64,000 nucleotides of DNA. Origin: Deltaproteobacteria bacterium (GTDB taxonomy: Bacteria > UBA10199 > JACPAL01). The stretch covers positions 1-64,000 of the forward strand of contig JACPAL010000013.1 of assembly GCA_016180855.1 (NCBI GenBank). The letters are read 5' to 3'. Each line of letters opens with the position of its first letter. Position 1 is the stretch's first letter. Of the stretch, positions 1 to 64,000 are shown in pieces. The notes beneath the pieces were generated by a model. The model saw only the letters and a list, made by a program, of their open reading frames with translations, made no database searches and had not been told where the DNA came from. The position numbers and the translations under genes were made by a program.

Positions 1-515
1 TCTGCGGGGATGCCCTTTGCAACGGCTCGGAGTCACCGACGAACTGTCCGTCGGATTGCGGGAGTGTTGCAGGAGGCGGCGGTTATTGTGGGGATGGGAG
101 CTGTCAGGCGGCTAGAGGGGAGACAACGGGTACCTGTGCGAGTGATTGCAGCAATAATCTGCCGTCCTCTATGACCTGGGCAAGATCATCTGTGGCTTGT
201 GGATCTGCGAATTTTAATGCTGTGAGCGGTGTTACTCTACCAATCTCAAATCAGACCTCCACCGGTTTTTCACTTACCGGCCCTAATAGTTTAACGGGAA
301 CAGGATCAAAATCGGGCAACTCATGCACGTTTACTCTTTCTGGTGTTACCTCAGCTATGGGATGCACTTATACGCAGACATGGACCCAGGCCTGTTCGAT
401 TTCTCCATTGGCAGGTGGAACCCTCTCTTTGAGTATAACGGTTAACTCAGGTGACTGTTCCGTTTTCTCCTTTCCCTGTGGTCCGGTGACAACAACCGGT
501 ACCCTCTCTCAGTAG
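1..515 (+). CDS. C-terminal part of a secreted Cys-repeat protein (partial)
   Basis: The reading frame is open from base 3, so the gene begins upstream of the window; the first Met (171) is internal. The visible part opens with two copies of a Cys-rich repeat of about 20 residues of the form CGDxxCNGxExxxxCxxDC (bases 3-60 and 90-150). This repeat is common in large secreted proteins of deltaproteobacteria-like bacteria. A Ser/Thr/Gly-rich, probably beta-sheet tail of about 115 residues follows, with paired cysteines. The protein is probably extracytoplasmic because of its cysteines and lack of charged helices. Its function is unknown. It stops 57 bases before the next gene on the same strand. 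Confidence 0.7.
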   Translation, partial: CGDALCNGSESPTNCPSDCGSVAGGGGYCGDGSCQAARGETTGTCASDCSNNLPSSMTWARSSVACGSANFNAVSGVTLPISNQTSTGFSLTGPNSLTGTGSKSGNSCTFTLSGVTSAMGCTYTQTWTQACSISPLAGGTLSLSITVNSGDCSVFSFPCGPVTTTGTLSQ

Positions 516-534
516 AGACCTCCTGCCAATTTGA

Positions 535-563
535 TTGATCCGATCCAAAAAGAAAGTTATGAT
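535..563 (+). promoter_or_regulatory. sigma-70-like promoter, probably leaderless
   Basis: TTGATC (535-540), a 17-base spacer and TATGAT (558-563) lie just before ATG 573. The predicted transcript start (about 570) almost coincides with the start codon and there is no Shine-Dalgarno sequence. This supports ATG 573 over the in-frame TTG at 531. Confidence 0.5.
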
Positions 564-572
564 GCCCTCTCC

Positions 573-3476
573 ATGAAACCTCGGGGGAGGCCTTTTCTAA
601 AACAGATTCTCTTTTTTGTTCTTCTCTCGACTCCTCTTCAAGCGGCTACCTACGATCCTTCTCTTGAGTGGCGCACCGTTACGACGGAACATTTTTTTAT
701 CCACTATCACAAGGGGCTTGAGGTGGTTGCGGAGCGGATGACGGTTATTGCAGAGGAGGTTTATCAAATACTTTCTGAGCGATTTGATGCCCGGCCTTGG
801 GGTCGGACGCACCTCATTTTGGCGGATAACCATGATGCCGCCAACGGCTTTGCAACGGTCCTTCCTTACAATCATGTGTCGCTCCGGATCGCCTCTCCCA
901 CCCCGGATACGGTCATTGGTGATTACGACGAATGGCTTCGCGAGCTTTTCACCCACGAATTCACCCACATCATTCATATCAGTGACACCCGTTACCCGGC
1001 CAAGGCGCTCCAATTTCTCTTTGGAAAATTGATTGCCCCCAACGGGGTGGCTCCTGGATGGGTTGTCGAAGGGATGGCAACCTATTTTGAGACCGTTGAA
1101 ACCAGCCGTGGCCGTGGCCGATCCACTTATACCGACATGGTCCTGAGGACCGATATATTTAATGATCAATTTCTCCACCTTGATGAGATGGCGGGGACTC
1201 AATATTCCTGGCCTGCCTGGCGGGCAATGTATCTCTACGGTGTCGGCTTTTGGCAGTATCTCGCTGATACCTACGGGACTGAAAAGATTACAGAGTTCAG
1301 TCATCGGTATGGACGCTCCCTCTGGCTCTTTTCATTAAACAACAAGGCCAGAAAGGTTTTTGGGAAAAGTTTTTATGAATTGTGGGCGGAGTGGAGGGCG
1401 GCTCTCTCAAAACGGTACGCCTCCGTCAGGGAGGTGACTGAAAAGATGGGACTTCGTGAGGGGGAATCGTGGCCCCCCCTCAAGAGAGGAGAAAGTCTCG
1501 AACGTCCCCTTTTTTCTGCGGATCAACAGAAAATGATCTATTATTACGACTCTCTTCATCACTATCCGGAGTTGAGGATCCATGATCTCAAGACGGATGA
1601 GGTTAATCATTATCTCCGAAAGAAAAAAGTGGCGCAGTTTGATCTGGCGCCGGATGGTGAGTCGCTGGTTTATGCCCGTTCCGGCAAACACAAACGTTAT
1701 TATGAGTATTCCGATCTGCACCTTCTTAATCTTAAGACGAGAAAATCAAAACAATTAACAAAGGGGAAAAGGGTTCGAGATCCCGACTTCTCGCCGGACG
1801 GCAAGAAAATCGTTTGCGTGGTACAGGAGACAGGGAGATCCCGGTTGGCCTTTTTTGATCTGGAAAAGAAGGAGTTTGAGGAAAGGCCAAAGCTGTCCGA
1901 ACAGGATCTTGCGCGTGAATATAACAACCCGCGTTGGTCACCCGATGGAAAGTGGGTCGCCGTTTCTATCCATGAAAAAGGAGAACGGGATATTTGGCTC
2001 ATCAATACGGAAAACAACGACCAGAAACGGATTACCAACGATGTGGCGATGGATACCTCCCCTGCCTGGGGTAATGGAGAGTCCGTCTATTTCTCGTCGG
2101 ACCGCAGCGGAATACCGAATATCTATCGATATGATTTAGCCAGTGGCCATACAAGCCAGATAACCAATGTTCTGACGGGGGCCTTTAATCCAACAGTCTC
2201 TCCCGACGGTCAGGTTGCCTTTCAATACTATAATGGGCGGGGTTTTGAGATTCGGTCGCTTTCGATAACTTCCCCTTTAATAAAGGAAGTAACTTCACTC
2301 CCCCCTCTTAGGGTAAGAGGGGAGAAGGTTAATAACAATTCCGATAGTGGAAGGGGGGCGCTATCCCAGGCGAGATCTTACTCCCCCTTCCCTACCCTTC
2401 TCATTCCGCGCTACCTCGTTCCGAGCGCCGCTTTTATCGATAACGCCTTTTTCTTTTCGGCCACGGTGGACAATTTCGATCCCCTTGTGCGTCATTACTG
2501 GCAAGGGACCGGGACGTTCCGGAGCGACAACCAGTTTTTGGGTTACGATCTTGCCTACAGCTACAATCGGTTCTACCCCTCCTTTTTTGCGGGGTCGTCT
2601 TTCTACAGCGTTCATTTTGGAAATATCACACAGACGACGAGCGATTATTTTGAAAAAAGGTTGAGGGGCTTTGGGGGCGTCAGTTTTCCGGTTGGGAAAC
2701 AGCGATTCTCCTTAAGTTACTTTTTTGAAAATCGGAGTGAGGAATCGGGACTTGATCCTGCCTTCAGACTTCTAACCCTTGGACACTATGCTGGCGTCTC
2801 GGCGCGTTATCGGATTGCCAGCAAGGAACAGACACGCGCGGCGATCAGTGTAGAAGAGGGATACTCATTGACCCTCAACGGAGAATTGGCCGCCCGTATT
2901 TTCGGCACTGATGAAAACCTTGAACAGCAGGTCTTTTGGGGGGATCTGCGGAACTACCTCCATCTGGGGGCTCATCACGTCATTGCGCTGCGAGGGGCCG
3001 GAGGGGTCACCCTTGGTGATGAACTTGCTCAAGGGAACTTCGGGTTAGGTGGGTCGCTGGGTGAGAGCCCGTTTGCCGGTTCCTCAACGAGGGTTTTTAC
3101 CCTGCGCGGCCTTCCCCTTGTCTCCTTTTCACAGGATCGGGCCTGGGTCGCCTCCGCGGAATATCGGATTCCACTGTTTTATCTGGAACGTGGGTTTGGA
3201 ACGCTCCCTCTCGCGATGAATGCCGGTCATATGGCACTCTTTGCCGATCTGGGCGATATCTATGCCCGCTCCGGAAACAGTTTCAGACCAATGTTGGGCG
3301 TTGGTGCCGAGCTTCGGGCCGAATTTGTCTTGGGCTATTTTATGCCGATACAAGGTCGGCTCGGGTACGGACTTATCGTGACGAACCGTGGGCGTCTTGG
3401 TAATTTGAGTGATCCCTTGACGGGTGGGGCGGCCCAGAATGGTGTCCTCATCGTTGAACTGGGGACTTCGTTTTAG
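573..3476 (+). CDS. Secreted peptidase-MA-like / TolB propeller / outer-membrane barrel protein
   Basis: 967 residues from ATG 573; an upstream TTG (531) would put 14 polar residues before the signal peptide. Residues 1-24 form a signal peptide ending LSTPLQA. A gluzincin-like peptidase domain follows, with HEFTH at 128-132 and a likely third zinc ligand in EGMATYFE (E166). Residues about 330-560 carry repeated SPDG/PDGK blades typical of TolB/PD40 beta-propellers. The last ~350 residues are aromatic-rich alternating strands ending in Phe, as in an outer-membrane barrel of the bacterial surface antigen type. The propeller and barrel are separated by a segment coded by palindromic repeats (2298-2391). 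The zinc ligands look complete, so it may be an active surface protease. The substrate is unknown. Its stop codon overlaps that of the convergent pilT-like gene. Confidence 0.75.
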   Translation: MKPRGRPFLKQILFFVLLSTPLQAATYDPSLEWRTVTTEHFFIHYHKGLEVVAERMTVIAEEVYQILSERFDARPWGRTHLILADNHDAANGFATVLPYNHVSLRIASPTPDTVIGDYDEWLRELFTHEFTHIIHISDTRYPAKALQFLFGKLIAPNGVAPGWVVEGMATYFETVETSRGRGRSTYTDMVLRTDIFNDQFLHLDEMAGTQYSWPAWRAMYLYGVGFWQYLADTYGTEKITEFSHRYGRSLWLFSLNNKARKVFGKSFYELWAEWRAALSKRYASVREVTEKMGLREGESWPPLKRGESLERPLFSADQQKMIYYYDSLHHYPELRIHDLKTDEVNHYLRKKKVAQFDLAPDGESLVYARSGKHKRYYEYSDLHLLNLKTRKSKQLTKGKRVRDPDFSPDGKKIVCVVQETGRSRLAFFDLEKKEFEERPKLSEQDLAREYNNPRWSPDGKWVAVSIHEKGERDIWLINTENNDQKRITNDVAMDTSPAWGNGESVYFSSDRSGIPNIYRYDLASGHTSQITNVLTGAFNPTVSPDGQVAFQYYNGRGFEIRSLSITSPLIKEVTSLPPLRVRGEKVNNNSDSGRGALSQARSYSPFPTLLIPRYLVPSAAFIDNAFFFSATVDNFDPLVRHYWQGTGTFRSDNQFLGYDLAYSYNRFYPSFFAGSSFYSVHFGNITQTTSDYFEKRLRGFGGVSFPVGKQRFSLSYFFENRSEESGLDPAFRLLTLGHYAGVSARYRIASKEQTRAAISVEEGYSLTLNGELAARIFGTDENLEQQVFWGDLRNYLHLGAHHVIALRGAGGVTLGDELAQGNFGLGGSLGESPFAGSSTRVFTLRGLPLVSFSQDRAWVASAEYRIPLFYLERGFGTLPLAMNAGHMALFADLGDIYARSGNSFRPMLGVGAELRAEFVLGYFMPIQGRLGYGLIVTNRGRLGNLSDPLTGGAAQNGVLIVELGTSF
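2298..2391. repeat. Palindromic repeat pair inserted in frame inside a gene
   Basis: Two inverted repeats lie within the coding region. The first has arms CCCCTCTTA (2302-2310) and TAAGAGGGG (2314-2322) around GGG. The second has arms GGAAGGGGG (2349-2357) and CCCCCTTCC (2383-2391). They encode a low-complexity Pro/Arg/Ser stretch between propeller and barrel. The first resembles the palindrome inside queA (44373-44400). Confidence 0.6.
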
Positions 3477-4534
3477 CTGAGCTGGCAGAGCCTCTTCAAC
3501 TGCGCTGGATCCGATGCCCTTGCCAACGCATTCTCCGGTGAGATCAGCTTCTTTTGAACGAGAGATGCCAACGATTGGTCCATCGTCAGCATGCCACTCT
3601 CCTGTTGGCCGGTCTGCATCATGCTCTGAATCTGTTGCACCTTGTTTTCCCGGATAAGATTACGGATGGCAAGGTTTGGTATCAAAATCTCTGTCGCCAG
3701 AACCCGCCCACCGCCCACCTTGGGGATCAGAAGCTGGGAAAGGACCCCTTCAAGAATAAAAGAGAGCTGGGTTCTGATCTGTGCCTGCTGATGTGGTGGA
3801 AAGACATCAATAATCCGGTTGACGGTCTGTACGGCCCCGTTCGTGTGAAGGGTCGCAAAAACCAGATGGCCCGTTTCCGCAATCGTGAGGGCCGCGGCTA
3901 TTGATTCCAGATCCCAGAGCTCTCCGATCAGGATGACATTCGGATCCTGCCGCAGGACATGCTTCAATGCCTCGGAAAAGTTTTTGGTGTCCTGACCAAC
4001 CTCCCTCTGTGAGATAAATGATTTTTTGGGATCGTGCGTGAATTCAATCGGATCCTCAACGGTTACGATATGAGCATGACGTGTTGAATTGATCTGATCC
4101 AAGAGTGAGGCAAGCGTCGTTGATTTTCCGGATCCGGTAGGACCTGTCACAAGGATCAGTCCTTGGGGTTTCTTTACCAGTTCCAGGGCCGCTGCCGGAA
4201 TGCCGAGGCGGTCTGGAGGAGGTATGCCGAATGGGATCGCCCGGAAGGCTCCGGCGATTGCCTCCTTGTTCCTGTAGAGATTCGCCCGAAAACGGGAAAC
4301 ACCGCCGACCGAAAAAGAGGTATCCAATTCCATCTCTGCCTCGAACCGCTTGACCTGTTCAGGGGTCAGAAATTCATAGCAGAGACTCTTTGACTCTTCA
4401 GGGGTCAGTGGAGGGGATTCCAGTGCGACCAACTCACCATCTACCCGGATCTGGGGAGGAGAACCGCTCCCTATATGGAGATCAGACGCACGGCGTTCAA
4501 TCATGACTTGAAGCAACTCTCTTAGTTTTGGCAT
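3473..4534 (-). CDS. pilT: PilT-family retraction ATPase, second copy with altered Walker B region
   Basis: 353 residues. A hexameric cytoplasmic ATPase of the PilT/PilU family, which depolymerises type IV pili. The N-terminal PAS-like domain starts with the usual ASDLHI motif. Walker A is GPTGSGKS (131-138), the Asp box is VTVEDPIEF, and the His box is TGHLVFATLHTN. In the Walker B region the family GEMRD reads GELWD, so the conserved Arg is Trp207; Glu and Asp are kept. It lies two bases downstream of the other pilT gene on the same strand, so both are probably co-transcribed and arose by duplication. The changed residue suggests a PilU-like accessory role rather than the main motor. Its stop overlaps the stop of the convergent upstream gene by four bases. 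Confidence 0.9.
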   Translation of the reverse strand: MPKLRELLQVMIERRASDLHIGSGSPPQIRVDGELVALESPPLTPEESKSLCYEFLTPEQVKRFEAEMELDTSFSVGGVSRFRANLYRNKEAIAGAFRAIPFGIPPPDRLGIPAAALELVKKPQGLILVTGPTGSGKSTTLASLLDQINSTRHAHIVTVEDPIEFTHDPKKSFISQREVGQDTKNFSEALKHVLRQDPNVILIGELWDLESIAAALTIAETGHLVFATLHTNGAVQTVNRIIDVFPPHQQAQIRTQLSFILEGVLSQLLIPKVGGGRVLATEILIPNLAIRNLIRENKVQQIQSMMQTGQQESGMLTMDQSLASLVQKKLISPENALARASDPAQLKRLCQLS

Positions 4535-4536
4535 GG

Positions 4537-5628
4537 TCAGACTCCTGTTTTTGACAAGGAATGAAATTTTGCCGTTTTTACGGGGCTTAAGAAACGTTGA
4601 AATTCTTCCAGGTTGTAGGCGTACGCCTCCGCCTCCTCCCTTAAAACCACCTTTTGCTTAACGAGCTCCGACAAACACTGGTCCATCGTTTGCATTCGTG
4701 TCCCTTCCTGCCCCATCTGCATCTGTGCCGCGATCTGGTGGATCTTATCTTCGCGTATCAGATGGCGGATGGCAGGGGTCGGGATCATGATCTCCATCGC
4801 CAATACCCGCCCCCCTCCTATTTTGGGGATGAGTTGTTGTGAGACAACCCCTTCCAGAATGAAGGAGAGCTGTGTTCGGATCTGGGGTTGTTGGTGTGGA
4901 GGAAATACATCAATAATACGGTTGATCGTCTGAACGGCGGAATTGGTATGGAGTGTCGCGAAGACCAGATGACCGGTTTCCGAGATGGTAATGGCGGCGG
5001 CGACGGTTTCAAGGTCGCGCATCTCGCCAACGAGAATGACATCGGGATCTTGCCGTAACACATATTTCAGGGCGTCGGAGAAATTGGCAGAGTCACGCCC
5101 GATCTCCCTCTGGCTCACGACCGATTTCTTGTGCTCATGGACAAATTCAATCGGGTCTTCAATCGTGATGATATGAAGCGGTTGTTCCATGTTGATCTTG
5201 TTGATCATGGCGGCGAGCGTCGTCGACTTTCCTGAACCGGTCGGACCTGTGACCAAGACGAGTCCTCGGGGGAGGGACGTAAGGTCCAGAACCGAAGCGG
5301 GGAGTCCCAGCTTTTCGGAACTCGGAATTTTCTCCGGGATCGGCCGAAAGGCCCCTGCGAGGAGACCCTTTTCTCGATAGAGATTCACACGAAATCGTCC
5401 GCCCGATGGGGGCTCCAAGGCAAAATCATATTCCTTTCTAGAGGCCAGCAGTTCAATCTCCTCAGCGCTCAAAAAATTGATGCAAAAATCATAAACCTCT
5501 TTGGGCGACAACGGACTATCGGAGGCCGATCTCAGTCTCCCATCAATTCGCAGTTGTGCGGGACTTCCGGGGACCAAATGGAGGTCAGAAGCACCCTTGT
5601 CTAAAACCATTTTGAGAAAATCAGCCAT
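4537..5628 (-). CDS. pilT: PilT twitching motility ATPase
   Basis: 363 residues, close to the usual PilT length. It powers retraction of the type IV pilus from the cytoplasmic face of the inner membrane. Motifs are ASDLHLVPG near the N-terminus, Walker A GPTGSGKS (128-135), Asp box ITIEDPIEF, canonical Walker B VILVGEMRDLET and His box TGHLVFATLHTN. All catalytic residues are present, so this is the better candidate for the working retraction motor. It is the first gene of a two-gene unit and is divergent from pilB across 89 AT-rich bases. The C-terminal 15 residues (SPVKTAKFHSLSKTGV) have no obvious counterpart in the second copy. Confidence 0.93.
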   Translation of the reverse strand: MADFLKMVLDKGASDLHLVPGSPAQLRIDGRLRSASDSPLSPKEVYDFCINFLSAEEIELLASRKEYDFALEPPSGGRFRVNLYREKGLLAGAFRPIPEKIPSSEKLGLPASVLDLTSLPRGLVLVTGPTGSGKSTTLAAMINKINMEQPLHIITIEDPIEFVHEHKKSVVSQREIGRDSANFSDALKYVLRQDPDVILVGEMRDLETVAAAITISETGHLVFATLHTNSAVQTINRIIDVFPPHQQPQIRTQLSFILEGVVSQQLIPKIGGGRVLAMEIMIPTPAIRHLIREDKIHQIAAQMQMGQEGTRMQTMDQCLSELVKQKVVLREEAEAYAYNLEEFQRFLSPVKTAKFHSLSKTGV

Positions 5629-5680
5629 ATTTTAAATGGAACCCCATGTTATCAAATAATAAATTTTATATAAAGCAAAA

Positions 5681-5709
5681 TTGATTACGGGAGTTTTTTC
5701 AGATATAAT
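5681..5709 (+). promoter_or_regulatory. sigma-70-like promoter of pilB
   Basis: TTGATT (5681-5686), a 17-base spacer and a perfect TATAAT (5704-5709). The predicted transcript start is at about 5716-5718, at the GTG start codon of pilB, with no room for a ribosome-binding site. Confidence 0.7.
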
Positions 5710-5717
5710 CAGCCGTT

Positions 5718-7421
5718 GTGGAGACTTCCATTAGTCCTAATCTGATGGAGCAGCTGGTTCAAGGGATGCTCAAAGAGGGGGTGTTAACCCCCGATCAGGT
5801 TGCGGTCGCAAGGGTTCGTCACGAAGATCTTGGAGAAGATTTGGGCCAGGTTCTCGTCCGGAAAGGTTTTATCAGTGAGGCGCAGCTCCTGCGCCATCTC
5901 GCCAAGTATCTTTCTATCCCCTATGTCTCGCTAAAGAAATGTCCGATTGATACCCAGGTGGCGAACGAGCTCCCCTATCATCTGGCCAAACGACATCATT
6001 TGATCCCCTTGAGAAGGGAAGGAATTGAGGTGGTGGTAGCGATGTCGGATCCCCTTAACCTGCAGGCGATCGAGGATCTTCGGCATTCTTTTCGCGCAGA
6101 GGTAAGGCCAGTATTGGCCTCCTCGGATGAGATCGAGGAGACCCTGCATCGGATCTATCATGCCCGAAGGTCCGGCAAGGACGTCTCGCTTGAGTCCTCC
6201 ATGGGACGAATCAGTTCGGAGGATGATTATGTTCATCCTGATGAAGAGAAAAAGATTGAGGAGATAGCGGTAGGATCCCGTGTGGTTCAGGTCGTCAATG
6301 AAGTGATTGTTGGGGCTTATACGGAGAGGGCGTCCGATATTCATATTGAGCCGCGCCGGAAAGATCTTATCGTTCGTTACCGTGTTGACGGTCTTCTGGA
6401 GGAAAAGGCCCGTTATGCGCGTGAGATGCATCTGCCGATTGTCTCCCGTATCAAGATTATTTCAGGTCTGGATATTGCGGAACGGCGGAGCCCTCAGGAT
6501 GGGCGCGTTCGGATCAAGGTTGGCGGAAAACCGATTGACCTTCGTGTTTCAACCTATCCAACAATCCATGGGGAAAAGGTGGTCCTTCGACTCCTGGCCA
6601 CTTCTGAAAAAATCGGGATTGAAGAGCTTGGTTTTTCCGAACATGAGAGAAAAATTTTCTCCGAACTGATCAGTCGTCCCCATGGTATCTTTTTGGTGAC
6701 CGGGCCCACCGGTTCAGGAAAGTCGACGACGCTTTATGCGGCGCTCGAACGGCTTAATTCACCGGAAAAAAATATTGTTTCCATTGAGGATCCTGTGGAG
6801 CGTGAGATAACCGGAGTCAGCCAGGCCCAGATCAATACCAAGGCAGGGATCACCTTTGCTTCTGCCCTCCGCGCCATTCTCAGGCAGGATCCGGATATCA
6901 TCATGTTGGGTGAAATCCGGGATCGTGAGACGGCTGAAATTTCGGTTCGAGCCGCCATTACGGGGCATTTGGTTTTAACCACACTTCACACCAATACGGC
7001 TGCAGGAGCGATTTCCCGCTTGAATGATCTGGGGGTAGAATCCTTTCTTCTTTCTTCTTCCCTCGTCGGAGTTCTTGCCCAGCGACTAGTCCGCAAGATC
7101 TGTTCAAGTTGTCGCGAAGAGGTCCCCTCTTCCGATCAGGGTCCGCCTCACTTTTTTAAAGGGAAGATTGAGACGATGTTCCGAGGCAAAGGGTGTCCTG
7201 AATGCCATCTTTCTGGCTACAGCGGACGTGTCGGAATTTTTGAATTGGTGCCTGTTCGTGGAAAGATCCTTCAGCTCATTGCCGATGGGGCGAAGGAGGA
7301 TCAGATTGAAAAGGAGATCCGCTCCGCAGGAATTCGATCGATGCTGGATGATGGTATTGAGAAGATCGTCAAGGGGGTCACGACGTTAGATGAGGTCTTG
7401 AGGGTGGTTCAGGAGGACTAA
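5718..7421 (+). CDS. pilB: PilB/MshE pilus extension ATPase
   Basis: 567 residues. It drives pilin polymerisation at the base of the type IV pilus. The N-terminal MshEN/T2SSE-N domain covers about residues 15-150. The ATPase core has ASDIHIEP (206-212), Walker A GPTGSGKS (329-336), Walker B IIMLGEIRDRET and a His box with TTLHTN. A zinc-finger-like insertion has CxxC pairs at C462/C465 and C493/C496, as in GspE/PilB proteins. The start is GTG 5718, placed at the predicted transcription start; an in-frame ATG at 5745 would remove part of the N-terminus. It heads a long unit with pilC and the pilins, interrupted only by the repeat element at 7428-7607. Confidence 0.93.
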   Translation: METSISPNLMEQLVQGMLKEGVLTPDQVAVARVRHEDLGEDLGQVLVRKGFISEAQLLRHLAKYLSIPYVSLKKCPIDTQVANELPYHLAKRHHLIPLRREGIEVVVAMSDPLNLQAIEDLRHSFRAEVRPVLASSDEIEETLHRIYHARRSGKDVSLESSMGRISSEDDYVHPDEEKKIEEIAVGSRVVQVVNEVIVGAYTERASDIHIEPRRKDLIVRYRVDGLLEEKARYAREMHLPIVSRIKIISGLDIAERRSPQDGRVRIKVGGKPIDLRVSTYPTIHGEKVVLRLLATSEKIGIEELGFSEHERKIFSELISRPHGIFLVTGPTGSGKSTTLYAALERLNSPEKNIVSIEDPVEREITGVSQAQINTKAGITFASALRAILRQDPDIIMLGEIRDRETAEISVRAAITGHLVLTTLHTNTAAGAISRLNDLGVESFLLSSSLVGVLAQRLVRKICSSCREEVPSSDQGPPHFFKGKIETMFRGKGCPECHLSGYSGRVGIFELVPVRGKILQLIADGAKEDQIEKEIRSAGIRSMLDDGIEKIVKGVTTLDEVLRVVQED

Positions 7422-7427
7422 CAGGAT

Positions 7428-7607
7428 GTTGACAAAGACCCATTTGCTGCGTTGCCCGCTTCGTCCGCAATCCTCACGTACCACGAAAGTACGCTCCGGT
7501 TACGGCCTCGCGGGCGCCTTGCATTCCTTCGACTTCGCTCAGGACGGTGAGCTTGTCGAACCGCTGGGCCTTTCTCACCATCCTTCGGTGAAAAGGGGTT
7601 TGTCAAC
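7428..7607. mobile_element. MITE-like composite palindromic element between pilB and pilC
   Basis: About 180 non-coding bases bounded by perfect 9-base inverted ends, GTTGACAAA (7428-7436) and TTTGTCAAC (7599-7607), extended by C-rich/G-rich bases. Module one (about 7441-7524) contains GTACCACGAAAGTAC, a palindromic core shared in opposite orientation with the element at 39891-40017. Module two (7526-7562) is an imperfect palindrome with outer arms TTCGAC/GTCGAA and inner arms GCTCA/TGAGC. No transposase is present and no clear target duplication was found. Confidence 0.6.
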
Positions 7608-7628
7608 GGACTGCTAAGGAGAAGACGC

Positions 7629-8843
7629 ATGGGGCTCTTTTACTACCGTGCCAGGGATCTGCATGGTTCGCTCATCACAGGACACCTTGAAGTTCTGAAG
7701 GAATCGGATCTCTTGGCCAGATTAACGGATCAAGGGTTGATTCCGGTCCTCATTCGCGAGGTTTCATCCCGGTTTCGTTTTCCGTCATTCTCGCTCAAGT
7801 TCCAAAGAAAAATCCGTTCGGAGGAGTTGATCGTCTTTACCCGGCAATTTCAGACGCTTTTTAAAGCAGGGCTTGGGATGGATGCCATCCTGACAGCGCT
7901 GATCAAGCAGTGCCGGAACAAGAGCTTTCGCGAAGTTCTTCTGAAGATTCGCGCGGATATTGCTGGAGGTTCTACTTTGGCGAAGGCGTTTTCCAAGCAT
8001 TCCAGTTTGTTTCGAGATCTCTATGTTAACATGCTGGGGGCTGGAGAAGAGGCGGGGATCCTCGACAAATCACTGGAGCACCTCGGTCTTCTCCTGGAAA
8101 AGGAGCGAGAGATCCATGCCTCGGTCAAATCGGCTACCCTTTATCCCAAGATTGTCATTGGGGTTCTTATTCTAGCAACGACCGTCCTCATGATTTTTGT
8201 GGTCCCAAAATTCGCAACATTTTACAGCAGCATGGATGTCTCCCTTCCGTGGCCTACCCTGTTTTTAATGGGAGCCAGCTCCTTTTTTGTTCATTACTGG
8301 TTTTTATTGGCCGCCGTGATTTTTGGAGGCTATTCCCTGTTTCACTGGTATCAGAAAACAGCGAGGGGGAGGTTAAGGTTGGGGGAGATTGCTTTCAAGC
8401 TGCCAGTTTTTGGCCCCCTCGCCTTGCGCGTCGCTAACGCAAGATTCTGCCACATTTTCTCTGCCCTCTATCGAAGCGGCCTTCCTGTGATCCGGGCCCT
8501 CGAGATTGTTGAGGGGACGATTGAGAATGGGGCGTTTGGGCGGGATATCCAGCGGTTACGTACCGAATTAACAAGGGGGCGTAGCTTGGCTGAGGCAATG
8601 GGCCTCTGTTCCTATTTTACCCCCGTTGTGATGGAGGCCGTTGCGGCGGGTGAAAAGTCAGGCGCCCTGGACGAGATGATGGAGAGTATTGGACATCACT
8701 ACGACACGGAAGTGGGGCACACTGTAAAGAACCTGTCGACCCTTTTGGAGCCTCTTCTACTCATTATTGTCTTTGGAATGGTCGGGCTTTTTGCGCTCGC
8801 AATCTTCCTTCCAATATGGAATATGACACAAATAGTAAAATAA
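7629..8843 (+). CDS. pilC: PilC/MshG inner-membrane platform protein
   Basis: 404 residues, the usual length. This polytopic inner-membrane protein sits over the PilB/PilT motors and couples them to pilin addition or removal. Two T2SSF domains are visible (about residues 60-185 and 260-385), each with a GL-x(n)-ALE/ILTAL helical bundle and a GEEAG/GEKSG motif (AGEEAGILDKSL and AGEKSGALDEMM). Hydrophobic segments occur at about 170-195, 215-240 and 380-400. A good ribosome-binding site (AAGGAG) precedes ATG 7629. It follows pilB, separated by the repeat element, which may affect read-through. Confidence 0.93.
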   Translation: MGLFYYRARDLHGSLITGHLEVLKESDLLARLTDQGLIPVLIREVSSRFRFPSFSLKFQRKIRSEELIVFTRQFQTLFKAGLGMDAILTALIKQCRNKSFREVLLKIRADIAGGSTLAKAFSKHSSLFRDLYVNMLGAGEEAGILDKSLEHLGLLLEKEREIHASVKSATLYPKIVIGVLILATTVLMIFVVPKFATFYSSMDVSLPWPTLFLMGASSFFVHYWFLLAAVIFGGYSLFHWYQKTARGRLRLGEIAFKLPVFGPLALRVANARFCHIFSALYRSGLPVIRALEIVEGTIENGAFGRDIQRLRTELTRGRSLAEAMGLCSYFTPVVMEAVAAGEKSGALDEMMESIGHHYDTEVGHTVKNLSTLLEPLLLIIVFGMVGLFALAIFLPIWNMTQIVK

Positions 8844-8884
8844 ATCAACTAATTATAAAACTACACGCGTAATTTTTTATCAAT

Positions 8885-9002
8885 AAAGAATATAATTTAC
8901 TAATAATCAAAAATAAGTATAATTTACAGTATATTGCATTATAAAAAGAAAGGAGGTTGGTTTTTATTATGTGTCCCATGAGTTCAATCGATCGAAAGGA
9001 GG
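8885..9002 (+). promoter_or_regulatory. AT-rich leader region of the major pilin gene
   Basis: The sequence TATAATTTAC occurs twice (8891-8900 and 8918-8927), giving two possible -10 boxes 27 bases apart, but no convincing -35 box. Two strong Shine-Dalgarno sequences follow. AAGGAGG near 8950 could serve TTG 8957 or ATG 8969, and AAAGGAGG (8996-9003) serves ATG 9008. A promoter specific to the abundant pilin is plausible. I saw no sigma-54 GG-N10-GC pair. Confidence 0.4.
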
Positions 9003-9007
9003 GGGTT

Positions 9008-9397
9008 ATGACGAAGGGGGAGAAAGGTTTTACGATGATCGAACTGATCCTTGTGATCACCCTTCTGGGCATTCTTGCGGTTGTGGCCTTACCGCGGTTC
9101 TTCAACATGAGTACTGGTGCCCAGACGGCGGCTCGCGAGGGTGTGGTCGGTAGTGTCAGGTCGGGCATTGCGTTGTGGAGGGCGAACGATCTGGTACAGG
9201 GAAATTCAGGGAGCTATCCGACAGCCTTGGACAGCGCCTCAGCAGGGGCCTGCAATACAACCAATCCCTGTTTCGGAAATGTGCTGGAACAAGGGATCCA
9301 GGATGGAAACTGGACACGCAATGCGGATGGGACCTACACCCACACGCCGACGAGTTCGACCTTTACCTATACGACTGCTGCGGGAACGTTCCAGTAG
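9008..9397 (+). CDS. Major type IV pilin, MshA-like
   Basis: 129 residues from ATG 9008, chosen for its AAAGGAGG site and a normal short leader. The leader MTKGEKG precedes the prepilin peptidase site G/FTMIEL, and Glu is at mature position 5. A hydrophobic N-terminal helix of about 22 residues follows (LILVITLLGILAVVALPRF). The globular part is short, with one pair of cysteines (CNTTNPC) that could form a small disulfide loop. The length, the ARF/PRFF pattern after the helix and the position before mshC/D/O/P-like genes point to MshA or a type II major pseudopilin. It is first in the pilin set and has the strongest translation signals, as expected for the main subunit. Confidence 0.85.
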   Translation: MTKGEKGFTMIELILVITLLGILAVVALPRFFNMSTGAQTAAREGVVGSVRSGIALWRANDLVQGNSGSYPTALDSASAGACNTTNPCFGNVLEQGIQDGNWTRNADGTYTHTPTSSTFTYTTAAGTFQ

Positions 9398-9457
9398 TAA
9401 CGGCCTTGTCTTTAGGTCTCAAGGTCTCGAATGTTGAGGGGAGGGGGTGTGTGAGGA

Positions 9458-9904
9458 GTGCGGGGGTTCACTTTCTTGGAGTTGGTTTTAGTGATTGCCC
9501 TGGCAGCTCTTCTTGCAGTTGCTGTGATACCGAGGTTTACACCCTCTCCTAGTGGGATCGATGCTGCGAGCCGGAAAATAGAAAGCGACATACTCTACGC
9601 ACAGTCGCTCGCGATGAGCCGCGGGGTCAATCATGGGATAAATTTTGTTTCCGGCGGCTCTTATGTTCTCTACCGCGGGAGCGTTGGTATTCCGATTCTC
9701 GATCCTCTCACCCGTCAAAATTTTTCGGAAGATCTAATCCGTTTTGGGAAAACAGAGGTTGCCAACAATTTTCTTCTGGAATTTGATCCGATGGGGCAAC
9801 CCGTTTTGGGAGGGGGCGGAGGGGGGCTCACCCTTGTCAACGGGAGTCAGACAAGGAGACTGGCGATCTCGCCGAATACAGGCCACATTACGGTGATACC
9901 ATGA
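9458..9904 (+). CDS. Minor pilin, MshC/GspH-like
   Basis: 148 residues from GTG 9458. The leader is only three residues (MRG) before FTFLELVLVIALAALLAV, with Glu at mature position 5. Residues SDILYAQSLAMSRGVNHGI after the helix match the GspH/FimT pattern, where minor pilins start or cap the fibre. The remainder is beta-rich with a GGGGGG loop. The short leader could mean that the true start lies upstream, but there is no better in-frame start. It overlaps the next gene by four bases (ATGA), indicating translational coupling. Target of the prepilin peptidase; inserted in the inner membrane before assembly. Confidence 0.8.
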   Translation: MRGFTFLELVLVIALAALLAVAVIPRFTPSPSGIDAASRKIESDILYAQSLAMSRGVNHGINFVSGGSYVLYRGSVGIPILDPLTRQNFSEDLIRFGKTEVANNFLLEFDPMGQPVLGGGGGGLTLVNGSQTRRLAISPNTGHITVIP

Positions 9905-10314
9905 GAGACAAACAGCATGGATTTACCCTCATTGAGGCAGTTTTGGCGGTTTTGGTGATTGGTGTCGGCCTCTTTGGGGTCATGAATCTTTTTCAGGGGA
10001 GTGTCAGCTCGTCATTTACGACCGATCGTGCCATCCAGGCAACACAACTGGCACGTGAACGTCTGGAACGACTTACCTTCGATAAAAAGATGTTCGGCTA
10101 TGACTACGTGAACTCCGCCAACTATCCGGCCATTGAGAACTTTACGGGCGATTATGCCCCTTTCAGCCGTACAATTACCATCCAGGAGGTAAGGGCCTCG
10201 GATTTAAGCACTCTCGAAAACCGGTCTGGCTATAAAAGGGTCAATGTCAGCGTTGCCTGGCCTGGTGGCAATAATGTCTCCTTGGAGACTCTCTTAACAA
10301 AATGGAACGAATAA
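9901..10314 (+). CDS. Minor pilin, MshD/PilV/GspI-like
   Basis: 137 residues. The leader MRDKQHG precedes FTLIEAVLAVLVIGVGLFGV, with Glu at mature position 5. The ATQLARERLERLTFD pattern after the helix is typical of PilV/GspI minor pilins. The protein probably takes part in the priming complex at the pilus tip with its neighbours. It overlaps the upstream gene by four bases and the downstream gene by 13 bases, so the minor pilins are very likely made together. Confidence 0.82.
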   Translation: MRDKQHGFTLIEAVLAVLVIGVGLFGVMNLFQGSVSSSFTTDRAIQATQLARERLERLTFDKKMFGYDYVNSANYPAIENFTGDYAPFSRTITIQEVRASDLSTLENRSGYKRVNVSVAWPGGNNVSLETLLTKWNE

Positions 10315-10790
10315 ACTCAAAAGGCTTTACCCTTGTTGAATTGGTCCTGGCAATGACGTTGATCACGATTGTCGTTGCCGTTTCGGGTTTTCTGATGGGG
10401 CGGGGGGTTGATGCCTATCGGCTTGTTACCTCTCGTACAGAGACGGTCCATCAGGCACGAACGGCACTGGTCAGGATGCAAAAGGAGTTGGAACGATTAA
10501 GGGAAGTGACCCATGCGGCGCCCGACCGGATTGCCTTTCGTGATCCCAATATGGTGGAGACCGATTTTCGTCTGGAAGGGGGAAGGCTTTATCGTGGAAA
10601 CGATATCTTGGCAGAGGATATCACACGCCTCACCTTTACCTATTATCGTGACAACGGTAATGAAACAGAGGCGGCCCCACAGGTTCGCCGGATTCATCTG
10701 GAACTCGTGACTGAGTCTGTAGAGGCAGGGCGTCTTTCACTGCGTACCGACGTTTTTCCAAGGAATTACCTTTATGACAACTTTCAGTGA
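10302..10790 (+). CDS. Minor pilin, MshO/PilW/GspJ-like
   Basis: 162 residues. The leader MERINSKG precedes FTLVELVLAMTLITIVVAVS, with Glu at mature position 5. The region TVHQARTALVRMQKELERL and the following beta-rich part match PilW/GspJ-type minor pilins. Start ATG 10302 lies inside the previous gene. The 3' end overlaps the next gene by 17 bases. Role inferred from family and position: part of the minor pilin complex that starts pilus assembly. Confidence 0.8.
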   Translation: MERINSKGFTLVELVLAMTLITIVVAVSGFLMGRGVDAYRLVTSRTETVHQARTALVRMQKELERLREVTHAAPDRIAFRDPNMVETDFRLEGGRLYRGNDILAEDITRLTFTYYRDNGNETEAAPQVRRIHLELVTESVEAGRLSLRTDVFPRNYLYDNFQ

Positions 10791-11472
10791 AAAAGGTCTC
10801 TCGGCTTTGGCCGCCATTGCCGTTATGGTGCTTCTCTCCGTCCTTGGATTAGCGGTTGCCTCCGTCGTTTCAAACTCCAAGGAGATCTATCGGGATCAGT
10901 ATTTTTATGACCGGACCTCTTATGTGACCCAAGCCGGGATCGAGTATGCGATGCGCAAAATATATGAGGGAGCCAATCCTGTAGTCGATCCCCCGGGTAT
11001 TAATTTTGGTGGGGGAAATTTCACGATCAGCCGGGCGGGACGCCAGGTAACGGTCACCGGGACTTACAGCACTTCCCAGGCCGTCCACAGTGTCACAAGT
11101 CCCTCGCACGCCGATTGCACTGAATTTGATCTGACACATGCTGAAATCGATAACGAAAAACTCAGCCATATTCAGTTCCAGAAGATCTGTTTGGAACAGA
11201 CCGTTCTGGATAAGATCAATATTTCATGGAGTAATCCTGGTACGGAGGGGCTTCAAAAGGTTCGCGTGGAAAGTTCTACCATCTATGACAATCCCCCGGT
11301 CCCCTCAGGGCAGGTAGCGGAGTTGGCGGACTACATCATGAACGGAGGCAATAACAACAATTTTAACGAGATCAAGTTTACCAACGACATGGAAGGGAAG
11401 ACGTTTACCATCAGTTTTATTATGGGGGATGGGAGTGCGGAAAGTTATACCTTCACACCGGATGATGATTGA
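10774..11472 (+). CDS. PilX/MshP-like minor pilin lacking Glu5 (first copy)
   Basis: 232 residues. The leader MTTFSEKG precedes LSALAAIAVMVLLSVLGLAV, a class III-like N-terminus with Ala instead of Glu at mature position 5, as in PilX, MshP and GspK. These subunits sit at the pilus tip or in the priming complex. A conserved motif QAGIEYAMRKIYEG follows the helix and recurs in the next gene. The larger globular part has two Cys residues (ADCTEFDL and QKICLEQ) likely to pair. It overlaps both neighbours. Confidence 0.78.
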   Translation: MTTFSEKGLSALAAIAVMVLLSVLGLAVASVVSNSKEIYRDQYFYDRTSYVTQAGIEYAMRKIYEGANPVVDPPGINFGGGNFTISRAGRQVTVTGTYSTSQAVHSVTSPSHADCTEFDLTHAEIDNEKLSHIQFQKICLEQTVLDKINISWSNPGTEGLQKVRVESSTIYDNPPVPSGQVAELADYIMNGGNNNNFNEIKFTNDMEGKTFTISFIMGDGSAESYTFTPDDD

Positions 11473-12208
11473 GAAGAAAAGGTTTGTGTATGACGAGAGA
11501 GGATTTTCCATTCTCGCCTTTGTCGGCTTGATGACCGTGCTTGGTATTTTTGGTCTGGCGATCACTTCTCTTGTAACGACCTCCTACTCTCTACGAATTG
11601 ATCATATTGATCAGGATCGGGCGAACTTTGTAAATCAGGCCGGGATCGAGTATGCGATGAAAAAAATCTATGAAGGTCGTAGCCCGGTGACCGGTTCGGT
11701 CCGCTTTGGACCCGGCGCTTTCCAGGTGGCTCAGAGTGGCCGTTCCCTTCGTGTGTCGGCCTCGGTTGGAGAGGCGCTTGTCCAGCATGTTGTCGATCTT
11801 CCCCGTCAGGCCGGCTGTCTTGATATTGACACCTCACAGTCGCACACCCATTACAGCGGGCGTGAGCTGGCGAGGATCTGGCTCGTCAAGAAATGCGGTC
11901 AGGAGGTAGTTTTGGACAAGATGAAACTCTCCTGGTCTCCGGATCAAGGGGAAAACTTTACCAAGGTGAGACTCAGCTCCGTGAGTCAGAGCCGCCTTTA
12001 TGATGCCCCTCCGAATGTCAGATCGGATACAAAGATTGATCTCATTAATGCCACAATGATCAGGAACCAACAATACAAGCTAAAGGATATCTGGTTTGGG
12101 GTCGACATGAGAAACAACAGGAGCTTTCGTCTGACACTCTACTTTGGGGATGGGAGTGAGAAAGAGGTGAATTTTACCTTGAGTCGCTGCCCACATTCTT
12201 CTTGTTAA
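11465..12208 (+). CDS. PilX/MshP-like minor pilin lacking Glu5 (second copy)
   Basis: About 247 residues from ATG 11465 (ATG 11462 is adjacent; both overlap the previous stop). The leader ends DERG before FSILAFVGLMTVLGIFGLAI, with Ala at mature position 5. It shares QAGIEYAMKKIYEG, the central CLDID/CTEFD region, the LSWSP/ISWSN region and the FGDGS/MGDGS C-terminal motif with the gene before it. The two are therefore tandem paralogues that have diverged. The extra C-terminal tail ends in a Cys pair (CPHSSC). It is the last gene before a 66-base gap that contains a likely new promoter. Confidence 0.77.
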   Translation: MIEKKRFVYDERGFSILAFVGLMTVLGIFGLAITSLVTTSYSLRIDHIDQDRANFVNQAGIEYAMKKIYEGRSPVTGSVRFGPGAFQVAQSGRSLRVSASVGEALVQHVVDLPRQAGCLDIDTSQSHTHYSGRELARIWLVKKCGQEVVLDKMKLSWSPDQGENFTKVRLSSVSQSRLYDAPPNVRSDTKIDLINATMIRNQQYKLKDIWFGVDMRNNRSFRLTLYFGDGSEKEVNFTLSRCPHSSC

Positions 12209-12222
12209 TTCATTAAAGACAC

Positions 12223-12250
12223 TTTAACTATTTGAAAAAATAGCTATAAT
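12223..12250 (+). promoter_or_regulatory. Possible promoter of the mshM-like gene
   Basis: A perfect TATAAT (12245-12250) follows a weak -35 (TTTAAC, 12223-12228) at 16 bases. It starts a second unit inside the pilus locus. A G-rich stretch (AAAGGGGGGGG, 12263-12273) before GTG 12275 acts as ribosome-binding site. Confidence 0.45.
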
Positions 12251-12274
12251 CACACACAGCGTAAAGGGGGGGGT

Positions 12275-13135
12275 GTGTATCTCGATTTCTTTTCTTTTTC
12301 GGAAAGGCCGTTTGATGTTACTCCCGACACGCGCTTTCTCTATCCCTCTCCTCAGCATGAGGCGGCGATTGAGACCCTTCGATACGGGATAAGAGAGCGG
12401 CGTGGTTTCATGGTCTTGACCGGTGAAGTAGGGACCGGCAAGACGACCTCCATTCGTCAGTTATTAAACAGTATGGAAGAGAAGGTCGAGACGGCCCTCA
12501 TCATCAACCCCCTCATCTCGACCCTGGAGCTTCTACAGTCGATTACCCGTGATTTTGGACTCGATACGGGATCGGCGGTCTCTATTCAGGAACAGATCGG
12601 CCTCCTCAATCATTTTTTACTTGAGACAGATCGAAAGGGGAAAATTGCGGCGGTCATTATTGATGAGGCCCAGAACCTCTCTCTAGAGGCACTTGAGATG
12701 GTTCGTCTCCTCTCAAATCTGGAGACGGAGACACACAAGCTTCTTCAGATCATCCTGGTTGGCCAGCCTGAGTTGGATTCAAAATTGAATCAGGAGGCAT
12801 TGCGGCAGCTTCGCCAAAGAATCCAGATCCGCTACTTTTTAGGCCCCTTAAGCCGATCTGAGACACAAGCCTATATCTTGCATCGTATCAGAAAGGCATC
12901 TCCCAAGTGCTGTCTTGTCTTTAATCCGGAGGCACTCGAAAGAATTCATAACTACACTTCCGGCATTCCCCGGCTCATCAACACACTGTGCGAGCTGACC
13001 CTTTTAGCAGCTTACACGCGGGAGACCCATATGATCACCAAAAAAATTGTGGAGATCGCTTTCCATGAATTGAACGATAAATCCTGGGTTAAGCCTCACG
13101 GAAAACTGATTTCCATGATCAGGGGGAGATTTTAG
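12275..13135 (+). CDS. MshM/ExeA-family AAA ATPase
   Basis: 286 residues from GTG 12275. It begins MYLDFFSFSERPFDVTPDTR, the typical start of ExeA/MshM proteins (FF...PF...PDPRFLY). Walker A is GEVGTGKT (50-57), Walker B is IIDEAQ (129-134), and a C-terminal helical lid contains SGIPRLINTLC. Relatives bind peptidoglycan or help assemble the secretin through the wall. This copy lacks the C-terminal peptidoglycan-binding domain and membrane segment of ExeA, so it is nearer to MshM. It is followed after one base by the mshN-like gene, and the pair matches the ExeAB arrangement. Confidence 0.85.
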   Translation: MYLDFFSFSERPFDVTPDTRFLYPSPQHEAAIETLRYGIRERRGFMVLTGEVGTGKTTSIRQLLNSMEEKVETALIINPLISTLELLQSITRDFGLDTGSAVSIQEQIGLLNHFLLETDRKGKIAAVIIDEAQNLSLEALEMVRLLSNLETETHKLLQIILVGQPELDSKLNQEALRQLRQRIQIRYFLGPLSRSETQAYILHRIRKASPKCCLVFNPEALERIHNYTSGIPRLINTLCELTLLAAYTRETHMITKKIVEIAFHELNDKSWVKPHGKLISMIRGRF

Positions 13136-13136
13136 T

Positions 13137-13856
13137 ATGTCTTTATTACACCAGGCGTTGAAGAAGGCGGAGATGGAAAAGGAGGGGGGAAAGGGTATTG
13201 AGGGAGAGGCGTTTGTCGATAGCCCGGAGTCCCCATCGAAGATCGGAAAAAGGGTTATTGTTTTGATGGCGTTGGTCCTGATCGGACTTGGCTATCTTGT
13301 CTACCTCCGATGGTTCTCGGAAAAAGTGCCATCCGTTGTTTCAGTCCCTCCTTCTCTGAACACGCCTCTTGGCATTGGAAGTGCGACAAGCCTTCCCCGC
13401 CTGATTCAGGAATCCGATCTCCATCTCAAACAGGGGGAATGGGAAAAGGCGAGGCAGATTTTAGAAAAATGGGTGGTACTTGATCCACAGAACCCGGAGG
13501 CTTACAACAATCTGGGCCTTGCCCTGAAAAAACTGGGGCAAAAAAACAGGGCCTACCAGCAGTACCAGAAAGCCTTGGCGTTACGCAGAGACTATCCGGA
13601 GGCGCTCAACAATCTGGGAGCGCTTTATTTGAGTGATGCAAAACTGATCGAGGCCGAGATCAACTTCAAAAGGGCAGTGGATATTCGTCAAGATTACGCC
13701 GAGCCCTATTTTCACCTGGCATTGATTGCCGAAGCTCAGGGGAAGAAGGGTGTGGCCAAAGGGTATTACCAGAAGTTTCTTGGACTCTCCCCGCAGGTTG
13801 ATCCAAAGTTAATGATTGAGATTCGGGAGAGAATTGAATCTTTACCCGCGAGCTGA
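13137..13856 (+). CDS. MshN-like membrane-anchored TPR protein
   Basis: 239 residues. The N-terminus MSLLHQALKKAEMEK resembles the SLxxxxLKxxE start of MshN/GspB-like proteins. One membrane segment (about 42-58, VIVLMALVLIGLGYLVYL) is followed by a Pro/Ser linker. Four TPR-like repeats fill the rest (LDPQNPEAYNNLGLAL, DYPEALNNLGALYL and others). The topology suggests a short cytoplasmic tail and a periplasmic TPR scaffold that helps place the secretin. It sits one base after the mshM-like gene. Assignment to MshN rests on order and architecture. Confidence 0.7.
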   Translation: MSLLHQALKKAEMEKEGGKGIEGEAFVDSPESPSKIGKRVIVLMALVLIGLGYLVYLRWFSEKVPSVVSVPPSLNTPLGIGSATSLPRLIQESDLHLKQGEWEKARQILEKWVVLDPQNPEAYNNLGLALKKLGQKNRAYQQYQKALALRRDYPEALNNLGALYLSDAKLIEAEINFKRAVDIRQDYAEPYFHLALIAEAQGKKGVAKGYYQKFLGLSPQVDPKLMIEIRERIESLPAS

Positions 13857-13879
13857 CAGGAGTAACAATCGGTTGAATT

Positions 13880-14788
13880 ATGGTGGATTTTCTTTTGCAG
13901 CTTAAATCCTGTTTTTGGGACCGCTTTCGGAACTCGGTCATTCTCGGTCTCGACCTTGATTCAACCGGAGGCAGGATGGTCCGTGTGACAGGCAAGGGAG
14001 ATCTCGTTCATGTGACCCATTGGCAGTACCCTGAAGTTATTGACGGTGGGGATCAAAACTCTCTGGAACGGTTTCGCGAGTGGATTCAGAAGGAAGGTCT
14101 GTCTGGAATGCCTGTTGCCTGCAGTCTGAATGACAACAGCCTCAAGATTCGGCGGGCTGACCTTCCCAAGATGCCGGATTTTGACTTAAAGGAGGCGGTG
14201 AAGTGGCAGTTACGCGACCTGGTAGAGGATTCGATCGATCACTACGTGGTTCGTTATACGGTTCTTGAGGAATATTCAGTCAATGAGGCAGATCGGTTGG
14301 CCCTTCTTGTCTATGCCGTGAAAAAGGAAGCCGTCACGCGGCTTGGTGATCTCTTAAAAAAACTTTCTCTGAAACCTGTATTGATTGAGCCGACACCGGT
14401 TGCCATTCTCGCCTCTTTGGATCGCTTCATGAAATGGGAACCGGGTGTCTTTTACGGGATTCTTAATTGGGGAAATGGGCCGGCCGGTTTTTATGTTGTC
14501 TCCGAGGAGAAGCTTTACTTCTCACGTCCGATCCAGGAGACGGAGGGAAATATCGCTGTGGAGGTCCAGAGATCTCTCGATGCCTTTTCCCTTGTCTTCA
14601 AGGAGAAGAAAGTTGAAACTCTCCTGCTCTGTGGAGGGAGCGGAGCCAAACCGGGACTCGTTGATGAGCTTTCGAAAAATTTGGGGATGTCCGTTGCTTG
14701 TCTGAATCCCTTTCAGGGTTGGGAGATTGCTGATGAGGCCCCATGCCGCTATGCGACGGCAACCGGACTTGCCCTTTATCGACCATGA
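13880..14788 (+). CDS. pilM: PilM/MshI-like actin-fold protein
   Basis: 302 residues. The start SVILGLDLDSTGGRMVRV gives the phosphate-1 motif of the actin-like fold. LPKMPDFDLKEAVKWQLRDL matches the PilM region that precedes the PilN-binding groove, and LLLCGGSGAKPGL forms the adenosine motif. PilM is a cytoplasmic protein that binds the N-terminal tail of PilN and links the motor to the inner-membrane alignment complex. The stop overlaps the start of the pilN-like gene (ATGA at 14785), showing coupling. The protein is somewhat shorter than typical PilM (about 350). Confidence 0.8.
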   Translation: MVDFLLQLKSCFWDRFRNSVILGLDLDSTGGRMVRVTGKGDLVHVTHWQYPEVIDGGDQNSLERFREWIQKEGLSGMPVACSLNDNSLKIRRADLPKMPDFDLKEAVKWQLRDLVEDSIDHYVVRYTVLEEYSVNEADRLALLVYAVKKEAVTRLGDLLKKLSLKPVLIEPTPVAILASLDRFMKWEPGVFYGILNWGNGPAGFYVVSEEKLYFSRPIQETEGNIAVEVQRSLDAFSLVFKEKKVETLLLCGGSGAKPGLVDELSKNLGMSVACLNPFQGWEIADEAPCRYATATGLALYRP

Positions 14789-15354
14789 TGCAACGGATCA
14801 ATTTTTTGGAGAGACAGTGGGTTGTCTGGAACTACCGGCTTCTTGCCTGGGCGGGGGTAGTTTGGGGGGCTCTTTTTGGTGTGATCATTGGCTATCACGG
14901 TTTGACGCTCATGTTGTTGGATCATGAGATCTCCTCCGTTGTCAGCGAGGTTAACCAGCTCAGGGAACAAAAAGAGGAGGTTTTGGCCCAAGTGGAAAAA
15001 GGATCCGGGACGATGGCGGGAGGAGTCGAACATCTTCGGAGCCTCTTTCAACGGTCGCCTCGTTGGTCTTTTATTTTGGAAGAGGTGGCCAAGCTCATTC
15101 CATCGGATAGCTGGCTTGTTAGTATCAAGTCGTATGTCCGGTCGGAAGATGCGATGAGTCGTGGTCTCCTCCTATCGGGGGAGGCGGACGACCTGCAATC
15201 GGTCTCCGGATTTCTGAAGGAACTCGCAAGGTCGAGATATTTTACGAGACCTGTTTTGACCGATTCCAAGGAGGAAAAGAGGGGGAACGGGCGTCTTTTC
15301 ATCTATACCATTGACGCCCGTGTTACTGTTCCCGAAGAGTGGGGAGGATTTTAA
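14785..15354 (+). CDS. pilN: PilN/MshJ-like alignment protein
   Basis: 189 residues from ATG 14785, chosen because it overlaps the pilM stop and gives MMQRINFLERQW, the conserved short cytoplasmic PilN tail that binds PilM (INLLP/INFL motif). One membrane helix (about 20-42) is followed by a coiled coil (VVSEVNQLREQKEEVLAQVEK) and a ferredoxin-like periplasmic domain with LIPSDSWLVSIK and LLLSGEADDLQSVSGFLKEL, as in PilN. Part of the PilN-PilO inner-membrane complex. It is directly followed by the pilO-like gene with no gap. Confidence 0.82.
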   Translation: MMQRINFLERQWVVWNYRLLAWAGVVWGALFGVIIGYHGLTLMLLDHEISSVVSEVNQLREQKEEVLAQVEKGSGTMAGGVEHLRSLFQRSPRWSFILEEVAKLIPSDSWLVSIKSYVRSEDAMSRGLLLSGEADDLQSVSGFLKELARSRYFTRPVLTDSKEEKRGNGRLFIYTIDARVTVPEEWGGF

Positions 15355-15921
15355 ATGGAATGGAATGACACCCCCCCCCAGCGGGAGGGAATTCTCTTTC
15401 TTGCGGTATTGACGACTCTTTTTCTCTTCTTGATCCAGTTTCATTTTTCGCTAAAATCGGGAAGTCAGGCAACGCGCCGTGCTCGTCTGGAGGCCTTGAT
15501 TATAGAGAGAGATGCCCTGGCGAAATTTCTGAAGAACACGCCCCGTATTCCCAAGGTTCGACCGGCCGATTCTTTGGAGGAGTCGAAACTAAAGGCGTTC
15601 AAAGAACAAGGGGCGCCTTATCAGGATCTCCCCTCCCTTTTATCGCATCTGACAACTCCTGCTTTTCTCAAAGGGACCCGTCTAGAGGGGTTTTCATTTC
15701 AGCCAGAAAAGATAGATCAGAAAATTGTCCAGACCGATTTTATCCTCCAGGCCAGCGGGACCTTTGGGGGGGTTGTTCAGTATCTTCGGCAGCTTGAAAC
15801 ATTCCCGGCGCTCTTCCAGGTGGCCGATATTATTTTGAGTCGTTCCGAGGAGCGTGGAGGCGGAATTAAAGGAGAAATTTCCTGCCGATTTTATCGTATT
15901 ATAAAGGAGCCCCCCGGATGA
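15355..15921 (+). CDS. pilO: PilO/MshK-like alignment protein
   Basis: 188 residues. One N-terminal membrane helix (about 12-30) is followed by a short coiled coil (RRARLEALIIERDALAKFL) and a periplasmic ferredoxin-like domain. The stretch FILQASGTFGGVVQYLRQLETFPALFQV is the typical PilO core (ASG.Y..L..FL..L..LPRI). It pairs with PilN in the inner membrane and connects to PilP and the secretin. The start immediately follows the pilN-like stop, and the end overlaps the secretin gene by four bases. Confidence 0.82.
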   Translation: MEWNDTPPQREGILFLAVLTTLFLFLIQFHFSLKSGSQATRRARLEALIIERDALAKFLKNTPRIPKVRPADSLEESKLKAFKEQGAPYQDLPSLLSHLTTPAFLKGTRLEGFSFQPEKIDQKIVQTDFILQASGTFGGVVQYLRQLETFPALFQVADIILSRSEERGGGIKGEISCRFYRIIKEPPG

Positions 15922-17474
15922 AACGATACAGTTTACTCATCCTTCTTCTTTTTTCTCTCTCCTTGGAGGCGGCTCCTTTTTCGGATCTTGCCCGTGAGGA
16001 ATTTCAGAGGGGGCCTCAGTTTCTTTCCCCCGTTCCCCGAAGTCCTTTTCAGCCGGGGCAGAGTGATCTTGGGGCATTCGAGATAGATACTGTTGTCGTG
16101 CAGGGGGTTGTTTGGGGCGAAAAAATTCGGATGGCCCTTCTCTCCGACTTTGTGGTGAACGTGGGAGACAAACTCGGGAGCTATCTCATCAAGGAGATCT
16201 CCCAGGATGGGGTGATCCTCTCCTACGGAGGGATTGAATATCCCCTTAAGCTACCTCATCTCGTCAAAACTGAAAAAGGGATCCCGCGTCTTTTTCATGT
16301 GGAATTTCAAAACGCGGCATTGAGAGATGCCTTAAGCCTGCTTTCCCGTGCCGCCGACCTGAATCTCATCGCGCCGGAGGGACTCCTAGGGCAGGTAACG
16401 GTCAGTTTTCATGATGTCGATCTCATTCAGGCGATCCGCTCCATTTTACGCGTGAATGGGTACGAGTATGCGATTGAGTCGGGCATTATCCGGGTCGGAC
16501 GACCGGATGATTTTGCCGGTGGCACGGATCTCTTGACGACCAATTTCCGCCTGAAATTTGCCACTGCAAAGAACCTTGTCGACTCGGTCAAACCTCTTTT
16601 ATCGGATCGTGGACAGGTGATTGCGGATGAAAGAAGCAACACGTTGACGGTAAAAGATCGTGATGCGGTCATTGCCAGCATTCGGGAAATGATTGAGGTC
16701 ATTGACCGAAGAGACCAGCAGGTTCGGATTGAGGCGAGGATTGTTGATGCGACCCGGGATTTTTCGCGAGCGCTCGGCATCCGATGGGGATTGAAAGATC
16801 AGGGTGGGGACTTCAAGGTGAGCGGGACAAAAGATGTCGGAAAAAGTGCAGATACGGATACGGCCCTCAATGTCAATCTGGGGACTGCCAGTCCGACTTC
16901 CGGTATCGGTTTTATTATTGGTAATGTGGCGGGGCTTGATATTGAGTCCCAGATCACCGCAGCGGAACAAAAAGGGGACGTAAAAATTTTATCCCAACCG
17001 GCGGTGACCACCCTGAACAATATGCCGGCAAAGATCCGGAGCGGCACCAAGATTTATGTCAAGTCGACCTCGACGATCAGTCTGGGAACGTCGGGGGGCA
17101 CCTCGGCTTCAGGTGACACCGGGGGACTTCAGCAGATCGATACTGGTATTGAGCTCACGGTGACGCCTCAAATTTCGGTCGATGATTTTATCAAGATGAA
17201 GATTGATGCGACGCAGAGCGAGGCTGATTTCTCGCGAACCGTTGACGGAATTCCGGCGGTCGTTGACAGTACCGCTTCAACTACTGTTCTCTTGGGGAAC
17301 GGGGCGACAACGGTGATCGGGGGGCTCTACCGCGTTCGGACCTCCAATCAGGTTCGTGGTGTTCCCGGCCTGCACAAGGTGCCGGTTGTTGGCTACTTTT
17401 TCAGGCATAAATCGAGGACCAAGACCGATACGGAATTGATGATTTTTATTACACCTAAGATTGTAAAATCTTGA
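15918..17474 (+). CDS. pilQ: Secretin with fused PilP-like domain (PilQ/MshL)
   Basis: 518 residues. A signal peptide (1-19) precedes residues about 35-125, which match the PilP homology domain: the pattern SPFQPGQSDLGAFEIDTVVV, then GVVWGEKIRMALLSD and VVNVGDKLGSYLIKEI. A secretin N0/STN-like domain (about 130-200) and an N1-type domain (NFRLKFATAKNLVDSVKPLL) follow. The secretin channel domain comes next, with DIESQITAAEQKGDVKILSQP and VPGLHKVPVVGYFFRHK and the terminal TELMIFITPKIV. It forms the outer-membrane pore for the pilus. There is no separate pilP gene here, and the fusion accounts for that. AMIN domains are absent. It overlaps pilO and the transglycosylase genes. Confidence 0.87.
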   Translation: MKRYSLLILLLFSLSLEAAPFSDLAREEFQRGPQFLSPVPRSPFQPGQSDLGAFEIDTVVVQGVVWGEKIRMALLSDFVVNVGDKLGSYLIKEISQDGVILSYGGIEYPLKLPHLVKTEKGIPRLFHVEFQNAALRDALSLLSRAADLNLIAPEGLLGQVTVSFHDVDLIQAIRSILRVNGYEYAIESGIIRVGRPDDFAGGTDLLTTNFRLKFATAKNLVDSVKPLLSDRGQVIADERSNTLTVKDRDAVIASIREMIEVIDRRDQQVRIEARIVDATRDFSRALGIRWGLKDQGGDFKVSGTKDVGKSADTDTALNVNLGTASPTSGIGFIIGNVAGLDIESQITAAEQKGDVKILSQPAVTTLNNMPAKIRSGTKIYVKSTSTISLGTSGGTSASGDTGGLQQIDTGIELTVTPQISVDDFIKMKIDATQSEADFSRTVDGIPAVVDSTASTTVLLGNGATTVIGGLYRVRTSNQVRGVPGLHKVPVVGYFFRHKSRTKTDTELMIFITPKIVKS

Positions 17475-19153
17475 TTACACGTATCCTTTCTATTCTGACG
17501 GTTTTAATATCGTTGCCAGTGTCCGCCGAAATCGATTCGTTGGTTAAAAAAGAATTTCGAACGGCCTACCGTCTTACCCAAAAGGGACGGCATGAGGAAG
17601 CGACTCGGCATTTCGAAAAGATTCAAGAGGCTCCGGTTGCCTTTCGTGATTATATTCTTTTCCACTTGGGGAAAAGTCTGCTTGAGGAGAAACGGTGTGG
17701 ACGGGCCCGCGAGGTCTTTGACACCCTTCTTCGTGATTATCCGGACAGCCGGTGGAGCCGTTTTGCCGCCTTCCAGGTCGGGCAGGAGGAAAAATGTCCT
17801 CCACTCGTGGAGTTTTTGAAAGAGGTGGCTGCCTTTCAATGCGAATATCTTCCCGGAGAGAGGGGACAGGCCGACTGTTTCTTCGAGTCGAAGCGATATT
17901 TCGAATCCAAGGAGCTTTATCGGGCCTTGGCCGAGAAAGCCGTTGGGGAAGAGAGATTGACTCTTCTAAAGCGATACGCCAGTTCAGCTTCCCGGAGTCA
18001 GGATTATGAGACGGCGATTGCCGTGGGTGAGAGGATTCGGTCGGAATTTTCGGACAGTCACGTTCAGTGGGAGACGCTAAAGAAACTCGCTTATCTCCAT
18101 GAAATGAAGGGGGAGCCGGACAGGGCGGTCGAGGCGATTGAACAGCTACAGACCTCCGATCTTTCTGTGGAGGAGAGGTCTTTCTATCAGGAGAGACTCG
18201 CCTGGAATCTTTATCGACAAGGTCACTTTGAGAGGGCGTTGAACGTCTTTGATGGTCATCTGCGTGAGAACGATTCTTCCTTCAGCCTTTATTGGCGAGG
18301 TCGATCCCTCGAGCATTTGAAAAAGAAGGATGAGGCAAAGGAAAACTTTAAAGAACTGGTTCTCCGTCATCCCAGAAGCTATTATGCCGTTCGTGCGTTG
18401 GAACACCTTTCCTCTTCGTTTGAAAAAAAAGCGTTCCGGGAGTGGTGGTCTCCCCGGCGGTATCGTATCCGGTGGCACAAGGAGACCTTCTCTATGGGGC
18501 TGTCGACTCTTCTGCAGCGGATTGAAGAACTTTATGCGGTGGGACTCGAGGAAGATGCCCAGATAGAGGGAAGACGGTTGCGGGCGGTGTCTGGGATGAT
18601 TCTCCCTTTTGAGCCTAAAAGAATACGAAGAAAAAAAGAGGGGTATTCCTTTAAGGTTTATACCTTGAAGAATGAAACCCTTGATTACCCGCTTCCGTAC
18701 GGGAAGTTTCTCTTCAAGAGGGCCGATGAGTTTGACCTGGATGTTGATCCTCTGTTCTTATATGCGATGATGCGTCAGGAGAGTCATTATCGGGAGGATG
18801 TTGTTTCACCGGCCGGAGCGATCGGTCTTCTTCAGATTATGCCGGCGACAGGGCGACGTCTCGCAAAAGAGGCTGACTGGAGCGATTATCGCCCTGACTG
18901 GCTTTATGATCCCTTGACCAATATTGAACTTTCCCTCCACTATGTAGGAACACTTTCTCGGCGGTTTTATGAAAAGTGGTATCTAATCGCCGCTGCCTAC
19001 AATGCTGGTGAAAAAGTGATTGAGAGATGGCTCCCCTATCGGAAGGAGAGTGAGGAGGAAGAGCTTATTGAGATGATCCCTTATGATGAGACGAGGGATT
19101 ATGTGAAGAAGATCTACCGGAACTACAAGGCCTACCGCTGGATCTATAAGTGA
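17471..19153 (+). CDS. Slt-type soluble lytic transglycosylase with TPR superhelix
   Basis: 560 residues from TTG 17471, which overlaps the secretin stop (TTGA). A signal peptide ends SLPVSA. Residues about 25-400 form TPR/Slt70-like helical repeats. The C-terminal SLT domain (about 420-555) holds the catalytic Glu in MRQESHYREDVVSPAGAIG, then LLQIMPATG and AAYNAGEKVIERWL. It cleaves peptidoglycan strands in the periplasm. As the last gene of the pilus unit it probably opens the wall for the secretin or pilus, although a general housekeeping role cannot be excluded. It ends ten bases inside the convergent gene. Confidence 0.88.
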   Translation: MITRILSILTVLISLPVSAEIDSLVKKEFRTAYRLTQKGRHEEATRHFEKIQEAPVAFRDYILFHLGKSLLEEKRCGRAREVFDTLLRDYPDSRWSRFAAFQVGQEEKCPPLVEFLKEVAAFQCEYLPGERGQADCFFESKRYFESKELYRALAEKAVGEERLTLLKRYASSASRSQDYETAIAVGERIRSEFSDSHVQWETLKKLAYLHEMKGEPDRAVEAIEQLQTSDLSVEERSFYQERLAWNLYRQGHFERALNVFDGHLRENDSSFSLYWRGRSLEHLKKKDEAKENFKELVLRHPRSYYAVRALEHLSSSFEKKAFREWWSPRRYRIRWHKETFSMGLSTLLQRIEELYAVGLEEDAQIEGRRLRAVSGMILPFEPKRIRRKKEGYSFKVYTLKNETLDYPLPYGKFLFKRADEFDLDVDPLFLYAMMRQESHYREDVVSPAGAIGLLQIMPATGRRLAKEADWSDYRPDWLYDPLTNIELSLHYVGTLSRRFYEKWYLIAAAYNAGEKVIERWLPYRKESEEEELIEMIPYDETRDYVKKIYRNYKAYRWIYK

Positions 19154-20652
19154 TTTGAAAAGAGCTGTCGGCGGGCCTGTATCAAATTGGGCCGTTGATT
19201 TCCCTGCTTAGATTGGTGGAGCGCTTCGTTGATTTTTATTATGGAGTCTTCCTGAAACGCCTTCGCGTCAAATCGCGCGCGGGAATCTTTTGCAAAAAAA
19301 AGTTCATAGGCGAGAAAGAGACGGGGGTGTTTTTGCATGAGCTCTTCTCTCGTTTTAAAGCCATGGTTGGTATCGGTAACGTAATATCCTTTTTTTAGGA
19401 CATCCTCTTTCGTCTGAAAATAAGCGACCAGCGTTTCGGCTGAAAATTCATCCGGATCACTTCCCGCATAGGCCGAAACGGTGTTTTGATAGTTATAGAG
19501 ATCTCCCTCCCCTTTCTCTCGAAGACGACGAAATTCTGTTGAAATGAGTCCCTGTCGGTTGGCATTAAAAAAACGCAATTGGTCCCAGGCTAAGAAAAGG
19601 ACTCCCAGGGTGACAACGGCCAGAAGGCCGTATCGGGTCTTTGGAAATTTTCTGAGGACGTGAACACCAAGGACGAGCGAGGCGATCGCACTTCCCCCCG
19701 CCAGGACATCAACGAGAACTTGCGCTAACGTTCGTGGCAGGAAGGTGTCGTAGAGATTGTGGGTCTCCCATCGGGATTCCAGGGCATGCCGACTCACTTT
19801 ATTCCAGAGATCAAAACTCAAGGAATCGGGGGAGATTCGGTCAAAGGTGGCGTGGTAGAATTCGTGATGAAAGTGGGAGGTTGCCTCCGGCGTTGGTCGA
19901 TCGACCAGAAGGTTATCCGGGAAATACAGGATCTTTGTGTAACGGGAATAGGCGGCTCGCCTGACGGTGTGGCTTTCAACCTCTGCAAGTTGGGCCAACT
20001 CCGCTGGGGAGACAATGGCGATTGCCAGTGGATCGGTCGCGTGGGTCTTTTGGAAATACTCCTGAACCTCCTCCGGAAGGGTTTGGAGGTAGTACTTAAG
20101 TCTAGTTATTTGATCGTCCCAGAGGGGTCTTTGGCTGATGACGGAAATACGAAAATTGCCCATTAATACCATTTCTCGTTTGTTGTAGTCTTTGATTTCG
20201 AGGAGATCGATCGGTTTTACAGTGGCGGGCAGTGTGGGGAGTTTCTCCTCCGTTGTGAGCGGACATCCAAATGGCAGGCTTTTTTGGTAATGCCCCGCCA
20301 AGGCGGCCTGAATGAATCGTTCATAGTTCTCAAAGAGGACATGCCTCGCGAAAAGAGAGGCTTCTGCTTGCGGAGCCTGGTGAATGAACTGATTGGTCTG
20401 TTCTGTGGCATGATCAAGGGCATACAAAAAGCTGATTGGCCACTTGTCGATCGGTACCGTCTGGTTACCCTCCAGGACAAGAACCGATTGGGCAGGGTTT
20501 CGGTGAAGCAGGAGCGTCGCATAGGGGGATGCATCAGAGGTATGTTGATAATCGATGCGCAGTCCCTGGGGGCCAATGAGCGGTGGTTTCTGAAGAACCG
20601 GATCGGGAGTTTCAAAATGACAAGATGGATAAGTTCGAGTAATTGTCCCCAC
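19144..20652 (-). CDS. Putative membrane metallopeptidase, possibly 5'-truncated
   Basis: About 502 residues from GTG 20652; I do not recognise a family. A zinc-binding HEFYH motif is at 263-267, in SHFHHEFYHATFD. A possible third ligand lies in DPDEFSAETLVAYF (E403/E406), close to the NPDEFFAEAFA pattern of gluzincins. Two membrane segments (about 313-337 and 344-362) lie between. The N-terminus starts abruptly, with no signal peptide or ribosome-binding site. The only in-frame start is GTG 20652, and the upstream stop codon (20701-20703) lies inside a degenerate palindromic repeat copy (20700-20736). The frame between stop and GTG is open, so the repeat may have cut off the original 5' end. 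It might be a decaying gene. Confidence 0.55.
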   Translation of the reverse strand: MGTITRTYPSCHFETPDPVLQKPPLIGPQGLRIDYQHTSDASPYATLLLHRNPAQSVLVLEGNQTVPIDKWPISFLYALDHATEQTNQFIHQAPQAEASLFARHVLFENYERFIQAALAGHYQKSLPFGCPLTTEEKLPTLPATVKPIDLLEIKDYNKREMVLMGNFRISVISQRPLWDDQITRLKYYLQTLPEEVQEYFQKTHATDPLAIAIVSPAELAQLAEVESHTVRRAAYSRYTKILYFPDNLLVDRPTPEATSHFHHEFYHATFDRISPDSLSFDLWNKVSRHALESRWETHNLYDTFLPRTLAQVLVDVLAGGSAIASLVLGVHVLRKFPKTRYGLLAVVTLGVLFLAWDQLRFFNANRQGLISTEFRRLREKGEGDLYNYQNTVSAYAGSDPDEFSAETLVAYFQTKEDVLKKGYYVTDTNHGFKTREELMQKHPRLFLAYELFFAKDSRARFDAKAFQEDSIIKINEALHQSKQGNQRPNLIQARRQLFSNHL

Positions 20653-20699
20653 GCAAGAAGGCCATCGACACCGCGTATGAAAAGGTTTCCTGTAGTTTT

Positions 20700-20736
20700 C
20701 TTAGTACTTCGACTCGTAATTACCATGACGTATCTG
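20700..20736. repeat. Degenerate copy of the 53-base palindromic repeat
   Basis: CTTAGTACTTCGACTCGTAA and the next 17 bases match the reverse complement of the copy at 20773-20825 at most positions. It supplies the stop codon upstream of the minus-strand metallopeptidase-like gene. With the neighbouring copy it forms an inverted pair about 36 bases apart. Confidence 0.5.
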
Positions 20737-20772
20737 AAAAGCCAAAAAAACCAATGAAATTACTCGCTCAGC

Positions 20773-20825
20773 ACTAGTCCTGAGTGAATAAATTCGTCAC
20801 CGAATTTATGAATCGAAGTACTTAG
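20773..20825. repeat. 53-base palindromic repeat, copy A
   Basis: It has outer arms AGTCCT / AGTACT and perfect inner arms ATAAATTCG / CGAATTTAT around TCAC. It is nearly identical (about five differences) to copy B at 32803-32855. It lies in the 331-base stretch 20653-20983. The rest of that stretch is AT-rich and holds no gene that I can see; it probably carries the promoter of the gene starting at 20984 (TTGAAG near 20932), which I cannot define well. Confidence 0.75.
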
Positions 20826-20983
20826 ATAAGCGTATTATCAAAGTGATAGGTATTATCATTTTGAGAGAAGGCCTGTTTTAGGGGAAACTTACAACTAATT
20901 GTAATTACTAATATTTTTTAAATAACAGTTGAAGATTTTGGCCTTTAAATTGCATTAAAAAGCATCAAACCAGAGGGGGATCT

Positions 20984-22564
20984 ATGAAAAGAACATTTGG
21001 AACGGCCTTGCTCGTCCTCATCGGGGTTCTCATTCAACCAGAACAGGCAATGACCTGCGGTTATGACTATCACCTCTTACATCACCTGACGACTCGAGAG
21101 GTCATTTCTGTCACCTCTGTTGAATTGGTGAGTGATCAGGGGGGAGTCAAAACCTATAGGGCGAAAGTTACTGATGTTCTACAGGGTTCCCTCAAGAAAA
21201 ATGAGGTGATCAAGCTCCTCTGCTCAGACCCCATGAATAAAAAAGGATGTGAGGTTAAACGAAGGAAGTCTCCCTTTATTTTTGTACAGAGAACATCGAA
21301 GATCCTCCCGAGAAAGACCGCTTCAAAAGAAAAGGGAAAGGTCGCGAAAGAGGTTCTTTATCAGTTTCATCCGAGTGATGGGGTTGCCCTTAAGGCCGAG
21401 GATAAAAATGATCTCCTCAAATTTTTGAAGGCAGCAAAGAAACCCGCAACCGTTTGGAATCAGGTCGGTGGAACTCGTAATTCTTACATCAAGGCCTCTG
21501 TCTGTTCTCTGATTGCAGAGAAGGAACCGGGAAATCCTGTCTTGCCGACCTGTCTGTCCCAGGTCCTGGCGACAGACAAGACCGTCGACAAAGATGCCGT
21601 TTTAAGGGTTTTGGCCCAGTCGTCTTCAAAATTGAAAAGGAATGCAGGGCCCCTATGTGATGTGGTGAAGGGGAGCTTCAATCAATCTCAGCCGAATATT
21701 TTAAATGAAGTAGAACTGACCCTTCGGACCCAACTCTCCTGTTCCGGTAACGCTAACTGGCTTTTGAGTGAACTCCAGAAGTCTGAAAATGAATTTGTCA
21801 CGATGTTGGTTCCTTATCACCTTGCCTTCACACGGGATGCCGCTGCAGTGAAAAAGGGGGTCGAGTTCTTCGAGAAAAATCCGCGGAAGCTCACAACGGT
21901 TATTCTCGATCAGATCGCCTATGCCCTATTCATGACGAATCAATGCGACCTCATGGATCAATATATCGAAAAGGGTCAAAAACATCTCATGGGTTTATCA
22001 CGATTTCTCCCGGCTCATTACCTCGAAGGGTATGCTGAAAACCCTGACTGGGATTCGATCGCTCAACATTATACCCGATGCAAGGGGCATCAACCGGGCA
22101 AGGCCAAGCAGCTCATTTCACTGTTGGCGGATTCACCTCACGATTGGCCCTTCCCAACGAAAGGGGGAAAGGTCAGTTTTCAGATCCAGCAGCAGGCCGT
22201 TACGGCGCTTGAGATGCAGATTTACAAAAAAATGATCACGCCGTCAGAAGAGGGTCTCAAGGAGGCGATGATGCATCAACTCCAGAGTGGTGATCCTCAG
22301 GTGGTCCCCGAGGTGATGCACTTTTTGAAGAGATACTATTCAAGCCCTGAGATCGACTCTCAGATCATGCAGGTTGCGATGAGGCCCGATGCCCAGAAAT
22401 ATTGGCAGAGCCATGCGATCATGGCATTTATGGAATCAAAACAGAAGGAGAAGGTGATTCAGATCGGTCAGGGAAGTCGGTTCCAACAGATCAAAAAGGT
22501 GGGAGAACTGCTTCAAAAGGGAGAGGGCGCTACAACCTCCACAAAGAAACAGGGGAAATTATGA
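20984..22564 (+). CDS. Secreted helical-repeat protein with possible NTR/TIMP-like N-domain
   Basis: 526 residues. A good ribosome-binding site (AGAGGGGGAT) precedes ATG 20984. The signal peptide ends PEQA, giving a mature start MTCGYDYH. Residues about 30-105 read like an OB-fold netrin/TIMP-type domain: the pattern VISVTSVELV...YRAKVTDVLQGSLKKNEVIK, a Cys pair (LLCSD...KGCEV), then SPFIFVQ. The remainder (about 130-500) is helical and repeat-like (HEAT-like), with scattered Cys residues. I do not recognise the whole protein. Its stop overlaps the start of the downstream metzincin lipoprotein (ATGA), so the two are translationally coupled. An inhibitor or chaperone role for the coupled protease is only a guess from the context. 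Confidence 0.65.
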   Translation: MKRTFGTALLVLIGVLIQPEQAMTCGYDYHLLHHLTTREVISVTSVELVSDQGGVKTYRAKVTDVLQGSLKKNEVIKLLCSDPMNKKGCEVKRRKSPFIFVQRTSKILPRKTASKEKGKVAKEVLYQFHPSDGVALKAEDKNDLLKFLKAAKKPATVWNQVGGTRNSYIKASVCSLIAEKEPGNPVLPTCLSQVLATDKTVDKDAVLRVLAQSSSKLKRNAGPLCDVVKGSFNQSQPNILNEVELTLRTQLSCSGNANWLLSELQKSENEFVTMLVPYHLAFTRDAAAVKKGVEFFEKNPRKLTTVILDQIAYALFMTNQCDLMDQYIEKGQKHLMGLSRFLPAHYLEGYAENPDWDSIAQHYTRCKGHQPGKAKQLISLLADSPHDWPFPTKGGKVSFQIQQQAVTALEMQIYKKMITPSEEGLKEAMMHQLQSGDPQVVPEVMHFLKRYYSSPEIDSQIMQVAMRPDAQKYWQSHAIMAFMESKQKEKVIQIGQGSRFQQIKKVGELLQKGEGATTSTKKQGKL

Positions 22565-23865
22565 CAAGAGATTTTAACTCTCTTCTAAGGTTCGTAATCA
22601 TTCCGGTCCTTCTCGTATCACACTTCGGCTGTACATCGATCGCTTTAATCAATCGTCCGTCACAAGAGGATCTTTTAACAACTGAAGACTCGGTAACCGC
22701 CAGTGGCTTTCTATTTAATTTTAATTCTGACGGGGAGTTTGAAGGTATTGGGGCAAGGGAAGAACTCTCGTGCCTCTCGACCTTTTATCGGGATGGCTAT
22801 GAAGACTATCTCGATTTAGGAACAGTCGAGTACCCTTATGCGACTATGTCCGATGAGACCGGTTTTTTCGAGATGGAGCTTGGGCTTTCCGGTGCCGGTG
22901 TCGCGCAATACGGACTCTATGAACTTTACTGTTCTCCCCTCTTGTTTCCCTCTTATTCTCGATTGCTCACCTATCGACCCGACCTTGCGTCGGCGGCGGC
23001 GCCAACTCAGAAGATCTATGTCGAATGGAACCCTCCGAGCTGGAGTGGTGATGGTGGTACCGATGGATTCCTTGTCGATCTCGCACTAACTGAATTTTTT
23101 AACCAAACAATCGATCTTGTCGGAGCCGGTATTAACCGTTCGGAGTCGCTCGCCATGGCCGAACTTGCGAAGGTGGAGGCAGAACGTCAATTTATGGCAA
23201 AATATGCAGGCCTTCGGGTAGAGATGTGGGAGCCTCCTTCGGGTGAGGAGTGGACCGCCGGCGAAGGGGCTGCCGCCAATGTACAGGTCGTCAATATGGA
23301 TGTCTGTTATAATTATGATGCTGCAGGTAATACCATTTCGAGTACCGATTCCTCTGGCTGTGATGTCAATATCCCAAATGCCCTCGGATATTGTTACGAA
23401 GACTGGTTAAATTCGGATCCAAGTGACGATGCCTGTGAGATCCTGATTCCGGCGATCGGGTCAAATATTATCGACCTGTATCAAGACTCAGATCATTTCA
23501 GTCCAGATGAATCGATCAGTGAGAGAATTGGTGATGTGGGGAGATTCATCAGTCGTACAATGGCACATGAGATCGGCCATCAGTTAGGGTTGGTGAATTA
23601 TGAATATCTCTACGGGAATGTCATACGCGATGACGATGGAAATCTGACGGGAGATTCTTCGCACAATCCGTACGAACCGGCCGTTGTCGCCGCCAAGAGG
23701 AATCTACCCCGTGTCATCATGCGCTCGGTGCAGGCACCTTGGGTTTGGGGTCTTGGGATAGAAGATTGCTTTACCAGAACACCAAGGCTTCCCGGTTTTC
23801 CAGTAGAGCGATGCCCCGCCCGTTTTAATTCATTTAACAGACAGTATTTAGAGAAGATCCAGTGA
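22561..23865 (+). CDS. Metzincin-like lipoprotein, variant third ligand (Asn)
   Basis: 434 residues from ATG 22561, which overlaps the previous stop and gives a lipoprotein signal peptide with lipobox SHFGC. The frame is open further upstream but lacks such a signal. The zinc motif HEIGHQLGLVN (336-346) fits the metzincin HExxHxxGxxH/D except that Asn346 stands at the third-ligand position. A Met-turn candidate, VIMRS, is at Met387. The N-terminal half shares LTTEDSVTASGFLF, a GLYELY strand and the MAELAKVEAER helix with the next gene, and the C-terminus shares ERCPARFNSFNRQYL. They are tandem paralogues. Probably anchored in the outer membrane facing the periplasm or surface. Weak or altered zinc binding is possible. 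Confidence 0.75.
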   Translation: MTRDFNSLLRFVIIPVLLVSHFGCTSIALINRPSQEDLLTTEDSVTASGFLFNFNSDGEFEGIGAREELSCLSTFYRDGYEDYLDLGTVEYPYATMSDETGFFEMELGLSGAGVAQYGLYELYCSPLLFPSYSRLLTYRPDLASAAAPTQKIYVEWNPPSWSGDGGTDGFLVDLALTEFFNQTIDLVGAGINRSESLAMAELAKVEAERQFMAKYAGLRVEMWEPPSGEEWTAGEGAAANVQVVNMDVCYNYDAAGNTISSTDSSGCDVNIPNALGYCYEDWLNSDPSDDACEILIPAIGSNIIDLYQDSDHFSPDESISERIGDVGRFISRTMAHEIGHQLGLVNYEYLYGNVIRDDDGNLTGDSSHNPYEPAVVAAKRNLPRVIMRSVQAPWVWGLGIEDCFTRTPRLPGFPVERCPARFNSFNRQYLEKIQ

Positions 23866-25088
23866 GCAGGAAATTATATTTACTCTCTGTTTTATTGATT
23901 TTCAAAACAGGTTGTCCCACAACCTGTGTTGTTCAACCCAATTTGGATGATGAACTGACAAGGGCAGATTCATTTAGAATGACAGGTCTTCTTCTGGACG
24001 TTGTGGAAGAATCGTCCGAACCTCTACCCGATACGACTATGCCATGTAATTATAGTTACTACGGGGAGACTCATGAGGATTATCTGGGAGGTGGTGTTGT
24101 TGATTTAGGGTGCGATCTTCGGTCAGGCACAGCCGGGATTTTTAGCGCTGATTTTGAGATGTCTTTACCAGGGCTTTACCGATTTTATTTTGAGCCGCCT
24201 CTCATTGATACGCGTCATCATTTGGTGACCTCACGACCTGATCTTCATTCTTCCAGCGATCAGTGGATCTATTTAGACTGGGATTATGAGGGAGATATTA
24301 CGGGACCCCACTTTGAGGATTTCTTTTTACAGACATTGGATTTGAGCCGATTTGATGATCCGGAAGAAATGGCTGCCGTCGGCGTTGAAATGGCCAAGAT
24401 CGAGATAGAACGGGTCATTCAGGAATATTTTCATGGGTTAAGGATCTATTTTTGGGAACCGTCGCGATCGGGAGAAACGCCAGGGGCCGACGTTCAAATT
24501 GTTCAGATTGAGTCGTGTGGAGGGGGGACGACAGAGGAGGACTGCGCGCTTTATCCTGCTGGGAGTGGTACCATTGATTACTTGAATGACAATCTGGTTG
24601 ATGGTTTTGAAGATGATTTCCCTGCGTATACCGATAGCGAAACTCCTTGTCACATTTATCTATCAAGTATAATTGATTTGGTTTCTATTTATTCAAGGAA
24701 TTTCTTCTTCAGTCCCGAGGAATCGCTATCAACCAGGGCAACGGATATCGCACGAAGGATAGCGGGTACGGCTTCACATGAGATTGGGCATTCCCTTGGA
24801 CTCGTTGATTATCGATTATTCAGTTCCTATCCCACAGACTTTCAAATTCGACGTGCTGGATCCCGCTATGGAATCGGTCATACCCCTATGGAGCCCCCCT
24901 TTGTGGCAGCAGTTCGCTATATCCCTAAAGAAATTATGAGTAACCGAGGGGGTGGTTTTGGGGGAGATCTCGATGACTGTAGCTCTCGTTCTCGAGAGTC
25001 AAGAGATCTTGATGAGCCGATTGAGAGATGCCCATCGCGGTGGAATCTGTTTAATCATCAATACCTTCGCGAGATTCTCTCCTGGTGA
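23862..25088 (+). CDS. Metzincin-like lipoprotein, HExxHxxGxxD type
   Basis: 408 residues from GTG 23862, overlapping the previous stop (GTGA). The signal peptide has lipobox LIFKTGC. The zinc motif is HEIGHSLGLVD (306-316), with His306, His310 and Asp316 as the ligand set seen in snapalysin-type metzincins and Glu307 as the base. A Met-turn candidate, EIMSN, is at Met359. It is paralogous along its length to the preceding lipoprotein, including the helix VEMAKIEIERVIQEY, GADVQIVQIESC and the C-terminal ERCPSRWNLFNHQYLREIL. It is the more likely active member of the pair. The substrate is unknown. It is followed 46 bases later by a third lipoprotein. Confidence 0.78.
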   Translation: MSRKLYLLSVLLIFKTGCPTTCVVQPNLDDELTRADSFRMTGLLLDVVEESSEPLPDTTMPCNYSYYGETHEDYLGGGVVDLGCDLRSGTAGIFSADFEMSLPGLYRFYFEPPLIDTRHHLVTSRPDLHSSSDQWIYLDWDYEGDITGPHFEDFFLQTLDLSRFDDPEEMAAVGVEMAKIEIERVIQEYFHGLRIYFWEPSRSGETPGADVQIVQIESCGGGTTEEDCALYPAGSGTIDYLNDNLVDGFEDDFPAYTDSETPCHIYLSSIIDLVSIYSRNFFFSPEESLSTRATDIARRIAGTASHEIGHSLGLVDYRLFSSYPTDFQIRRAGSRYGIGHTPMEPPFVAAVRYIPKEIMSNRGGGFGGDLDDCSSRSRESRDLDEPIERCPSRWNLFNHQYLREILSW

Positions 25089-25134
25089 ATAAAACAACAA
25101 CAGTTTCCGATTTTGGCCGATAACCCTAGAGGTT

Positions 25135-26664
25135 ATGTTAGGAATTTCTGCACGATCGATCGTTCGTCTCTTAGGGGCTGCCGTCGGCGTGGGTGCCACG
25201 GCTGCCTGCAGTTTACGTGAGGAAAGCCTGAGCGATCACCCCTGTTACGACCCGGACTACAGAAGCCGTTACTTACCAGCAAATCGTCCCCTTCGATTTC
25301 CACTGGTCATACACCATTTGCTTCGTGCCAATCACTCGGGACATTCCTCTCGGGCAGCGATTGATGACCGTCTTGAGGCATTGAGACAGGCGTTTGAGCC
25401 GGCAGGCATCCAGATCTATCTCCATCAGGAGTCTGATATTCCGATAGGAGACGATTCACTCAATCAGCTTACCCAAGGTGCGATTAATCTCTTTATTGTC
25501 GAATCCGGAGAGGATCAGGTAACCCCCTTTGATCCTGCTATCACGTTATCTCCAGAGAGCGATCCTGTCGACTGGGTTCATGCGTTCGCCCGTTATTTTG
25601 GACTTACTTATGATCGTGAGGATGAAAAAATAGAGATGGGGGTTTATGATCTGCAAGATCCTTTGAATCAGGATGAGAAAGAGACGCTTCAATGTCTTCT
25701 ATCGGAAGAGGTTGCCCCTCATCTCAATCCAAACCTCACTGAGGAAGAGCGCCCTCGTATAGAGAGTTTAACGGTAGGGTGTGATGACGATCCTGAAACC
25801 CTGGGTTCTATCCAGGAGGCGGTGGATCAGATCTCATGGGGAGGGGAGATTGTCGTTTGCCGTGGTGGTTACTTTGAAAGTCTCAATATTCACGGAGGAT
25901 CTTTTACGTTGGCGGCTAATATCTCTCGACCAGGGACCATCGACCCTGTTTTTATTAATCCGATAGAGGGAGAGAGGGCTTTGGCAATAAGTGCGGGTGC
26001 GAATGTGACCGTTGGAAATATCGGCTTTGCCCATGGAGAAGCGGATGAAGGGGGCGTTGTTCGTGTACAGGATAGTCAGCTTCATTTATATGATTCCCAA
26101 ATAGGGGGTGGAACAGCCGTTCGTGGAGGAGGACTTGCTTGTTTCAACAGTCTTTGCCGTCTTGAGAGGCGGGAGCAGGCGATGTTTATCTCTGTTTGTG
26201 AGGCAAGCGAAAAGGGGGCCGCGGTTTTTTTAAGCCACTCCCTGTTTACCACTTATGAAACACTCATGGATGAGGATCTTGTTGAAGGGGGGAAGGGGGC
26301 AGGGATCTACGCGGAAAGAGGTTCTGTTATCGAGGGGGTCAATACCCATCTCTTCAATATGAGGGCGGGTCGCGGGACTGCCTTATACCTCGAAGATTCA
26401 GTTGCCTTTTTACGGGGTGATTCCTCAATCTCAGCAACCTTTGCCATGGAAGAGAGTTCGGGGGCCGTTGAACTCGTTAGCGGTGATGGCGAAAGTACGT
26501 TGATGATCGAACCTCCATTCTCATGGAATCAGTTTGGAACATCTCGCGGGAGGTCGATAAGAAACAACCCTGCGGATGTCGTCATTCGCGGTGGAGGGAC
26601 CTACTCGGGGCTCTCCAACAATCAAGTACTGTTCTGTTCGACAGAATCCGGTGTTTGTGAATAG
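25135..26664 (+). CDS. Lipoprotein with degenerate metzincin-like domain and beta-helix
   Basis: 509 residues. The lipoprotein signal peptide has Cys at 25 (VGATAACSL). Residues about 50-175 look like a pappalysin-type metalloprotease fold: RLEALRQAFEPAGIQIYL, INLFIVES, then HAFARYFGLTY at 149-159. In this motif Ala150 replaces the catalytic Glu and Arg153 the second His, so it should be inactive. From about residue 215 (VGCDDDPETLGSIQEAVDQI) the protein is a right-handed parallel beta-helix of the pectate-lyase/polymorphic outer-membrane type, with GGGLACFNSLCR and GAGIYAERGSV turns. Likely an adhesin or binding pseudo-enzyme. It follows the two metzincin lipoproteins on the same strand. Confidence 0.68.
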   Translation: MLGISARSIVRLLGAAVGVGATAACSLREESLSDHPCYDPDYRSRYLPANRPLRFPLVIHHLLRANHSGHSSRAAIDDRLEALRQAFEPAGIQIYLHQESDIPIGDDSLNQLTQGAINLFIVESGEDQVTPFDPAITLSPESDPVDWVHAFARYFGLTYDREDEKIEMGVYDLQDPLNQDEKETLQCLLSEEVAPHLNPNLTEEERPRIESLTVGCDDDPETLGSIQEAVDQISWGGEIVVCRGGYFESLNIHGGSFTLAANISRPGTIDPVFINPIEGERALAISAGANVTVGNIGFAHGEADEGGVVRVQDSQLHLYDSQIGGGTAVRGGGLACFNSLCRLERREQAMFISVCEASEKGAAVFLSHSLFTTYETLMDEDLVEGGKGAGIYAERGSVIEGVNTHLFNMRAGRGTALYLEDSVAFLRGDSSISATFAMEESSGAVELVSGDGESTLMIEPPFSWNQFGTSRGRSIRNNPADVVIRGGGTYSGLSNNQVLFCSTESGVCE

Positions 26665-26751
26665 GGCGACGATAATTGTTTTTTTCTTTAAAATATTCTG
26701 CAACTTTTAAAGAACATCCACGATAATAGCAGTGTCAATAGAGTCTTTGGG

Positions 26752-26768
26752 GGCGAGGAGAACTCGCC
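26752..26768 (+). promoter_or_regulatory. Hairpin covering the ribosome-binding site
   Basis: Perfect 6-base arms GGCGAG (26752-26757) and CTCGCC (26763-26768) enclose GAGAA, and GTG starts at the next base. The Shine-Dalgarno sequence GAGGAG (26755-26760) is inside the stem-loop, so translation of the barrel gene may be limited by RNA structure. Confidence 0.45.
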
Positions 26769-29531
26769 GTGGCAGACGCGACCCGTATCTTAATACAGGG
26801 TCCCGGGGGGGCGGGAGAGGTAATCCAGGGGGAAATTCAGTATATTCCCCAAGAAGATCCCCAAAAAATCAAACAGACACTTGAGCAAGAAGGTTCTCCC
26901 TTCTCCGACTACTTTCTCTTTCAAGGAGAGAAAAAAGGGGTCTATGTTGTTCAAGCGGACGCGACACACTTCTCCTTACTAGGCAAGCAGCTTAAAGATT
27001 ATAAGATCCAACTCCCTTTTCAGGAGGAGCTTTCGGAGACCGACCCAGAGGGAGCTCCGGTTCTTTCCCGAGAGATTACCTTGAAAGAGGTGATTGATAA
27101 CGAAGGGATGGTTCAAATTGAGAATTGTGAGGTCAAGCTCGACTCAAAAAATCCGCTACCCCATGAACAGTTTTTAGCTGGGCGACTCAAAGATTACTTT
27201 CTAGGAGTCATTAAAGAGAAGAAGGAAGAGGGTTTTGACCAACCAGAGATCGCCCAGGCGATTCAGAAGATACGTTTTCTCACGGATAGTCTCGCAGGAC
27301 AGGTCAGTCTCAACCTCGAAAAGATTCACGACTCAAAAAAATATCGTCTAAAAATTGCCGTGAGAGGAGCCCCTTTGGGAATTCATTTTGATGGGCTCCC
27401 TGTCAATATTGTGGATGAAGCGGGCCATTTTCTCGGCCCCCGGATGGCAGCCCATTTGAAGAGGCACCCTCTTGTCGTTGAATTTAATCGAGGTGCGATG
27501 AATGATAGTTTCCAAGATGATTCCCTCGAAGATCCCGTCTTGGATCATAGCTTAAATCACCTTTCCTGGCATTATCCCGATAGGGCTCCGACCCAAACTG
27601 AGTTTACCTCGATTGGTCGTGGTCTGACCGAGCTCACGACCGATGTGGACCCCTTTTTGGCCCCTCGGCTTCTTCCTTATGAATTGATGCCGATTCCTCA
27701 GAGTCTCTTTCAGGAGTTTCAGCTCTGGCTTACAACAAGGTTGGAGCGAGAGGTCGGAAAATATGAGATCAATGTTCAGCCGGAGGCAAAAGACGGATTC
27801 TGGAGATTTCAGGTCATTGAGAAGCCATTTTCACAGATTCGCATTTTTGCAAAAGATGTTGAGGAGCTCCAAAAGATCGGCATTGATTTAAATGAGGAGA
27901 AAAAGGAACTTGATCGTGGGACCGGTGATTGGTCTCAAAGGCAGTGGAATCATTTCATCGAACGACTTCAAAAGAAGTATCGGGATGCCGGGTTCGAGTT
28001 CTTGCACGACCATCCTGAGTCGGCCGTTTCTTATGATCAAGGAAAGATCTATTGGCTACAGGTCAAACAGCTCCTCCCACTTCTGCCGGTCGAGAACATT
28101 CATCTTGTTGTTGCCGATTCCGATTTAAAGGGTCTCCCTGATAAGGCCTCTCTCGAAAAGGCCTTTTTTCAACAGAAGAAAAAGATCAATCGGCAAGAAC
28201 TGCAAGAGGGGGCGATTCGATTAGGAGAGACATTTCGCAAGTCCGATTTTCTTCTCGCCTCATCTTATCCCGATAACAAGGAGAGTGGTACGGTTCCTGT
28301 TCAGCTTCATAATGAGGAGGCCCATCTTTCTCTTCGTATCGCTCGTTGCGGGCAATTCAGCCTGAGGGCAAAAGACGGGTTGCAGAAATCATCTCTAGAA
28401 GCGTTTCGAAAAGGAATCCAGTGGAAGAGGGGAGAGCCTTTTCGACCCAAGGAGTTTGAAAAAAAACTCATACGGATCCTTCAGCGGCTCGATCTGCAGT
28501 TAGATGGAGAGATTGAGTATTTTTATGAAGACGGCGTCCATCTTAATGTGACCATTCCGCTCAAGGCCCCACAGGCGGCCGCCATGGTAGGCGCGGGTAT
28601 CGATATCGTTTCCGGGACACCGCTCGTTCAAGGCTCTCTCTCCGTTCCTCATCGCGTTCCGGGCACCTCGCGATCCAGCATACAACTTGTCTTGGGAGGA
28701 GCGACACAAGGGGTCAGTGCGAGTGCGACGAGTCTCCCGATCACCGAAGGGGGGACACGGGTTGTGGGAGGAATTAGCGCGGATAGACAGAGTTATTCTC
28801 ATTCTGATGCCTCGACCCTTTCCATTGGGCCCTACGCCACATTTCTCATTCCATTAGGGAAGGAGGGAATTGCGAGTCCTTGGCAGCTTCACCTCCCGTT
28901 TCGGGCAAGGCATATACTTGAAAAGGGGCCGGATGGGAGTGAGTCCCACACGTTTTTAGGAACGGGTGCGGGCCTCTCTTATCTCGATGGCTCGCTGCTC
29001 ACAAAAAACGACCTCCTCTCACTCTATCTGGGACAAGATATTGATGTGGAAAAAGACGGAGAGACGGCCGATACAACAACGAAAGGAAAGATAGGCTACC
29101 GGCATCCCGTTAATCTGTGGGGGATGTATTGGGAGTGGCAGGCGAATCTTTTCCACCGTGAAACTCTTATTGGTGAGAAACCGTCAATTTATCGCATGTA
29201 CCAAGGCATGGATAGGCCAATCGACTTTTCCGCTGGTATGGATCGTGCGCCTTATAGGACCAACGCCCATCTGGGTGGATTTATTAAAAAACCGCTTGGA
29301 CCGGTTACCCTCGTTGCCGGGGCCACATGGACAGGCTCAAATGAACTAACCTTTTCTGGAGATCCTGCTGGATGGCATCAGCGTATGGGGGTCGGAGTTG
29401 GTGTGGAGCTTAATTTCCTGGGCGGAGCGACGCTGACCGTTGGCTGGCCGATCATGGAAGATGGAAAGTTTCATACCCCCGATCCGGTTCCAAGAGTAGG
29501 ATTTACGATCACCATTCCTCTCGATTTTTAG
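26769..29531 (+). CDS. OMP85/TamA-like outer-membrane barrel protein without visible signal peptide
   Basis: 920 residues from GTG 26769. The only in-frame starts are here or later, because a stop lies 30 bases upstream. Several POTRA-like segments can be guessed in the first 590 residues (for example FSQIRIFAKDVEELQKIGID and LDLQLDGEIEYFYEDGVHL). The last ~320 residues alternate hydrophobic strands and Gly turns and end FTITIPLDF with a terminal Phe, as in OMP85/TamA/FhaC barrels. No signal peptide precedes MADATRILIQ, which is odd for such a barrel. It follows the lipoprotein set after about 100 bases and could be its exporter or surface anchor (inference). Its stop overlaps that of the convergent dGTPase gene. 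Confidence 0.65.
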   Translation: MADATRILIQGPGGAGEVIQGEIQYIPQEDPQKIKQTLEQEGSPFSDYFLFQGEKKGVYVVQADATHFSLLGKQLKDYKIQLPFQEELSETDPEGAPVLSREITLKEVIDNEGMVQIENCEVKLDSKNPLPHEQFLAGRLKDYFLGVIKEKKEEGFDQPEIAQAIQKIRFLTDSLAGQVSLNLEKIHDSKKYRLKIAVRGAPLGIHFDGLPVNIVDEAGHFLGPRMAAHLKRHPLVVEFNRGAMNDSFQDDSLEDPVLDHSLNHLSWHYPDRAPTQTEFTSIGRGLTELTTDVDPFLAPRLLPYELMPIPQSLFQEFQLWLTTRLEREVGKYEINVQPEAKDGFWRFQVIEKPFSQIRIFAKDVEELQKIGIDLNEEKKELDRGTGDWSQRQWNHFIERLQKKYRDAGFEFLHDHPESAVSYDQGKIYWLQVKQLLPLLPVENIHLVVADSDLKGLPDKASLEKAFFQQKKKINRQELQEGAIRLGETFRKSDFLLASSYPDNKESGTVPVQLHNEEAHLSLRIARCGQFSLRAKDGLQKSSLEAFRKGIQWKRGEPFRPKEFEKKLIRILQRLDLQLDGEIEYFYEDGVHLNVTIPLKAPQAAAMVGAGIDIVSGTPLVQGSLSVPHRVPGTSRSSIQLVLGGATQGVSASATSLPITEGGTRVVGGISADRQSYSHSDASTLSIGPYATFLIPLGKEGIASPWQLHLPFRARHILEKGPDGSESHTFLGTGAGLSYLDGSLLTKNDLLSLYLGQDIDVEKDGETADTTTKGKIGYRHPVNLWGMYWEWQANLFHRETLIGEKPSIYRMYQGMDRPIDFSAGMDRAPYRTNAHLGGFIKKPLGPVTLVAGATWTGSNELTFSGDPAGWHQRMGVGVGVELNFLGGATLTVGWPIMEDGKFHTPDPVPRVGFTITIPLDF

Positions 29532-30676
29532 ACTCGGGTCTCTGCATCAAACAATTTTTGATATTCTTCCTGGGCAAACCGATCGGTCATACCGGCGATG
29601 TAATCGCACACGACCCTTTCGATTGTCTCGTTAGCACCTCGTGCTTGAACATCGGGGGGGAGGATCTTTGGGTTTTTCAGATAGGTCTTGAAAAGATTTT
29701 CGATAATTCGCTGGGCCTTGTCGGCCATCCGCTCCACGCGATAATGTCGATACATCTTTTCGCGCAAGAATTTTTTGATCTCCCTGTTTTTTCTGTCAAA
29801 TGATTCACTATAGGCAACCAGGCTCACCTTGCTCTCTCGCACCTCTTGTAACGATCTGACATCCGTCTGTTTAAGGTTTGTCTCGATCTGGTTTACGAGA
29901 TCGGTAACGTAAGCGTTAATGATGTTGCGTATCGCCTGCCTTGTCTCAAGTTTGTCTCCAAGAAAGAGGCCTCGATCGCCCTTGAAGTATTCTTTCCAGA
30001 GCGTGATCTCTTTTAATTCGTCGTAGTTGAGAAGGCCCGACCGGATTCCGTCATCCAGGTCATGGTTCGTATAGGCAATCTCATCGGCCAGATTGACAAT
30101 TTGTGCCTCGAGTGTCGGATGACCTTTCTTTTTGAAACTTGCTTGGGGGTTCGGCTGATCATAGGTCGTCATATGCTTGGCCAACCCCTCCCGGACCTCA
30201 TAGGTCAGGTTTAAGCCCGGGAACTGCGGGTACCTCTTTTCCAGCAGGGTGACGATTCTTAGGCTTTGTCGATTGTGCTCGTAGCCGCCGCACTCTTTCA
30301 TGAGACGATTCAAAACAACCTCGCCGGAATGTCCAAACGGGGTGTGACCTAAATCATGGGCCAGAATAATCGCCTCGGAAAGATCCTCGTTTAATCGAAG
30401 TGCTCTGGCGAGCGTTCGGGCGATTTGAGCCCCCTCAATGGAGTGAGTCAGGCGGGTTCGGTAATGATCCCCCTCATGATAAACAAAAACCTGTGTCTTG
30501 TACTCCAACCGCCGGAAGGCATTGGAATGGATGATCCGGTCCCGATCGCGTTGAAAAGCGGTTCGATAGGGATGTTCCTGCTCCGGATATTCTCGTCCCT
30601 CACTGTCACCACTCTTCATCGCATAAGGGGCTAAAAACTGCTGTTCAGACTGCTCGTACTCTTGGCGAGTTAACAT
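29528..30676 (-). CDS. dgt: dGTPase-like HD-domain triphosphohydrolase
   Basis: 382 residues from ATG 30676. A TTG 39 bases upstream coincides with a -35 box, so the ATG is preferred. Metal-binding HD motifs are complete: RLTHSIEGAQIAR, ILAHDLGHTPFGHSGE and NLADEIAYTNHDLDDGI. The N-terminal DRDRIIHSNAFRRLEYKTQVF is typical of bacterial dGTPase-like proteins. It hydrolyses dNTPs (dGTP in the type enzyme) to the nucleoside and triphosphate, affecting nucleotide pools. The length is that of the short, non-enterobacterial class, whose substrate preference varies. It is followed by no co-directional gene. Confidence 0.92.
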   Translation of the reverse strand: MLTRQEYEQSEQQFLAPYAMKSGDSEGREYPEQEHPYRTAFQRDRDRIIHSNAFRRLEYKTQVFVYHEGDHYRTRLTHSIEGAQIARTLARALRLNEDLSEAIILAHDLGHTPFGHSGEVVLNRLMKECGGYEHNRQSLRIVTLLEKRYPQFPGLNLTYEVREGLAKHMTTYDQPNPQASFKKKGHPTLEAQIVNLADEIAYTNHDLDDGIRSGLLNYDELKEITLWKEYFKGDRGLFLGDKLETRQAIRNIINAYVTDLVNQIETNLKQTDVRSLQEVRESKVSLVAYSESFDRKNREIKKFLREKMYRHYRVERMADKAQRIIENLFKTYLKNPKILPPDVQARGANETIERVVCDYIAGMTDRFAQEEYQKLFDAETRV

Positions 30677-30687
30677 GGGGATTTCTT

Positions 30688-30715
30688 TTTCTAGTGTAAA
30701 AGAATGAATTGGCAA
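30688..30715 (-). promoter_or_regulatory. sigma-70-like promoter of dgt
   Basis: On the minus strand TTGCCA (30710-30715), a 16-base spacer and TAGAAA (30688-30693) precede ATG 30676 by 11 bases, with no clear ribosome-binding site. Confidence 0.45.
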
Positions 30716-30746
30716 TAGATAAATTATTGAGAAAGGTGAGGGTCAA

Positions 30747-31478
30747 TTATGGCATTCCCAGCGTCTTATGCATTTGAGGCAAAACTCGGACGTTTGGTAA
30801 GAGGTCATTGGCCAACTGCCACCATTGGTATAGTTGCCTCAAGATTGGTACCCCATCAAAAGTAGATGTCTCACTGACCGGCTGGAGGATAAAAGGTACT
30901 TGAGGAGCCAGCTTGGCAACTAAATTTATCGCTTGGGCAATTTCTTCATCTCTTGTTTCTGCGGTGACAACCACCTTCACATACACCTCTCTGGAGAGGG
31001 CAATCTTTAAGAATTCCTCATGCTCTTTCCAATAAGGCCTCATTCCCGTGGAGGAGGGGAGTTTAAGATCCATGCTGATGATGGAGACAAAGGGGAGTAC
31101 TTCCTTCAGAGCTGCCATATGAACACCGGCTGTTTCCAAAAGAATCGTTCTCCCCGAAAGATTGGACAACCATTCTTTTAAGAATTTGGATCGTTGGAGT
31201 GGCTCACCACCCGTTAGGGCGATCGGGATTTTGGGAAAATCGCTAATGACTTTTTGAAGGGTGTCCACAGAGACCGGATTTGGAATTTCGAGTTTCATTT
31301 CCGAAAAAAAGTCTGGGATTACCTTGCAAAATCTGTTTATTTGAAAGGTGGCTGGCGTATCACACCATTGGCAGGAGAGTTCACAACCTTGAAAACGGAC
31401 AAACAGGTGTCCTTCACCCGCATAAGGTCCCTCTCCTTGAAAGGAAGGGAAAATTTCAACCAGATTGGCTGCCTTCAT
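30747..31478 (-). CDS. queE: 7-carboxy-7-deazaguanine synthase QueE
   Basis: 243 residues. A radical SAM enzyme that converts 6-carboxytetrahydropterin to 7-carboxy-7-deazaguanine in the queuosine/preQ1 pathway. The N-terminal FPSFQGEGPYAGEGHLFVRF is the QueE signature. The 4Fe-4S cluster motif is CELSCQWCDT (CxxxCxxC) and the SAM-binding GGE motif is ALTGGEPL. The C-terminal LPQMHKTLGMP matches the family end. The start overlaps the end of the DUF366 gene by four bases, and that gene in turn overlaps queC, so the three form a tightly coupled unit. Confidence 0.93.
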   Translation of the reverse strand: MKAANLVEIFPSFQGEGPYAGEGHLFVRFQGCELSCQWCDTPATFQINRFCKVIPDFFSEMKLEIPNPVSVDTLQKVISDFPKIPIALTGGEPLQRSKFLKEWLSNLSGRTILLETAGVHMAALKEVLPFVSIISMDLKLPSSTGMRPYWKEHEEFLKIALSREVYVKVVVTAETRDEEIAQAINLVAKLAPQVPFILQPVSETSTFDGVPILRQLYQWWQLANDLLPNVRVLPQMHKTLGMP

Positions 31479-32032
31479 GAAACAGGTCTGACCTTAGATT
31501 GGGCAATAGAAACCGATTCAACCTCATGCTTGAACGTCTCCAGGAGTGATTGGGCAAAGACAGCTGGATCGAGTCCATAGTCGAGAAGCCCCTTTGTTTT
31601 TACCGGTGTATTTTTTGAGGAGACGTTGATCCCAAAGTGAATCAGTGTAGAGACAGGAGAGGCTGTAGCGATCGAAACAGAGAGCTTGGCATCTCCTTCA
31701 AAAAGATCATTTCCGGCACGAATCAGCTGTGTTGTCTTTGCCCTGAAGATGATCTCCTGTTGTGCCAGACTGACCAACAGCCTCTGAACGAGTATTGTTC
31801 TAGAGAGATCAGCACCAAAAAACTCTCCGATAAAATGGAGCATCTCTTCGCTATAGATCTTTTTCCCGTCCTTTTGATCGACCAGGTCGACCATCTGATC
31901 GGTTGCAACATGACATCCTCCCTGAAAGGCTACCAGTGCATCTCCGAGGATGTTCGTTGTCTGGAATATCCAGTGGGGTCTTAACTGACGGCCGTCGTAG
32001 TTCATCCGTTCACTCAGCCACTGAATCTTCAT
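31475..32032 (-). CDS. DUF366 family protein in the queuosine operon
   Basis: 185 residues from ATG 32032, which overlaps the queC stop (ATGA). The sequence fits my recollection of the DUF366 family: YDGRQLRPHWIF, ILGDALVAFQGGCHV, MVDLVDQKDG and EEMLHFIGEFF. No function is established that I can state. It sits exactly between queC and queE, where queD is found in many genomes, and no queD-like gene occurs in the window. A role in making or handling 6-carboxytetrahydropterin or another 7-deazaguanine intermediate is therefore suggested by context only. Cytoplasmic, with no membrane segment. Confidence 0.72.
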   Translation of the reverse strand: MKIQWLSERMNYDGRQLRPHWIFQTTNILGDALVAFQGGCHVATDQMVDLVDQKDGKKIYSEEMLHFIGEFFGADLSRTILVQRLLVSLAQQEIIFRAKTTQLIRAGNDLFEGDAKLSVSIATASPVSTLIHFGINVSSKNTPVKTKGLLDYGLDPAVFAQSLLETFKHEVESVSIAQSKVRPVS

Positions 32033-32697
32033 ATTGTGATGCCGATTTCCCGGAAGGCGCGGAATGAACGACTGCACGACTCGCACTGCCGGCAGGGGGA
32101 CGAACCGCCCTCATAACAAAACCAGATTTTCTCAAAATCGATACCCAGTGCCTTTGCCTTGTTGGCGATCTCTCGCTTGTTCATAGCGACGGTGAAACTC
32201 ATGACTTTGACGCGACTTAGTGTCGAATACCAAAAGAACTCGTTTGCGGCGTGGACAAAGGGGGTGCTGTTGTCGGGAAATGTAATTCCTTCCTCCTCAT
32301 TAAAACCGGTGACAAGCGTTTCAGCGCCGGCCGATTCGGCAAAAGCGGCAGCGATATTTAAAAAAATGCCGTTACGGTTGGGGACCCAGACTGCCTGAGC
32401 GGACGGAAAGGTTTTGTCTGTATTATCAAGATCCTCTTCAGCCAGGGAGGGGATTTTTTTCCCTTGATCGACAAGGGAGGTCTTGGTGATTTCAGAGAGC
32501 CATGGCAGTGTAATGATCCTATGGGAGACCCCCATGAGATCTGCCTGATACTTTGCTGCCTCAATCTCCCTTTTTACGGCCCGCTGTCCGTAATCAAAAG
32601 TCAGTGCCAGAACCGGCTTTGTCTGCTCCCGAGCAATCCAGGAAGAGACCGTGGAGTCCAGACCTCCTGAGAGAATCAAGATAGAGTGATGAGCCAT
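32029..32697 (-). CDS. queC: 7-cyano-7-deazaguanine synthase QueC
   Basis: 222 residues. It converts 7-carboxy-7-deazaguanine to preQ0 with ATP and ammonia. The PP-loop is ILSGGLDSTVSSWIA near the N-terminus. Further motifs are ALTFDYGQRAVKREIEAAK, WVPNRNGIFLNIAAAFAE and FCYEGGSSPCRQCESC, which gives the zinc-binding cysteines at the C-terminus. First gene of the queC-DUF366-queE unit. The AGGAG in its leader is too far from ATG 32697 (about 24 bases), and a promoter-like sequence sits immediately upstream, so translation may be leaderless. Confidence 0.94.
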   Translation of the reverse strand: MAHHSILILSGGLDSTVSSWIAREQTKPVLALTFDYGQRAVKREIEAAKYQADLMGVSHRIITLPWLSEITKTSLVDQGKKIPSLAEEDLDNTDKTFPSAQAVWVPNRNGIFLNIAAAFAESAGAETLVTGFNEEEGITFPDNSTPFVHAANEFFWYSTLSRVKVMSFTVAMNKREIANKAKALGIDFEKIWFCYEGGSSPCRQCESCSRSFRAFREIGITI

Positions 32698-32705
32698 GCG
32701 GACGC

Positions 32706-32733
32706 TCTATCAAAAAGATTCTCCTAATATCAA
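32706..32733 (-). promoter_or_regulatory. Possible promoter of queC
   Basis: On the minus strand TTGATA (32728-32733), 16 bases, then GATAGA (32706-32711), eight bases before the ATG. The -10 is weak, but the spacing matches other leaderless starts in this window. Confidence 0.35.
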
Positions 32734-32745
32734 GGGGGGCAATAA

Positions 32746-32779
32746 CGATTTTGCCTGGTCTGTGGACCAGGCAAAATCG
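32746..32779. terminator. Perfect 15-base hairpin between the phasin gene and queC
   Basis: Arms CGATTTTGCCTGGTC (32746-32760) and its exact reverse complement (32765-32779) enclose the loop TGTG. Neither strand has a clear T-run after the stem, so it is not a textbook terminator. It probably ends or protects the phasin transcript. I see no known preQ1 riboswitch shape. Confidence 0.5.
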
Positions 32780-32802
32780 AGGGTATTATGGGGTGTAGCT
32801 TT

Positions 32803-32855
32803 ACTAGTCCTGAGACAATAAATTCGTCACCGAATTTATGAATCGAAGGACTAAG
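32803..32855. repeat. 53-base palindromic repeat, copy B
   Basis: It has outer arms TAGTCCT / AGGACTA and inner arms ATAAATTCG / CGAATTTAT. It matches copy A (20773-20825) at about 48 of 53 positions. Its edge contains the stop codon of the phasin-like gene (32851-32853). Confidence 0.75.
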
Positions 32856-33342
32856 CCGCTTTTCGCGACAGCTTCTTAATTCTATCTTCAAGATGGGCAA
32901 TTTTACGCGACAGATGCTCCACATCGGACTCGGAAGGAATGCTCAAGGCTGTGAGCAATTGCCTCTTTGTCTGGCGGGCCGTGCTGCGGGCACGCAGTAC
33001 CAATTCACTTGCCTGAAACCGCTCCACAAGATCCTCCAGATTTTTTCTGGCCTCCTGGATCAGGAAATCCTTGCTAAAGGTGCCAGACTGAATTTCTCTT
33101 GCGCGTTCGATGACATCATCAACGAGCTCTCTCAAATTCTCTGTTTTCTCAGAGGCGACACTGTAAAGGCCATCATGTCGAATCTGACTCACAAGACCAC
33201 GAATACTCGTTCTCAGCTCTTCGGACGTCTGTTCCGCCAGAAGACGCAATTGGTGAACGACCTTCTCTGCCTCTTTCTCAAGACGGGTCAAAAGATCGGT
33301 AAGATTCTCAAGACCCTTCTTTGTTTTTCTTTTGGCTGCCAT
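32851..33342 (-). CDS. Phasin-family (PHA granule-associated-like) protein
   Basis: 163 residues, Lys/Glu-rich and almost fully helical. The N-terminus MAAKRKTKKG is basic. The middle has several amphipathic helices (LLTRLEKEAEKVVHQLRLLA). The C-terminus SDVEHLSRKIAHLEDRIKKL ends in KKLSRKAA and is the typical heptad coiled coil of the PhaI/phasin-like family. Such proteins coat polyhydroxyalkanoate granules, but many homologues occur in bacteria without known PHA synthesis, and no pha genes are in this window. It has its own promoter and a strong AAGGAGG ribosome-binding site, suggesting high expression. Confidence 0.7.
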   Translation of the reverse strand: MAAKRKTKKGLENLTDLLTRLEKEAEKVVHQLRLLAEQTSEELRTSIRGLVSQIRHDGLYSVASEKTENLRELVDDVIERAREIQSGTFSKDFLIQEARKNLEDLVERFQASELVLRARSTARQTKRQLLTALSIPSESDVEHLSRKIAHLEDRIKKLSRKAA

Positions 33343-33369
33343 AGAGACCTCCTTGTTTTTTTCAAACTC

Positions 33370-33397
33370 AATATAACACAGCGCGTTAATGAGTCAA
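33370..33397 (-). promoter_or_regulatory. sigma-70-like promoter of the phasin gene
   Basis: On the minus strand TTGACT (33392-33397), 16 bases, then TATATT (33370-33375) with an upstream TGTG (extended -10-like). A consensus AAGGAGG (33348-33354) precedes ATG 33342. This is a conventional leadered gene, in contrast to many others here. Confidence 0.65.
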
Positions 33398-33444
33398 GGG
33401 AATTTTATGCGTTGCGTTATGAATACTTTAAATGTATTTATATT

Positions 33445-35151
33445 TCAATTAGTTAGTGATATTTCTTTTATATTCAATTGCAGGGTTTCAATGCCATTCC
33501 AGCACTGGATTTGGGGGGTGTGGATAATGGTAACAGGATTTCCCGACGAAATTTTTGGGAGAAAATCACCCTGATCAAACGCGATTGCCTCCAAGGCAGT
33601 TCCCTCCTGGATGACTTTTGCCTTGAGATGTTTCTGGCCAACGATTCGGCAATCGTGAAAACGTACGGAACAGCTTCCGAGGAGAGGAGAGGGGTTTGAC
33701 GGACCGAACGGTTCCAGAAGTTGGAGCTGTTTCACAAAAAGAGGTGAGATCTCGCAGAATGGAACGAGGGCATCCAGGATCCGAATTTTATTGGATGCAA
33801 GAGGTTCCCCCCGGAGTCTTTCGTTGAAACGGGATCGAAATTCACTGACTTTCTCGCGATCCAGTGTGAGACCACAGGCAGCGTCATGTCCTCCGAATCC
33901 TATAAAGCAGTCCCTTAAATCGTTCAGGGTCTTGTAGAGCGAAATGCCAGGCACCGTCCTTCCAGATCCCTTTCCAATCCCATCCTGAAGTGACAGGACA
34001 ATAGCGGGGCGTCCATATCTTTCCACCAGCTTGGCAGCGACAATGCCAACGACACCAAGGTGCCATTTTTCCGATGCCACAACAATACCTGGATTTTGTT
34101 TTTGCTCTCTTTCAATGATGATGACCGCTTCCTGGAGGACCTCTTCTTCGATTTGTTGTCGCCTTCGATTCAGGGAGTCGAGTTCGGATGCGAGACATGT
34201 CGCCGCCTCCTCGTTTTCAGAAAGCAGGAGTTTAAGGGCTATTTGGGGATCGGAAAGCCTTCCAGCGGCGTTGATGCGGGGAGCTAATCGGAATGAAACG
34301 GTTCCGACTCCAATAGGCGGTCGGGATTGTGATTGGGCTAAAAGGGCCCGAATACCGGGTCGCTCCGATCTTTCAATCTCTTTGAGCCCCTCTTTCACCA
34401 GAAGGCGGTTGGTATTTGTCAAGGGAACGATGTCGGCGATTGTCCCGAGACAGGCCAAGTCGAGATAGCGTTTCAGATTAGGAAGGGGCGACACGCCTCG
34501 TTCGCGCAATTTTTTCCGAAAAGCAATTAGCAGAAGAAAGACAAGCCCTGCGGAAGCGACCGGGTCTGGAAATTGCGAATCACTCCTTTTTGGGTTTAGG
34601 AGGGCCGTTACAGGAGGCAGTTTTTTCGGTGCCTCATGATGATCAATCACAATAACGTCGATTTTCTGCTCCGCCAGATAACAAAGCTCTTCGTAGGCAT
34701 TGGTCCCGTTGTCTATGGTTACGAGAAGATCCGGTTTTTTCTTGGCGAGCAGAGTTTCCAGTGATTTTCGGTTGAGACCATAGCCGTCGTTGAGACGATG
34801 TGGCAGAAAGAAATCGACCGGAAGACCGATTTCACGAAAAAAGGAGACCCATTGGGCCGTACCGGTGATCCCATCAACGTCGTAATCGCCGTAAAAAAGT
34901 ATGTTCTCCTGCCTCTCCCAGGCCTGCAGAAGTCGCGCCAACCCCTTTTCAACATCCGGAAGAAGTGTGATGTCGGGAAGATGATCCCATTGGGGATAGA
35001 GAAAGCGGCGTGCCGCTTCCGGAGAGGCCAATCCCCTTCGGATCAGGAGGTGGGCGATAACAGGATGCAGTGAGAGGGGCTCCGCAAGAAGGGTCTCCTT
35101 TTCCTGGTTTCGTTCAGACGGTTTCCAACTGGAAGTCTGTTGATAAACCAT
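33445..35151 (-). CDS. recJ: Single-stranded-DNA exonuclease RecJ
   Basis: 568 residues, the usual length. A 5'-3' exonuclease in recombination and mismatch repair. The DHH domain has FYGDYDVDGITGTA, LVTIDNGTNA and VIVIDHHEAP; DHHA1 has GFGGHDAACGLTLD; a C-terminal OB fold follows (LEPFGPSNPSPLLG). All catalytic Asp/His motifs are present. The gene follows secF after 14 bases with its own GGTGAG site, so it is probably part of the tgt-yajC-secD-secF unit. Confidence 0.94.
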   Translation of the reverse strand: MVYQQTSSWKPSERNQEKETLLAEPLSLHPVIAHLLIRRGLASPEAARRFLYPQWDHLPDITLLPDVEKGLARLLQAWERQENILFYGDYDVDGITGTAQWVSFFREIGLPVDFFLPHRLNDGYGLNRKSLETLLAKKKPDLLVTIDNGTNAYEELCYLAEQKIDVIVIDHHEAPKKLPPVTALLNPKRSDSQFPDPVASAGLVFLLLIAFRKKLRERGVSPLPNLKRYLDLACLGTIADIVPLTNTNRLLVKEGLKEIERSERPGIRALLAQSQSRPPIGVGTVSFRLAPRINAAGRLSDPQIALKLLLSENEEAATCLASELDSLNRRRQQIEEEVLQEAVIIIEREQKQNPGIVVASEKWHLGVVGIVAAKLVERYGRPAIVLSLQDGIGKGSGRTVPGISLYKTLNDLRDCFIGFGGHDAACGLTLDREKVSEFRSRFNERLRGEPLASNKIRILDALVPFCEISPLFVKQLQLLEPFGPSNPSPLLGSCSVRFHDCRIVGQKHLKAKVIQEGTALEAIAFDQGDFLPKISSGNPVTIIHTPQIQCWNGIETLQLNIKEISLTN

Positions 35152-35165
35152 TTCTCACCATCCTG

Positions 35166-36065
35166 CTAGCGGTGTTTAAATTTTTGTGTAAGACGGGGAC
35201 CATACTCTTTAAGATAAATATAGAATGGACAGGCGACAAAAATTGTCGAGTAGGTCCCCGAAATACAGCCGACCGTCATGGCGAATCCAAAGTTTTGAAA
35301 CTCACCCTCCCCAAAGAGATACATCAAGACAACGACAAACAGGACGGTGAGTGTGGTGATGATCGTTCGTGAAAGGGTTTCGTTCAAGGTGATATTGATC
35401 AGTTCTCTAAGCGGCTTCTTTTCCATAATCGGAAGGTTTTCCCGGACACGGTCGTAGATAACAATTGTATCGTTGATGGAGTAACCAATAATCGTCAGCA
35501 GCGCGGCGATGACCGTCAGGCTGACCTCACGTCCGGTCAGGGCAAAGGCGCCCAGGGTGATCAGCACATCGTGAACAAGGGCCAGGATGGCGCCCGGGGC
35601 AAAAATAAAGTCGAAACGGTAACCGACATAGATCAGCATGAGAAGCCATGAGACGATAATTGCCAGGATCCCCTTTTTACGGAGTTCGGAACCGGCCTTC
35701 GGGCCAACCGTTTCCTCCTGTTCTATCTCAAGGGAGGCGACGTTCAGCCCTTTACGAAACGCCTCCGTGATCTTTGACGACAGCCCCTCTTTTTCACTAA
35801 CTTCAAATTTTATCATCATCCGATTTTCAGAGATCTCTCCCACCTGCTGAACCGAAAAGTCCCCCAACTCTAATGGTTCCAGAAGTGTCCGTAGAGCGGT
35901 TTCTGAGACCGGTTCCGAAAAACGGTAGTGAAGCTTGATCCCCCCTTTAAAATCGATACCAAAATTAAGTCCTCGACTGCCCATGAGGTAAAGGCTTCCG
36001 CCAACAGCAATAACGGAGACCAGTATGAAGAGGTTCATCCGGCGGATAAATTGGAAATTAAACAC
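35166..36065 (-). CDS. secF: Protein translocase subunit SecF
   Basis: 299 residues. An inner-membrane partner of SecD that uses the proton gradient to pull secreted proteins across. The N-terminal FQFIRRMNLFILVSVIAV is followed by GLNFGIDFKGGIKLHYRF, a periplasmic P1-like domain, and five further membrane helices with SLTVIAALLTIIGYSINDTIVIYDRVREN, the RND-family signature. The start overlaps the end of secD by eight bases. Confidence 0.95.
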   Translation of the reverse strand: MFNFQFIRRMNLFILVSVIAVGGSLYLMGSRGLNFGIDFKGGIKLHYRFSEPVSETALRTLLEPLELGDFSVQQVGEISENRMMIKFEVSEKEGLSSKITEAFRKGLNVASLEIEQEETVGPKAGSELRKKGILAIIVSWLLMLIYVGYRFDFIFAPGAILALVHDVLITLGAFALTGREVSLTVIAALLTIIGYSINDTIVIYDRVRENLPIMEKKPLRELINITLNETLSRTIITTLTVLFVVVLMYLFGEGEFQNFGFAMTVGCISGTYSTIFVACPFYIYLKEYGPRLTQKFKHR

Positions 36066-37791
36066 TGATCGACTCCTTTTTCAGACCATACAGAATTCCG
36101 TCTTGCAGGACACGGGTGACCCACAGGGCAGTGACCAGAGTAGAAACAATTCCAATCATCAAGGTAACTGCAAAGCCTCGAATAGGGCCTGTTCCAAACT
36201 GATACAGAACAATGCCGGCGAGGAAAGTGGTAATATTCGAGTCTAGAATCGCCCTCGTAGCGTTATGATAACCCGCTTCAATCGCAGAGCGACCTGAATG
36301 CCCATGGCGAAGCTCTTCCCTCATTCTTTCAAAAATCAGGATATTGGCATCGACCGCCATACCGATCGTCAGAACAAGGCCCGCAATGCCCGGCATGGTC
36401 AGCGTGGCCTGAAAAATGGCCAGCGCGGCCAGAACGAAGAGAATGTTTAAGATCAGTGCGATATCCGCCAAGAGACCGGACAGTTTATAATAGGTGATCA
36501 TAAAAATGATGACAACGAGGCTCGCCATGAGCATGACCTTCATTCCGCGCTGTATCGTGTCCTTTCCGAGAGAAGCCCCCACAACTGTTTTTGTCAGCTC
36601 CTTGAGTTTTGCCGGCAGGGCCCCCTCACGCAGAACGAGGGTCAGGTCGTCCGCCTCCCTTAGGAGCGTTTGATAATCGCCAAGGCCGAGCGTGATTTGG
36701 GCCTCCCCCGACAAAATCGGCTCACGAATAACCGGCGCAGAGGCCACATTGTCGTCCAATAAGATCGCCAGTCGTTTTCCGACGTGATTTTTGGTCAGGT
36801 CGGCAAAAAGCCTTGTCCCGATACTGTTGAATGAAAGGCTGACGTAAGGTTCATTATTGTTGATGTTAACTTGGGCGTTTTTCAGCATCTCGCCGGTGAC
36901 CTCCGCCTTTCTCTTCAGAAGATAGGGCGTGCCGCCCACAATTTTCTTTGTCAGTGGATCACGCTGGATCTCAAAAAGGATCTCACTCTCGACCGGCAAT
37001 CTCTCTTTGAGTTTCTCATTAATTTTGGCGATGCTTTGTTCAGAGTAATCTTCCGTCAGGTTCGACTCATTTCGGGTTTCGGCAACCCATCCACGCACCG
37101 TATCATCGGCAACCGATTCATCAACCAGTTTGAACTCAAGTTTACCGGATTTTTTGATAAGATTGAGTGCGCGATCGGGATCGGTCATTCCGGGGAGTTC
37201 CACGGAAATTTTGTTGCCGCCTAGCCGTACGATCGTCGGTTCAGAAACCCCATAACGATCGATTCGGTTCCGGATTGTCTCCAGGGCCTGCTGAACTGCA
37301 TAATTTCTTGTCTGATCTTCAAAACTTTTGGTGAGATGATAAACGAGTCTCTTTTCTCCGTTCTGACCACCGGCCTCAATCAAAGTCTCGTTATAGTTTT
37401 TTCTGATCCAGTGGGAGATCTCTTCATGAGACTGACCCTCCTTGGGGGTGATAAGAATCTCCGAATTGTCGGGGTTTCTCTCGATTTTTTCCGGCGCAAA
37501 CGGCTCTTTCTTGAGTAGGCGTTCCAGATCGGAAGAGAGAAGGTCCGCCTTGTTCTTGAGGGCTTCTTCGACTTGAACCTCAAGTTCGACATAAATCCCT
37601 CCCTGAAGATCGAGACCGAGCTTGATCTCGTCGGGCGGAAAGAGGTAAACATAGAAAGGGAGTGGAGTCTCTTTCTCCTGTGCCAAGGTACGAACATTCT
37701 CAAAATGTCCGATCGTCGGAACGAGAAAATAGACGGAGAGAAGGATCATAACGGAACTTAAGATTGCTTTTGTACGCCAATGAGACGGCAT
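36058..37791 (-). CDS. secD: Protein translocase subunit SecD
   Basis: 577 residues. One N-terminal helix, a large periplasmic domain starting near LGLDLQGGIYVELEV, with IRNRIDRYGVSEPTIVRLGG, VELPGM and the head region VSLSFNSIGTRLFADLT. Five C-terminal helices include GLVLTIGMAVDANILIFERMREEL, the SecD motif with the proton-relay Asp. It works with SecF and YajC at SecYEG. The gene order yajC-secD-secF after tgt is a widespread bacterial arrangement. ATG 37791 lies 29 bases after the yajC stop. Confidence 0.95.
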   Translation of the reverse strand: MPSHWRTKAILSSVMILLSVYFLVPTIGHFENVRTLAQEKETPLPFYVYLFPPDEIKLGLDLQGGIYVELEVQVEEALKNKADLLSSDLERLLKKEPFAPEKIERNPDNSEILITPKEGQSHEEISHWIRKNYNETLIEAGGQNGEKRLVYHLTKSFEDQTRNYAVQQALETIRNRIDRYGVSEPTIVRLGGNKISVELPGMTDPDRALNLIKKSGKLEFKLVDESVADDTVRGWVAETRNESNLTEDYSEQSIAKINEKLKERLPVESEILFEIQRDPLTKKIVGGTPYLLKRKAEVTGEMLKNAQVNINNNEPYVSLSFNSIGTRLFADLTKNHVGKRLAILLDDNVASAPVIREPILSGEAQITLGLGDYQTLLREADDLTLVLREGALPAKLKELTKTVVGASLGKDTIQRGMKVMLMASLVVIIFMITYYKLSGLLADIALILNILFVLAALAIFQATLTMPGIAGLVLTIGMAVDANILIFERMREELRHGHSGRSAIEAGYHNATRAILDSNITTFLAGIVLYQFGTGPIRGFAVTLMIGIVSTLVTALWVTRVLQDGILYGLKKESISV

Positions 37792-37820
37792 TGTTTAAGG
37801 ACCGTAGGGCTTGAAGGGGG

Positions 37821-39238
<1,418 letters not shown>

Positions 39239-39246
39239 GATCCCCC

Positions 39247-39894
39247 ATGTCCAAAAGAATTCTTGTCACCTCCGGCCCTACCCGAGCCGCTCTGGATGAC
39301 GTCCGGTTCTTGACGAACCGGTCAACGGGCCGTTTTGGGACGCTGTTGGCCAGAGAGGCGTTGAAGAGAGGATGTCGCGTTACCTTTGTCTATGGAATTG
39401 GGAGTGAGATCCCTCCACGGCACCACCGCTTACAAACCATCGCAATCGAAACGAACGAGGACCTTAAGGCTGTTTTAAGGCATGAGTTAAAAAACAGGCG
39501 GTATGACGCCGTTATTCACGCGATGGCGGTTCTGGATTTCAGGCCGGAGAAGATTGGGAAGGGTAAGAGAAGTTCAAGGGTAGGCCGATGGTCCGTGACG
39601 TTTGTACCGACCCCCAAGATCATTTCAAGAATAAAAAAATGGTCTCCCGATGTTTTTCTGGTCGGCTTCAAGCTGGAGAGCGGTCTTTCGGTCCCCAGGC
39701 TCATTCGTCGAGGGAGGATGCTTTTGCGTGACTCCGGCGCCGATCTTGTTCTGGTGAATCAACTCCCACAAGGGGATGACGAGAGGCATACGGGGTACCT
39801 GCTTTTAAAGGGGAGGTCTGATTCCAGGAAGGTAACAGGCAAAAAACAGCTGGCGCAAAAAATCATCTCGCACATTTTAGACATTTCTTATTGA
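39247..39894 (+). CDS. Stand-alone CoaB-like phosphopantothenate-cysteine ligase
   Basis: 215 residues. The start ILVTSGPTRAALDDVRFLTNRSTGRFG is the nucleotide-binding signature of the DFP/CoaB family (family form: TxGGT...D.VR.i.N.SSG..G). Further motifs are DAVIHAMAVLDFRP, in place of the usual AAV.D, and LVGFKLE, with ADLVLVNQL at the C-terminus. In coenzyme A synthesis CoaB joins phosphopantothenate and cysteine. Most bacteria have a fused CoaBC; here only the CoaB half is present and there is no CoaC part nearby. The missing Asn in the mid motif leaves room for another member of the fold. Confidence 0.8.
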   Translation: MSKRILVTSGPTRAALDDVRFLTNRSTGRFGTLLAREALKRGCRVTFVYGIGSEIPPRHHRLQTIAIETNEDLKAVLRHELKNRRYDAVIHAMAVLDFRPEKIGKGKRSSRVGRWSVTFVPTPKIISRIKKWSPDVFLVGFKLESGLSVPRLIRRGRMLLRDSGADLVLVNQLPQGDDERHTGYLLLKGRSDSRKVTGKKQLAQKIISHILDISY

Positions 39895-40017
39895 CTTACA
39901 CATAAGCCATAGAAAGACGATGCCTTCCAAAAATAATGAGAAAGATCCGAGGCAGACGAGGAGGCGCGACGCAGGCGTACTTGCTGTGGTACGTCGAGGA
40001 GCCGCCGACGAAGTCAA
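39891..40017. repeat. Dispersed repeat with palindromic core, second member
   Basis: TTGACTT (39891-39897) and AAGTCAA (40011-40017) bound about 127 bases. Inside, GGCGTACTTGCTGTGGTACG and the following GAGGA...CCGACGAAG match, in reverse orientation, the first module of the element at 7428-7607. No gene lies inside. The left end overlaps the stop of the coaB-like gene. Confidence 0.5.
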
Positions 40018-40062
40018 TTCCGATTCTTGACAGCAGCTACTGATTCAAGAGAGGAGAGGGGA

Positions 40063-40533
40063 ATGAAAAAGGGAGTGTTAGTTTTTGCCCTACTGACGGC
40101 CATCATTGGATCCTTTTTGATTTACCGGCATTTCAGAGGGACGCCGCAGGCCCCCAAGACAGTTTCCACTGAGGAGACAAAAAGTCTCCTGAGAGAGCAA
40201 CACGACTACTTTCAGAAAAAAGGAGCTCAAGGGGTCAGGGAGAAGCAGTATGCCCCTGTAATCGAGACCCTAAAAAGAATGTTAGTTAAATATCCCGACA
40301 ATATTCCCCTCAAACAGAAGCTGGCCTTCGCCTATTTTGCGTCGGGGCATTATGATGATGCCGAGCCTCTTCTTCGGGAGGTCGTGGATCATAACCTGGC
40401 GGACGCCGAGACCTACTATGAGCTTGGGTTTATTGCCAAAGAAAAGGGGGAACAAGACGAGTCGGCTCGTCTTGTCAAAAAGGCACTTGAGCTGAATCCC
40501 AAACATCAAGGGGCGATGGAGCTTTCCAAATGA
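40063..40533 (+). CDS. Membrane-anchored TPR protein
   Basis: 156 residues from ATG 40063, chosen for its GAGAGGAGAGGGG ribosome-binding site; the frame is open 36 bases upstream. One N-terminal hydrophobic segment (LVFALLTAIIGSFLIYRHF) acts as anchor or uncleaved signal, followed by a linker. Three TPR-like helix pairs fill the rest (LLVKYPDNIPLKQKLAFAYFASGHYDDAEPLL and others). A scaffold for protein contacts in the periplasm is likely. The stop overlaps the ispH start by four bases, but a functional link with IspH is not obvious. Confidence 0.72.
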   Translation: MKKGVLVFALLTAIIGSFLIYRHFRGTPQAPKTVSTEETKSLLREQHDYFQKKGAQGVREKQYAPVIETLKRMLVKYPDNIPLKQKLAFAYFASGHYDDAEPLLREVVDHNLADAETYYELGFIAKEKGEQDESARLVKKALELNPKHQGAMELSK

Positions 40534-41720
40534 CCTCCCACCTTCATCCTGATTCCTTCCGGCCCGGCCAGATCGTCAGAAAAAGTTTTGGATTGAAAGA
40601 GGCGATTCAGGAGAGCCTGAAGCAAGATTACGCCAGTCCGATTATCCAGAAGATTGTTGAAGCGGATTATCTGTACAGCGAAAAGGGTTTGACCTTTCAT
40701 CTGGCGAGATCGTTCGGATTCTGTTACGGAGTCGATCGGGCGGTCGATCTGGCCTACGAAACCCGGAAGAAGTTTCCTGATCGCCGTATTTTCCTCACGG
40801 CGCAGATCATTCATAATCCACGGGTGAACAAGAACCTGCAGGAGATGGGGATCGATTTTCTTGAAGACTACAGTCAGGTGACCTCCAAAGACGTCGTTGT
40901 CCTCCCCGCCTTTGGGGCGACGGCGAGCCAGATTGAGACATTGAAAGGGATTGGGTGTGTGTTGGTTGACACCATTTGCGGTTCCGTATTGAACGTCTGG
41001 AAAAGGGTGGAGAGCTACGCCATGGAACGCTTCACGGCGGTCATCCATGGAAAATATTATCATGAGGAGACCCAGGCAACGAGCTCTCGTGTTTTTGAGT
41101 ATCCCGGTGGACGGTATCTTGTGGTGTTGGACTTGAATGAAACCGATTATGTCTGCCGCTACATCCGGGAGGGGGTGGAGAAACAGGATTTTTTGGATCG
41201 TTTTGCAAAACAGGTTTCTCCAGGGTTTGATCCTGATCAGGATCTCAAGAGGATTGGCGTGGCGAATCAGACGACAATGCTCATGAGCGAATCGATCGAG
41301 ATTGCGCGTCGTCTGGAACAGGCGCTGGCCGATCGTTATGGGAGCGAAAATCTTGCAACCCATTTCAGAAATTTTGACACGATTTGCAGTGCGACGGAGG
41401 ATCGGCAAAATGCGATGATTGATTTGGTGAAGAATAGGCATTTGGATTTGATGCTCGTGATCGGCGGCTTCAATTCCAGCAATACAAACCACCTGGCCAA
41501 GATCGCCTCCTCGAAGATCCCGCGTACCTATCACATCGAAGACAAGGATTTTCTTATCTCTCCGGACGAGATCCGGCATAAGCCGGTTGGCAAATTTGAT
41601 GTTGTTACGAGTAAAGACTGGTTGCCCTCTGGTGAGCTCAGTATCGGCATTACTTCAGGGGCCTCAACCCCCAATCAGGTGATGGGGGATGTGATCGAAA
41701 GGGTCCTGTTATTTCGCTAA
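40530..41720 (+). CDS. ispH: 4-hydroxy-3-methylbut-2-enyl diphosphate reductase IspH
   Basis: 396 residues. The last enzyme of the MEP isoprenoid pathway, making IPP and DMAPP with a 4Fe-4S cluster. The three cluster cysteines are in RSFGFCYGVDRA, VDTICGSVLNVW and FDTICSATEDRQNA. The last gives the catalytic-site pattern, with GGFNSSNTNHLAKIA following. The protein belongs to the longer (about 400 residue) IspH class with N-terminal and internal extensions. Start ATG overlaps the TPR gene. A strong terminator follows eight bases after the stop. Confidence 0.94.
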   Translation: MTSHLHPDSFRPGQIVRKSFGLKEAIQESLKQDYASPIIQKIVEADYLYSEKGLTFHLARSFGFCYGVDRAVDLAYETRKKFPDRRIFLTAQIIHNPRVNKNLQEMGIDFLEDYSQVTSKDVVVLPAFGATASQIETLKGIGCVLVDTICGSVLNVWKRVESYAMERFTAVIHGKYYHEETQATSSRVFEYPGGRYLVVLDLNETDYVCRYIREGVEKQDFLDRFAKQVSPGFDPDQDLKRIGVANQTTMLMSESIEIARRLEQALADRYGSENLATHFRNFDTICSATEDRQNAMIDLVKNRHLDLMLVIGGFNSSNTNHLAKIASSKIPRTYHIEDKDFLISPDEIRHKPVGKFDVVTSKDWLPSGELSIGITSGASTPNQVMGDVIERVLLFR

Positions 41721-41727
41721 AAACAGC

Positions 41728-41759
41728 AAGGCCCCTGTCACGCAACTGACAGGGGCCTT
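41728..41759. terminator. Strong bidirectional terminator
   Basis: Perfect 13-base arms AAGGCCCCTGTCA (41728-41740) and TGACAGGGGCCTT (41747-41759) enclose CGCAAC and are followed by CTCTTT; on the other strand the stem is followed by GCTGTTTTTAG. It separates ispH from the convergent lipoprotein gene. Confidence 0.9.
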
Positions 41760-41789
41760 CTCTTTAAGTTTACTCTTATTCTAGACTCC

Positions 41790-43973
41790 CTACATGACCT
41801 CCCCACGGCAAGTCTGGGCATTACCCGGTTGGTGGCAGAACGCATCACACTCCGGTTTTGTTACATCATCACCGAACTCGTCGATACAGGCCTGAGGCGT
41901 GCCGCCATCTGAAGGGGCAGCGTTAGGTCCGGTTGCTGAGCCGAATTCAGGCGGCTTATCGAAGCTCGGCGGGTCAACAGTGTAGGTTTCTGTACAGGTC
42001 GGAGACTGGGCGGTCCCCCCAAAGCCAAGGCTGGCTACTACAGGGGTCGTGCTCGTGTTGTAACCGACCGTAACGATTGTCAGATGTCCTGGCATCGTGA
42101 TATTTGTTGTAGCACCAAGCATATTCGGCTGACCCGTGGGGGTCAGGGTAAAATCCTCACACGATCTCTCGGTCGGGATGCAGTACTTTTTAGCATCAGT
42201 ATCGATCGGGTTGACGAAGATAGACTCTGGTGATCGTCCGCTACCGCACACATTCGACGTTCTTTGTAACTGACCACCAAACTGTCCGAAGTTAGGGGGG
42301 CCTTCCTCGTGGAGTTCTTCTGCCCCATTGGCCATCTCTTCCGATTGACAGTTGTAACCACCCATCCCTTCTTCATCACGAAGTCCCTCTTCCATTGCGA
42401 AACATTCCTGCATGTAGCCCTCGATCTTCCGTCCATCCTCCTGGGACATCCCTTCAAACTTGATCGCTGTGAAGGTTCCTCCGCAATCCCAGGATCTGGA
42501 GAAGGCAGGGGTTGTAATCGATTCACTCAAGGCATCAACATTGTAGGCGGCGACCTCTGTGAAGTACCTCGCGGTTGCCGACGCGATCCTCTGGAAGGTT
42601 TGCGTGATCTTCCGCCCACCAAATTCGGAGGTGGTCACCCCATTGGAGATTGCAAAACACTCGGTCTCTGAATGTGTCACTGTCCCACAGGAGCCATCGG
42701 CCTCCGCGGCAACCATCGGACAATCGGTTGCACTGGCTGCATTCGGATCAAAGTCGGGATTTGGACAGACGGCTACAGTCGTATAGTTGGTTGATGTGAG
42801 CGCCTCTGTAAGCCCGCAGATCTCACCACTGAACGCCTGGAGGAAATCCCCCAAGGCGGCGGTATCAACACTGTATGGAACCATGTCGGACAGGCGCATC
42901 GGAGGGGGAGAGCCGGTAAAACTGAATTTGGCGCACCCTTCCGTTGCGTTGAACTTGGCATAGGCCTTTCCGGTGAATGTGGTCCTCTTCTGGGTAAAAG
43001 GATCGACAAAGTTACCCGCGAACGCCCCGCGGAGTGCATTGTAGCTCGCTGTTGCCTCGAATCCAATGAATCCAGTGCCAAAACCACCATCCACATTGGC
43101 GGTTGCTGTGGCTGTTCCATCACCGAGGCTCACAACACCGTCGGTCACCTTTCCGGTTGCTCCGAGATCCACTGTCATACTAAAAGAGGAAGACTCACTG
43201 CGCCCTTGGAACTCTCCAGCGTGAACGATGCTGGCAGTGTAGACCGCTCCGTCGGCTGAATAGGTCGCCTCCTCCTCAAGGCTACCGTTGAAACACATGT
43301 CGAGCTGAAGGGCGTTGTCGATGACACCAACACGTATCTTGATCTCTTCAGGCCCTGTCTCAACCTCCGACTCGCAGGCCGCCTTCTCCTCGGTCCTCTC
43401 GGCAGGGATGCCATCGCAGAAGTCATCCTTGTCGTCTTCCGCTGCCGCCGGGGGGGTAAGGTTGTACAAGGCACGCTCTCCCGCCGGGATGGTAATCAAC
43501 TTAGCCTTTTCCATCGCCTCCACGTAACAACGAGGGAGCTGGGCCTGCCTGCTCATCCGGATGACCTCCTTCTTGTGCATGTTGCTCTCGCAACCGGCGC
43601 GTGAAGGCTTGTCAACCGCATCGAGTGCATCCTTGAAAGAACCGAGTTTTGTCCCCTTCTCTTCAACGACCTTCAAGGCCAGGGCCGATCGTGAGGCGGT
43701 TTGCAATGCGCTGGCGCTTGAGGATTGAGAGAGATCCAGGGTGGAAATGTCAGTCGATGGAACCGTCCTTAAGGAAGAGACATCGGCTGTCCCTGCAGTG
43801 GTCGTTCCGGTCGTGGAGCCGGTAGAGCCCCCTGAACCGGTTCCGGAAGAGCCTCCGGAATCGCTGGAAGAGCCTCTCGTGCTCCCGCATCCCCCAAATC
43901 CTGTTACTGTGTTGAGGGCCCAGACAAAGGCAACGACCATGAGCCCCGTTGCGATCTTTTTAATAGTGAACAT
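41790..43973 (-). CDS. Large Cys-rich secreted or lipoprotein of unknown function
   Basis: 727 residues; I do not recognise a family. The N-terminal hydrophobic signal (about 1-27) ends GFGGCGST, which could be a weak lipobox (Cys29). A Ser/Gly/Thr linker of about 35 residues follows. The rest is acidic with at least 20 cysteines, mostly spaced as disulfide pairs (DFCDGIP...AACES, CPNPDFDPNAASATDCP, CIDEFGDDVTKPECDAFC). The centre (about 215-330) has Gly/Thr-rich beta strands with many FTGKAYAKF-like repeats. Probably a surface-exposed disulfide-stabilised protein. It is transcribed alone from a good promoter and lies between two convergent or co-directional housekeeping genes. Confidence 0.7.
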   Translation of the reverse strand: MFTIKKIATGLMVVAFVWALNTVTGFGGCGSTRGSSSDSGGSSGTGSGGSTGSTTGTTTAGTADVSSLRTVPSTDISTLDLSQSSSASALQTASRSALALKVVEEKGTKLGSFKDALDAVDKPSRAGCESNMHKKEVIRMSRQAQLPRCYVEAMEKAKLITIPAGERALYNLTPPAAAEDDKDDFCDGIPAERTEEKAACESEVETGPEEIKIRVGVIDNALQLDMCFNGSLEEEATYSADGAVYTASIVHAGEFQGRSESSSFSMTVDLGATGKVTDGVVSLGDGTATATANVDGGFGTGFIGFEATASYNALRGAFAGNFVDPFTQKRTTFTGKAYAKFNATEGCAKFSFTGSPPPMRLSDMVPYSVDTAALGDFLQAFSGEICGLTEALTSTNYTTVAVCPNPDFDPNAASATDCPMVAAEADGSCGTVTHSETECFAISNGVTTSEFGGRKITQTFQRIASATARYFTEVAAYNVDALSESITTPAFSRSWDCGGTFTAIKFEGMSQEDGRKIEGYMQECFAMEEGLRDEEGMGGYNCQSEEMANGAEELHEEGPPNFGQFGGQLQRTSNVCGSGRSPESIFVNPIDTDAKKYCIPTERSCEDFTLTPTGQPNMLGATTNITMPGHLTIVTVGYNTSTTPVVASLGFGGTAQSPTCTETYTVDPPSFDKPPEFGSATGPNAAPSDGGTPQACIDEFGDDVTKPECDAFCHQPGNAQTCRGEVM

Positions 43974-44054
43974 AGGATCCCCCTCCTTGTTTTTCCGTCC
44001 CGGACAGGGAGGATGTGCAACCCCAGTGCCAAAGACGGGATTTTATAACTGCGC

Positions 44055-44083
44055 AATATGATCCAATTTTTAGAAACTGTCAA
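44055..44083 (-). promoter_or_regulatory. sigma-70 promoter of the Cys-rich lipoprotein gene
   Basis: On the minus strand a perfect TTGACA (44078-44083), 17 bases, then CATATT (44055-44060). The leader of about 75 bases contains AAGGAGGG just before ATG 43973, so this gene is translated conventionally. Confidence 0.7.
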
Positions 44084-44137
44084 TTTTAAAAAGGGTCCTG
44101 TTTCACCCGTTTGACGACGGAATTTTGACGGAAGAAG

Positions 44138-45028
44138 TTATAAAATCAGCATGCAGTCGCCGTAGGAGAAGAGGCGATATCCTTGATGAACCACCTCTTT
44201 GTAGGCCGATAGGATAAACTCCCGGCCCGCAAAGGCCGAGACCATAACGAGTACGGTTGAGCGGGGGCGGTGAAAATTTGTGAGGAGGGCGTCGACGATT
44301 TGAAATTGAAAACCGGGGGTGATGAATAGAGATGTCTCATATCTCCCCCCCAAAGATTTTTCGGAGACAGGATCCCCCCTTCTTAAATTAAGAGGGGGGA
44401 GTACTGGTGGTCTTTGCAACCATGGAAGGGGGGCGATACCGGCCCACGACTCGAGCGCCCTCACCACCGTTGTTCCTACAGCGACGACCCTCCTCTTCTC
44501 CGCCTTGGCCTTTATAACGGCCTCAATCGTTTCCGGGGGAATCAGATACTCCTCTCCGTGCATCGGGTGTTGGTCCAACTTTTGGGAGCGGATCGGCTTG
44601 AAGGTATCGTAGTTGACATGGAGGGTCAGGAATTTGATCTCGGTCCCTTTTTGGGCAAGGCGTCCCAAGATCTCTTCGGTCAAATGGAAGCCGGCGGTTG
44701 GGGCTGCCTTGGAGCCTGGAACGGAGGCGTAGACCGTCCGGTACCTCTGGAAGTCTTCCTCGGTAAAGTCACTGGGGTCGATCCGCCTTATATAAGGAGG
44801 GAGGGGGGGGATCTTCTTCCCGTCCCTTTCCACGAGATCGGCCTCGGCGTTGTTCAGGATCAGAAGGTCTCCCTCCCGAATATATTGGGTAAAATCAGAA
44901 AATCCTTGGTGGAGCCAGGAGTCGGTTTGGCGATTTAAGACGATCATTCTGGAGTCCTCTCGCCGCGGAAGTGGATGTTGGGCGACGAGCTCCTCGGGGT
45001 ATTGATAGGTAAATAGAGAGGTTTCCAT
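44138..45028 (-). CDS. queA: QueA with an internal deletion and a repeat-coded insertion
   Basis: 296 residues against about 340 in most species. S-adenosylmethionine:tRNA ribosyltransferase-isomerase makes epoxyqueuosine from preQ1-tRNA. The N-terminus is normal (AQHPLPRREDSRMIVLNR...GDLLILNN), as are YRTVYASVPGSKAAPTAGFHLTEEIL, FLTLHVNYDTFKPI and ALLTNFHRPRSTVLVMVSAFAG. Between LNN and LPPYIRR only about 15 residues remain where typical QueA has about 75, so the second beta-barrel domain is missing and the conserved NNTRV reads NNAEA. Near the C-terminus about 20 extra residues are coded by a palindromic repeat. Activity is uncertain. ATG 45028 lies just after the spoIID-like stop. Confidence 0.88.
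   Translation of the reverse strand: METSLFTYQYPEELVAQHPLPRREDSRMIVLNRQTDSWLHQGFSDFTQYIREGDLLILNNAEADLVERDGKKIPPLPPYIRRIDPSDFTEEDFQRYRTVYASVPGSKAAPTAGFHLTEEILGRLAQKGTEIKFLTLHVNYDTFKPIRSQKLDQHPMHGEEYLIPPETIEAVIKAKAEKRRVVAVGTTVVRALESWAGIAPLPWLQRPPVLPPLNLRRGDPVSEKSLGGRYETSLFITPGFQFQIVDALLTNFHRPRSTVLVMVSAFAGREFILSAYKEVVHQGYRLFSYGDCMLIL
44373..44400. repeat. Palindromic repeat inserted in frame in queA
   Basis: The arms TCCCCCC and GGGGGGA enclose a TTCTTAAATTAAGA core that is itself nearly palindromic. It codes for part of the extra segment VLPPLNLRRGDPV, absent from other QueA proteins. It resembles the palindrome at 2298-2322. Confidence 0.65.
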
Positions 45029-45031
45029 CAA

Positions 45032-45901
45032 TCACCGCCTTTTTTGCTTGAGGCCGGCCCCCGGATAATAAAAATCGAGGATCTCTTCATAGTGGAATCC
45101 CTGATCCGCCATCCCCTTCGCCCCCCATTGGCAGAGCCCAACACCATGCCCGTATCCCCTGCCAACCAGACGAGCCTCCCCCTCCTCGGGATAAATATCA
45201 AAGAGTGTGCTCTTGACCTTGTCAAAACCAAACCGCCTTCGGAAATCGTTCCCTTTAAACTCCTCCTGATGATCCGTAGAGGCGAGAAGCAGGTTGTCGA
45301 TACGACCTGAATCCGTTTTTCGAAGAACCTTGAGGTCCACATCGGTCCCCGGCAGAGCGAATTCGTATTCCCAGAAGTAATAAGGGGCCTCCTCACAATA
45401 GGGATCGTCATGGACCTGATTGAGAGGAGAGATGTCAGGTTCTCCCCAAACATCTTTTGCCTTCTCGCTGACTCCCCCGCAGGTACTATGAAAGAAGGCT
45501 GGAATGATTTTATCGTCATAAGTGAGATATTCCCCCTCCGTTTCCTGCACCGCCTGTAGAATGAGAGGGGAGGTTTTGGTCTCTGGAAGGTAGAGCTGAT
45601 CCTTTACGGATGACTCGAGGTCGTAATTTTCTCCTGTGCGGGGATGTTCCCTTCTGTAAAGCGCATAGGTGCGGCTTGCGACTGCCTGGGCCTTCAATGC
45701 CTCGAGTGGCCAGTTCGGAAAGACCTCATTCTGCAGGACCCCGATCAGATACTCCTCCAGAGGGATCTCGATGATTGTGAGGGGGTTCCTTTGCGTGGCG
45801 ATCCGGATCGTCTCTTCCCGTTTCGTGCCAAGAGAGGCACAATGAATGATTGTGAGAGAAGCAAGGAGGAGGAGTACTGATTTTGACGGAAGGTGTCCCA
45901 T
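45032..45901 (-). CDS. SpoIID/LytB-domain lipoprotein (amidase enhancer-like)
   Basis: 289 residues from ATG 45901, which gives a lipoprotein signal (LLASLTIIHCASLG) and sits eight bases after a promoter; the frame is open 66 bases further upstream but without a signal there. The SpoIID domain has IPLEEYLIGVLQNEVFPNWPLEALKAQAVASRTYAL, FHSTCGGVSE and the C-terminal GRGYGHGVGLCQWGAKGMA. Relatives bind or cleave denuded peptidoglycan glycan strands. Outside spore formers they are implicated in division or wall turnover. Divergent from ftsK and followed by queA after three bases. Confidence 0.9.
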   Translation of the reverse strand: MGHLPSKSVLLLLASLTIIHCASLGTKREETIRIATQRNPLTIIEIPLEEYLIGVLQNEVFPNWPLEALKAQAVASRTYALYRREHPRTGENYDLESSVKDQLYLPETKTSPLILQAVQETEGEYLTYDDKIIPAFFHSTCGGVSEKAKDVWGEPDISPLNQVHDDPYCEEAPYYFWEYEFALPGTDVDLKVLRKTDSGRIDNLLLASTDHQEEFKGNDFRRRFGFDKVKSTLFDIYPEEGEARLVGRGYGHGVGLCQWGAKGMADQGFHYEEILDFYYPGAGLKQKRR

Positions 45902-45909
45902 AGAAAGGT

Positions 45910-45939
45910 CTTCTATCGAAGAAGCGAACCACCTGTCAA
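45910..45939 (-). promoter_or_regulatory. Promoter of the spoIID-like gene
   Basis: On the minus strand a perfect TTGACA (45934-45939), 18 bases, then TAGAAG (45910-45915), eight bases before ATG 45901; no ribosome-binding site, so a leaderless start is likely. Confidence 0.55.
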
Positions 45940-45947
45940 AAGAGCCT

Positions 45948-45975
45948 TTGACTTTCAGGGTGCCCAACTTATAAT
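45948..45975 (+). promoter_or_regulatory. Promoter of ftsK
   Basis: TTGACT (45948-45953), 16 bases, then a perfect TATAAT (45970-45975), nine bases before ATG 45985. The predicted transcript start is within three bases of the start codon. Its -35 lies eight bases from the divergent -35. Confidence 0.65.
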
Positions 45976-45984
45976 TCTGATATC

Positions 45985-48246
45985 ATGCCACTTCGGGGGC
46001 GGGGCGAACTTGTCGGAAAACGTCATACGGGCGACCTTAAGGGGTTGTTGGTCGTTGCGATCGGCATTTTTGTTGCCCTCTGCCTCTTCTCTTTCGATCC
46101 GTTTGACCCGTCGCTCCACTCCTACTCTTCTTCCCGTGAGATCCAAAACCTGGGTGGGCTTATCGGCTCCTATCTGGCGGACTTTTTAATCACTCTCCTC
46201 GGATATGGTTCCTATCTCCTGCCGATAGCCCTTATGAGCCTCGGGGTGGCGGGTCTTCTCCACCGCGGGAGGGGGGGGGCTGTTGTCAAAATTTTTGGTC
46301 TCCTGCTTGTTCTGCTCGCCGCATCTGTTTTGTGTCATTTGCAGTTGGCGCCGATCGGCGAGAGGGGCATTTCTGCGGGAGGGCTTGCGGGATGGGGGCT
46401 TAGCCGATTGCTCAGCCGGGCCTTTGGTCTGGTAGGGACCTATCTCCTGACGACTGTTTTCCTGTTGGTCGCCTTTGTTTGGGTGACTGAAATTCCGCTG
46501 GCCCAGTTTGGGAAGATTCTCCTGCTCCTTGCAAAAGAGATCTCAAGCCGCTTGACGACTGTCTCGCGCATTTTTTGGGCGCGTGCCAAGATCATTGCAA
46601 CCCGTTTTGTAGAAAGCGCCTTCAAAAAAGTTCGTAGTCGTTTCCAAAAACAAAAGGATCGGATAGTCGGAAGAGAACCGGTCATCGCGGTTGAAAAACC
46701 AAAACCTTTTTTTATGGAAAAGGCCGTTGACAGGGCGGTGCCTGGGCCACAGATCCGGCCTCGTTCTGATCATAAGCAGAGATCGCAGGAGCAGCTTGAG
46801 TTAATACGTCCTCCGGTGAGGTCGGATTATGAACTTCCTCCCTTGAGCTTTCTCGAGTCTGACTCCCAGGAAAAGACCCAGGTGGATGAAGAGGGGTTGA
46901 AACTCAATTCAAAGCTTCTTGAAACCAAACTCAAGGACTATGGGGTGGATGGGAGGATTACGGAGATTCATCCAGGCCCCGTGATTACGATGTACGAGTT
47001 CGAACCGGCATCCGGTGTCAAGGTGAACAAGATTGTGAATCTTGAGGACGACCTCGCGCTGACCATGGGGGGAAAATCGGTCCGGATCATCGCCCCCCTC
47101 CCCGGCAAGGCGGCGGTTGGTATTGAAATCCCCAATAATCTTCGTGAAACTGTTTGGCTAAAAGATATCATCGGGCATTCCCGCTTTCAGAAGTCGACCC
47201 AGAAGCTTTCGCTCGCCTTGGGAAAGGATACGGAGGGGATTCCCTTTGTTTCCGATCTGGCCCGGATGCCCCATCTTCTTGTGGCAGGTGCGACCGGTTC
47301 GGGGAAGTCGGTCTCGATCAATTCGATGGTCCTTTCGCTCCTGTACAAGATGTCTCCCCGTGAGGCCCGCCTTATTATGGTCGACCTCAAGATGCTGGAG
47401 CTTTCAATTTATGAAGGGATCCCCCATCTTCTACTGCCGGTGGTGACGAGTCCCCGTCGGGCTGCCCTGGCACTTCAATGGGCCGTCAAGGAGATGGAGA
47501 GACGGTACGAGGTCCTCTCCAAAAAATCGGCGAGGAATATCGATAGCTACAATCGTCAGGTTGAGGCCAAGGAACAGTTGCCGCTCATTGTTATTATTAT
47601 CGATGAATTGGCGGATCTCATGATGACCACTTCCCACGAGGTGGAGAGACTCATTACCCGTCTGGCTCAGATGGCTCGTGCGGCCGGCATTCATCTGATT
47701 CTCGCAACACAACGACCTTCCGTCGACGTCATTACCGGACTCATCAAGGCGAATTTTCCGGCGCGGATCTCCTTCAAGGTGACCTCCAAGCATGATTCCA
47801 GGACGATTATTGACACCGTCGGTTCTGAACACCTGTTGGGGGCCGGAGATATGTTGTTCATGTCCGGGGGTTCCTCTCACCTTTTGAGGATTCATGGGGC
47901 CTATGTCTCCGAGCATGAAATCTTGAAGGTTGTTGAACACTGCAAGAACCAGGGGAAACCGGAATATCTCGAGGAATCTGTCTTGAAAGAACTGGAGCAG
48001 AAGGAAGAGGCGGCCGACTCTCAAGCGGAGGAGGGGGCAGAAGACGAACTTTATGATCAGGCGGTCAGTCTCGTTACCGAGACACGTCAGGCCTCCATCT
48101 CGATGGTTCAGCGGAGGTTACGAATCGGGTATAACCGGGCGGCCCGCTTGATTGAGAGGATGGAGCGAGAGGGGGTTGTTGGGCCGGCCGATGGGGCCAA
48201 ACCGCGCGAGGTTTATGCCGGGGCGATGTCCGGAATCGAAGGATGA
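45985..48246 (+). CDS. ftsK: DNA translocase FtsK/SpoIIIE
   Basis: 753 residues. It pumps chromosomal DNA at the division septum and helps resolve dimers. Four membrane helices occupy about residues 20-175, then a linker. The translocase core starts near LETKLKDYGVDGRITEIHPGP. Walker A is GATGSGKS (435-442), Walker B VIIIDELADLMM, and RLAQMARAAGIHLILATQRPSVDVITG is the family signature. The C-terminal winged-helix gamma domain (about 690-745, SISMVQRRLRIGYNRAARLIERME) reads KOPS-type polar sequences. The linker is short, as in SpoIIIE-type proteins. It is followed after seven bases by lolA. Confidence 0.96.
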   Translation: MPLRGRGELVGKRHTGDLKGLLVVAIGIFVALCLFSFDPFDPSLHSYSSSREIQNLGGLIGSYLADFLITLLGYGSYLLPIALMSLGVAGLLHRGRGGAVVKIFGLLLVLLAASVLCHLQLAPIGERGISAGGLAGWGLSRLLSRAFGLVGTYLLTTVFLLVAFVWVTEIPLAQFGKILLLLAKEISSRLTTVSRIFWARAKIIATRFVESAFKKVRSRFQKQKDRIVGREPVIAVEKPKPFFMEKAVDRAVPGPQIRPRSDHKQRSQEQLELIRPPVRSDYELPPLSFLESDSQEKTQVDEEGLKLNSKLLETKLKDYGVDGRITEIHPGPVITMYEFEPASGVKVNKIVNLEDDLALTMGGKSVRIIAPLPGKAAVGIEIPNNLRETVWLKDIIGHSRFQKSTQKLSLALGKDTEGIPFVSDLARMPHLLVAGATGSGKSVSINSMVLSLLYKMSPREARLIMVDLKMLELSIYEGIPHLLLPVVTSPRRAALALQWAVKEMERRYEVLSKKSARNIDSYNRQVEAKEQLPLIVIIIDELADLMMTTSHEVERLITRLAQMARAAGIHLILATQRPSVDVITGLIKANFPARISFKVTSKHDSRTIIDTVGSEHLLGAGDMLFMSGGSSHLLRIHGAYVSEHEILKVVEHCKNQGKPEYLEESVLKELEQKEEAADSQAEEGAEDELYDQAVSLVTETRQASISMVQRRLRIGYNRAARLIERMEREGVVGPADGAKPREVYAGAMSGIEG

Positions 48247-48253
48247 ACTTTCC

Positions 48254-48856
48254 ATGTCGATTTTCAAAGGGACGCTTTGTTTTTCGGTCCTCCTTATTCT
48301 GTTTTCGGTCCAAGGTCTCGCCAATGATCTCGTTGCCCGCGTCGAGAAGGCGTACCAGGAAACCGTCGTCCTTCGGGCCGAGTTCGTCCAGAGGACCTAC
48401 GTCGAACTCCTGGAAAAAGAGGTTGTAGAAGAGGGGGCGCTTCTTTTGGCGAAGCCAGGACGGTTTGCCATCCATTATCATGGCAAGAGGGAGCGGAAGT
48501 ATCTCTCGGATGGCCGCAGGCTCTGGATCGTTTATCCGGGGGAAAAAGAGATCGAAACGATTGCCAATGTGAGGGAGGCTGTCTCCCAGGAGGCGCTTGC
48601 CTTTCTCTCCGGTCTGGCCGAGATGAATCGTGAGTTTGATGTCTCTGTCAAGAAAGATACAGGGGTCAGCAAGAGACTGGAGCTTAGGCCGAGGAGCGAA
48701 AGATCCCCTTTTAAAAAAATTATTCTGGTTATTGATCCTGAAAGTTACCTGGCCCGTGAGATTTATTTATATCCCCGTAGTGGCAATCAGAGTCATTATC
48801 TCTTAAAGAGGTTGAAAACTGGTGATTCTGTCACAGATCAGTCATTTCGCCCTTAA
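48254..48856 (+). CDS. lolA: LolA-like outer-membrane lipoprotein carrier
   Basis: 200 residues from ATG 48254; the frame is open about 100 bases into ftsK but the signal peptide (MSIFKGTLCFSVLLILFSVQGLA) starts here. The mature part begins NDLVARVEKAYQETVVLRAEFVQRTY, the LolA pattern, followed by GALLLAKPGRFAIHYH (family GxlxlkrPgrfRWey) and RRLWIVYPGEKEIET. It carries lipoproteins across the periplasm to LolB or its substitute, which fits the many lipobox proteins in this window. The ftsK-lolA order is widely conserved. The 3' end overlaps comF by 35 bases. Confidence 0.9.
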   Translation: MSIFKGTLCFSVLLILFSVQGLANDLVARVEKAYQETVVLRAEFVQRTYVELLEKEVVEEGALLLAKPGRFAIHYHGKRERKYLSDGRRLWIVYPGEKEIETIANVREAVSQEALAFLSGLAEMNREFDVSVKKDTGVSKRLELRPRSERSPFKKIILVIDPESYLAREIYLYPRSGNQSHYLLKRLKTGDSVTDQSFRP

Positions 48857-49535
48857 TCTCTTCTGGCCCCTTCAGTGTCTCGAATGTCGGACATTGATTG
48901 CCCGTGGGGATTTTTGTGACCGATGTGAGCCTCGCTTTTCGTTTCTTCAGGGGCCGTGTTGTCCCCTCTGTTCACTTCCTTTTGATTCCAGTCTGGATAG
49001 CGATCACCTTTGCTCTTCTTGTCTTGAGGTGTCCCCCCCTTTTGCACGAACCATCGCGCTAGGAGTCTATAAGGAGCTTCTTCACGAGATGATTATTCGC
49101 ATGAAATATCATCAGGAGGAGAGGGTTGCAGAATTTTTTGGGGAGCGTCTTGCCCGAAAGATGATCGATGAACAGATAAAGGGAGATTGGCTCATCCCGG
49201 TTCCCCTGCATCCCAAGAGATTGCGTGAGAGAGGATTCAATCAGGCGGTTGTGATGTCGAAGGTGATCTCGCGAGTGACCGGGATTCCGTTTTCCCCTTT
49301 CCTTCTCCGACGGGTCCGGGATACTTCTCCCCAAACGGGGCTGGAGGCAGTTGACCGAAAGAAAAATATGAAAGGGGCTTTTCAGGTTGAAAAAGAGGCG
49401 TTGCTGGAGGGGAAACAGGTCATCCTGATTGATGATGTCTACACAACAGGGGCGACGCTTCGGGAGTGCGGCAAGGTTTTAAAAAAAGCAGGGGCGGTTG
49501 AAATTAATGTTTGTGTTGCTGCAAGGACGCCATGA
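48822..49535 (+). CDS. ComF-family phosphoribosyltransferase-like protein
   Basis: 237 residues from GTG 48822. An N-terminal double zinc-finger region (FWPLQCLECRTLIARGDFC, then CCPLC and CSSC) is followed by a type I phosphoribosyltransferase fold with LIPVPLHPKRLRERGFNQA and the PRPP loop VILIDDVYTTGATL. ComF proteins help natural DNA uptake in several bacteria; in others the role is unclear. The type IV pilus locus in this window would fit competence, but the genes are far apart. The start lies inside lolA, and the end overlaps the next gene by four bases. Confidence 0.9.
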   Translation: MILSQISHFALNLFWPLQCLECRTLIARGDFCDRCEPRFSFLQGPCCPLCSLPFDSSLDSDHLCSSCLEVSPPFARTIALGVYKELLHEMIIRMKYHQEERVAEFFGERLARKMIDEQIKGDWLIPVPLHPKRLRERGFNQAVVMSKVISRVTGIPFSPFLLRRVRDTSPQTGLEAVDRKKNMKGAFQVEKEALLEGKQVILIDDVYTTGATLRECGKVLKKAGAVEINVCVAARTP

Positions 49536-50314
49536 ATCAATTTTTAAAGATCGCCCTTGAGGCGGTGCGCGAGTCGGGCAAGATTCAGATGGCTAAACTG
49601 GGTCGTGTCCGCCGCCTCCGGTTCAAGGGGGAGATCAATCCGGTTACAGAGGTTGATCTTCAGTGTGAGGCGACGATCCTCAAGATCATCCGCAAGCGAT
49701 TCCCCGAGCACCAGATTCTCTCCGAAGAGGCCGGAATGATGGAAAGACCCTCCGATTATCGCTGGATCGTCGATCCTCTCGACGGGACGGCCAACTATTC
49801 GCATGGCTATCCACTGTTCTGCACATCGATCGCCCTGGAGCATCGAGGCCGAGTTATCGCGGGGGCTGTCTACGAGCCGAATCTCGATGAACTTTTTTAT
49901 GCAGAGCGTGGGCATGGGGCGTTTCTCAATGGTCGTCGGATTCGGGTCTCCAAAATAAACAGGATGAAGAGGGCCCTTCTCTGTACCGGGTTTGCCTACG
50001 ACCTCAAGAGGGTGAGGGATAATAACCTTAAAAACTTCGGGAATTTTATTATGTCGGCCCAAGCGGTTCGCCGGGATGGTGTGGCGGCCTCGGATCTCTG
50101 TTATGTTGCCTGCGGGCGCTTTGAGGGGTTTTGGGAGTTGGGTTTGTGGGCGTGGGATGTTGCCGCTGCCGCCCTAATCATCGAAGAGGCGGGGGGAAAG
50201 GTGAGCAGCTTTAACGGGCAGAGGCTCAATATTTACGGTCGTGAGATTGTTGCGAGCAATGGGCTGATTCATCATGGAATGCTGGAGGTTTTAAAACATG
50301 GCCGACACCGGTAG
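49532..50314 (+). CDS. suhB: Inositol monophosphatase family protein (SuhB-like)
   Basis: 260 residues from ATG 49532, overlapping the comF stop. The family metal-binding motifs are complete: ILSEEAG, WIVDPLDGTANYSHGYP and WDVAAAALIIEEAGG. EINPVTEVDLQCEATI matches the K-DxVTxxD region. It dephosphorylates inositol 1-phosphate or related sugar phosphates in the cytoplasm; in some proteobacteria SuhB also aids rRNA transcription antitermination. The substrate cannot be decided from the sequence. It overlaps the following TPR gene by 17 bases. Confidence 0.9.
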   Translation: MNQFLKIALEAVRESGKIQMAKLGRVRRLRFKGEINPVTEVDLQCEATILKIIRKRFPEHQILSEEAGMMERPSDYRWIVDPLDGTANYSHGYPLFCTSIALEHRGRVIAGAVYEPNLDELFYAERGHGAFLNGRRIRVSKINRMKRALLCTGFAYDLKRVRDNNLKNFGNFIMSAQAVRRDGVAASDLCYVACGRFEGFWELGLWAWDVAAAALIIEEAGGKVSSFNGQRLNIYGREIVASNGLIHHGMLEVLKHGRHR

Positions 50315-50945
50315 CCCAAAAATTCAAAGGGCGTTTGAATTGATGAAGGAGAAAAACTATGAGGAGGCGGAAAAACTGCTTCAATCCGGTTTGAGAGAGT
50401 CGGAACAGGGGGAGAAGAAATCGGAACAGGCGCTCTTTCACTCAGTCTTGGGAATTCTCTTCAAATTGAAAGAGGATTTTCAGAACGCCTGGCGGCATTA
50501 CGAGAAGGCCGAAAAGCTCCTTCCGGATGACCCTGCCTTGAAGATTATAACCGCCAAGTGTTTGATCGACCAGTTTGCCCAGTTTGATACGGCAATTAAA
50601 AAACTGAAAAAAGTGCTGAAGCTGACCAAAGGGGTTCCCTCCTTTGAGCACCAGGCCAACGCCTTGTTGGCGATTGCCTATCTTAAGAAGGGTGACCGAA
50701 AGGAAGCGATTGACAAGATGGTGGAGTCGATGAGGGATGATTTTCAATCGATGATCACGGCCGACAATATCAACCTGGACGTGGTTGCCGCCTTTGCGGC
50801 CCGGAATTTTGAGTTGGATCTCTGTCGTCAGTATTTGGAGAAAGGTTTGACACTGGCTCATCAACGGAGCGAAAAGAAGTCGATCCAGTTATTTGAAAGA
50901 TTGTTGAAGAGTTGTGAGACTCCTCCCTCTCCCCTCGTGGCCTGA
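50298..50945 (+). CDS. Cytoplasmic TPR protein
   Basis: 215 residues with no signal peptide or membrane helix. At least four TPR-like helix pairs: IQRAFELMKEKNYEEAEKLL, ALFHSVLGILFKLKEDFQNA, a central IITAKCLIDQFAQFDTAIKKL, and HQANALLAIAYLKKGDRKEA. Probably a protein-binding scaffold. It is the last gene of the ftsK-lolA-comF-suhB unit, with a 17-base overlap upstream. No partner can be named. Confidence 0.75.
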   Translation: MADTGSPKIQRAFELMKEKNYEEAEKLLQSGLRESEQGEKKSEQALFHSVLGILFKLKEDFQNAWRHYEKAEKLLPDDPALKIITAKCLIDQFAQFDTAIKKLKKVLKLTKGVPSFEHQANALLAIAYLKKGDRKEAIDKMVESMRDDFQSMITADNINLDVVAAFAARNFELDLCRQYLEKGLTLAHQRSEKKSIQLFERLLKSCETPPSPLVA

Positions 50946-51002
50946 AAGGGGTGTGTTGAAAAATGGCATTCTTCAACGGTCCCGAAAGGTGGATGAGGGG
51001 AA

Positions 51003-51617
51003 TTAGGGCATTGGCCAGACGAGAAAAGTTGGCCCAACCATCAGTGACAAATCGGCAGCGAAATTGCTACCGCTTGGATTCGGCATTGAATAAAGAATTC
51101 CCCGGACATCAATTCTCCAGGCGATCCAGTCGATCTTCTTGAATCTGATTTTCATCCCACCCCCGAGATATCCAACGCCACTCCCATTCCCGTTGAACTC
51201 CAATAATCCTCCTCCCAGAGAGGAATAGAAATCCGCCTCGACCGTTTCATTCTTACCGGCATACGCGGCCGGTTTTGTGGCGACCAATCCTCCCATAAGG
51301 AACTGCATGTTTCTGTTGGTGAGACTCTGACCGAGGAGGCTCGTCCCATCGGCCCCGGCTTGGGAATAGTCGTAATTTAAAGAAATACCGAGAGAGGGAA
51401 TCAGATTGAACTGAAAATCCCCGCCGACAATAAAGGTGTGATTGAGCTTGTCTCCAAAATATTCCCCCCCCATTGGGGTCATCTCGATCCGGAAATTGTC
51501 CGAGTGACGGTGGTCAAAATCGAGGCTCGCCGGCAACTGTCCCTCTCCGGGGAAGGCAAAAAGGAGGGAGGGGAGAAGGGTGAGGAAAACACTCAGACTG
51601 TAGAACCAAGACCTCAT
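51003..51617 (-). CDS. Small outer-membrane beta-barrel protein
   Basis: 204 residues from ATG 51617 (the frame is open 21 bases upstream). The signal peptide MRSWFYSLSVFLTLLPSLLFA is followed by alternating aromatic/hydrophobic strands such as HTFIVGGDFQFNLIPSLGISLNYDYSQAG split by short Gly/Asn turns, typical of an 8-stranded OmpA/OmpW-like barrel. The end is LMVGPTFLVWPMP. The function is unknown. It stands alone, convergent with the TPR gene 57 bases away. Confidence 0.65.
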   Translation of the reverse strand: MRSWFYSLSVFLTLLPSLLFAFPGEGQLPASLDFDHRHSDNFRIEMTPMGGEYFGDKLNHTFIVGGDFQFNLIPSLGISLNYDYSQAGADGTSLLGQSLTNRNMQFLMGGLVATKPAAYAGKNETVEADFYSSLGGGLLEFNGNGSGVGYLGGGMKIRFKKIDWIAWRIDVRGILYSMPNPSGSNFAADLSLMVGPTFLVWPMP

Positions 51618-51724
51618 TTTTTGTCTGTTTACCCCCAAACAGGCAGGAATATAGAAAAATTTAATAATAAAATCAAATAATTAAAAACATGGTCCCTTGG
51701 CCTCACTTGGCATGACATCTGCAC

Positions 51725-51730
51725 TAGAAT
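51725..51730 (+). promoter_or_regulatory. -10 box of the 918-residue lipoprotein gene
   Basis: TAGAAT lies seven bases before ATG 51738 with no ribosome-binding site between, as expected for a leaderless start. I could not find a good -35 box. Confidence 0.35.
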
Positions 51731-51737
51731 CTGACGG

Positions 51738-54494
51738 ATGAATTTCTATCGTTTTCCGAACCCTCTTTTGAGAACAGTCCTCGTGGTTGGCCTCTGTCTG
51801 TTCTTGTCTACTTTAGGGTGTGGTGAGATCGAAGAGGATGGAGATAGTTTAACACCTCCTCCGGGGCCCTCGCTCACGGAGCGTCAGACGGCTGAGGTAG
51901 GGCCAACCCGAACACTCTCAAGGCTCCCGCTATTTGAAGAGAGCCCCGATGTTGAGGAGGAGCCTCCTCCGGAAACCTGTGACGCCGATACCGATTGTGA
52001 TGCAGGGGAGCATTGCGAAGGAGAACTGTGCGTTCCCGATGGCCCCCCCACGTCTTGCACTGAGTCGGTCGTTGCCGGCATCGATCTTGATGTGACTGCC
52101 AATGAGCGGCAGATTGAAGAGTTGGATCTTGGAGATGGGGAAGATCCAACGGTCCGGTATGCCGCGATCAAGCTGACCGCCCCCAATGTGACCGAGGCCT
52201 ATATCTACGGCAACTTCAGTGTGAGACATGAGACGGATGATCTCACGGGCGTTGAACGAGTCATCCCCCTCATTTTTAATCCAGAGTTGGCAGAGGCCCC
52301 CAGTACTGATTACTACCAATTGAGAGCAGTGCCGAGTCAAGATTTTGTCCCCTGCACTCCGGAGCTTTGTCCCGAAATGGACGACGAGGAGCTGTTTGAG
52401 GAGATTGAAGGGGATCTTTATCGCTACAAGGTCCCGCTTCAAAATGGGTCATATGCCTTTCTCTTCGAGATGAGTGAGGAGAGGCATCAGTTTGTTCCCG
52501 TTTTTCGATGTGGCGAAAATCCTCTTGAGGTTCATGAAGGGGATGACGAAGAATCGCCCCGTGCCTCTATCCCTACGTGCAACCTCCTCCCTTGGGAAAA
52601 GTCCCCTCATATCCAGGTCGATATGGCGGTTCAGAAGGCACTCAGTGCGAGTATCTCCGTAAGATATTTAAGACCAGAGTCTGATTCCGAGGAGGATTCT
52701 GGTGGAGGCTCCGGTTCAGGAGGGAGTGACTCCGGCAGTGATGGAACAGGAGGTTCTTTCTTATTTACACGGGTCCTAATGAATTTCAACCTGTTGTCGC
52801 TTCTTTCAGGGCAAACCTCCTCTTTTGATCTCGACCCGTCCGGGGTGATCGCCATTGATGAAGTGAAACGGTATGTCCCAATCAAAAAGAATCGCATGGA
52901 GATTACCTGCCGGGCCTCGGGGATTACCAATACAGAGACAGTGGTCCACAGGGTGGAGATTGGACCCCTGCCCTCTGTGGTTGAAGAGGACGGCAATATT
53001 GAGTTGGGTGAAAGCGGGTTCCAGTTGGGTGGGGATTTTGCCTTCCATACGATTCCCCAGACAAGTCAGGGGGATGACTGTGATTGGCGCATGATCCGTT
53101 GGGATTTTGGGAACAATCCCCAGGATATGGATCATGATGACGATGGCGGCCAGTGCAATGCGACCCTTCTCTGGCAGTTTGCCCAGGACATGAAGATTAC
53201 CCAGGTCTCTTCCGAGGAGCGGGTCGTGGGGCGCTACAAGACCCCCTGGACAGGGGAACTAAAAGTTAAATCGTACCAGACGGAGAATGAGGCGGCGATC
53301 AACAACGGCGTTACCTGCAATGATAATGTTTGGAGCTTCAAGGCAAGCGATTACACAGAAGGCGGAATATTGAAGGAGGGGAATGCGGGCCTTAGCATCG
53401 TTGCCTCCAACTGGAGCGATCCTGAACCGTACAACAATGCCCCGATTCCCGGGGGGGGGAGAACGGGAGCAAGTCAAGGATTTATCATCAAGCAACAGAA
53501 GAATGTCTCGCGGAGCTATTCCACCTGCAACCGATACAAGATCAAGGCGAAATCGTTCGACGGTGGTGAAACGGAACAGCACACGTTGAACCTGCAATAT
53601 CACTCGGAGTTTGAGGTGGGGGATCGAGAGGATATCGGCTCCATCAGCAACTGGTGTGTTAACTATAGTGATGGCTGGGGGCGTGGGGTGACCTGGAGAA
53701 TCCCATTTGAGGCCCAGCATATCAAGGAGATCGACACCAAGGTCTACTTCTGGGGATGCCGGCATCGGCCGACGCTCTCAGAGTTTGCTACCTACCAGCA
53801 AGGTCATTATTGGTCCAATGTCTGTGGCTGGTTTAAAGAGACAAGGGGAGAGGAGATTTTCTACGGGAGTGATTTCCTGGGACGTGATGATTGGGATTTA
53901 GATAACGTTCTTGAGGCGCTTGCCGAAGAGGATCCGGATGTTAACTATTTGAGCAGAACGGATTGGTATGAAGATCTCCCCCTGTTGTTTCCAGGAAGCA
54001 TGGGAGAAGGTTACTACATTTCGACCCGCAATCCTCAACTGGACGGGGTCAAGTATTACAACTTTGACAACGAGTATAAATTACAGGGGAATATCCATCC
54101 CATTGCGCAACCTGAAGAAGTCATACCTGATGAGGATTGTGATCCGGGGAGCTACAATACCGTCAGCCGGGAGGAGAGGGAGATGGGTGGTGGTGGGTCG
54201 CACATCAAGATCTCCAATGCTCGCTTCCGGCAGTATCGTGTCGTGATGAAGGCCAAGGGGTATGACGGCCGGACACTGACACGCAAACGACAATTCCGGA
54301 TTTCGAACAGGAGATTTATAAAGGCGCCTCTTGATGGTGAGGCGCGGGGTAGCCTTTGTGATGTTGATGCAGATTGCTACCATTACTGTGAGGATCCCGC
54401 TAATAGCCGCGGACCTTGTGAGGTCTGCCGCGATTCAAATCTCAACTCTCTTGAGGGGATGGGGCATAGGCGCTGCGCCCCCTGGAAACCCTAG
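51738..54494 (+). CDS. Large acidic Cys-rich lipoprotein
   Basis: 918 residues of unknown function. The lipoprotein signal has lipobox FLSTLGC. A Pro/Glu linker is followed by a compact Cys motif CDADTDCDAGEHCEGELC, like the small DxDCxxGxxC modules seen in surface proteins of predatory and related deltaproteobacteria. Residues about 310-335 are a Ser/Gly/Asp/Glu linker. The rest is beta-rich with many Trp/Tyr and paired Cys, and the end repeats a Cys-rich DVDADCYHYCEDP...CEVC module. The acidic, Asp-rich character (MDHDDDGGQC) suggests calcium binding. Likely exposed at the cell surface. Together with the 727-residue protein and the protein at the left edge it forms a class of big Cys-rich exported proteins. 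Confidence 0.72.
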   Translation: MNFYRFPNPLLRTVLVVGLCLFLSTLGCGEIEEDGDSLTPPPGPSLTERQTAEVGPTRTLSRLPLFEESPDVEEEPPPETCDADTDCDAGEHCEGELCVPDGPPTSCTESVVAGIDLDVTANERQIEELDLGDGEDPTVRYAAIKLTAPNVTEAYIYGNFSVRHETDDLTGVERVIPLIFNPELAEAPSTDYYQLRAVPSQDFVPCTPELCPEMDDEELFEEIEGDLYRYKVPLQNGSYAFLFEMSEERHQFVPVFRCGENPLEVHEGDDEESPRASIPTCNLLPWEKSPHIQVDMAVQKALSASISVRYLRPESDSEEDSGGGSGSGGSDSGSDGTGGSFLFTRVLMNFNLLSLLSGQTSSFDLDPSGVIAIDEVKRYVPIKKNRMEITCRASGITNTETVVHRVEIGPLPSVVEEDGNIELGESGFQLGGDFAFHTIPQTSQGDDCDWRMIRWDFGNNPQDMDHDDDGGQCNATLLWQFAQDMKITQVSSEERVVGRYKTPWTGELKVKSYQTENEAAINNGVTCNDNVWSFKASDYTEGGILKEGNAGLSIVASNWSDPEPYNNAPIPGGGRTGASQGFIIKQQKNVSRSYSTCNRYKIKAKSFDGGETEQHTLNLQYHSEFEVGDREDIGSISNWCVNYSDGWGRGVTWRIPFEAQHIKEIDTKVYFWGCRHRPTLSEFATYQQGHYWSNVCGWFKETRGEEIFYGSDFLGRDDWDLDNVLEALAEEDPDVNYLSRTDWYEDLPLLFPGSMGEGYYISTRNPQLDGVKYYNFDNEYKLQGNIHPIAQPEEVIPDEDCDPGSYNTVSREEREMGGGGSHIKISNARFRQYRVVMKAKGYDGRTLTRKRQFRISNRRFIKAPLDGEARGSLCDVDADCYHYCEDPANSRGPCEVCRDSNLNSLEGMGHRRCAPWKP

Positions 54495-54541
54495 TATGGT
54501 TTATCAACAAAAATGTACTAATCAAAAGCTGATCAACCATA

Positions 54542-55909
54542 TTACGAAGATAAGGCATTTTTGGCGAGCGTCATTCCGATCTCCCAGGCGGCGCCGGGAA
54601 ATTTGTGGCAATCAGAGACAACCTGATCAAACGCCTGCAGAAAATTCTGGACATCTTTTTCATCAATAATCAGTGGTGGTAGCAATTTCACGAGGTCGTT
54701 GTGTCCTGCGACCTGTGTGAGGATCCGATGCTTGGTCAGCAAAGGGACCACAATCATCTGACCAAAGAGACCATGAGCGACATGGATCATCTTCCAGCCG
54801 GCCCGGAGCTTGAGCGATTTCGGCTCCTGAAACTCAATTCCGATCATGAGTCCTCTTCCACGCGCCTCCTTGAACATCTCGTATCTCTTTCCGAGTTCGT
54901 TGATCCCCAGAAGGAGTTGGGCTCCGAGTGATTCAGCCCTCTCGGGTAATTTCTCCTCCTGCATGATCTGAAGGGTCGATAGTCCACAGGCCATTGCGAG
55001 GTTGTTTTTTCCAAAGGTGTTAGAGTGGACAACGCAGCGATCCATCTTGGAGAAGATCTTCCTGTAGATCTCACGCCGGTAGAGGATCGCCCCGATCGGA
55101 ACAAAACCGCCGGAGAGCCCCTTGGCAATGCAGACAAGGTCGGGTGAAATCCCGGCCTGTTCGTAGGCAAACCACCTTCCCGTCCGGCCGAGACCGGTCT
55201 GCACCTCATCGGCGATCATAAGGGTCCCGTATTTCTTGCAGAGCCGTTCCGCCTCTTTCAAGAAACCGGTTTCGGTCAGATAGAGACCCTTCCCCTGGAT
55301 CGGTTCGAAGATAAAAGCGGCGTATGTTTTTTGAGAGAGCTCCTGTTCGAGTGCCTTGAGGTCATTGTTAGGGACCTCCTTGCCAGGGAGGAGTGTTCCG
55401 AAATTGTCACGGAATTCAGGATTGCCGTTGGCGGAGAGAGAGCCGAGCGTCAATCCATGAAAGGCATTTTTCAGATAAAGAATCTGATCCCTGCCGGTCG
55501 CCCCACGGGAAAATTTGATGGCTCCTTCCACCGCCTCGGTTCCGGAGTTGGTGAAGAAGACGGTATCAAGGTGCGGGGTGAGAGTTAACAGTCTTTCGGC
55601 CAGCAGACCGGAGAGCAAGGAGCAGTCCATCTGCACCATATGAGGGAGGTCCATCTCAAGAATCTCCCGGATTGTCTCCTGGATGCGCGGATGATTGCGG
55701 CCCAGCGCAAAGACGCCATAACCGGAGAGAAAATCGAGATACTGATTGTTATCCTTGTCATAAAGGTACGGCCCTCGGGCTCGTTTATATATTTTGTCAA
55801 AGCCGATCGTTCGGAGCACCTTGACGAACTGGGGATTGACATGCCGATCGTGAAGCTCGTAGTTCTCGCCCCATCGATCTTCAATCAACTGTTTGACGGA
55901 GAATGACAT
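54542..55909 (-). CDS. Class III PLP-dependent aminotransferase
   Basis: 455 residues from ATG 55909, the only Met near the expected N-terminus. Conserved features: YLDFLSGYGVFALGRNHPR, TVFFTNSGTEAVEGAIKFSR, AFHGLTLGSLSANG, AFIFEPIQGKG, MIADEVQTGLGRTGRWFAYE and CIAKGLSGGFVPIGAI with the PLP lysine. It belongs to the ornithine/acetylornithine/putrescine-type group and transfers an amino group between an omega-amine and a keto acid; the substrate cannot be fixed. The PQFVKVLRTIGFDKIY lead is common in a poorly characterised deltaproteobacterial subgroup. Its start codon shares the bases CATG with the divergent gene. Confidence 0.9.
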   Translation of the reverse strand: MSFSVKQLIEDRWGENYELHDRHVNPQFVKVLRTIGFDKIYKRARGPYLYDKDNNQYLDFLSGYGVFALGRNHPRIQETIREILEMDLPHMVQMDCSLLSGLLAERLLTLTPHLDTVFFTNSGTEAVEGAIKFSRGATGRDQILYLKNAFHGLTLGSLSANGNPEFRDNFGTLLPGKEVPNNDLKALEQELSQKTYAAFIFEPIQGKGLYLTETGFLKEAERLCKKYGTLMIADEVQTGLGRTGRWFAYEQAGISPDLVCIAKGLSGGFVPIGAILYRREIYRKIFSKMDRCVVHSNTFGKNNLAMACGLSTLQIMQEEKLPERAESLGAQLLLGINELGKRYEMFKEARGRGLMIGIEFQEPKSLKLRAGWKMIHVAHGLFGQMIVVPLLTKHRILTQVAGHNDLVKLLPPLIIDEKDVQNFLQAFDQVVSDCHKFPGAAWEIGMTLAKNALSS

Positions 55910-56708
55910 GGTCCGCTGGTTAGCACTAGTGTTGATCCTCTGCAACCCCTTGGTTTGGTCCTCCGAACGGCAGACCCCTGAGGGGAGAGGGCCAGATAAA
56001 CAGTGTCCGCTTGCCCAGCTTCCCCCGCCTTCCAACCGGAGGGCCGATTTTATTGAACTCCTTCGGGGTTTAAAAAAACTCGATGTCAGCACCCGTGATG
56101 AGGAGCTCTACATGATCTTTCACAATGAACCTCCCAGGACAAAATTGGAGCAATTCTTTCGGCTGCTCTATTACATCCAGAAGGATCGTGCCGAGCAAAT
56201 CCCCCTTGAGGTGACTCCTCCGGGCATTACAGAGATCTTATTAGCCGCCAAGGTTTTTACGGATCCTTCCTTTCCGAACCGTATCCAGAAAGTAGAGTTG
56301 GACAGAGAGAGGCGTTTTACCGTTTTTTTTGACGCGCCGGAGGTGCGTTTTCCTTTAAATTCAGGGGTTGGTTTTGCGGTTTATGAACATGGCAAGTGCC
56401 AGTGGGCGAGGGAGCTGATTTTTTACAACGGATTTGGTTTTCGTCTGCGCGAAAAAAAACGGAATCTCATCGCTGAGGATTTTGGCAAGGTGCAGCTCTT
56501 TGGAGATTTTGGGGCCCGGCATGGACCGATCAAGATTGACTTGAGTTATGTCGATCTTGAAAGGGTCGAGTTTATCGACGGAACGGACCAGGGAATCGTG
56601 AAGAGCCGCGTGGCGGACCGCGAATTCAAATCCAATCCCCACTCCTTTCTTTTTCGATGGATTGGTCCGCTCATTCCCGATTCGTCTCGGCAAAGGATTG
56701 ATTGGTAA
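55908..56708 (+). CDS. Secreted protein of unknown function
   Basis: 266 residues from ATG 55908, preceded by GGAG at a good distance; a TTG 15 bases upstream is less likely. The signal peptide is MVRWLALVLILCNPLVWS. The first 80 mature residues are helical (a LLRGLKKLDVSTRDEELYMIF segment), and the rest is beta-rich with KIDLSYVDLERVEFIDGTDQG near the end. Only two Cys are seen in the mature protein. I do not recognise a family. It is divergent from the aminotransferase gene with overlapping start codons and leads towards the ferredoxin-like gene, which has its own promoter. Confidence 0.65.
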   Translation: MVRWLALVLILCNPLVWSSERQTPEGRGPDKQCPLAQLPPPSNRRADFIELLRGLKKLDVSTRDEELYMIFHNEPPRTKLEQFFRLLYYIQKDRAEQIPLEVTPPGITEILLAAKVFTDPSFPNRIQKVELDRERRFTVFFDAPEVRFPLNSGVGFAVYEHGKCQWARELIFYNGFGFRLREKKRNLIAEDFGKVQLFGDFGARHGPIKIDLSYVDLERVEFIDGTDQGIVKSRVADREFKSNPHSFLFRWIGPLIPDSSRQRIDW

Positions 56709-56717
56709 GTGCGTTTC

Positions 56718-56747
56718 TTGACAAAACGGGTTAAAAAAACATAATAC
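56718..56747 (+). promoter_or_regulatory. Promoter of the ferredoxin-fusion gene
   Basis: A perfect TTGACA (56718-56723) is followed at 16 bases by CATAAT (56740-56745) or at 18 bases by TAATAC (56742-56747). ATG 56758 is 10-12 bases further on with no ribosome-binding site. Confidence 0.55.
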
Positions 56748-56757
56748 CGAGTCCATC

Positions 56758-57456
56758 ATGGGTGAAGCTGCCAAGAAAATGGAAGGGTATGCCGTTTCGG
56801 AGGCCTGTATTGCGTGTGACGCCTGTTGTAACGATTTTTCAGAAGTATTCAAGATGAATGCCGACCATACCCGTGCGATCGCCTATGCTGAGGTTGAGGC
56901 GGGCCAGTTTGATCCATGGGATATTATTTATGACTGCCCGGTTGATGCGATCTCACTCATCAAAGGGGAGCTTCCACCGCCCCCGGCAGGTAAAAAACCG
57001 AAGAGCACCAAGGAAGAAAAACTACCGGTGCCGGAGGTTGTTGATACCCGACCTTGGGAGGTGCGTTGGGCGGAGGCGGAAAAGCGTGGCTCGGAGCCCT
57101 ACTGGGAACGGATGAAGCGTTATGGGCAGGCGTATTCCGTTGAGGAGACCCCCAGCCAGTATCACTTCAGATTTTCACTGCCGACCTTTGTTCCGGAGCA
57201 TCCCCTCAAATATAAGATGAATCTCCCGAACAAGATGCCGGATTACAAATTTGATATCCAGATGACAGACGGCGGAACCGGTCTCAAGTTAAAGGCCTGG
57301 CTGGAGGATGCCTCTCTCAAGAGATTTTCAGGGATGATTAATTCATTTCCGGACCGCTTTCAGCGTGAGATTGATCTCTCCTCCCCCGCCAAGGAGTTCA
57401 AGCACAATTACAATCCGCAAGAGAAGGTTCTCGATATCATTGTCGATAAGACCTGA
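56758..57456 (+). CDS. Ferredoxin-like protein fused to an Hsp20/CS-like domain
   Basis: 232 residues. The N-terminal ~70 residues form a single-cluster ferredoxin: CIACDACCNDF with C17, C20 and C23, and the distal Cys in YDCPVDAI. A Lys/Pro linker follows. Residues about 135-232 are a beta-sandwich with YHFRFSLPTF, KFDIQMTDGGTGLKLKAWLE and the C-terminal IDLSSP...HNYNPQEKVLDIIVDK, closely resembling the strand pattern of alpha-crystallin/Hsp20 or CS domains. An electron-transfer protein that also binds unfolded or partner proteins is a reasonable guess. Its stop overlaps the tatD start by one base. Confidence 0.75.
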   Translation: MGEAAKKMEGYAVSEACIACDACCNDFSEVFKMNADHTRAIAYAEVEAGQFDPWDIIYDCPVDAISLIKGELPPPPAGKKPKSTKEEKLPVPEVVDTRPWEVRWAEAEKRGSEPYWERMKRYGQAYSVEETPSQYHFRFSLPTFVPEHPLKYKMNLPNKMPDYKFDIQMTDGGTGLKLKAWLEDASLKRFSGMINSFPDRFQREIDLSSPAKEFKHNYNPQEKVLDIIVDKT

Positions 57457-58223
57457 TGCTCATTGACACGCATTCCCACCTTTTTTTCAAAGAATTCAAA
57501 AATGACCTCCCGGAAGTTTTGGAGCGGGCAAGGCAGGCCGGTGTGACGACGATGATCAATGTTGGGACTGATCTTCTCTCAAGTCGTGAAGCGATCACTA
57601 TGGCCCATCAGTTCCCCAATCTCTATGCTGCCGTCGGAGTCCATCCTCATGATGTTGCCAGGATGGGAGAGGATGATTTGGGTCTTATCCGTGAGCTGGC
57701 ACAGGACGAAAAGGTGGTCGGGATCGGAGAGGTGGGGCTTGATTATTACTACGAACATTCTCCCAGGGAGGTTCAACAGGCGGCCCTTCGAAAGTTTGTT
57801 CGACTCTCCCTCGAACTGGGCCTGCCGATTATTCTTCACTGTCGTGACGCCTTTGACGACTGTTTTCGGATTCTGGATGAGGAAGGGGGATGGCAGGGGA
57901 GAGGGGTTTTTCACTGTTTCACAGGGGACTGGGCTGTTGCCTCACGGATTGTTGAAAAGAGGTTTTATATTTCGTTTTCAGGGATTGTGACCTTTAAAAA
58001 ATCTCACTCATTGCATGAGGTGGCTCGTTCCGTTCCCGCCGACCTTTTTTTTCTGGAGACCGACTGTCCTTTTCTGGCCCCCGAACCGTTTCGGGGCAAA
58101 AGAAACGAACCCTCATTTGTCGGGAAGACGGCGGAGTCTGTCGCTCAACTGAGAGGAATCAGCTTGGAAGAGATGGCCCGACAGACGACCCAAAATGCCC
58201 AGCACTTGTTTACCCTATTGTAA
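57456..58223 (+). CDS. tatD: TatD-family metal-dependent deoxyribonuclease
   Basis: 255 residues, the usual length. Metal ligands of the TIM-barrel hydrolase: DTHSHLFF at the start, AVGVHPHDV, GIGEVGLDYYYE, PIILHCRDA, GVFHCFTGD and FLETDCPFLAPEP. Family members are 3'-5' DNases or RNases in repair and turnover, and some act on D-aminoacyl-tRNA-like substrates. The start overlaps the ferredoxin-fusion stop (TGATG), so translation is coupled. It ends three bases before the convergent gene. Confidence 0.94.
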   Translation: MLIDTHSHLFFKEFKNDLPEVLERARQAGVTTMINVGTDLLSSREAITMAHQFPNLYAAVGVHPHDVARMGEDDLGLIRELAQDEKVVGIGEVGLDYYYEHSPREVQQAALRKFVRLSLELGLPIILHCRDAFDDCFRILDEEGGWQGRGVFHCFTGDWAVASRIVEKRFYISFSGIVTFKKSHSLHEVARSVPADLFFLETDCPFLAPEPFRGKRNEPSFVGKTAESVAQLRGISLEEMARQTTQNAQHLFTLL

Positions 58224-58226
58224 CAA

Positions 58227-59441
58227 TTAATTTTCAAGGTCTTCAGGGCGGAGTGGTTTTCCCAAAATATTTTCCAGTTTCGTCAGGATGACCTCTGTTG
58301 GTTCTTTCGCCTTCTGGTCCAGCGCCATTCGTACGGCCGTTCTTTGAACACGGCCTGCTGACCTAAATTGAATTTCGACGATCTCAAAAAGGCGGCGGTT
58401 GACGGCCTCAAAATCGGTTCCTTTCTGAAGCAGGGTGATCGGTTTGGTCTCATTGTTTTTATCCGACTTAAAATCATAAGGACCTCTCAACTTAGGATCC
58501 ATGATCTGATCGACGAGACCTGGGAGTTCCGGAAAGAAACGGTTGGCCTGGTCGCGCACATCGATGGCAAGCTCTTGGGCGGAGGAAAATTTTTGAGGCA
58601 GTAAATCGCCACCTGAAAGCGCTGCCGAGATTTTCAATTTCAGCCTGTTGTTGTGGTTTTCGGGTCGCGCGACGTAACTTTCAAAAAAACGGTGGGAGTT
58701 CCCGATAAGACGGGCAAAGGTCTGGATAAATCCTTTTTCTTTTCGTCCCCATCGAAGGTAGGCTGTCAAGCCTTGCCAGGCCAAGGCAGGGGATATTTGC
58801 GCCGAGTGGTAGGGGTTATGAAGGTCTTGCAGATAGTGAAAGGAATTGGCTAAAAACCGCCATCCCCAATAAGGTTCGTCCAATGAAAAGGCGAGCTTCG
58901 AGAGAAGAAACCAGACCTCCGCGCGTTGGGTTGCCTCTCCAACGGATCGGAGTGGTACCCCCATCGTGCTGACAGGATGTCTCCAGGAAAAGGGTGGTTT
59001 TTCAATGTGTCGGAACGCCTGGGAATCCGGACCATCGGGAGGGCCAAACCATTTTTGATCGTGAAACTGAGGCTGGATTCTCCCTTCGTGGTTCCTTGTA
59101 AAGAGATCCATGTCGCGTCCGTCATCCGGGTCGTTGGAATAGGCGGTGAGAATTTCATGAGGTGTCAGCAAAGTTTTCCCCCTGGTTTCCGGGAAGGTTG
59201 AATCGAGGGGGACGGCCGGATTAATCTTTAACCAATGCGAAAAATGCCAAGGGTCACCCAATTCATGAGGCAGTTTTTCCAGAAGACTCATCAAGGGTCG
59301 GACTTGAATAGGCTGGGTTAAACCCCACTCAAGAGAGACGTCTTTGAGGGCAATACGGGCCATCTCCTGATGGTGCTCGGCATCCCACGCCACCAGAATG
59401 ACAGGAGCAAACAAGACGAGAAGGGCAATGATCTTTTTCAC
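58227..59441 (-). CDS. Secreted S1/P1-nuclease / zinc phospholipase C-like protein
   Basis: 404 residues. The signal peptide ends ILVA, so the mature protein begins WDAEHHQEM. An N-terminal Trp whose amino group binds zinc, followed by an early His, is the hallmark of this fold. The central NSFHYLQDLHNPYHS matches the HFxxDxHQPxH zinc motif spacing (His, Asp+4, His+10). These features suggest three-zinc phosphodiesterase chemistry on nucleic acid or phospholipid. The protein is longer than typical P1 nucleases (about 270 mature residues), with an additional C-terminal helical region of unknown role. It overlaps the gshB stop by four bases and is probably co-transcribed with it. Confidence 0.78.
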   Translation of the reverse strand: MKKIIALLVLFAPVILVAWDAEHHQEMARIALKDVSLEWGLTQPIQVRPLMSLLEKLPHELGDPWHFSHWLKINPAVPLDSTFPETRGKTLLTPHEILTAYSNDPDDGRDMDLFTRNHEGRIQPQFHDQKWFGPPDGPDSQAFRHIEKPPFSWRHPVSTMGVPLRSVGEATQRAEVWFLLSKLAFSLDEPYWGWRFLANSFHYLQDLHNPYHSAQISPALAWQGLTAYLRWGRKEKGFIQTFARLIGNSHRFFESYVARPENHNNRLKLKISAALSGGDLLPQKFSSAQELAIDVRDQANRFFPELPGLVDQIMDPKLRGPYDFKSDKNNETKPITLLQKGTDFEAVNRRLFEIVEIQFRSAGRVQRTAVRMALDQKAKEPTEVILTKLENILGKPLRPEDLEN

Positions 59442-60379
59442 AATTTGCTCTCAAGCAGGTCAATAATCTCTTTTTCATGCGACTCTCCATCTGTCTCATT
59501 CCATTCGCAGAGGAGACCGGGGCTGGTGATGTTGATATCCGTCAATTTTTCATCAATCAGATCGAGGCCGGCAAAAAAGACACCCCGCCTCGAGAAAAAA
59601 TGACCGACCTTCTGACAAATCTGTTCCTCGCGCGGTGTGAGGGACGTGGCGGTAACAACCCCGCCGCGATCGGGATCGGTCAGAAAACTTCCCTCTGGGG
59701 GACGACGGCGAATGGCACCGGCCATCTTGCCGTCAACAATAAAGACCCTTTTTTCACCCTCATGAACAGGAAGAAACTCTTGCACCATAACTACTTTTTT
59801 CCCGTTAGCGGTTTCCCGATCGATGATTATGTTCAGGTCCGGATCGGACAGGCTGATTTTCCGGACCCCTTTCGAGGCATAACTATTGAGATCCTTGAGG
59901 ACGCCTATTCCACCTGCTTGTTGCAAGAATAATGCAATCTCCTCCGGGCGGCTCGTTACAGTCGTTCGAGGAATCCAGGGTGCGAAGTGGAAGATCGATA
60001 ATTTTTCATTAAAGCTCATGAGCGAGGAGGGACGATTGATGACCCAGGTTTGTTCTTGAACCAGCGACAGGAGGTGTGTGGCCTGCCGATAGAGGGTATT
60101 GACCGGAGGATCTTTCCTCATGAGGATCAGTCGGAATTCATTTAATGGAAGTAACGCTTCATCGTCAAAGGTGAAATAGGGGAAACCGTCCTGGACCATG
60201 ATCGCCCGGCCATTGGCCACGACCGCTCCATTTTTTATGAAGAGCTGGGCTGGTGTTGTATAGAAGAGATGATGATCCCGCTCGAAGAGGTTCTTGAGGA
60301 GGAGATGGGAGGTGTCCTTGTGCCAGTTGTACCCCTCGTAGGGATCCATCACAGCGAGAATTTTTAACGGTCTCGACAT
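59438..60379 (-). CDS. gshB: Glutathione synthetase
   Basis: 313 residues. An ATP-grasp enzyme joining gamma-glutamylcysteine and glycine. Motifs: LKILAVMDPYEGYNWHKDTSHLLL at the N-terminus, RLILMRKDPPV, VINRPSSLMSFNEKLS, VVMVQEFLP, KRVFIVDGKMAGAIRR and FAGLDLI with INITSPG at the C-terminus. All are GshB hallmarks. No gshA is seen in the window. The ATG lies 11 bases beyond the T-run of the HU gene terminator, so it may be served by read-through or by a promoter overlapping the terminator. Confidence 0.93.
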   Translation of the reverse strand: MSRPLKILAVMDPYEGYNWHKDTSHLLLKNLFERDHHLFYTTPAQLFIKNGAVVANGRAIMVQDGFPYFTFDDEALLPLNEFRLILMRKDPPVNTLYRQATHLLSLVQEQTWVINRPSSLMSFNEKLSIFHFAPWIPRTTVTSRPEEIALFLQQAGGIGVLKDLNSYASKGVRKISLSDPDLNIIIDRETANGKKVVMVQEFLPVHEGEKRVFIVDGKMAGAIRRRPPEGSFLTDPDRGGVVTATSLTPREEQICQKVGHFFSRRGVFFAGLDLIDEKLTDINITSPGLLCEWNETDGESHEKEIIDLLESKL

Positions 60380-60389
60380 AAAATGAAAA

Positions 60390-60417
60390 ACCCCTTTGCA
60401 TAAAACAACAAAGGGGT
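60390..60417 (-). terminator. Terminator of the HU gene
   Basis: On the minus strand the arms ACCCCTTTG and CAAAGGGGT (60409-60417 and 60390-60398) enclose a ten-base loop, followed by TTTTTC. The gshB ATG follows 11 bases after the stem. Confidence 0.8.
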
Positions 60418-60441
60418 CTTTACGCTAGCTCGAAAGTTGTC

Positions 60442-60714
60442 TTACTGACAAGCCTTTCGAAGCTCTTTCCCGGCTCTGAATTTCGGGACATTTGCTGCCC
60501 GAATTTCGATTTCAGCGCCTGTCTGCGGATTGCGTCCCTTGCGGGCACGCCTCTTGGAGACGAGGAAGGTTCCGAAGCCGGTCAATGTCAACTTGTCCTT
60601 TTTCTTCAGACACTTTGTGACATTGGCAGTAACGGAATTCAACGCCCTCTCAGAGACGGCCTTCGAGATCTTGCAGTCCTTCGCGATGAGCGCGACGAGT
60701 TCACTTTTGGTCAT
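60442..60714 (-). CDS. hup: HU-family DNA-binding protein
   Basis: 90 residues from ATG 60714, chosen for its AAAGGGGGTGAC ribosome-binding site; the frame is open 75 bases upstream. The sequence has the HU/IHF fold: TKSELVALIAKDCKISKAVSERALNSV, the GFGTFLVSKRRARKGRNPQTG signature and the DNA-arm end KFRAGKELRKA. It bends and compacts DNA. It carries two Cys (DCKIS and KACQ), unusual for HU. It is divergent from gyrA across 248 bases that hold both promoters, and ends in a strong terminator. Confidence 0.94.
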   Translation of the reverse strand: MTKSELVALIAKDCKISKAVSERALNSVTANVTKCLKKKDKLTLTGFGTFLVSKRRARKGRNPQTGAEIEIRAANVPKFRAGKELRKACQ

Positions 60715-60922
60715 TTTATTGTCACCCCCTTTCCTGACGAGTTTCTGGTTCTTTCTAACCCGCATCTCACAAGGATTTGCGGGAACCAAAATCTGCAGAT
60801 GTCGGACTTAAGCCAATCCCTTTCAAGGAGTCAATCAAAAAACAACAGAACGATTTTTTTGAATGCGTGCAAATCCTTGCCAAATCGGTCTTGGAGACGG
60901 ATAGCTTGGCACGGTTTTTGAA

Positions 60923-60952
60923 TTGACATTCCCTCTGTTTTTGAAGATTAAT
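60923..60952 (+). promoter_or_regulatory. Promoter of gyrA
   Basis: A perfect TTGACA (60923-60928), 18 bases, then ATTAAT (60947-60952). ATG 60963 follows ten bases later with no ribosome-binding site. The remaining part of the 60715-60962 gap shows no gene. Confidence 0.5.
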
Positions 60953-60962
60953 TTTGTACCTT

Positions 60963-63398
60963 ATGGTCCGTTCTGCCGAAATTCGACCTGTCAATATCGA
61001 AGATGAGATGAAGGACAGCTACCTTGATTACGCGATGAGCGTCATCATCGGTAGGGCGATTCCGGATGCCCGTGATGGGCTCAAGCCGGTTCATCGTCGG
61101 ATCCTCTATGCGATGCTCCAGGAAGGGCTTCTTTCCAACAAGAGATATTCAAAGTGTGCTGGTGTCGTGGGAGAGGTTCTGAAAAAGTACCATCCCCACG
61201 GTGACTTGGCGGTTTACGACGCCCTGGTTCGTCTCGCCCAGGAATGGAACATGAGGTATCCCCTCATTGATGGTCAGGGGAATTTCGGTTCGATCGATGG
61301 GGATTCCGCGGCTGCCTATCGATACACCGAGGCACGTCTTACCAAACTGGCTGAGGAGATGCTGGCGGATATCGACAAAGAGACGGTTGATTTCATTCCA
61401 AATTTTGACGAATCGGCCGAGGAGCCGACCGTTCTGCCCTCAAGAGTCCCTAATCTGTTGGTCAATGGTTCGGACGGTATTGCCGTTGGCATGGCGACCA
61501 AAATCCCCCCCCATCATCTCGGAGAGGTAATTGATGGCTGTTTGGCCCTCATTAAAAATCCTGAGGTGACGGTTAAGGAGTTGATGAAAATCATTCCTGG
61601 TCCTGATTTCCCGACGGGGGGTTTTATTCATGGTCGCGAGGGTATCAAGAATGTTTACGAGACCGGCAAGGGTAGCGTCCAGATGCGTGGACGTGCGTTG
61701 ATCGAACCTGTCGCGAAGGGGGATCGTGAGAGCATCATCATCACAGAAATTCCCTATCAGGTGAACAAGGCGCGTCTCATTGAAAGGATTGCGGATCTTC
61801 ATCGGGATGGAAAAATTGAAGGAATTTCCGATCTGCGTGATGAGTCGGACAAGGACGGGATGCGAATCGTTGTGGAACTTAAGAAGGGGAGCGTCTCCGG
61901 TGTCGTTTTGAATCAGCTTTATGCGCACACCCCGTTGCAGACGAATTTTGGTGTGATCTTGCTCGCGATTATTCATGGGAAACCGCAGATTCTCAATCTG
62001 AAAAATGCCCTGCAGATTTTTGTTGATCACCGCAAAGAGGTTGTCACTCGCCGAACTATCTATGATCTCCGTAAGGCGGAGGAGCGGGCTCATATTCTGG
62101 AAGGACTCAAGATTGCCGTGGAGAATATTGATGCGGTGATCAATCTCATCAAGAAGTCACAGAACCCCCAAGAGGCGAAAGCTGCGTTGATGAAGAAATT
62201 TAGTCTGTCCGAGATTCAGGCTCAGTCAATTTTGGACATCAAGCTTCAGCGGTTGACGGCCTTGGAGAGGGAGAAAATTGTTGAGGAGTATGCGGCAGTT
62301 CAGAAGGAGATCAAGAGACTGAAGGAAATCCTGAAAAGTGAGAAACTGCTCCTGGAAATTATTTCAGGTGAACTTTCCGAGATTAAAAAGAACTATCATG
62401 ATGAGAGGAGGACGGAGATTATTTCCCGAACGGAGGAGCTTTCTGTTGAGGACCTGATTCAAGAAGAAGAGATGGTGGTGACGATCTCCCATCAGGGCTA
62501 TATCAAACGGAACCCGATTAGCATTTATCGGGCCCAGCGTCGCGGCGGTCAGGGAAAGACCGGGATGACGACCCGTGACGAGGATTTTCTCCGCGATCTC
62601 TTTGTTGCCTCCACCCACTCCTACGTTTTGATCTTTTCAAGCGTTGGTAAAGTGTATTGGCTCAAGGTTCATGAAATCCCCCAGGCGGGTCGTACTGCCA
62701 AGGGTAAGCCGGTTGTCAATCTGGTTCAAATGGCCTCCGGTGAAGAGATTGCCGGTATCCTGACGGTCCAGCAGTTTGAGGAAGGGAAACATGTTATTTT
62801 TGCCACGAAAAGAGGACTGGTCAAAAAGACCGAGCTCATGGCCTACGCCAATCCCCGATCGGCCGGCATTATTGCCCTGGGGGTTGAAGAGGGGGACTGT
62901 CTGATCGGGGCCGCCTTGACGTCGGGCGATCAGGAGATTCTTCTTTCAACGCGTGAGGGCCAAGCGATCCGCTTTCATGAAAATGAGGCCCGTCCGATGG
63001 GGCGAACGGCAGTCGGTGTTATCGGGATCCGGTTAGATAAAAAGGATGAGGTTGTGAGTCTCGAGGCGCTTCGACCGGGTCAGACGGTTCTTTCCATCAC
63101 GGAAAACGGATATGGAAAACGGACCTCCCTGGAGGAGTATCGTGTACAAGGCCGTGGGGGGAGCGGCATCATTACCATCAAAACGACCGAACGGAATGGT
63201 CCTGTAGTTGGTGTTCAGCAAGTGACCGATGATGACCACATCATGGTTATTACAACCTCTGGTAAAATCATTCGGCTGAAAGTGAGCGAACTGTCGGTTA
63301 TCGGAAGAAATACGCAAGGATTCCGTCTGATTCATCTGGAACAGGGAGAGAAAGTTGCCGCTTTTGCCAAGTTGGCTGAAAAAGAGGGAGAAGAATAG
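60963..63398 (+). CDS. gyrA: DNA gyrase subunit A
   Basis: 811 residues from ATG 60963 (a TTG nine bases upstream is in frame). Catalytic Tyr121 is in [13 protein letters not shown], matching the E. coli Tyr122 position. Other marks: [30 protein letters not shown], the quinolone-region [24 protein letters not shown] with D instead of the S found in E. coli ([12 protein letters not shown]), and the GyrA-box [11 protein letters not shown], which separates gyrase from topoisomerase IV. Six C-terminal beta-pinwheel blades follow. The residue preceding AVYD is Leu where quinolone-sensitive enzymes have Ser-Ala. gyrB is not adjacent. Confidence 0.96.
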
Positions 63399-63855
63399 CC
63401 TCCTTCTCTTCTTGCCGATCCTTTTGTTAGTTCACTGCAGTAATCGGGCAGAGGAGGTGGAGGTTCTCTTTCAGTCTCCTCAAGGGCTTAATTTCTATCA
63501 ATTGGAGGTTGCCAAAACCGGTCAGCAACGAGCCCAGGGGTTGATGTTCAGGGAGAAACTTCCGAGCCGAGCCGGTATGCTTTTCGTATTTCCCCAGAAG
63601 ACAGCTTCCCCCTTCTGGATGAAAAATACCCCTCTTTCTCTCGATATTCTTTTTATAAACGAGAGGGGGGTGATTGTTGATCTGATTGAAAGGGCGACCC
63701 CTTTTTCCGAGGAACTCCTTATTCCAAAAGAGCCGTATGCTTACGTTATTGAAATCAGGGGTGGCTCTTCTCTAGCTCTGGGTGTCCGGGTGGGAGGGCA
63801 GGTGCGGTTGCCTGAGGCTTGTTATCAAAGAATTGCACCTTGCGATCCTTCTTGA
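63355..63855 (+). CDS. DUF192 lipoprotein
   Basis: 166 residues from TTG 63355, preceded by GGGAGAG; TTG 63364 is an alternative. Either start lies inside gyrA. The signal ends in the lipobox LLLVHC. The DUF192 domain follows: LEVAKTGQQRAQGLMFREKLPSRAGMLFVF, FWMKNTPLSLDILFI and YVIEIRGGSSLALGVRVGGQV. The domain is widespread in bacteria and archaea, with no certain biochemical role. The 3' 101 bases overlap, in antisense, the end of the minus-strand foldase gene. Confidence 0.85.
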   Translation: MPLLPSWLKKREKNSLLLFLPILLLVHCSNRAEEVEVLFQSPQGLNFYQLEVAKTGQQRAQGLMFREKLPSRAGMLFVFPQKTASPFWMKNTPLSLDILFINERGVIVDLIERATPFSEELLIPKEPYAYVIEIRGGSSLALGVRVGGQVRLPEACYQRIAPCDPS

Positions 63856-64000
63856 GTTGATCCAGAAGATCCTGTCGCACCTTCGACTGAATTCGAAACC
63901 GAATCCCCATCGAGGCCTCCTCCAATGATTGAGAGGTCTTTGCCTCCAGGACTTTGATCAGGTGGATGCCGTCTTTAGTCTTGATCGGTGTGGAGACATC
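63755..64000 (-). CDS. C-terminus of a PpiC/SurA-type peptidyl-prolyl isomerase (partial)
   Basis: 81 residues plus stop; the rest lies beyond the right edge. The start of the visible part, STPIKTKDGIHLIKVLEAK, is the end of a parvulin domain (family form S.pvkT.yGyHiikv). A helical tail follows (IRFRIQSKVRQDLLDQLKKD) and then a Pro-rich end. Relatives help fold exported and outer-membrane proteins in the periplasm. The stop codon lies inside the DUF192 gene, giving a long antisense 3' overlap. Confidence 0.75.
   Translation of the reverse strand, partial: DVSTPIKTKDGIHLIKVLEAKTSQSLEEASMGIRFRIQSKVRQDLLDQLKKDRKVQFFDNKPQATAPALPPGHPELEKSHP

Follow-up and report, generated by a model that had tools for sequence, protein, structure and literature searches.

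A lineage-restricted module of an exported partner protein and a predicted metallopeptidase lipoprotein, beside an unrelated pseudo-protease, in a deltaproteobacterial genome

The stretch of DNA analysed here (the window) comprises the first 64,000 nucleotides of contig JACPAL010000013.1 of a Deltaproteobacteria bacterium (assembly GCA_016180855.1). Four genes follow each other on its forward strand, and all four products carry an export signal at the N-terminus, as judged by eye:

20984..22564, + strand: P0001, exported partner protein, 526 aa, with signal peptide and predicted beta domain and alpha-solenoid
22561..23865, + strand: P0002, predicted metallopeptidase lipoprotein of clade 1, 434 aa, starting within the P0001 stop
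23862..25088, + strand: P0003, predicted metallopeptidase lipoprotein of clade 2, 408 aa, with a GTG start within the P0002 stop
25135..26664, + strand: P0004, neighbour gene, 509 aa, with a degenerate M43-like domain and beta-helix-like repeats

A first-pass annotation of this DNA had described four exported proteins on one strand, the first three joined by overlaps. Coordinates and export signals were confirmed, and both overlaps were located, an ATGA at 22561-22564 (P0001/P0002) and a GTGA at 23862-23865 (P0002/P0003); P0004 follows P0003 after a gap of 46 nt. Other gene pairs in the window likewise show 4-nt overlaps, and a scan for promoters and terminators gave signals no more than chance. 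The lipoboxes are poor, being consistent only at G-1/C+1. No significant family was identified for P0001-P0004 in Pfam or NCBIfam, nor in PADLOC and PDB-sequence searches with whole proteins and domains.

Directly upstream (window 3473-17474) lie type II secretion/type IV pilus genes, with three T2SSE ATPases, T2SSF, PilM and a secretin. These could export P0001-P0004; the two other copies of the module described below, unlike that of the window, are not near such genes. On the minus strand, positions 19144-20652 encode a 502-aa protein with predicted membrane segments, the sequence HEFYH (HHEFYHATFDR) and, further on, DEFSAETLVAYF. This protein, which has no Pfam match and just weak partial relatives in two genomes (G017 and G044), looks like a gluzincin-type zincin divergent from the cassette. 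On the other side, a 920-aa protein (26769-29531, + strand) displays POTRA-like repeats and a beta-barrel-like C-terminal end, as judged by eye. It has no Pfam match; a full-length relative was found in G044 only (34%, E=5e-150), and none was found in the sister genus.

The alignment of P0002 with P0003 covers both proteins in full (31% identity in 432 columns, E=7e-51), which bears out their earlier description as full-length tandem paralogues. Their family has five members, two on the contig of the window (C13), two on another contig of the same genome (C19) and one in a sister genus (genome G001):

L008:7396-8637, same genome, contig C19: P0005, peptidase family
L008:10253-11584, same genome, contig C19: P0006, peptidase family
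L009:9028-10461, sister genus G001: P0007, peptidase family

When the alignment was used as a query against 46 class/phylum genomes, the same five genes were recovered together with one motif-only match (L012), an ordinary HETGHLLGLGH protein that was dropped, its likeness being confined to the surroundings of the catalytic motif. In a tree of the five members, P0002 and P0007 form one clade and P0003, P0005 and P0006 a second, each with support 100/100. Despite pairwise identities of just 30-49%, HExxHxxGLV is common to all five members, so that its presence is not due to chance. At the family level, no match to the peptidases or to the partner reached significance in Pfam, NCBIfam or PDB sequences; as judged by these comparisons, P0002/P0003 are an orphan family.

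The predicted zinc site of the two peptidases is laid out as follows:

23566..23589, + strand: HEIGHQLG of P0002 (336-343), predicted to provide two zinc His and the catalytic Glu; kept in five members
23662..23664, + strand: His368 of P0002 (HNPYEP), proposed third zinc ligand, in an invariant His column; Gly-His = 24 residues
24777..24800, + strand: HEIGHSLG of P0003 (306-313), from the family alignment
24879..24881, + strand: His340 of P0003 (HTPMEP), proposed third zinc ligand, followed by the EIMS Met-turn candidate

The motif positions read at first pass proved exact for HEIGHQLGLVN (336-346 in P0002), HEIGHSLGLVD (306-316 in P0003) and HAFARYFGLTY (149-159 in P0004). HExxH, the Gly and the LV that follows are invariant in 5/5 members, and the family thus carries the metzincin catalytic motif HExxHxxG. 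The H or D of metzincins at Gly+3, the position of their third ligand, is not a feature of the family as a whole: across the five true paralogues the residue varies between N, D, K, A and S, with D in P0003 only, so that it cannot serve all of them as a zinc ligand. Exactly three His columns of the alignment are invariant, H306, H310 and H340 (P0003 numbering), and the last of these lies within an invariant HxPxEP, 19-28 residues past the motif Gly in the five members. This distal His is probably the third zinc ligand, in a leishmanolysin-like layout, and such a layout with three invariant His suggests that P0002 and P0003 are probably both competent for zinc binding and catalysis, and equally active. 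The series of active, variant and dead proteases that had been proposed is thus not supported, as Gly+3 varies within the family and P0004 belongs to a different, M43-like one. Candidates for the Met-turn after HxPxEP read EIM, VIM, EVM, EIL and TIM, with Met in 4/5 members and Leu in P0006. A profile of the catalytic domain gave weak matches to the PDB that were almost all metzincins, the signal being driven by the motif. The AF2 model of P0003 is poor (pLDDT 42.5), with a low-confidence C-terminal helix (394-405), and the Foldseek matches listed for this poor model were mostly Ig-like/beta-sandwich chains, with no metzincin among them.

In leishmanolysin (M8), whose active-site residues are H264, E265, H268 and H334 (PMC4580569), 62 residues are inserted between the Gly and the third zinc His (PMC5572447). 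The peptidases resemble leishmanolysin/GP63 in HExxHxxG, the insertion, the putative third zinc His and the candidate Met-turn, in their predicted membrane anchor and surface location, and in the expansion of the gene family. The Leu of P0006 likewise has its counterpart in one T. cruzi GP63 group with Leu in place of the Met-turn Met (PMC11957388). However, the insertion is only 19-28 residues long as compared to 62, and the N-terminal domain differs from that of leishmanolysin. The PF01457 (M8) profile gave no match over the cut-off in the own or sister genome, in the phylum or in the Pfam scans and, given this missing match, we make no claim that P0002/P0003 belong to M8.

The family of P0001 numbers exactly three proteins in the 46 class/phylum genomes, P0001 itself and two others:

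L008:8649-10256, same genome, contig C19: P0008, P0001 family, 39% identity to P0001
L009:7484-9031, sister genus G001: P0009, P0001 family, 55% identity to P0001

A further candidate, L017, was rejected as antisense noise on the opposite strand of a transcarbamylase-like gene. P0001 comprises a signal peptide, a mature N-terminal Cys25, a predicted beta (OB/NTR-like) domain (about 26-150) and a predicted alpha-solenoid (about 154-515). Its model is fair (pLDDT 78.8), with strands at 39-52, 55-67, 75-81, 99-107 and 122-128 and a helix at 138-150; the predicted N-terminal arrangement of a helix, five strands and a helix is compatible with OB/NTR, and the solenoid, which fills the listed Foldseek matches, matches ARM/alphaRep proteins. 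In all three family members the signal peptide probably ends just ahead of an invariant Cys (AMT^CGYD, AEA^CGYG and ILA^CGYG). The mature proteins contain 9, 7 and 9 cysteines, C174 and C190 being jointly lost in P0008; from these odd counts and the joint loss, the N-terminal Cys is likely unpaired, a state that also fits a lipid anchor.

The five peptidase genes sit in three loci from two genera, each with exactly one P0001-family gene, which overlaps the downstream peptidase gene by 4 nt in 3/3 loci (22561-22564 in the window, L008:10253-10256 and L009:9028-9031). On contig C19, the additional peptidase gene P0005 lies 11 nt upstream of the P0001-family gene P0008. Both families occur in the same 2 of 46 phylum genomes. 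A seeded scan of GTDB r220 (about 85,000 species) detected no relatives of either family, a seeded scan of viral contigs gave none, and neither did tblastn of P0003 against plasmids. Because the phylum, GTDB r220, viral and plasmid searches gave no others, the families appear, within the reach of these tools, to be confined to a single bacterial family. What is conserved is the pair of partner and peptidase, a previously undescribed module whose pairing, resting on three loci from two related genera, represents few independent events. Since P0001 and P0009 of G001 are 55% identical, the ancestral pair was probably P0001-P0002; P0003-type peptidases appear to have expanded by duplication in the lineage of the window. 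The C19 and G001 modules are found among ordinary genes, with mnmA-, era- and proS-like ones at C19 and a CTP synthase-like one in G001 (all named by eye). A few kb from the C19 module, L008:2290-3369 (+ strand) encodes a 359-aa exported protein that by eye resembles N-formylglutamate amidohydrolase.

P0004 consists of a degenerate M43-like domain (about 50-200) followed by beta-helix-like repeats (about 210-509). Its motif region is:

25579..25611, + strand: HAFARYFGLTY of P0004 (149-159), a dead version of HEIGHCFGLLH in G001, by alignment and tblastn (E=2.4e-11)

The N-terminal domain is related (27% over 193 aa) to a 277-aa frame of G001 (L023:8093-8926), whose product keeps the motif intact (HEIGHCFGLLH), carries HEIGHCFGLLHT and NFMSYY, and gives a weak match to PF05572 Peptidase_M43 (3.9e-4, just under the cut-off). 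HExxHxxGxxH is absent from P0004, and alignment with this intact relative showed that the Glu, the second His and the third His have all been lost, in line with the earlier reading of a dead metzincin motif. By these sequence comparisons, the domain is a decayed pappalysin-type (M43) domain and no paralogue of P0002/P0003. The pappalysin M43 family contains mirolysin, ulilysin and cytophagalysin (PMC6949598, PMC11674741); P0004 resembles it in its N-terminal domain, through the intact G001 relative, but the catalytic Glu, two of the three His (the second and the third) and the following loop are gone, and the domain is fused to a predicted beta-helix. For the C-terminal half, weak similarity was detected to further exported proteins from the class. 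No P0004-like gene was found at the C19 module or beside the G001 pair, and the intact-motif nearest relative in G001 lies elsewhere, amid unrelated genes. P0004 thus probably stands outside the conserved module, as no more than its neighbour: of the neighbourhood conservation expected for the cassette, that of partner and peptidase is kept in 3/3 loci, whereas P0004 is absent from the two others. Near the intact M43-like gene, G001 also encodes a 447-aa secreted HEFGHNLGLDH protein, a metzincin-type peptidase (L023:16393-17736, - strand).

We favour, at somewhat better than even confidence, a two-component envelope module. A P0001-family partner, with its OB/NTR-like beta domain and alpha-solenoid, would be made by co-translation together with a zinc metallopeptidase of the P0002/P0003 family that is anchored by a lipid. 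The latter would combine a beta-sandwich-like N-terminal domain with a metzincin-type catalytic domain, its zinc being bound by HExxH and the distal His of HxPxEP across a short, variable Gly-to-His insertion as in M8. The partner would most likely bind its cognate peptidase in the envelope, presumably at the surface, and may control or present it as a scaffold, chaperone or inhibitor. Beyond an envelope peptidase with a dedicated partner, we infer that the enzyme may trim envelope or environmental proteins. P0004 would be a separate lipoprotein next door, which may bind but not cut.

It is conceivable, if on the improbable side, that a new, leishmanolysin-like family of zinc-peptidase lipoproteins at the bacterial surface is co-translated with its own regulator, an OB-domain/solenoid protein that would either inhibit the peptidase or be cleaved by it, and forms with it an independently evolved pair of the TIMP/metzincin kind. 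It is unlikely that P0001 is a bacterial TIMP in the strict sense, a true inhibitor whose mature N-terminal Cys would chelate the zinc of P0002/P0003. TIMPs start with CxC and form Cys1-Cys70 and Cys3-Cys99 disulphides. The P0001 family has no second Cys at position 3, and its N-terminal Cys is likely unpaired, whereas a TIMP needs the Cys1-Cys70 bond; the unpaired Cys is also consistent with lipidation. The PF00965 profile gives no match to the P0001 family (none over the cut-off in the phylum), and profile comparison with TIMP-1/2/3 is at the level of shuffled columns (163/300 shuffles score as high), the TIMP-1 query having been checked against the PDB and those of TIMP-2 and TIMP-3 having been confirmed there by family only. 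The idea draws on the signal peptides, which probably end directly before the invariant Cys in all three proteins, on the chelation of the protease zinc by Cys1 of TIMP and the N-TIMP topology, matched by the predicted helix, five strands and helix of P0001 (PMC3679795), on the strict gene pairing with a peptidase, and on the metzincin/TIMP-like pair known from Listeria (PMC8235301). In its predicted OB-like topology and in the Cys that likely starts the mature protein, P0001 recalls TIMP/NTR (PF00965), but the likeness has no sequence support, CxC is missing, and a predicted alpha-solenoid replaces the TIMP C-domain. The predicted topology is compatible with the suggestion that P0001 might be NTR-like, while tests for a relationship to TIMP came out negative; TIMP-like inhibition by P0001 is conceivable.

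Regarding the peptidases, it seems quite unlikely that the lipoproteins have lost their third ligand (Gly+3 = N/K/A/S) and act as pseudo-enzymatic binders, with P0003 (D) alone active. For metzincins, D is accepted in the role of third ligand (PMC4580569), and it occurs at Gly+3 in P0003 only, but all five members, from both clades, share HExxHxxGLV as well as the distal HxPxEP, and a pseudo-enzyme would have no reason to retain the catalytic Glu and the third His. The Glu of HxPxEP could itself be the third ligand, as it is invariant (E344 in P0003) and lies 34 residues after H310, within the gluzincin range of 18-72 (PMC4580569); however, the motif Gly and the Met-turn candidate argue against gluzincin-like peptidases, as does the profile, which matches metzincins and not gluzincins, and we consider this the least probable of all readings. 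Very improbable, too, is a four-gene surface proteolysis or recognition cassette with proteases in active, variant and dead form plus a beta-helix binder. Indeed, four exported proteins are encoded on the same strand with small gaps, and P0004 is a decayed metzincin, but it is of a different family with no copy at the C19 or G001 module. Self/non-self recognition, as proposed at first pass, finds no backing, since there is no credible defence-family match (among the PADLOC families, one weak partial match only, to P0001, E=0.027) and the other two units sit among housekeeping-type genes. What holds up is a real finding of smaller extent and another kind: a module of partner and metallopeptidase that is restricted to one lineage, has a probable distal third ligand and lies beside an unrelated pseudo-protease.

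The closest described system, by analogy, is mtz-tim of Listeria monocytogenes, an adjacent metzincin and TIMP-like pair whose partner is a lipoprotein cut by the protease, the latter being soluble and equipped with a canonical HExxHxxGxxH/D, and the system being linked to phage/mobile elements (PMC8235301). In both cases the genes are adjacent (here in 3/3 loci), their products, a metzincin (here a predicted one) and its partner, are exported, and one of the two is a lipoprotein. Here, however, the predicted lipoprotein is the protease and not the partner. The latter has a long alpha-solenoid in addition, the zinc of the protease probably has a distal third ligand, no gene of a mobile kind turned up in the stretches read, and the likeness is one of analogy.

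The case of this family, with its probably distal and conserved third ligand, indicates that a reading of Gly+3 by itself can lead to peptidases being wrongly called active or dead. To our knowledge, few co-encoded metzincin/partner pairs occur outside animals, Listeria mtz-tim being among them. A second, apparently unrelated pair, with the protease as the lipoprotein, would let the control of bacterial surface metallopeptidases be tested, and would let one ask if control of the TIMP kind has evolved repeatedly.
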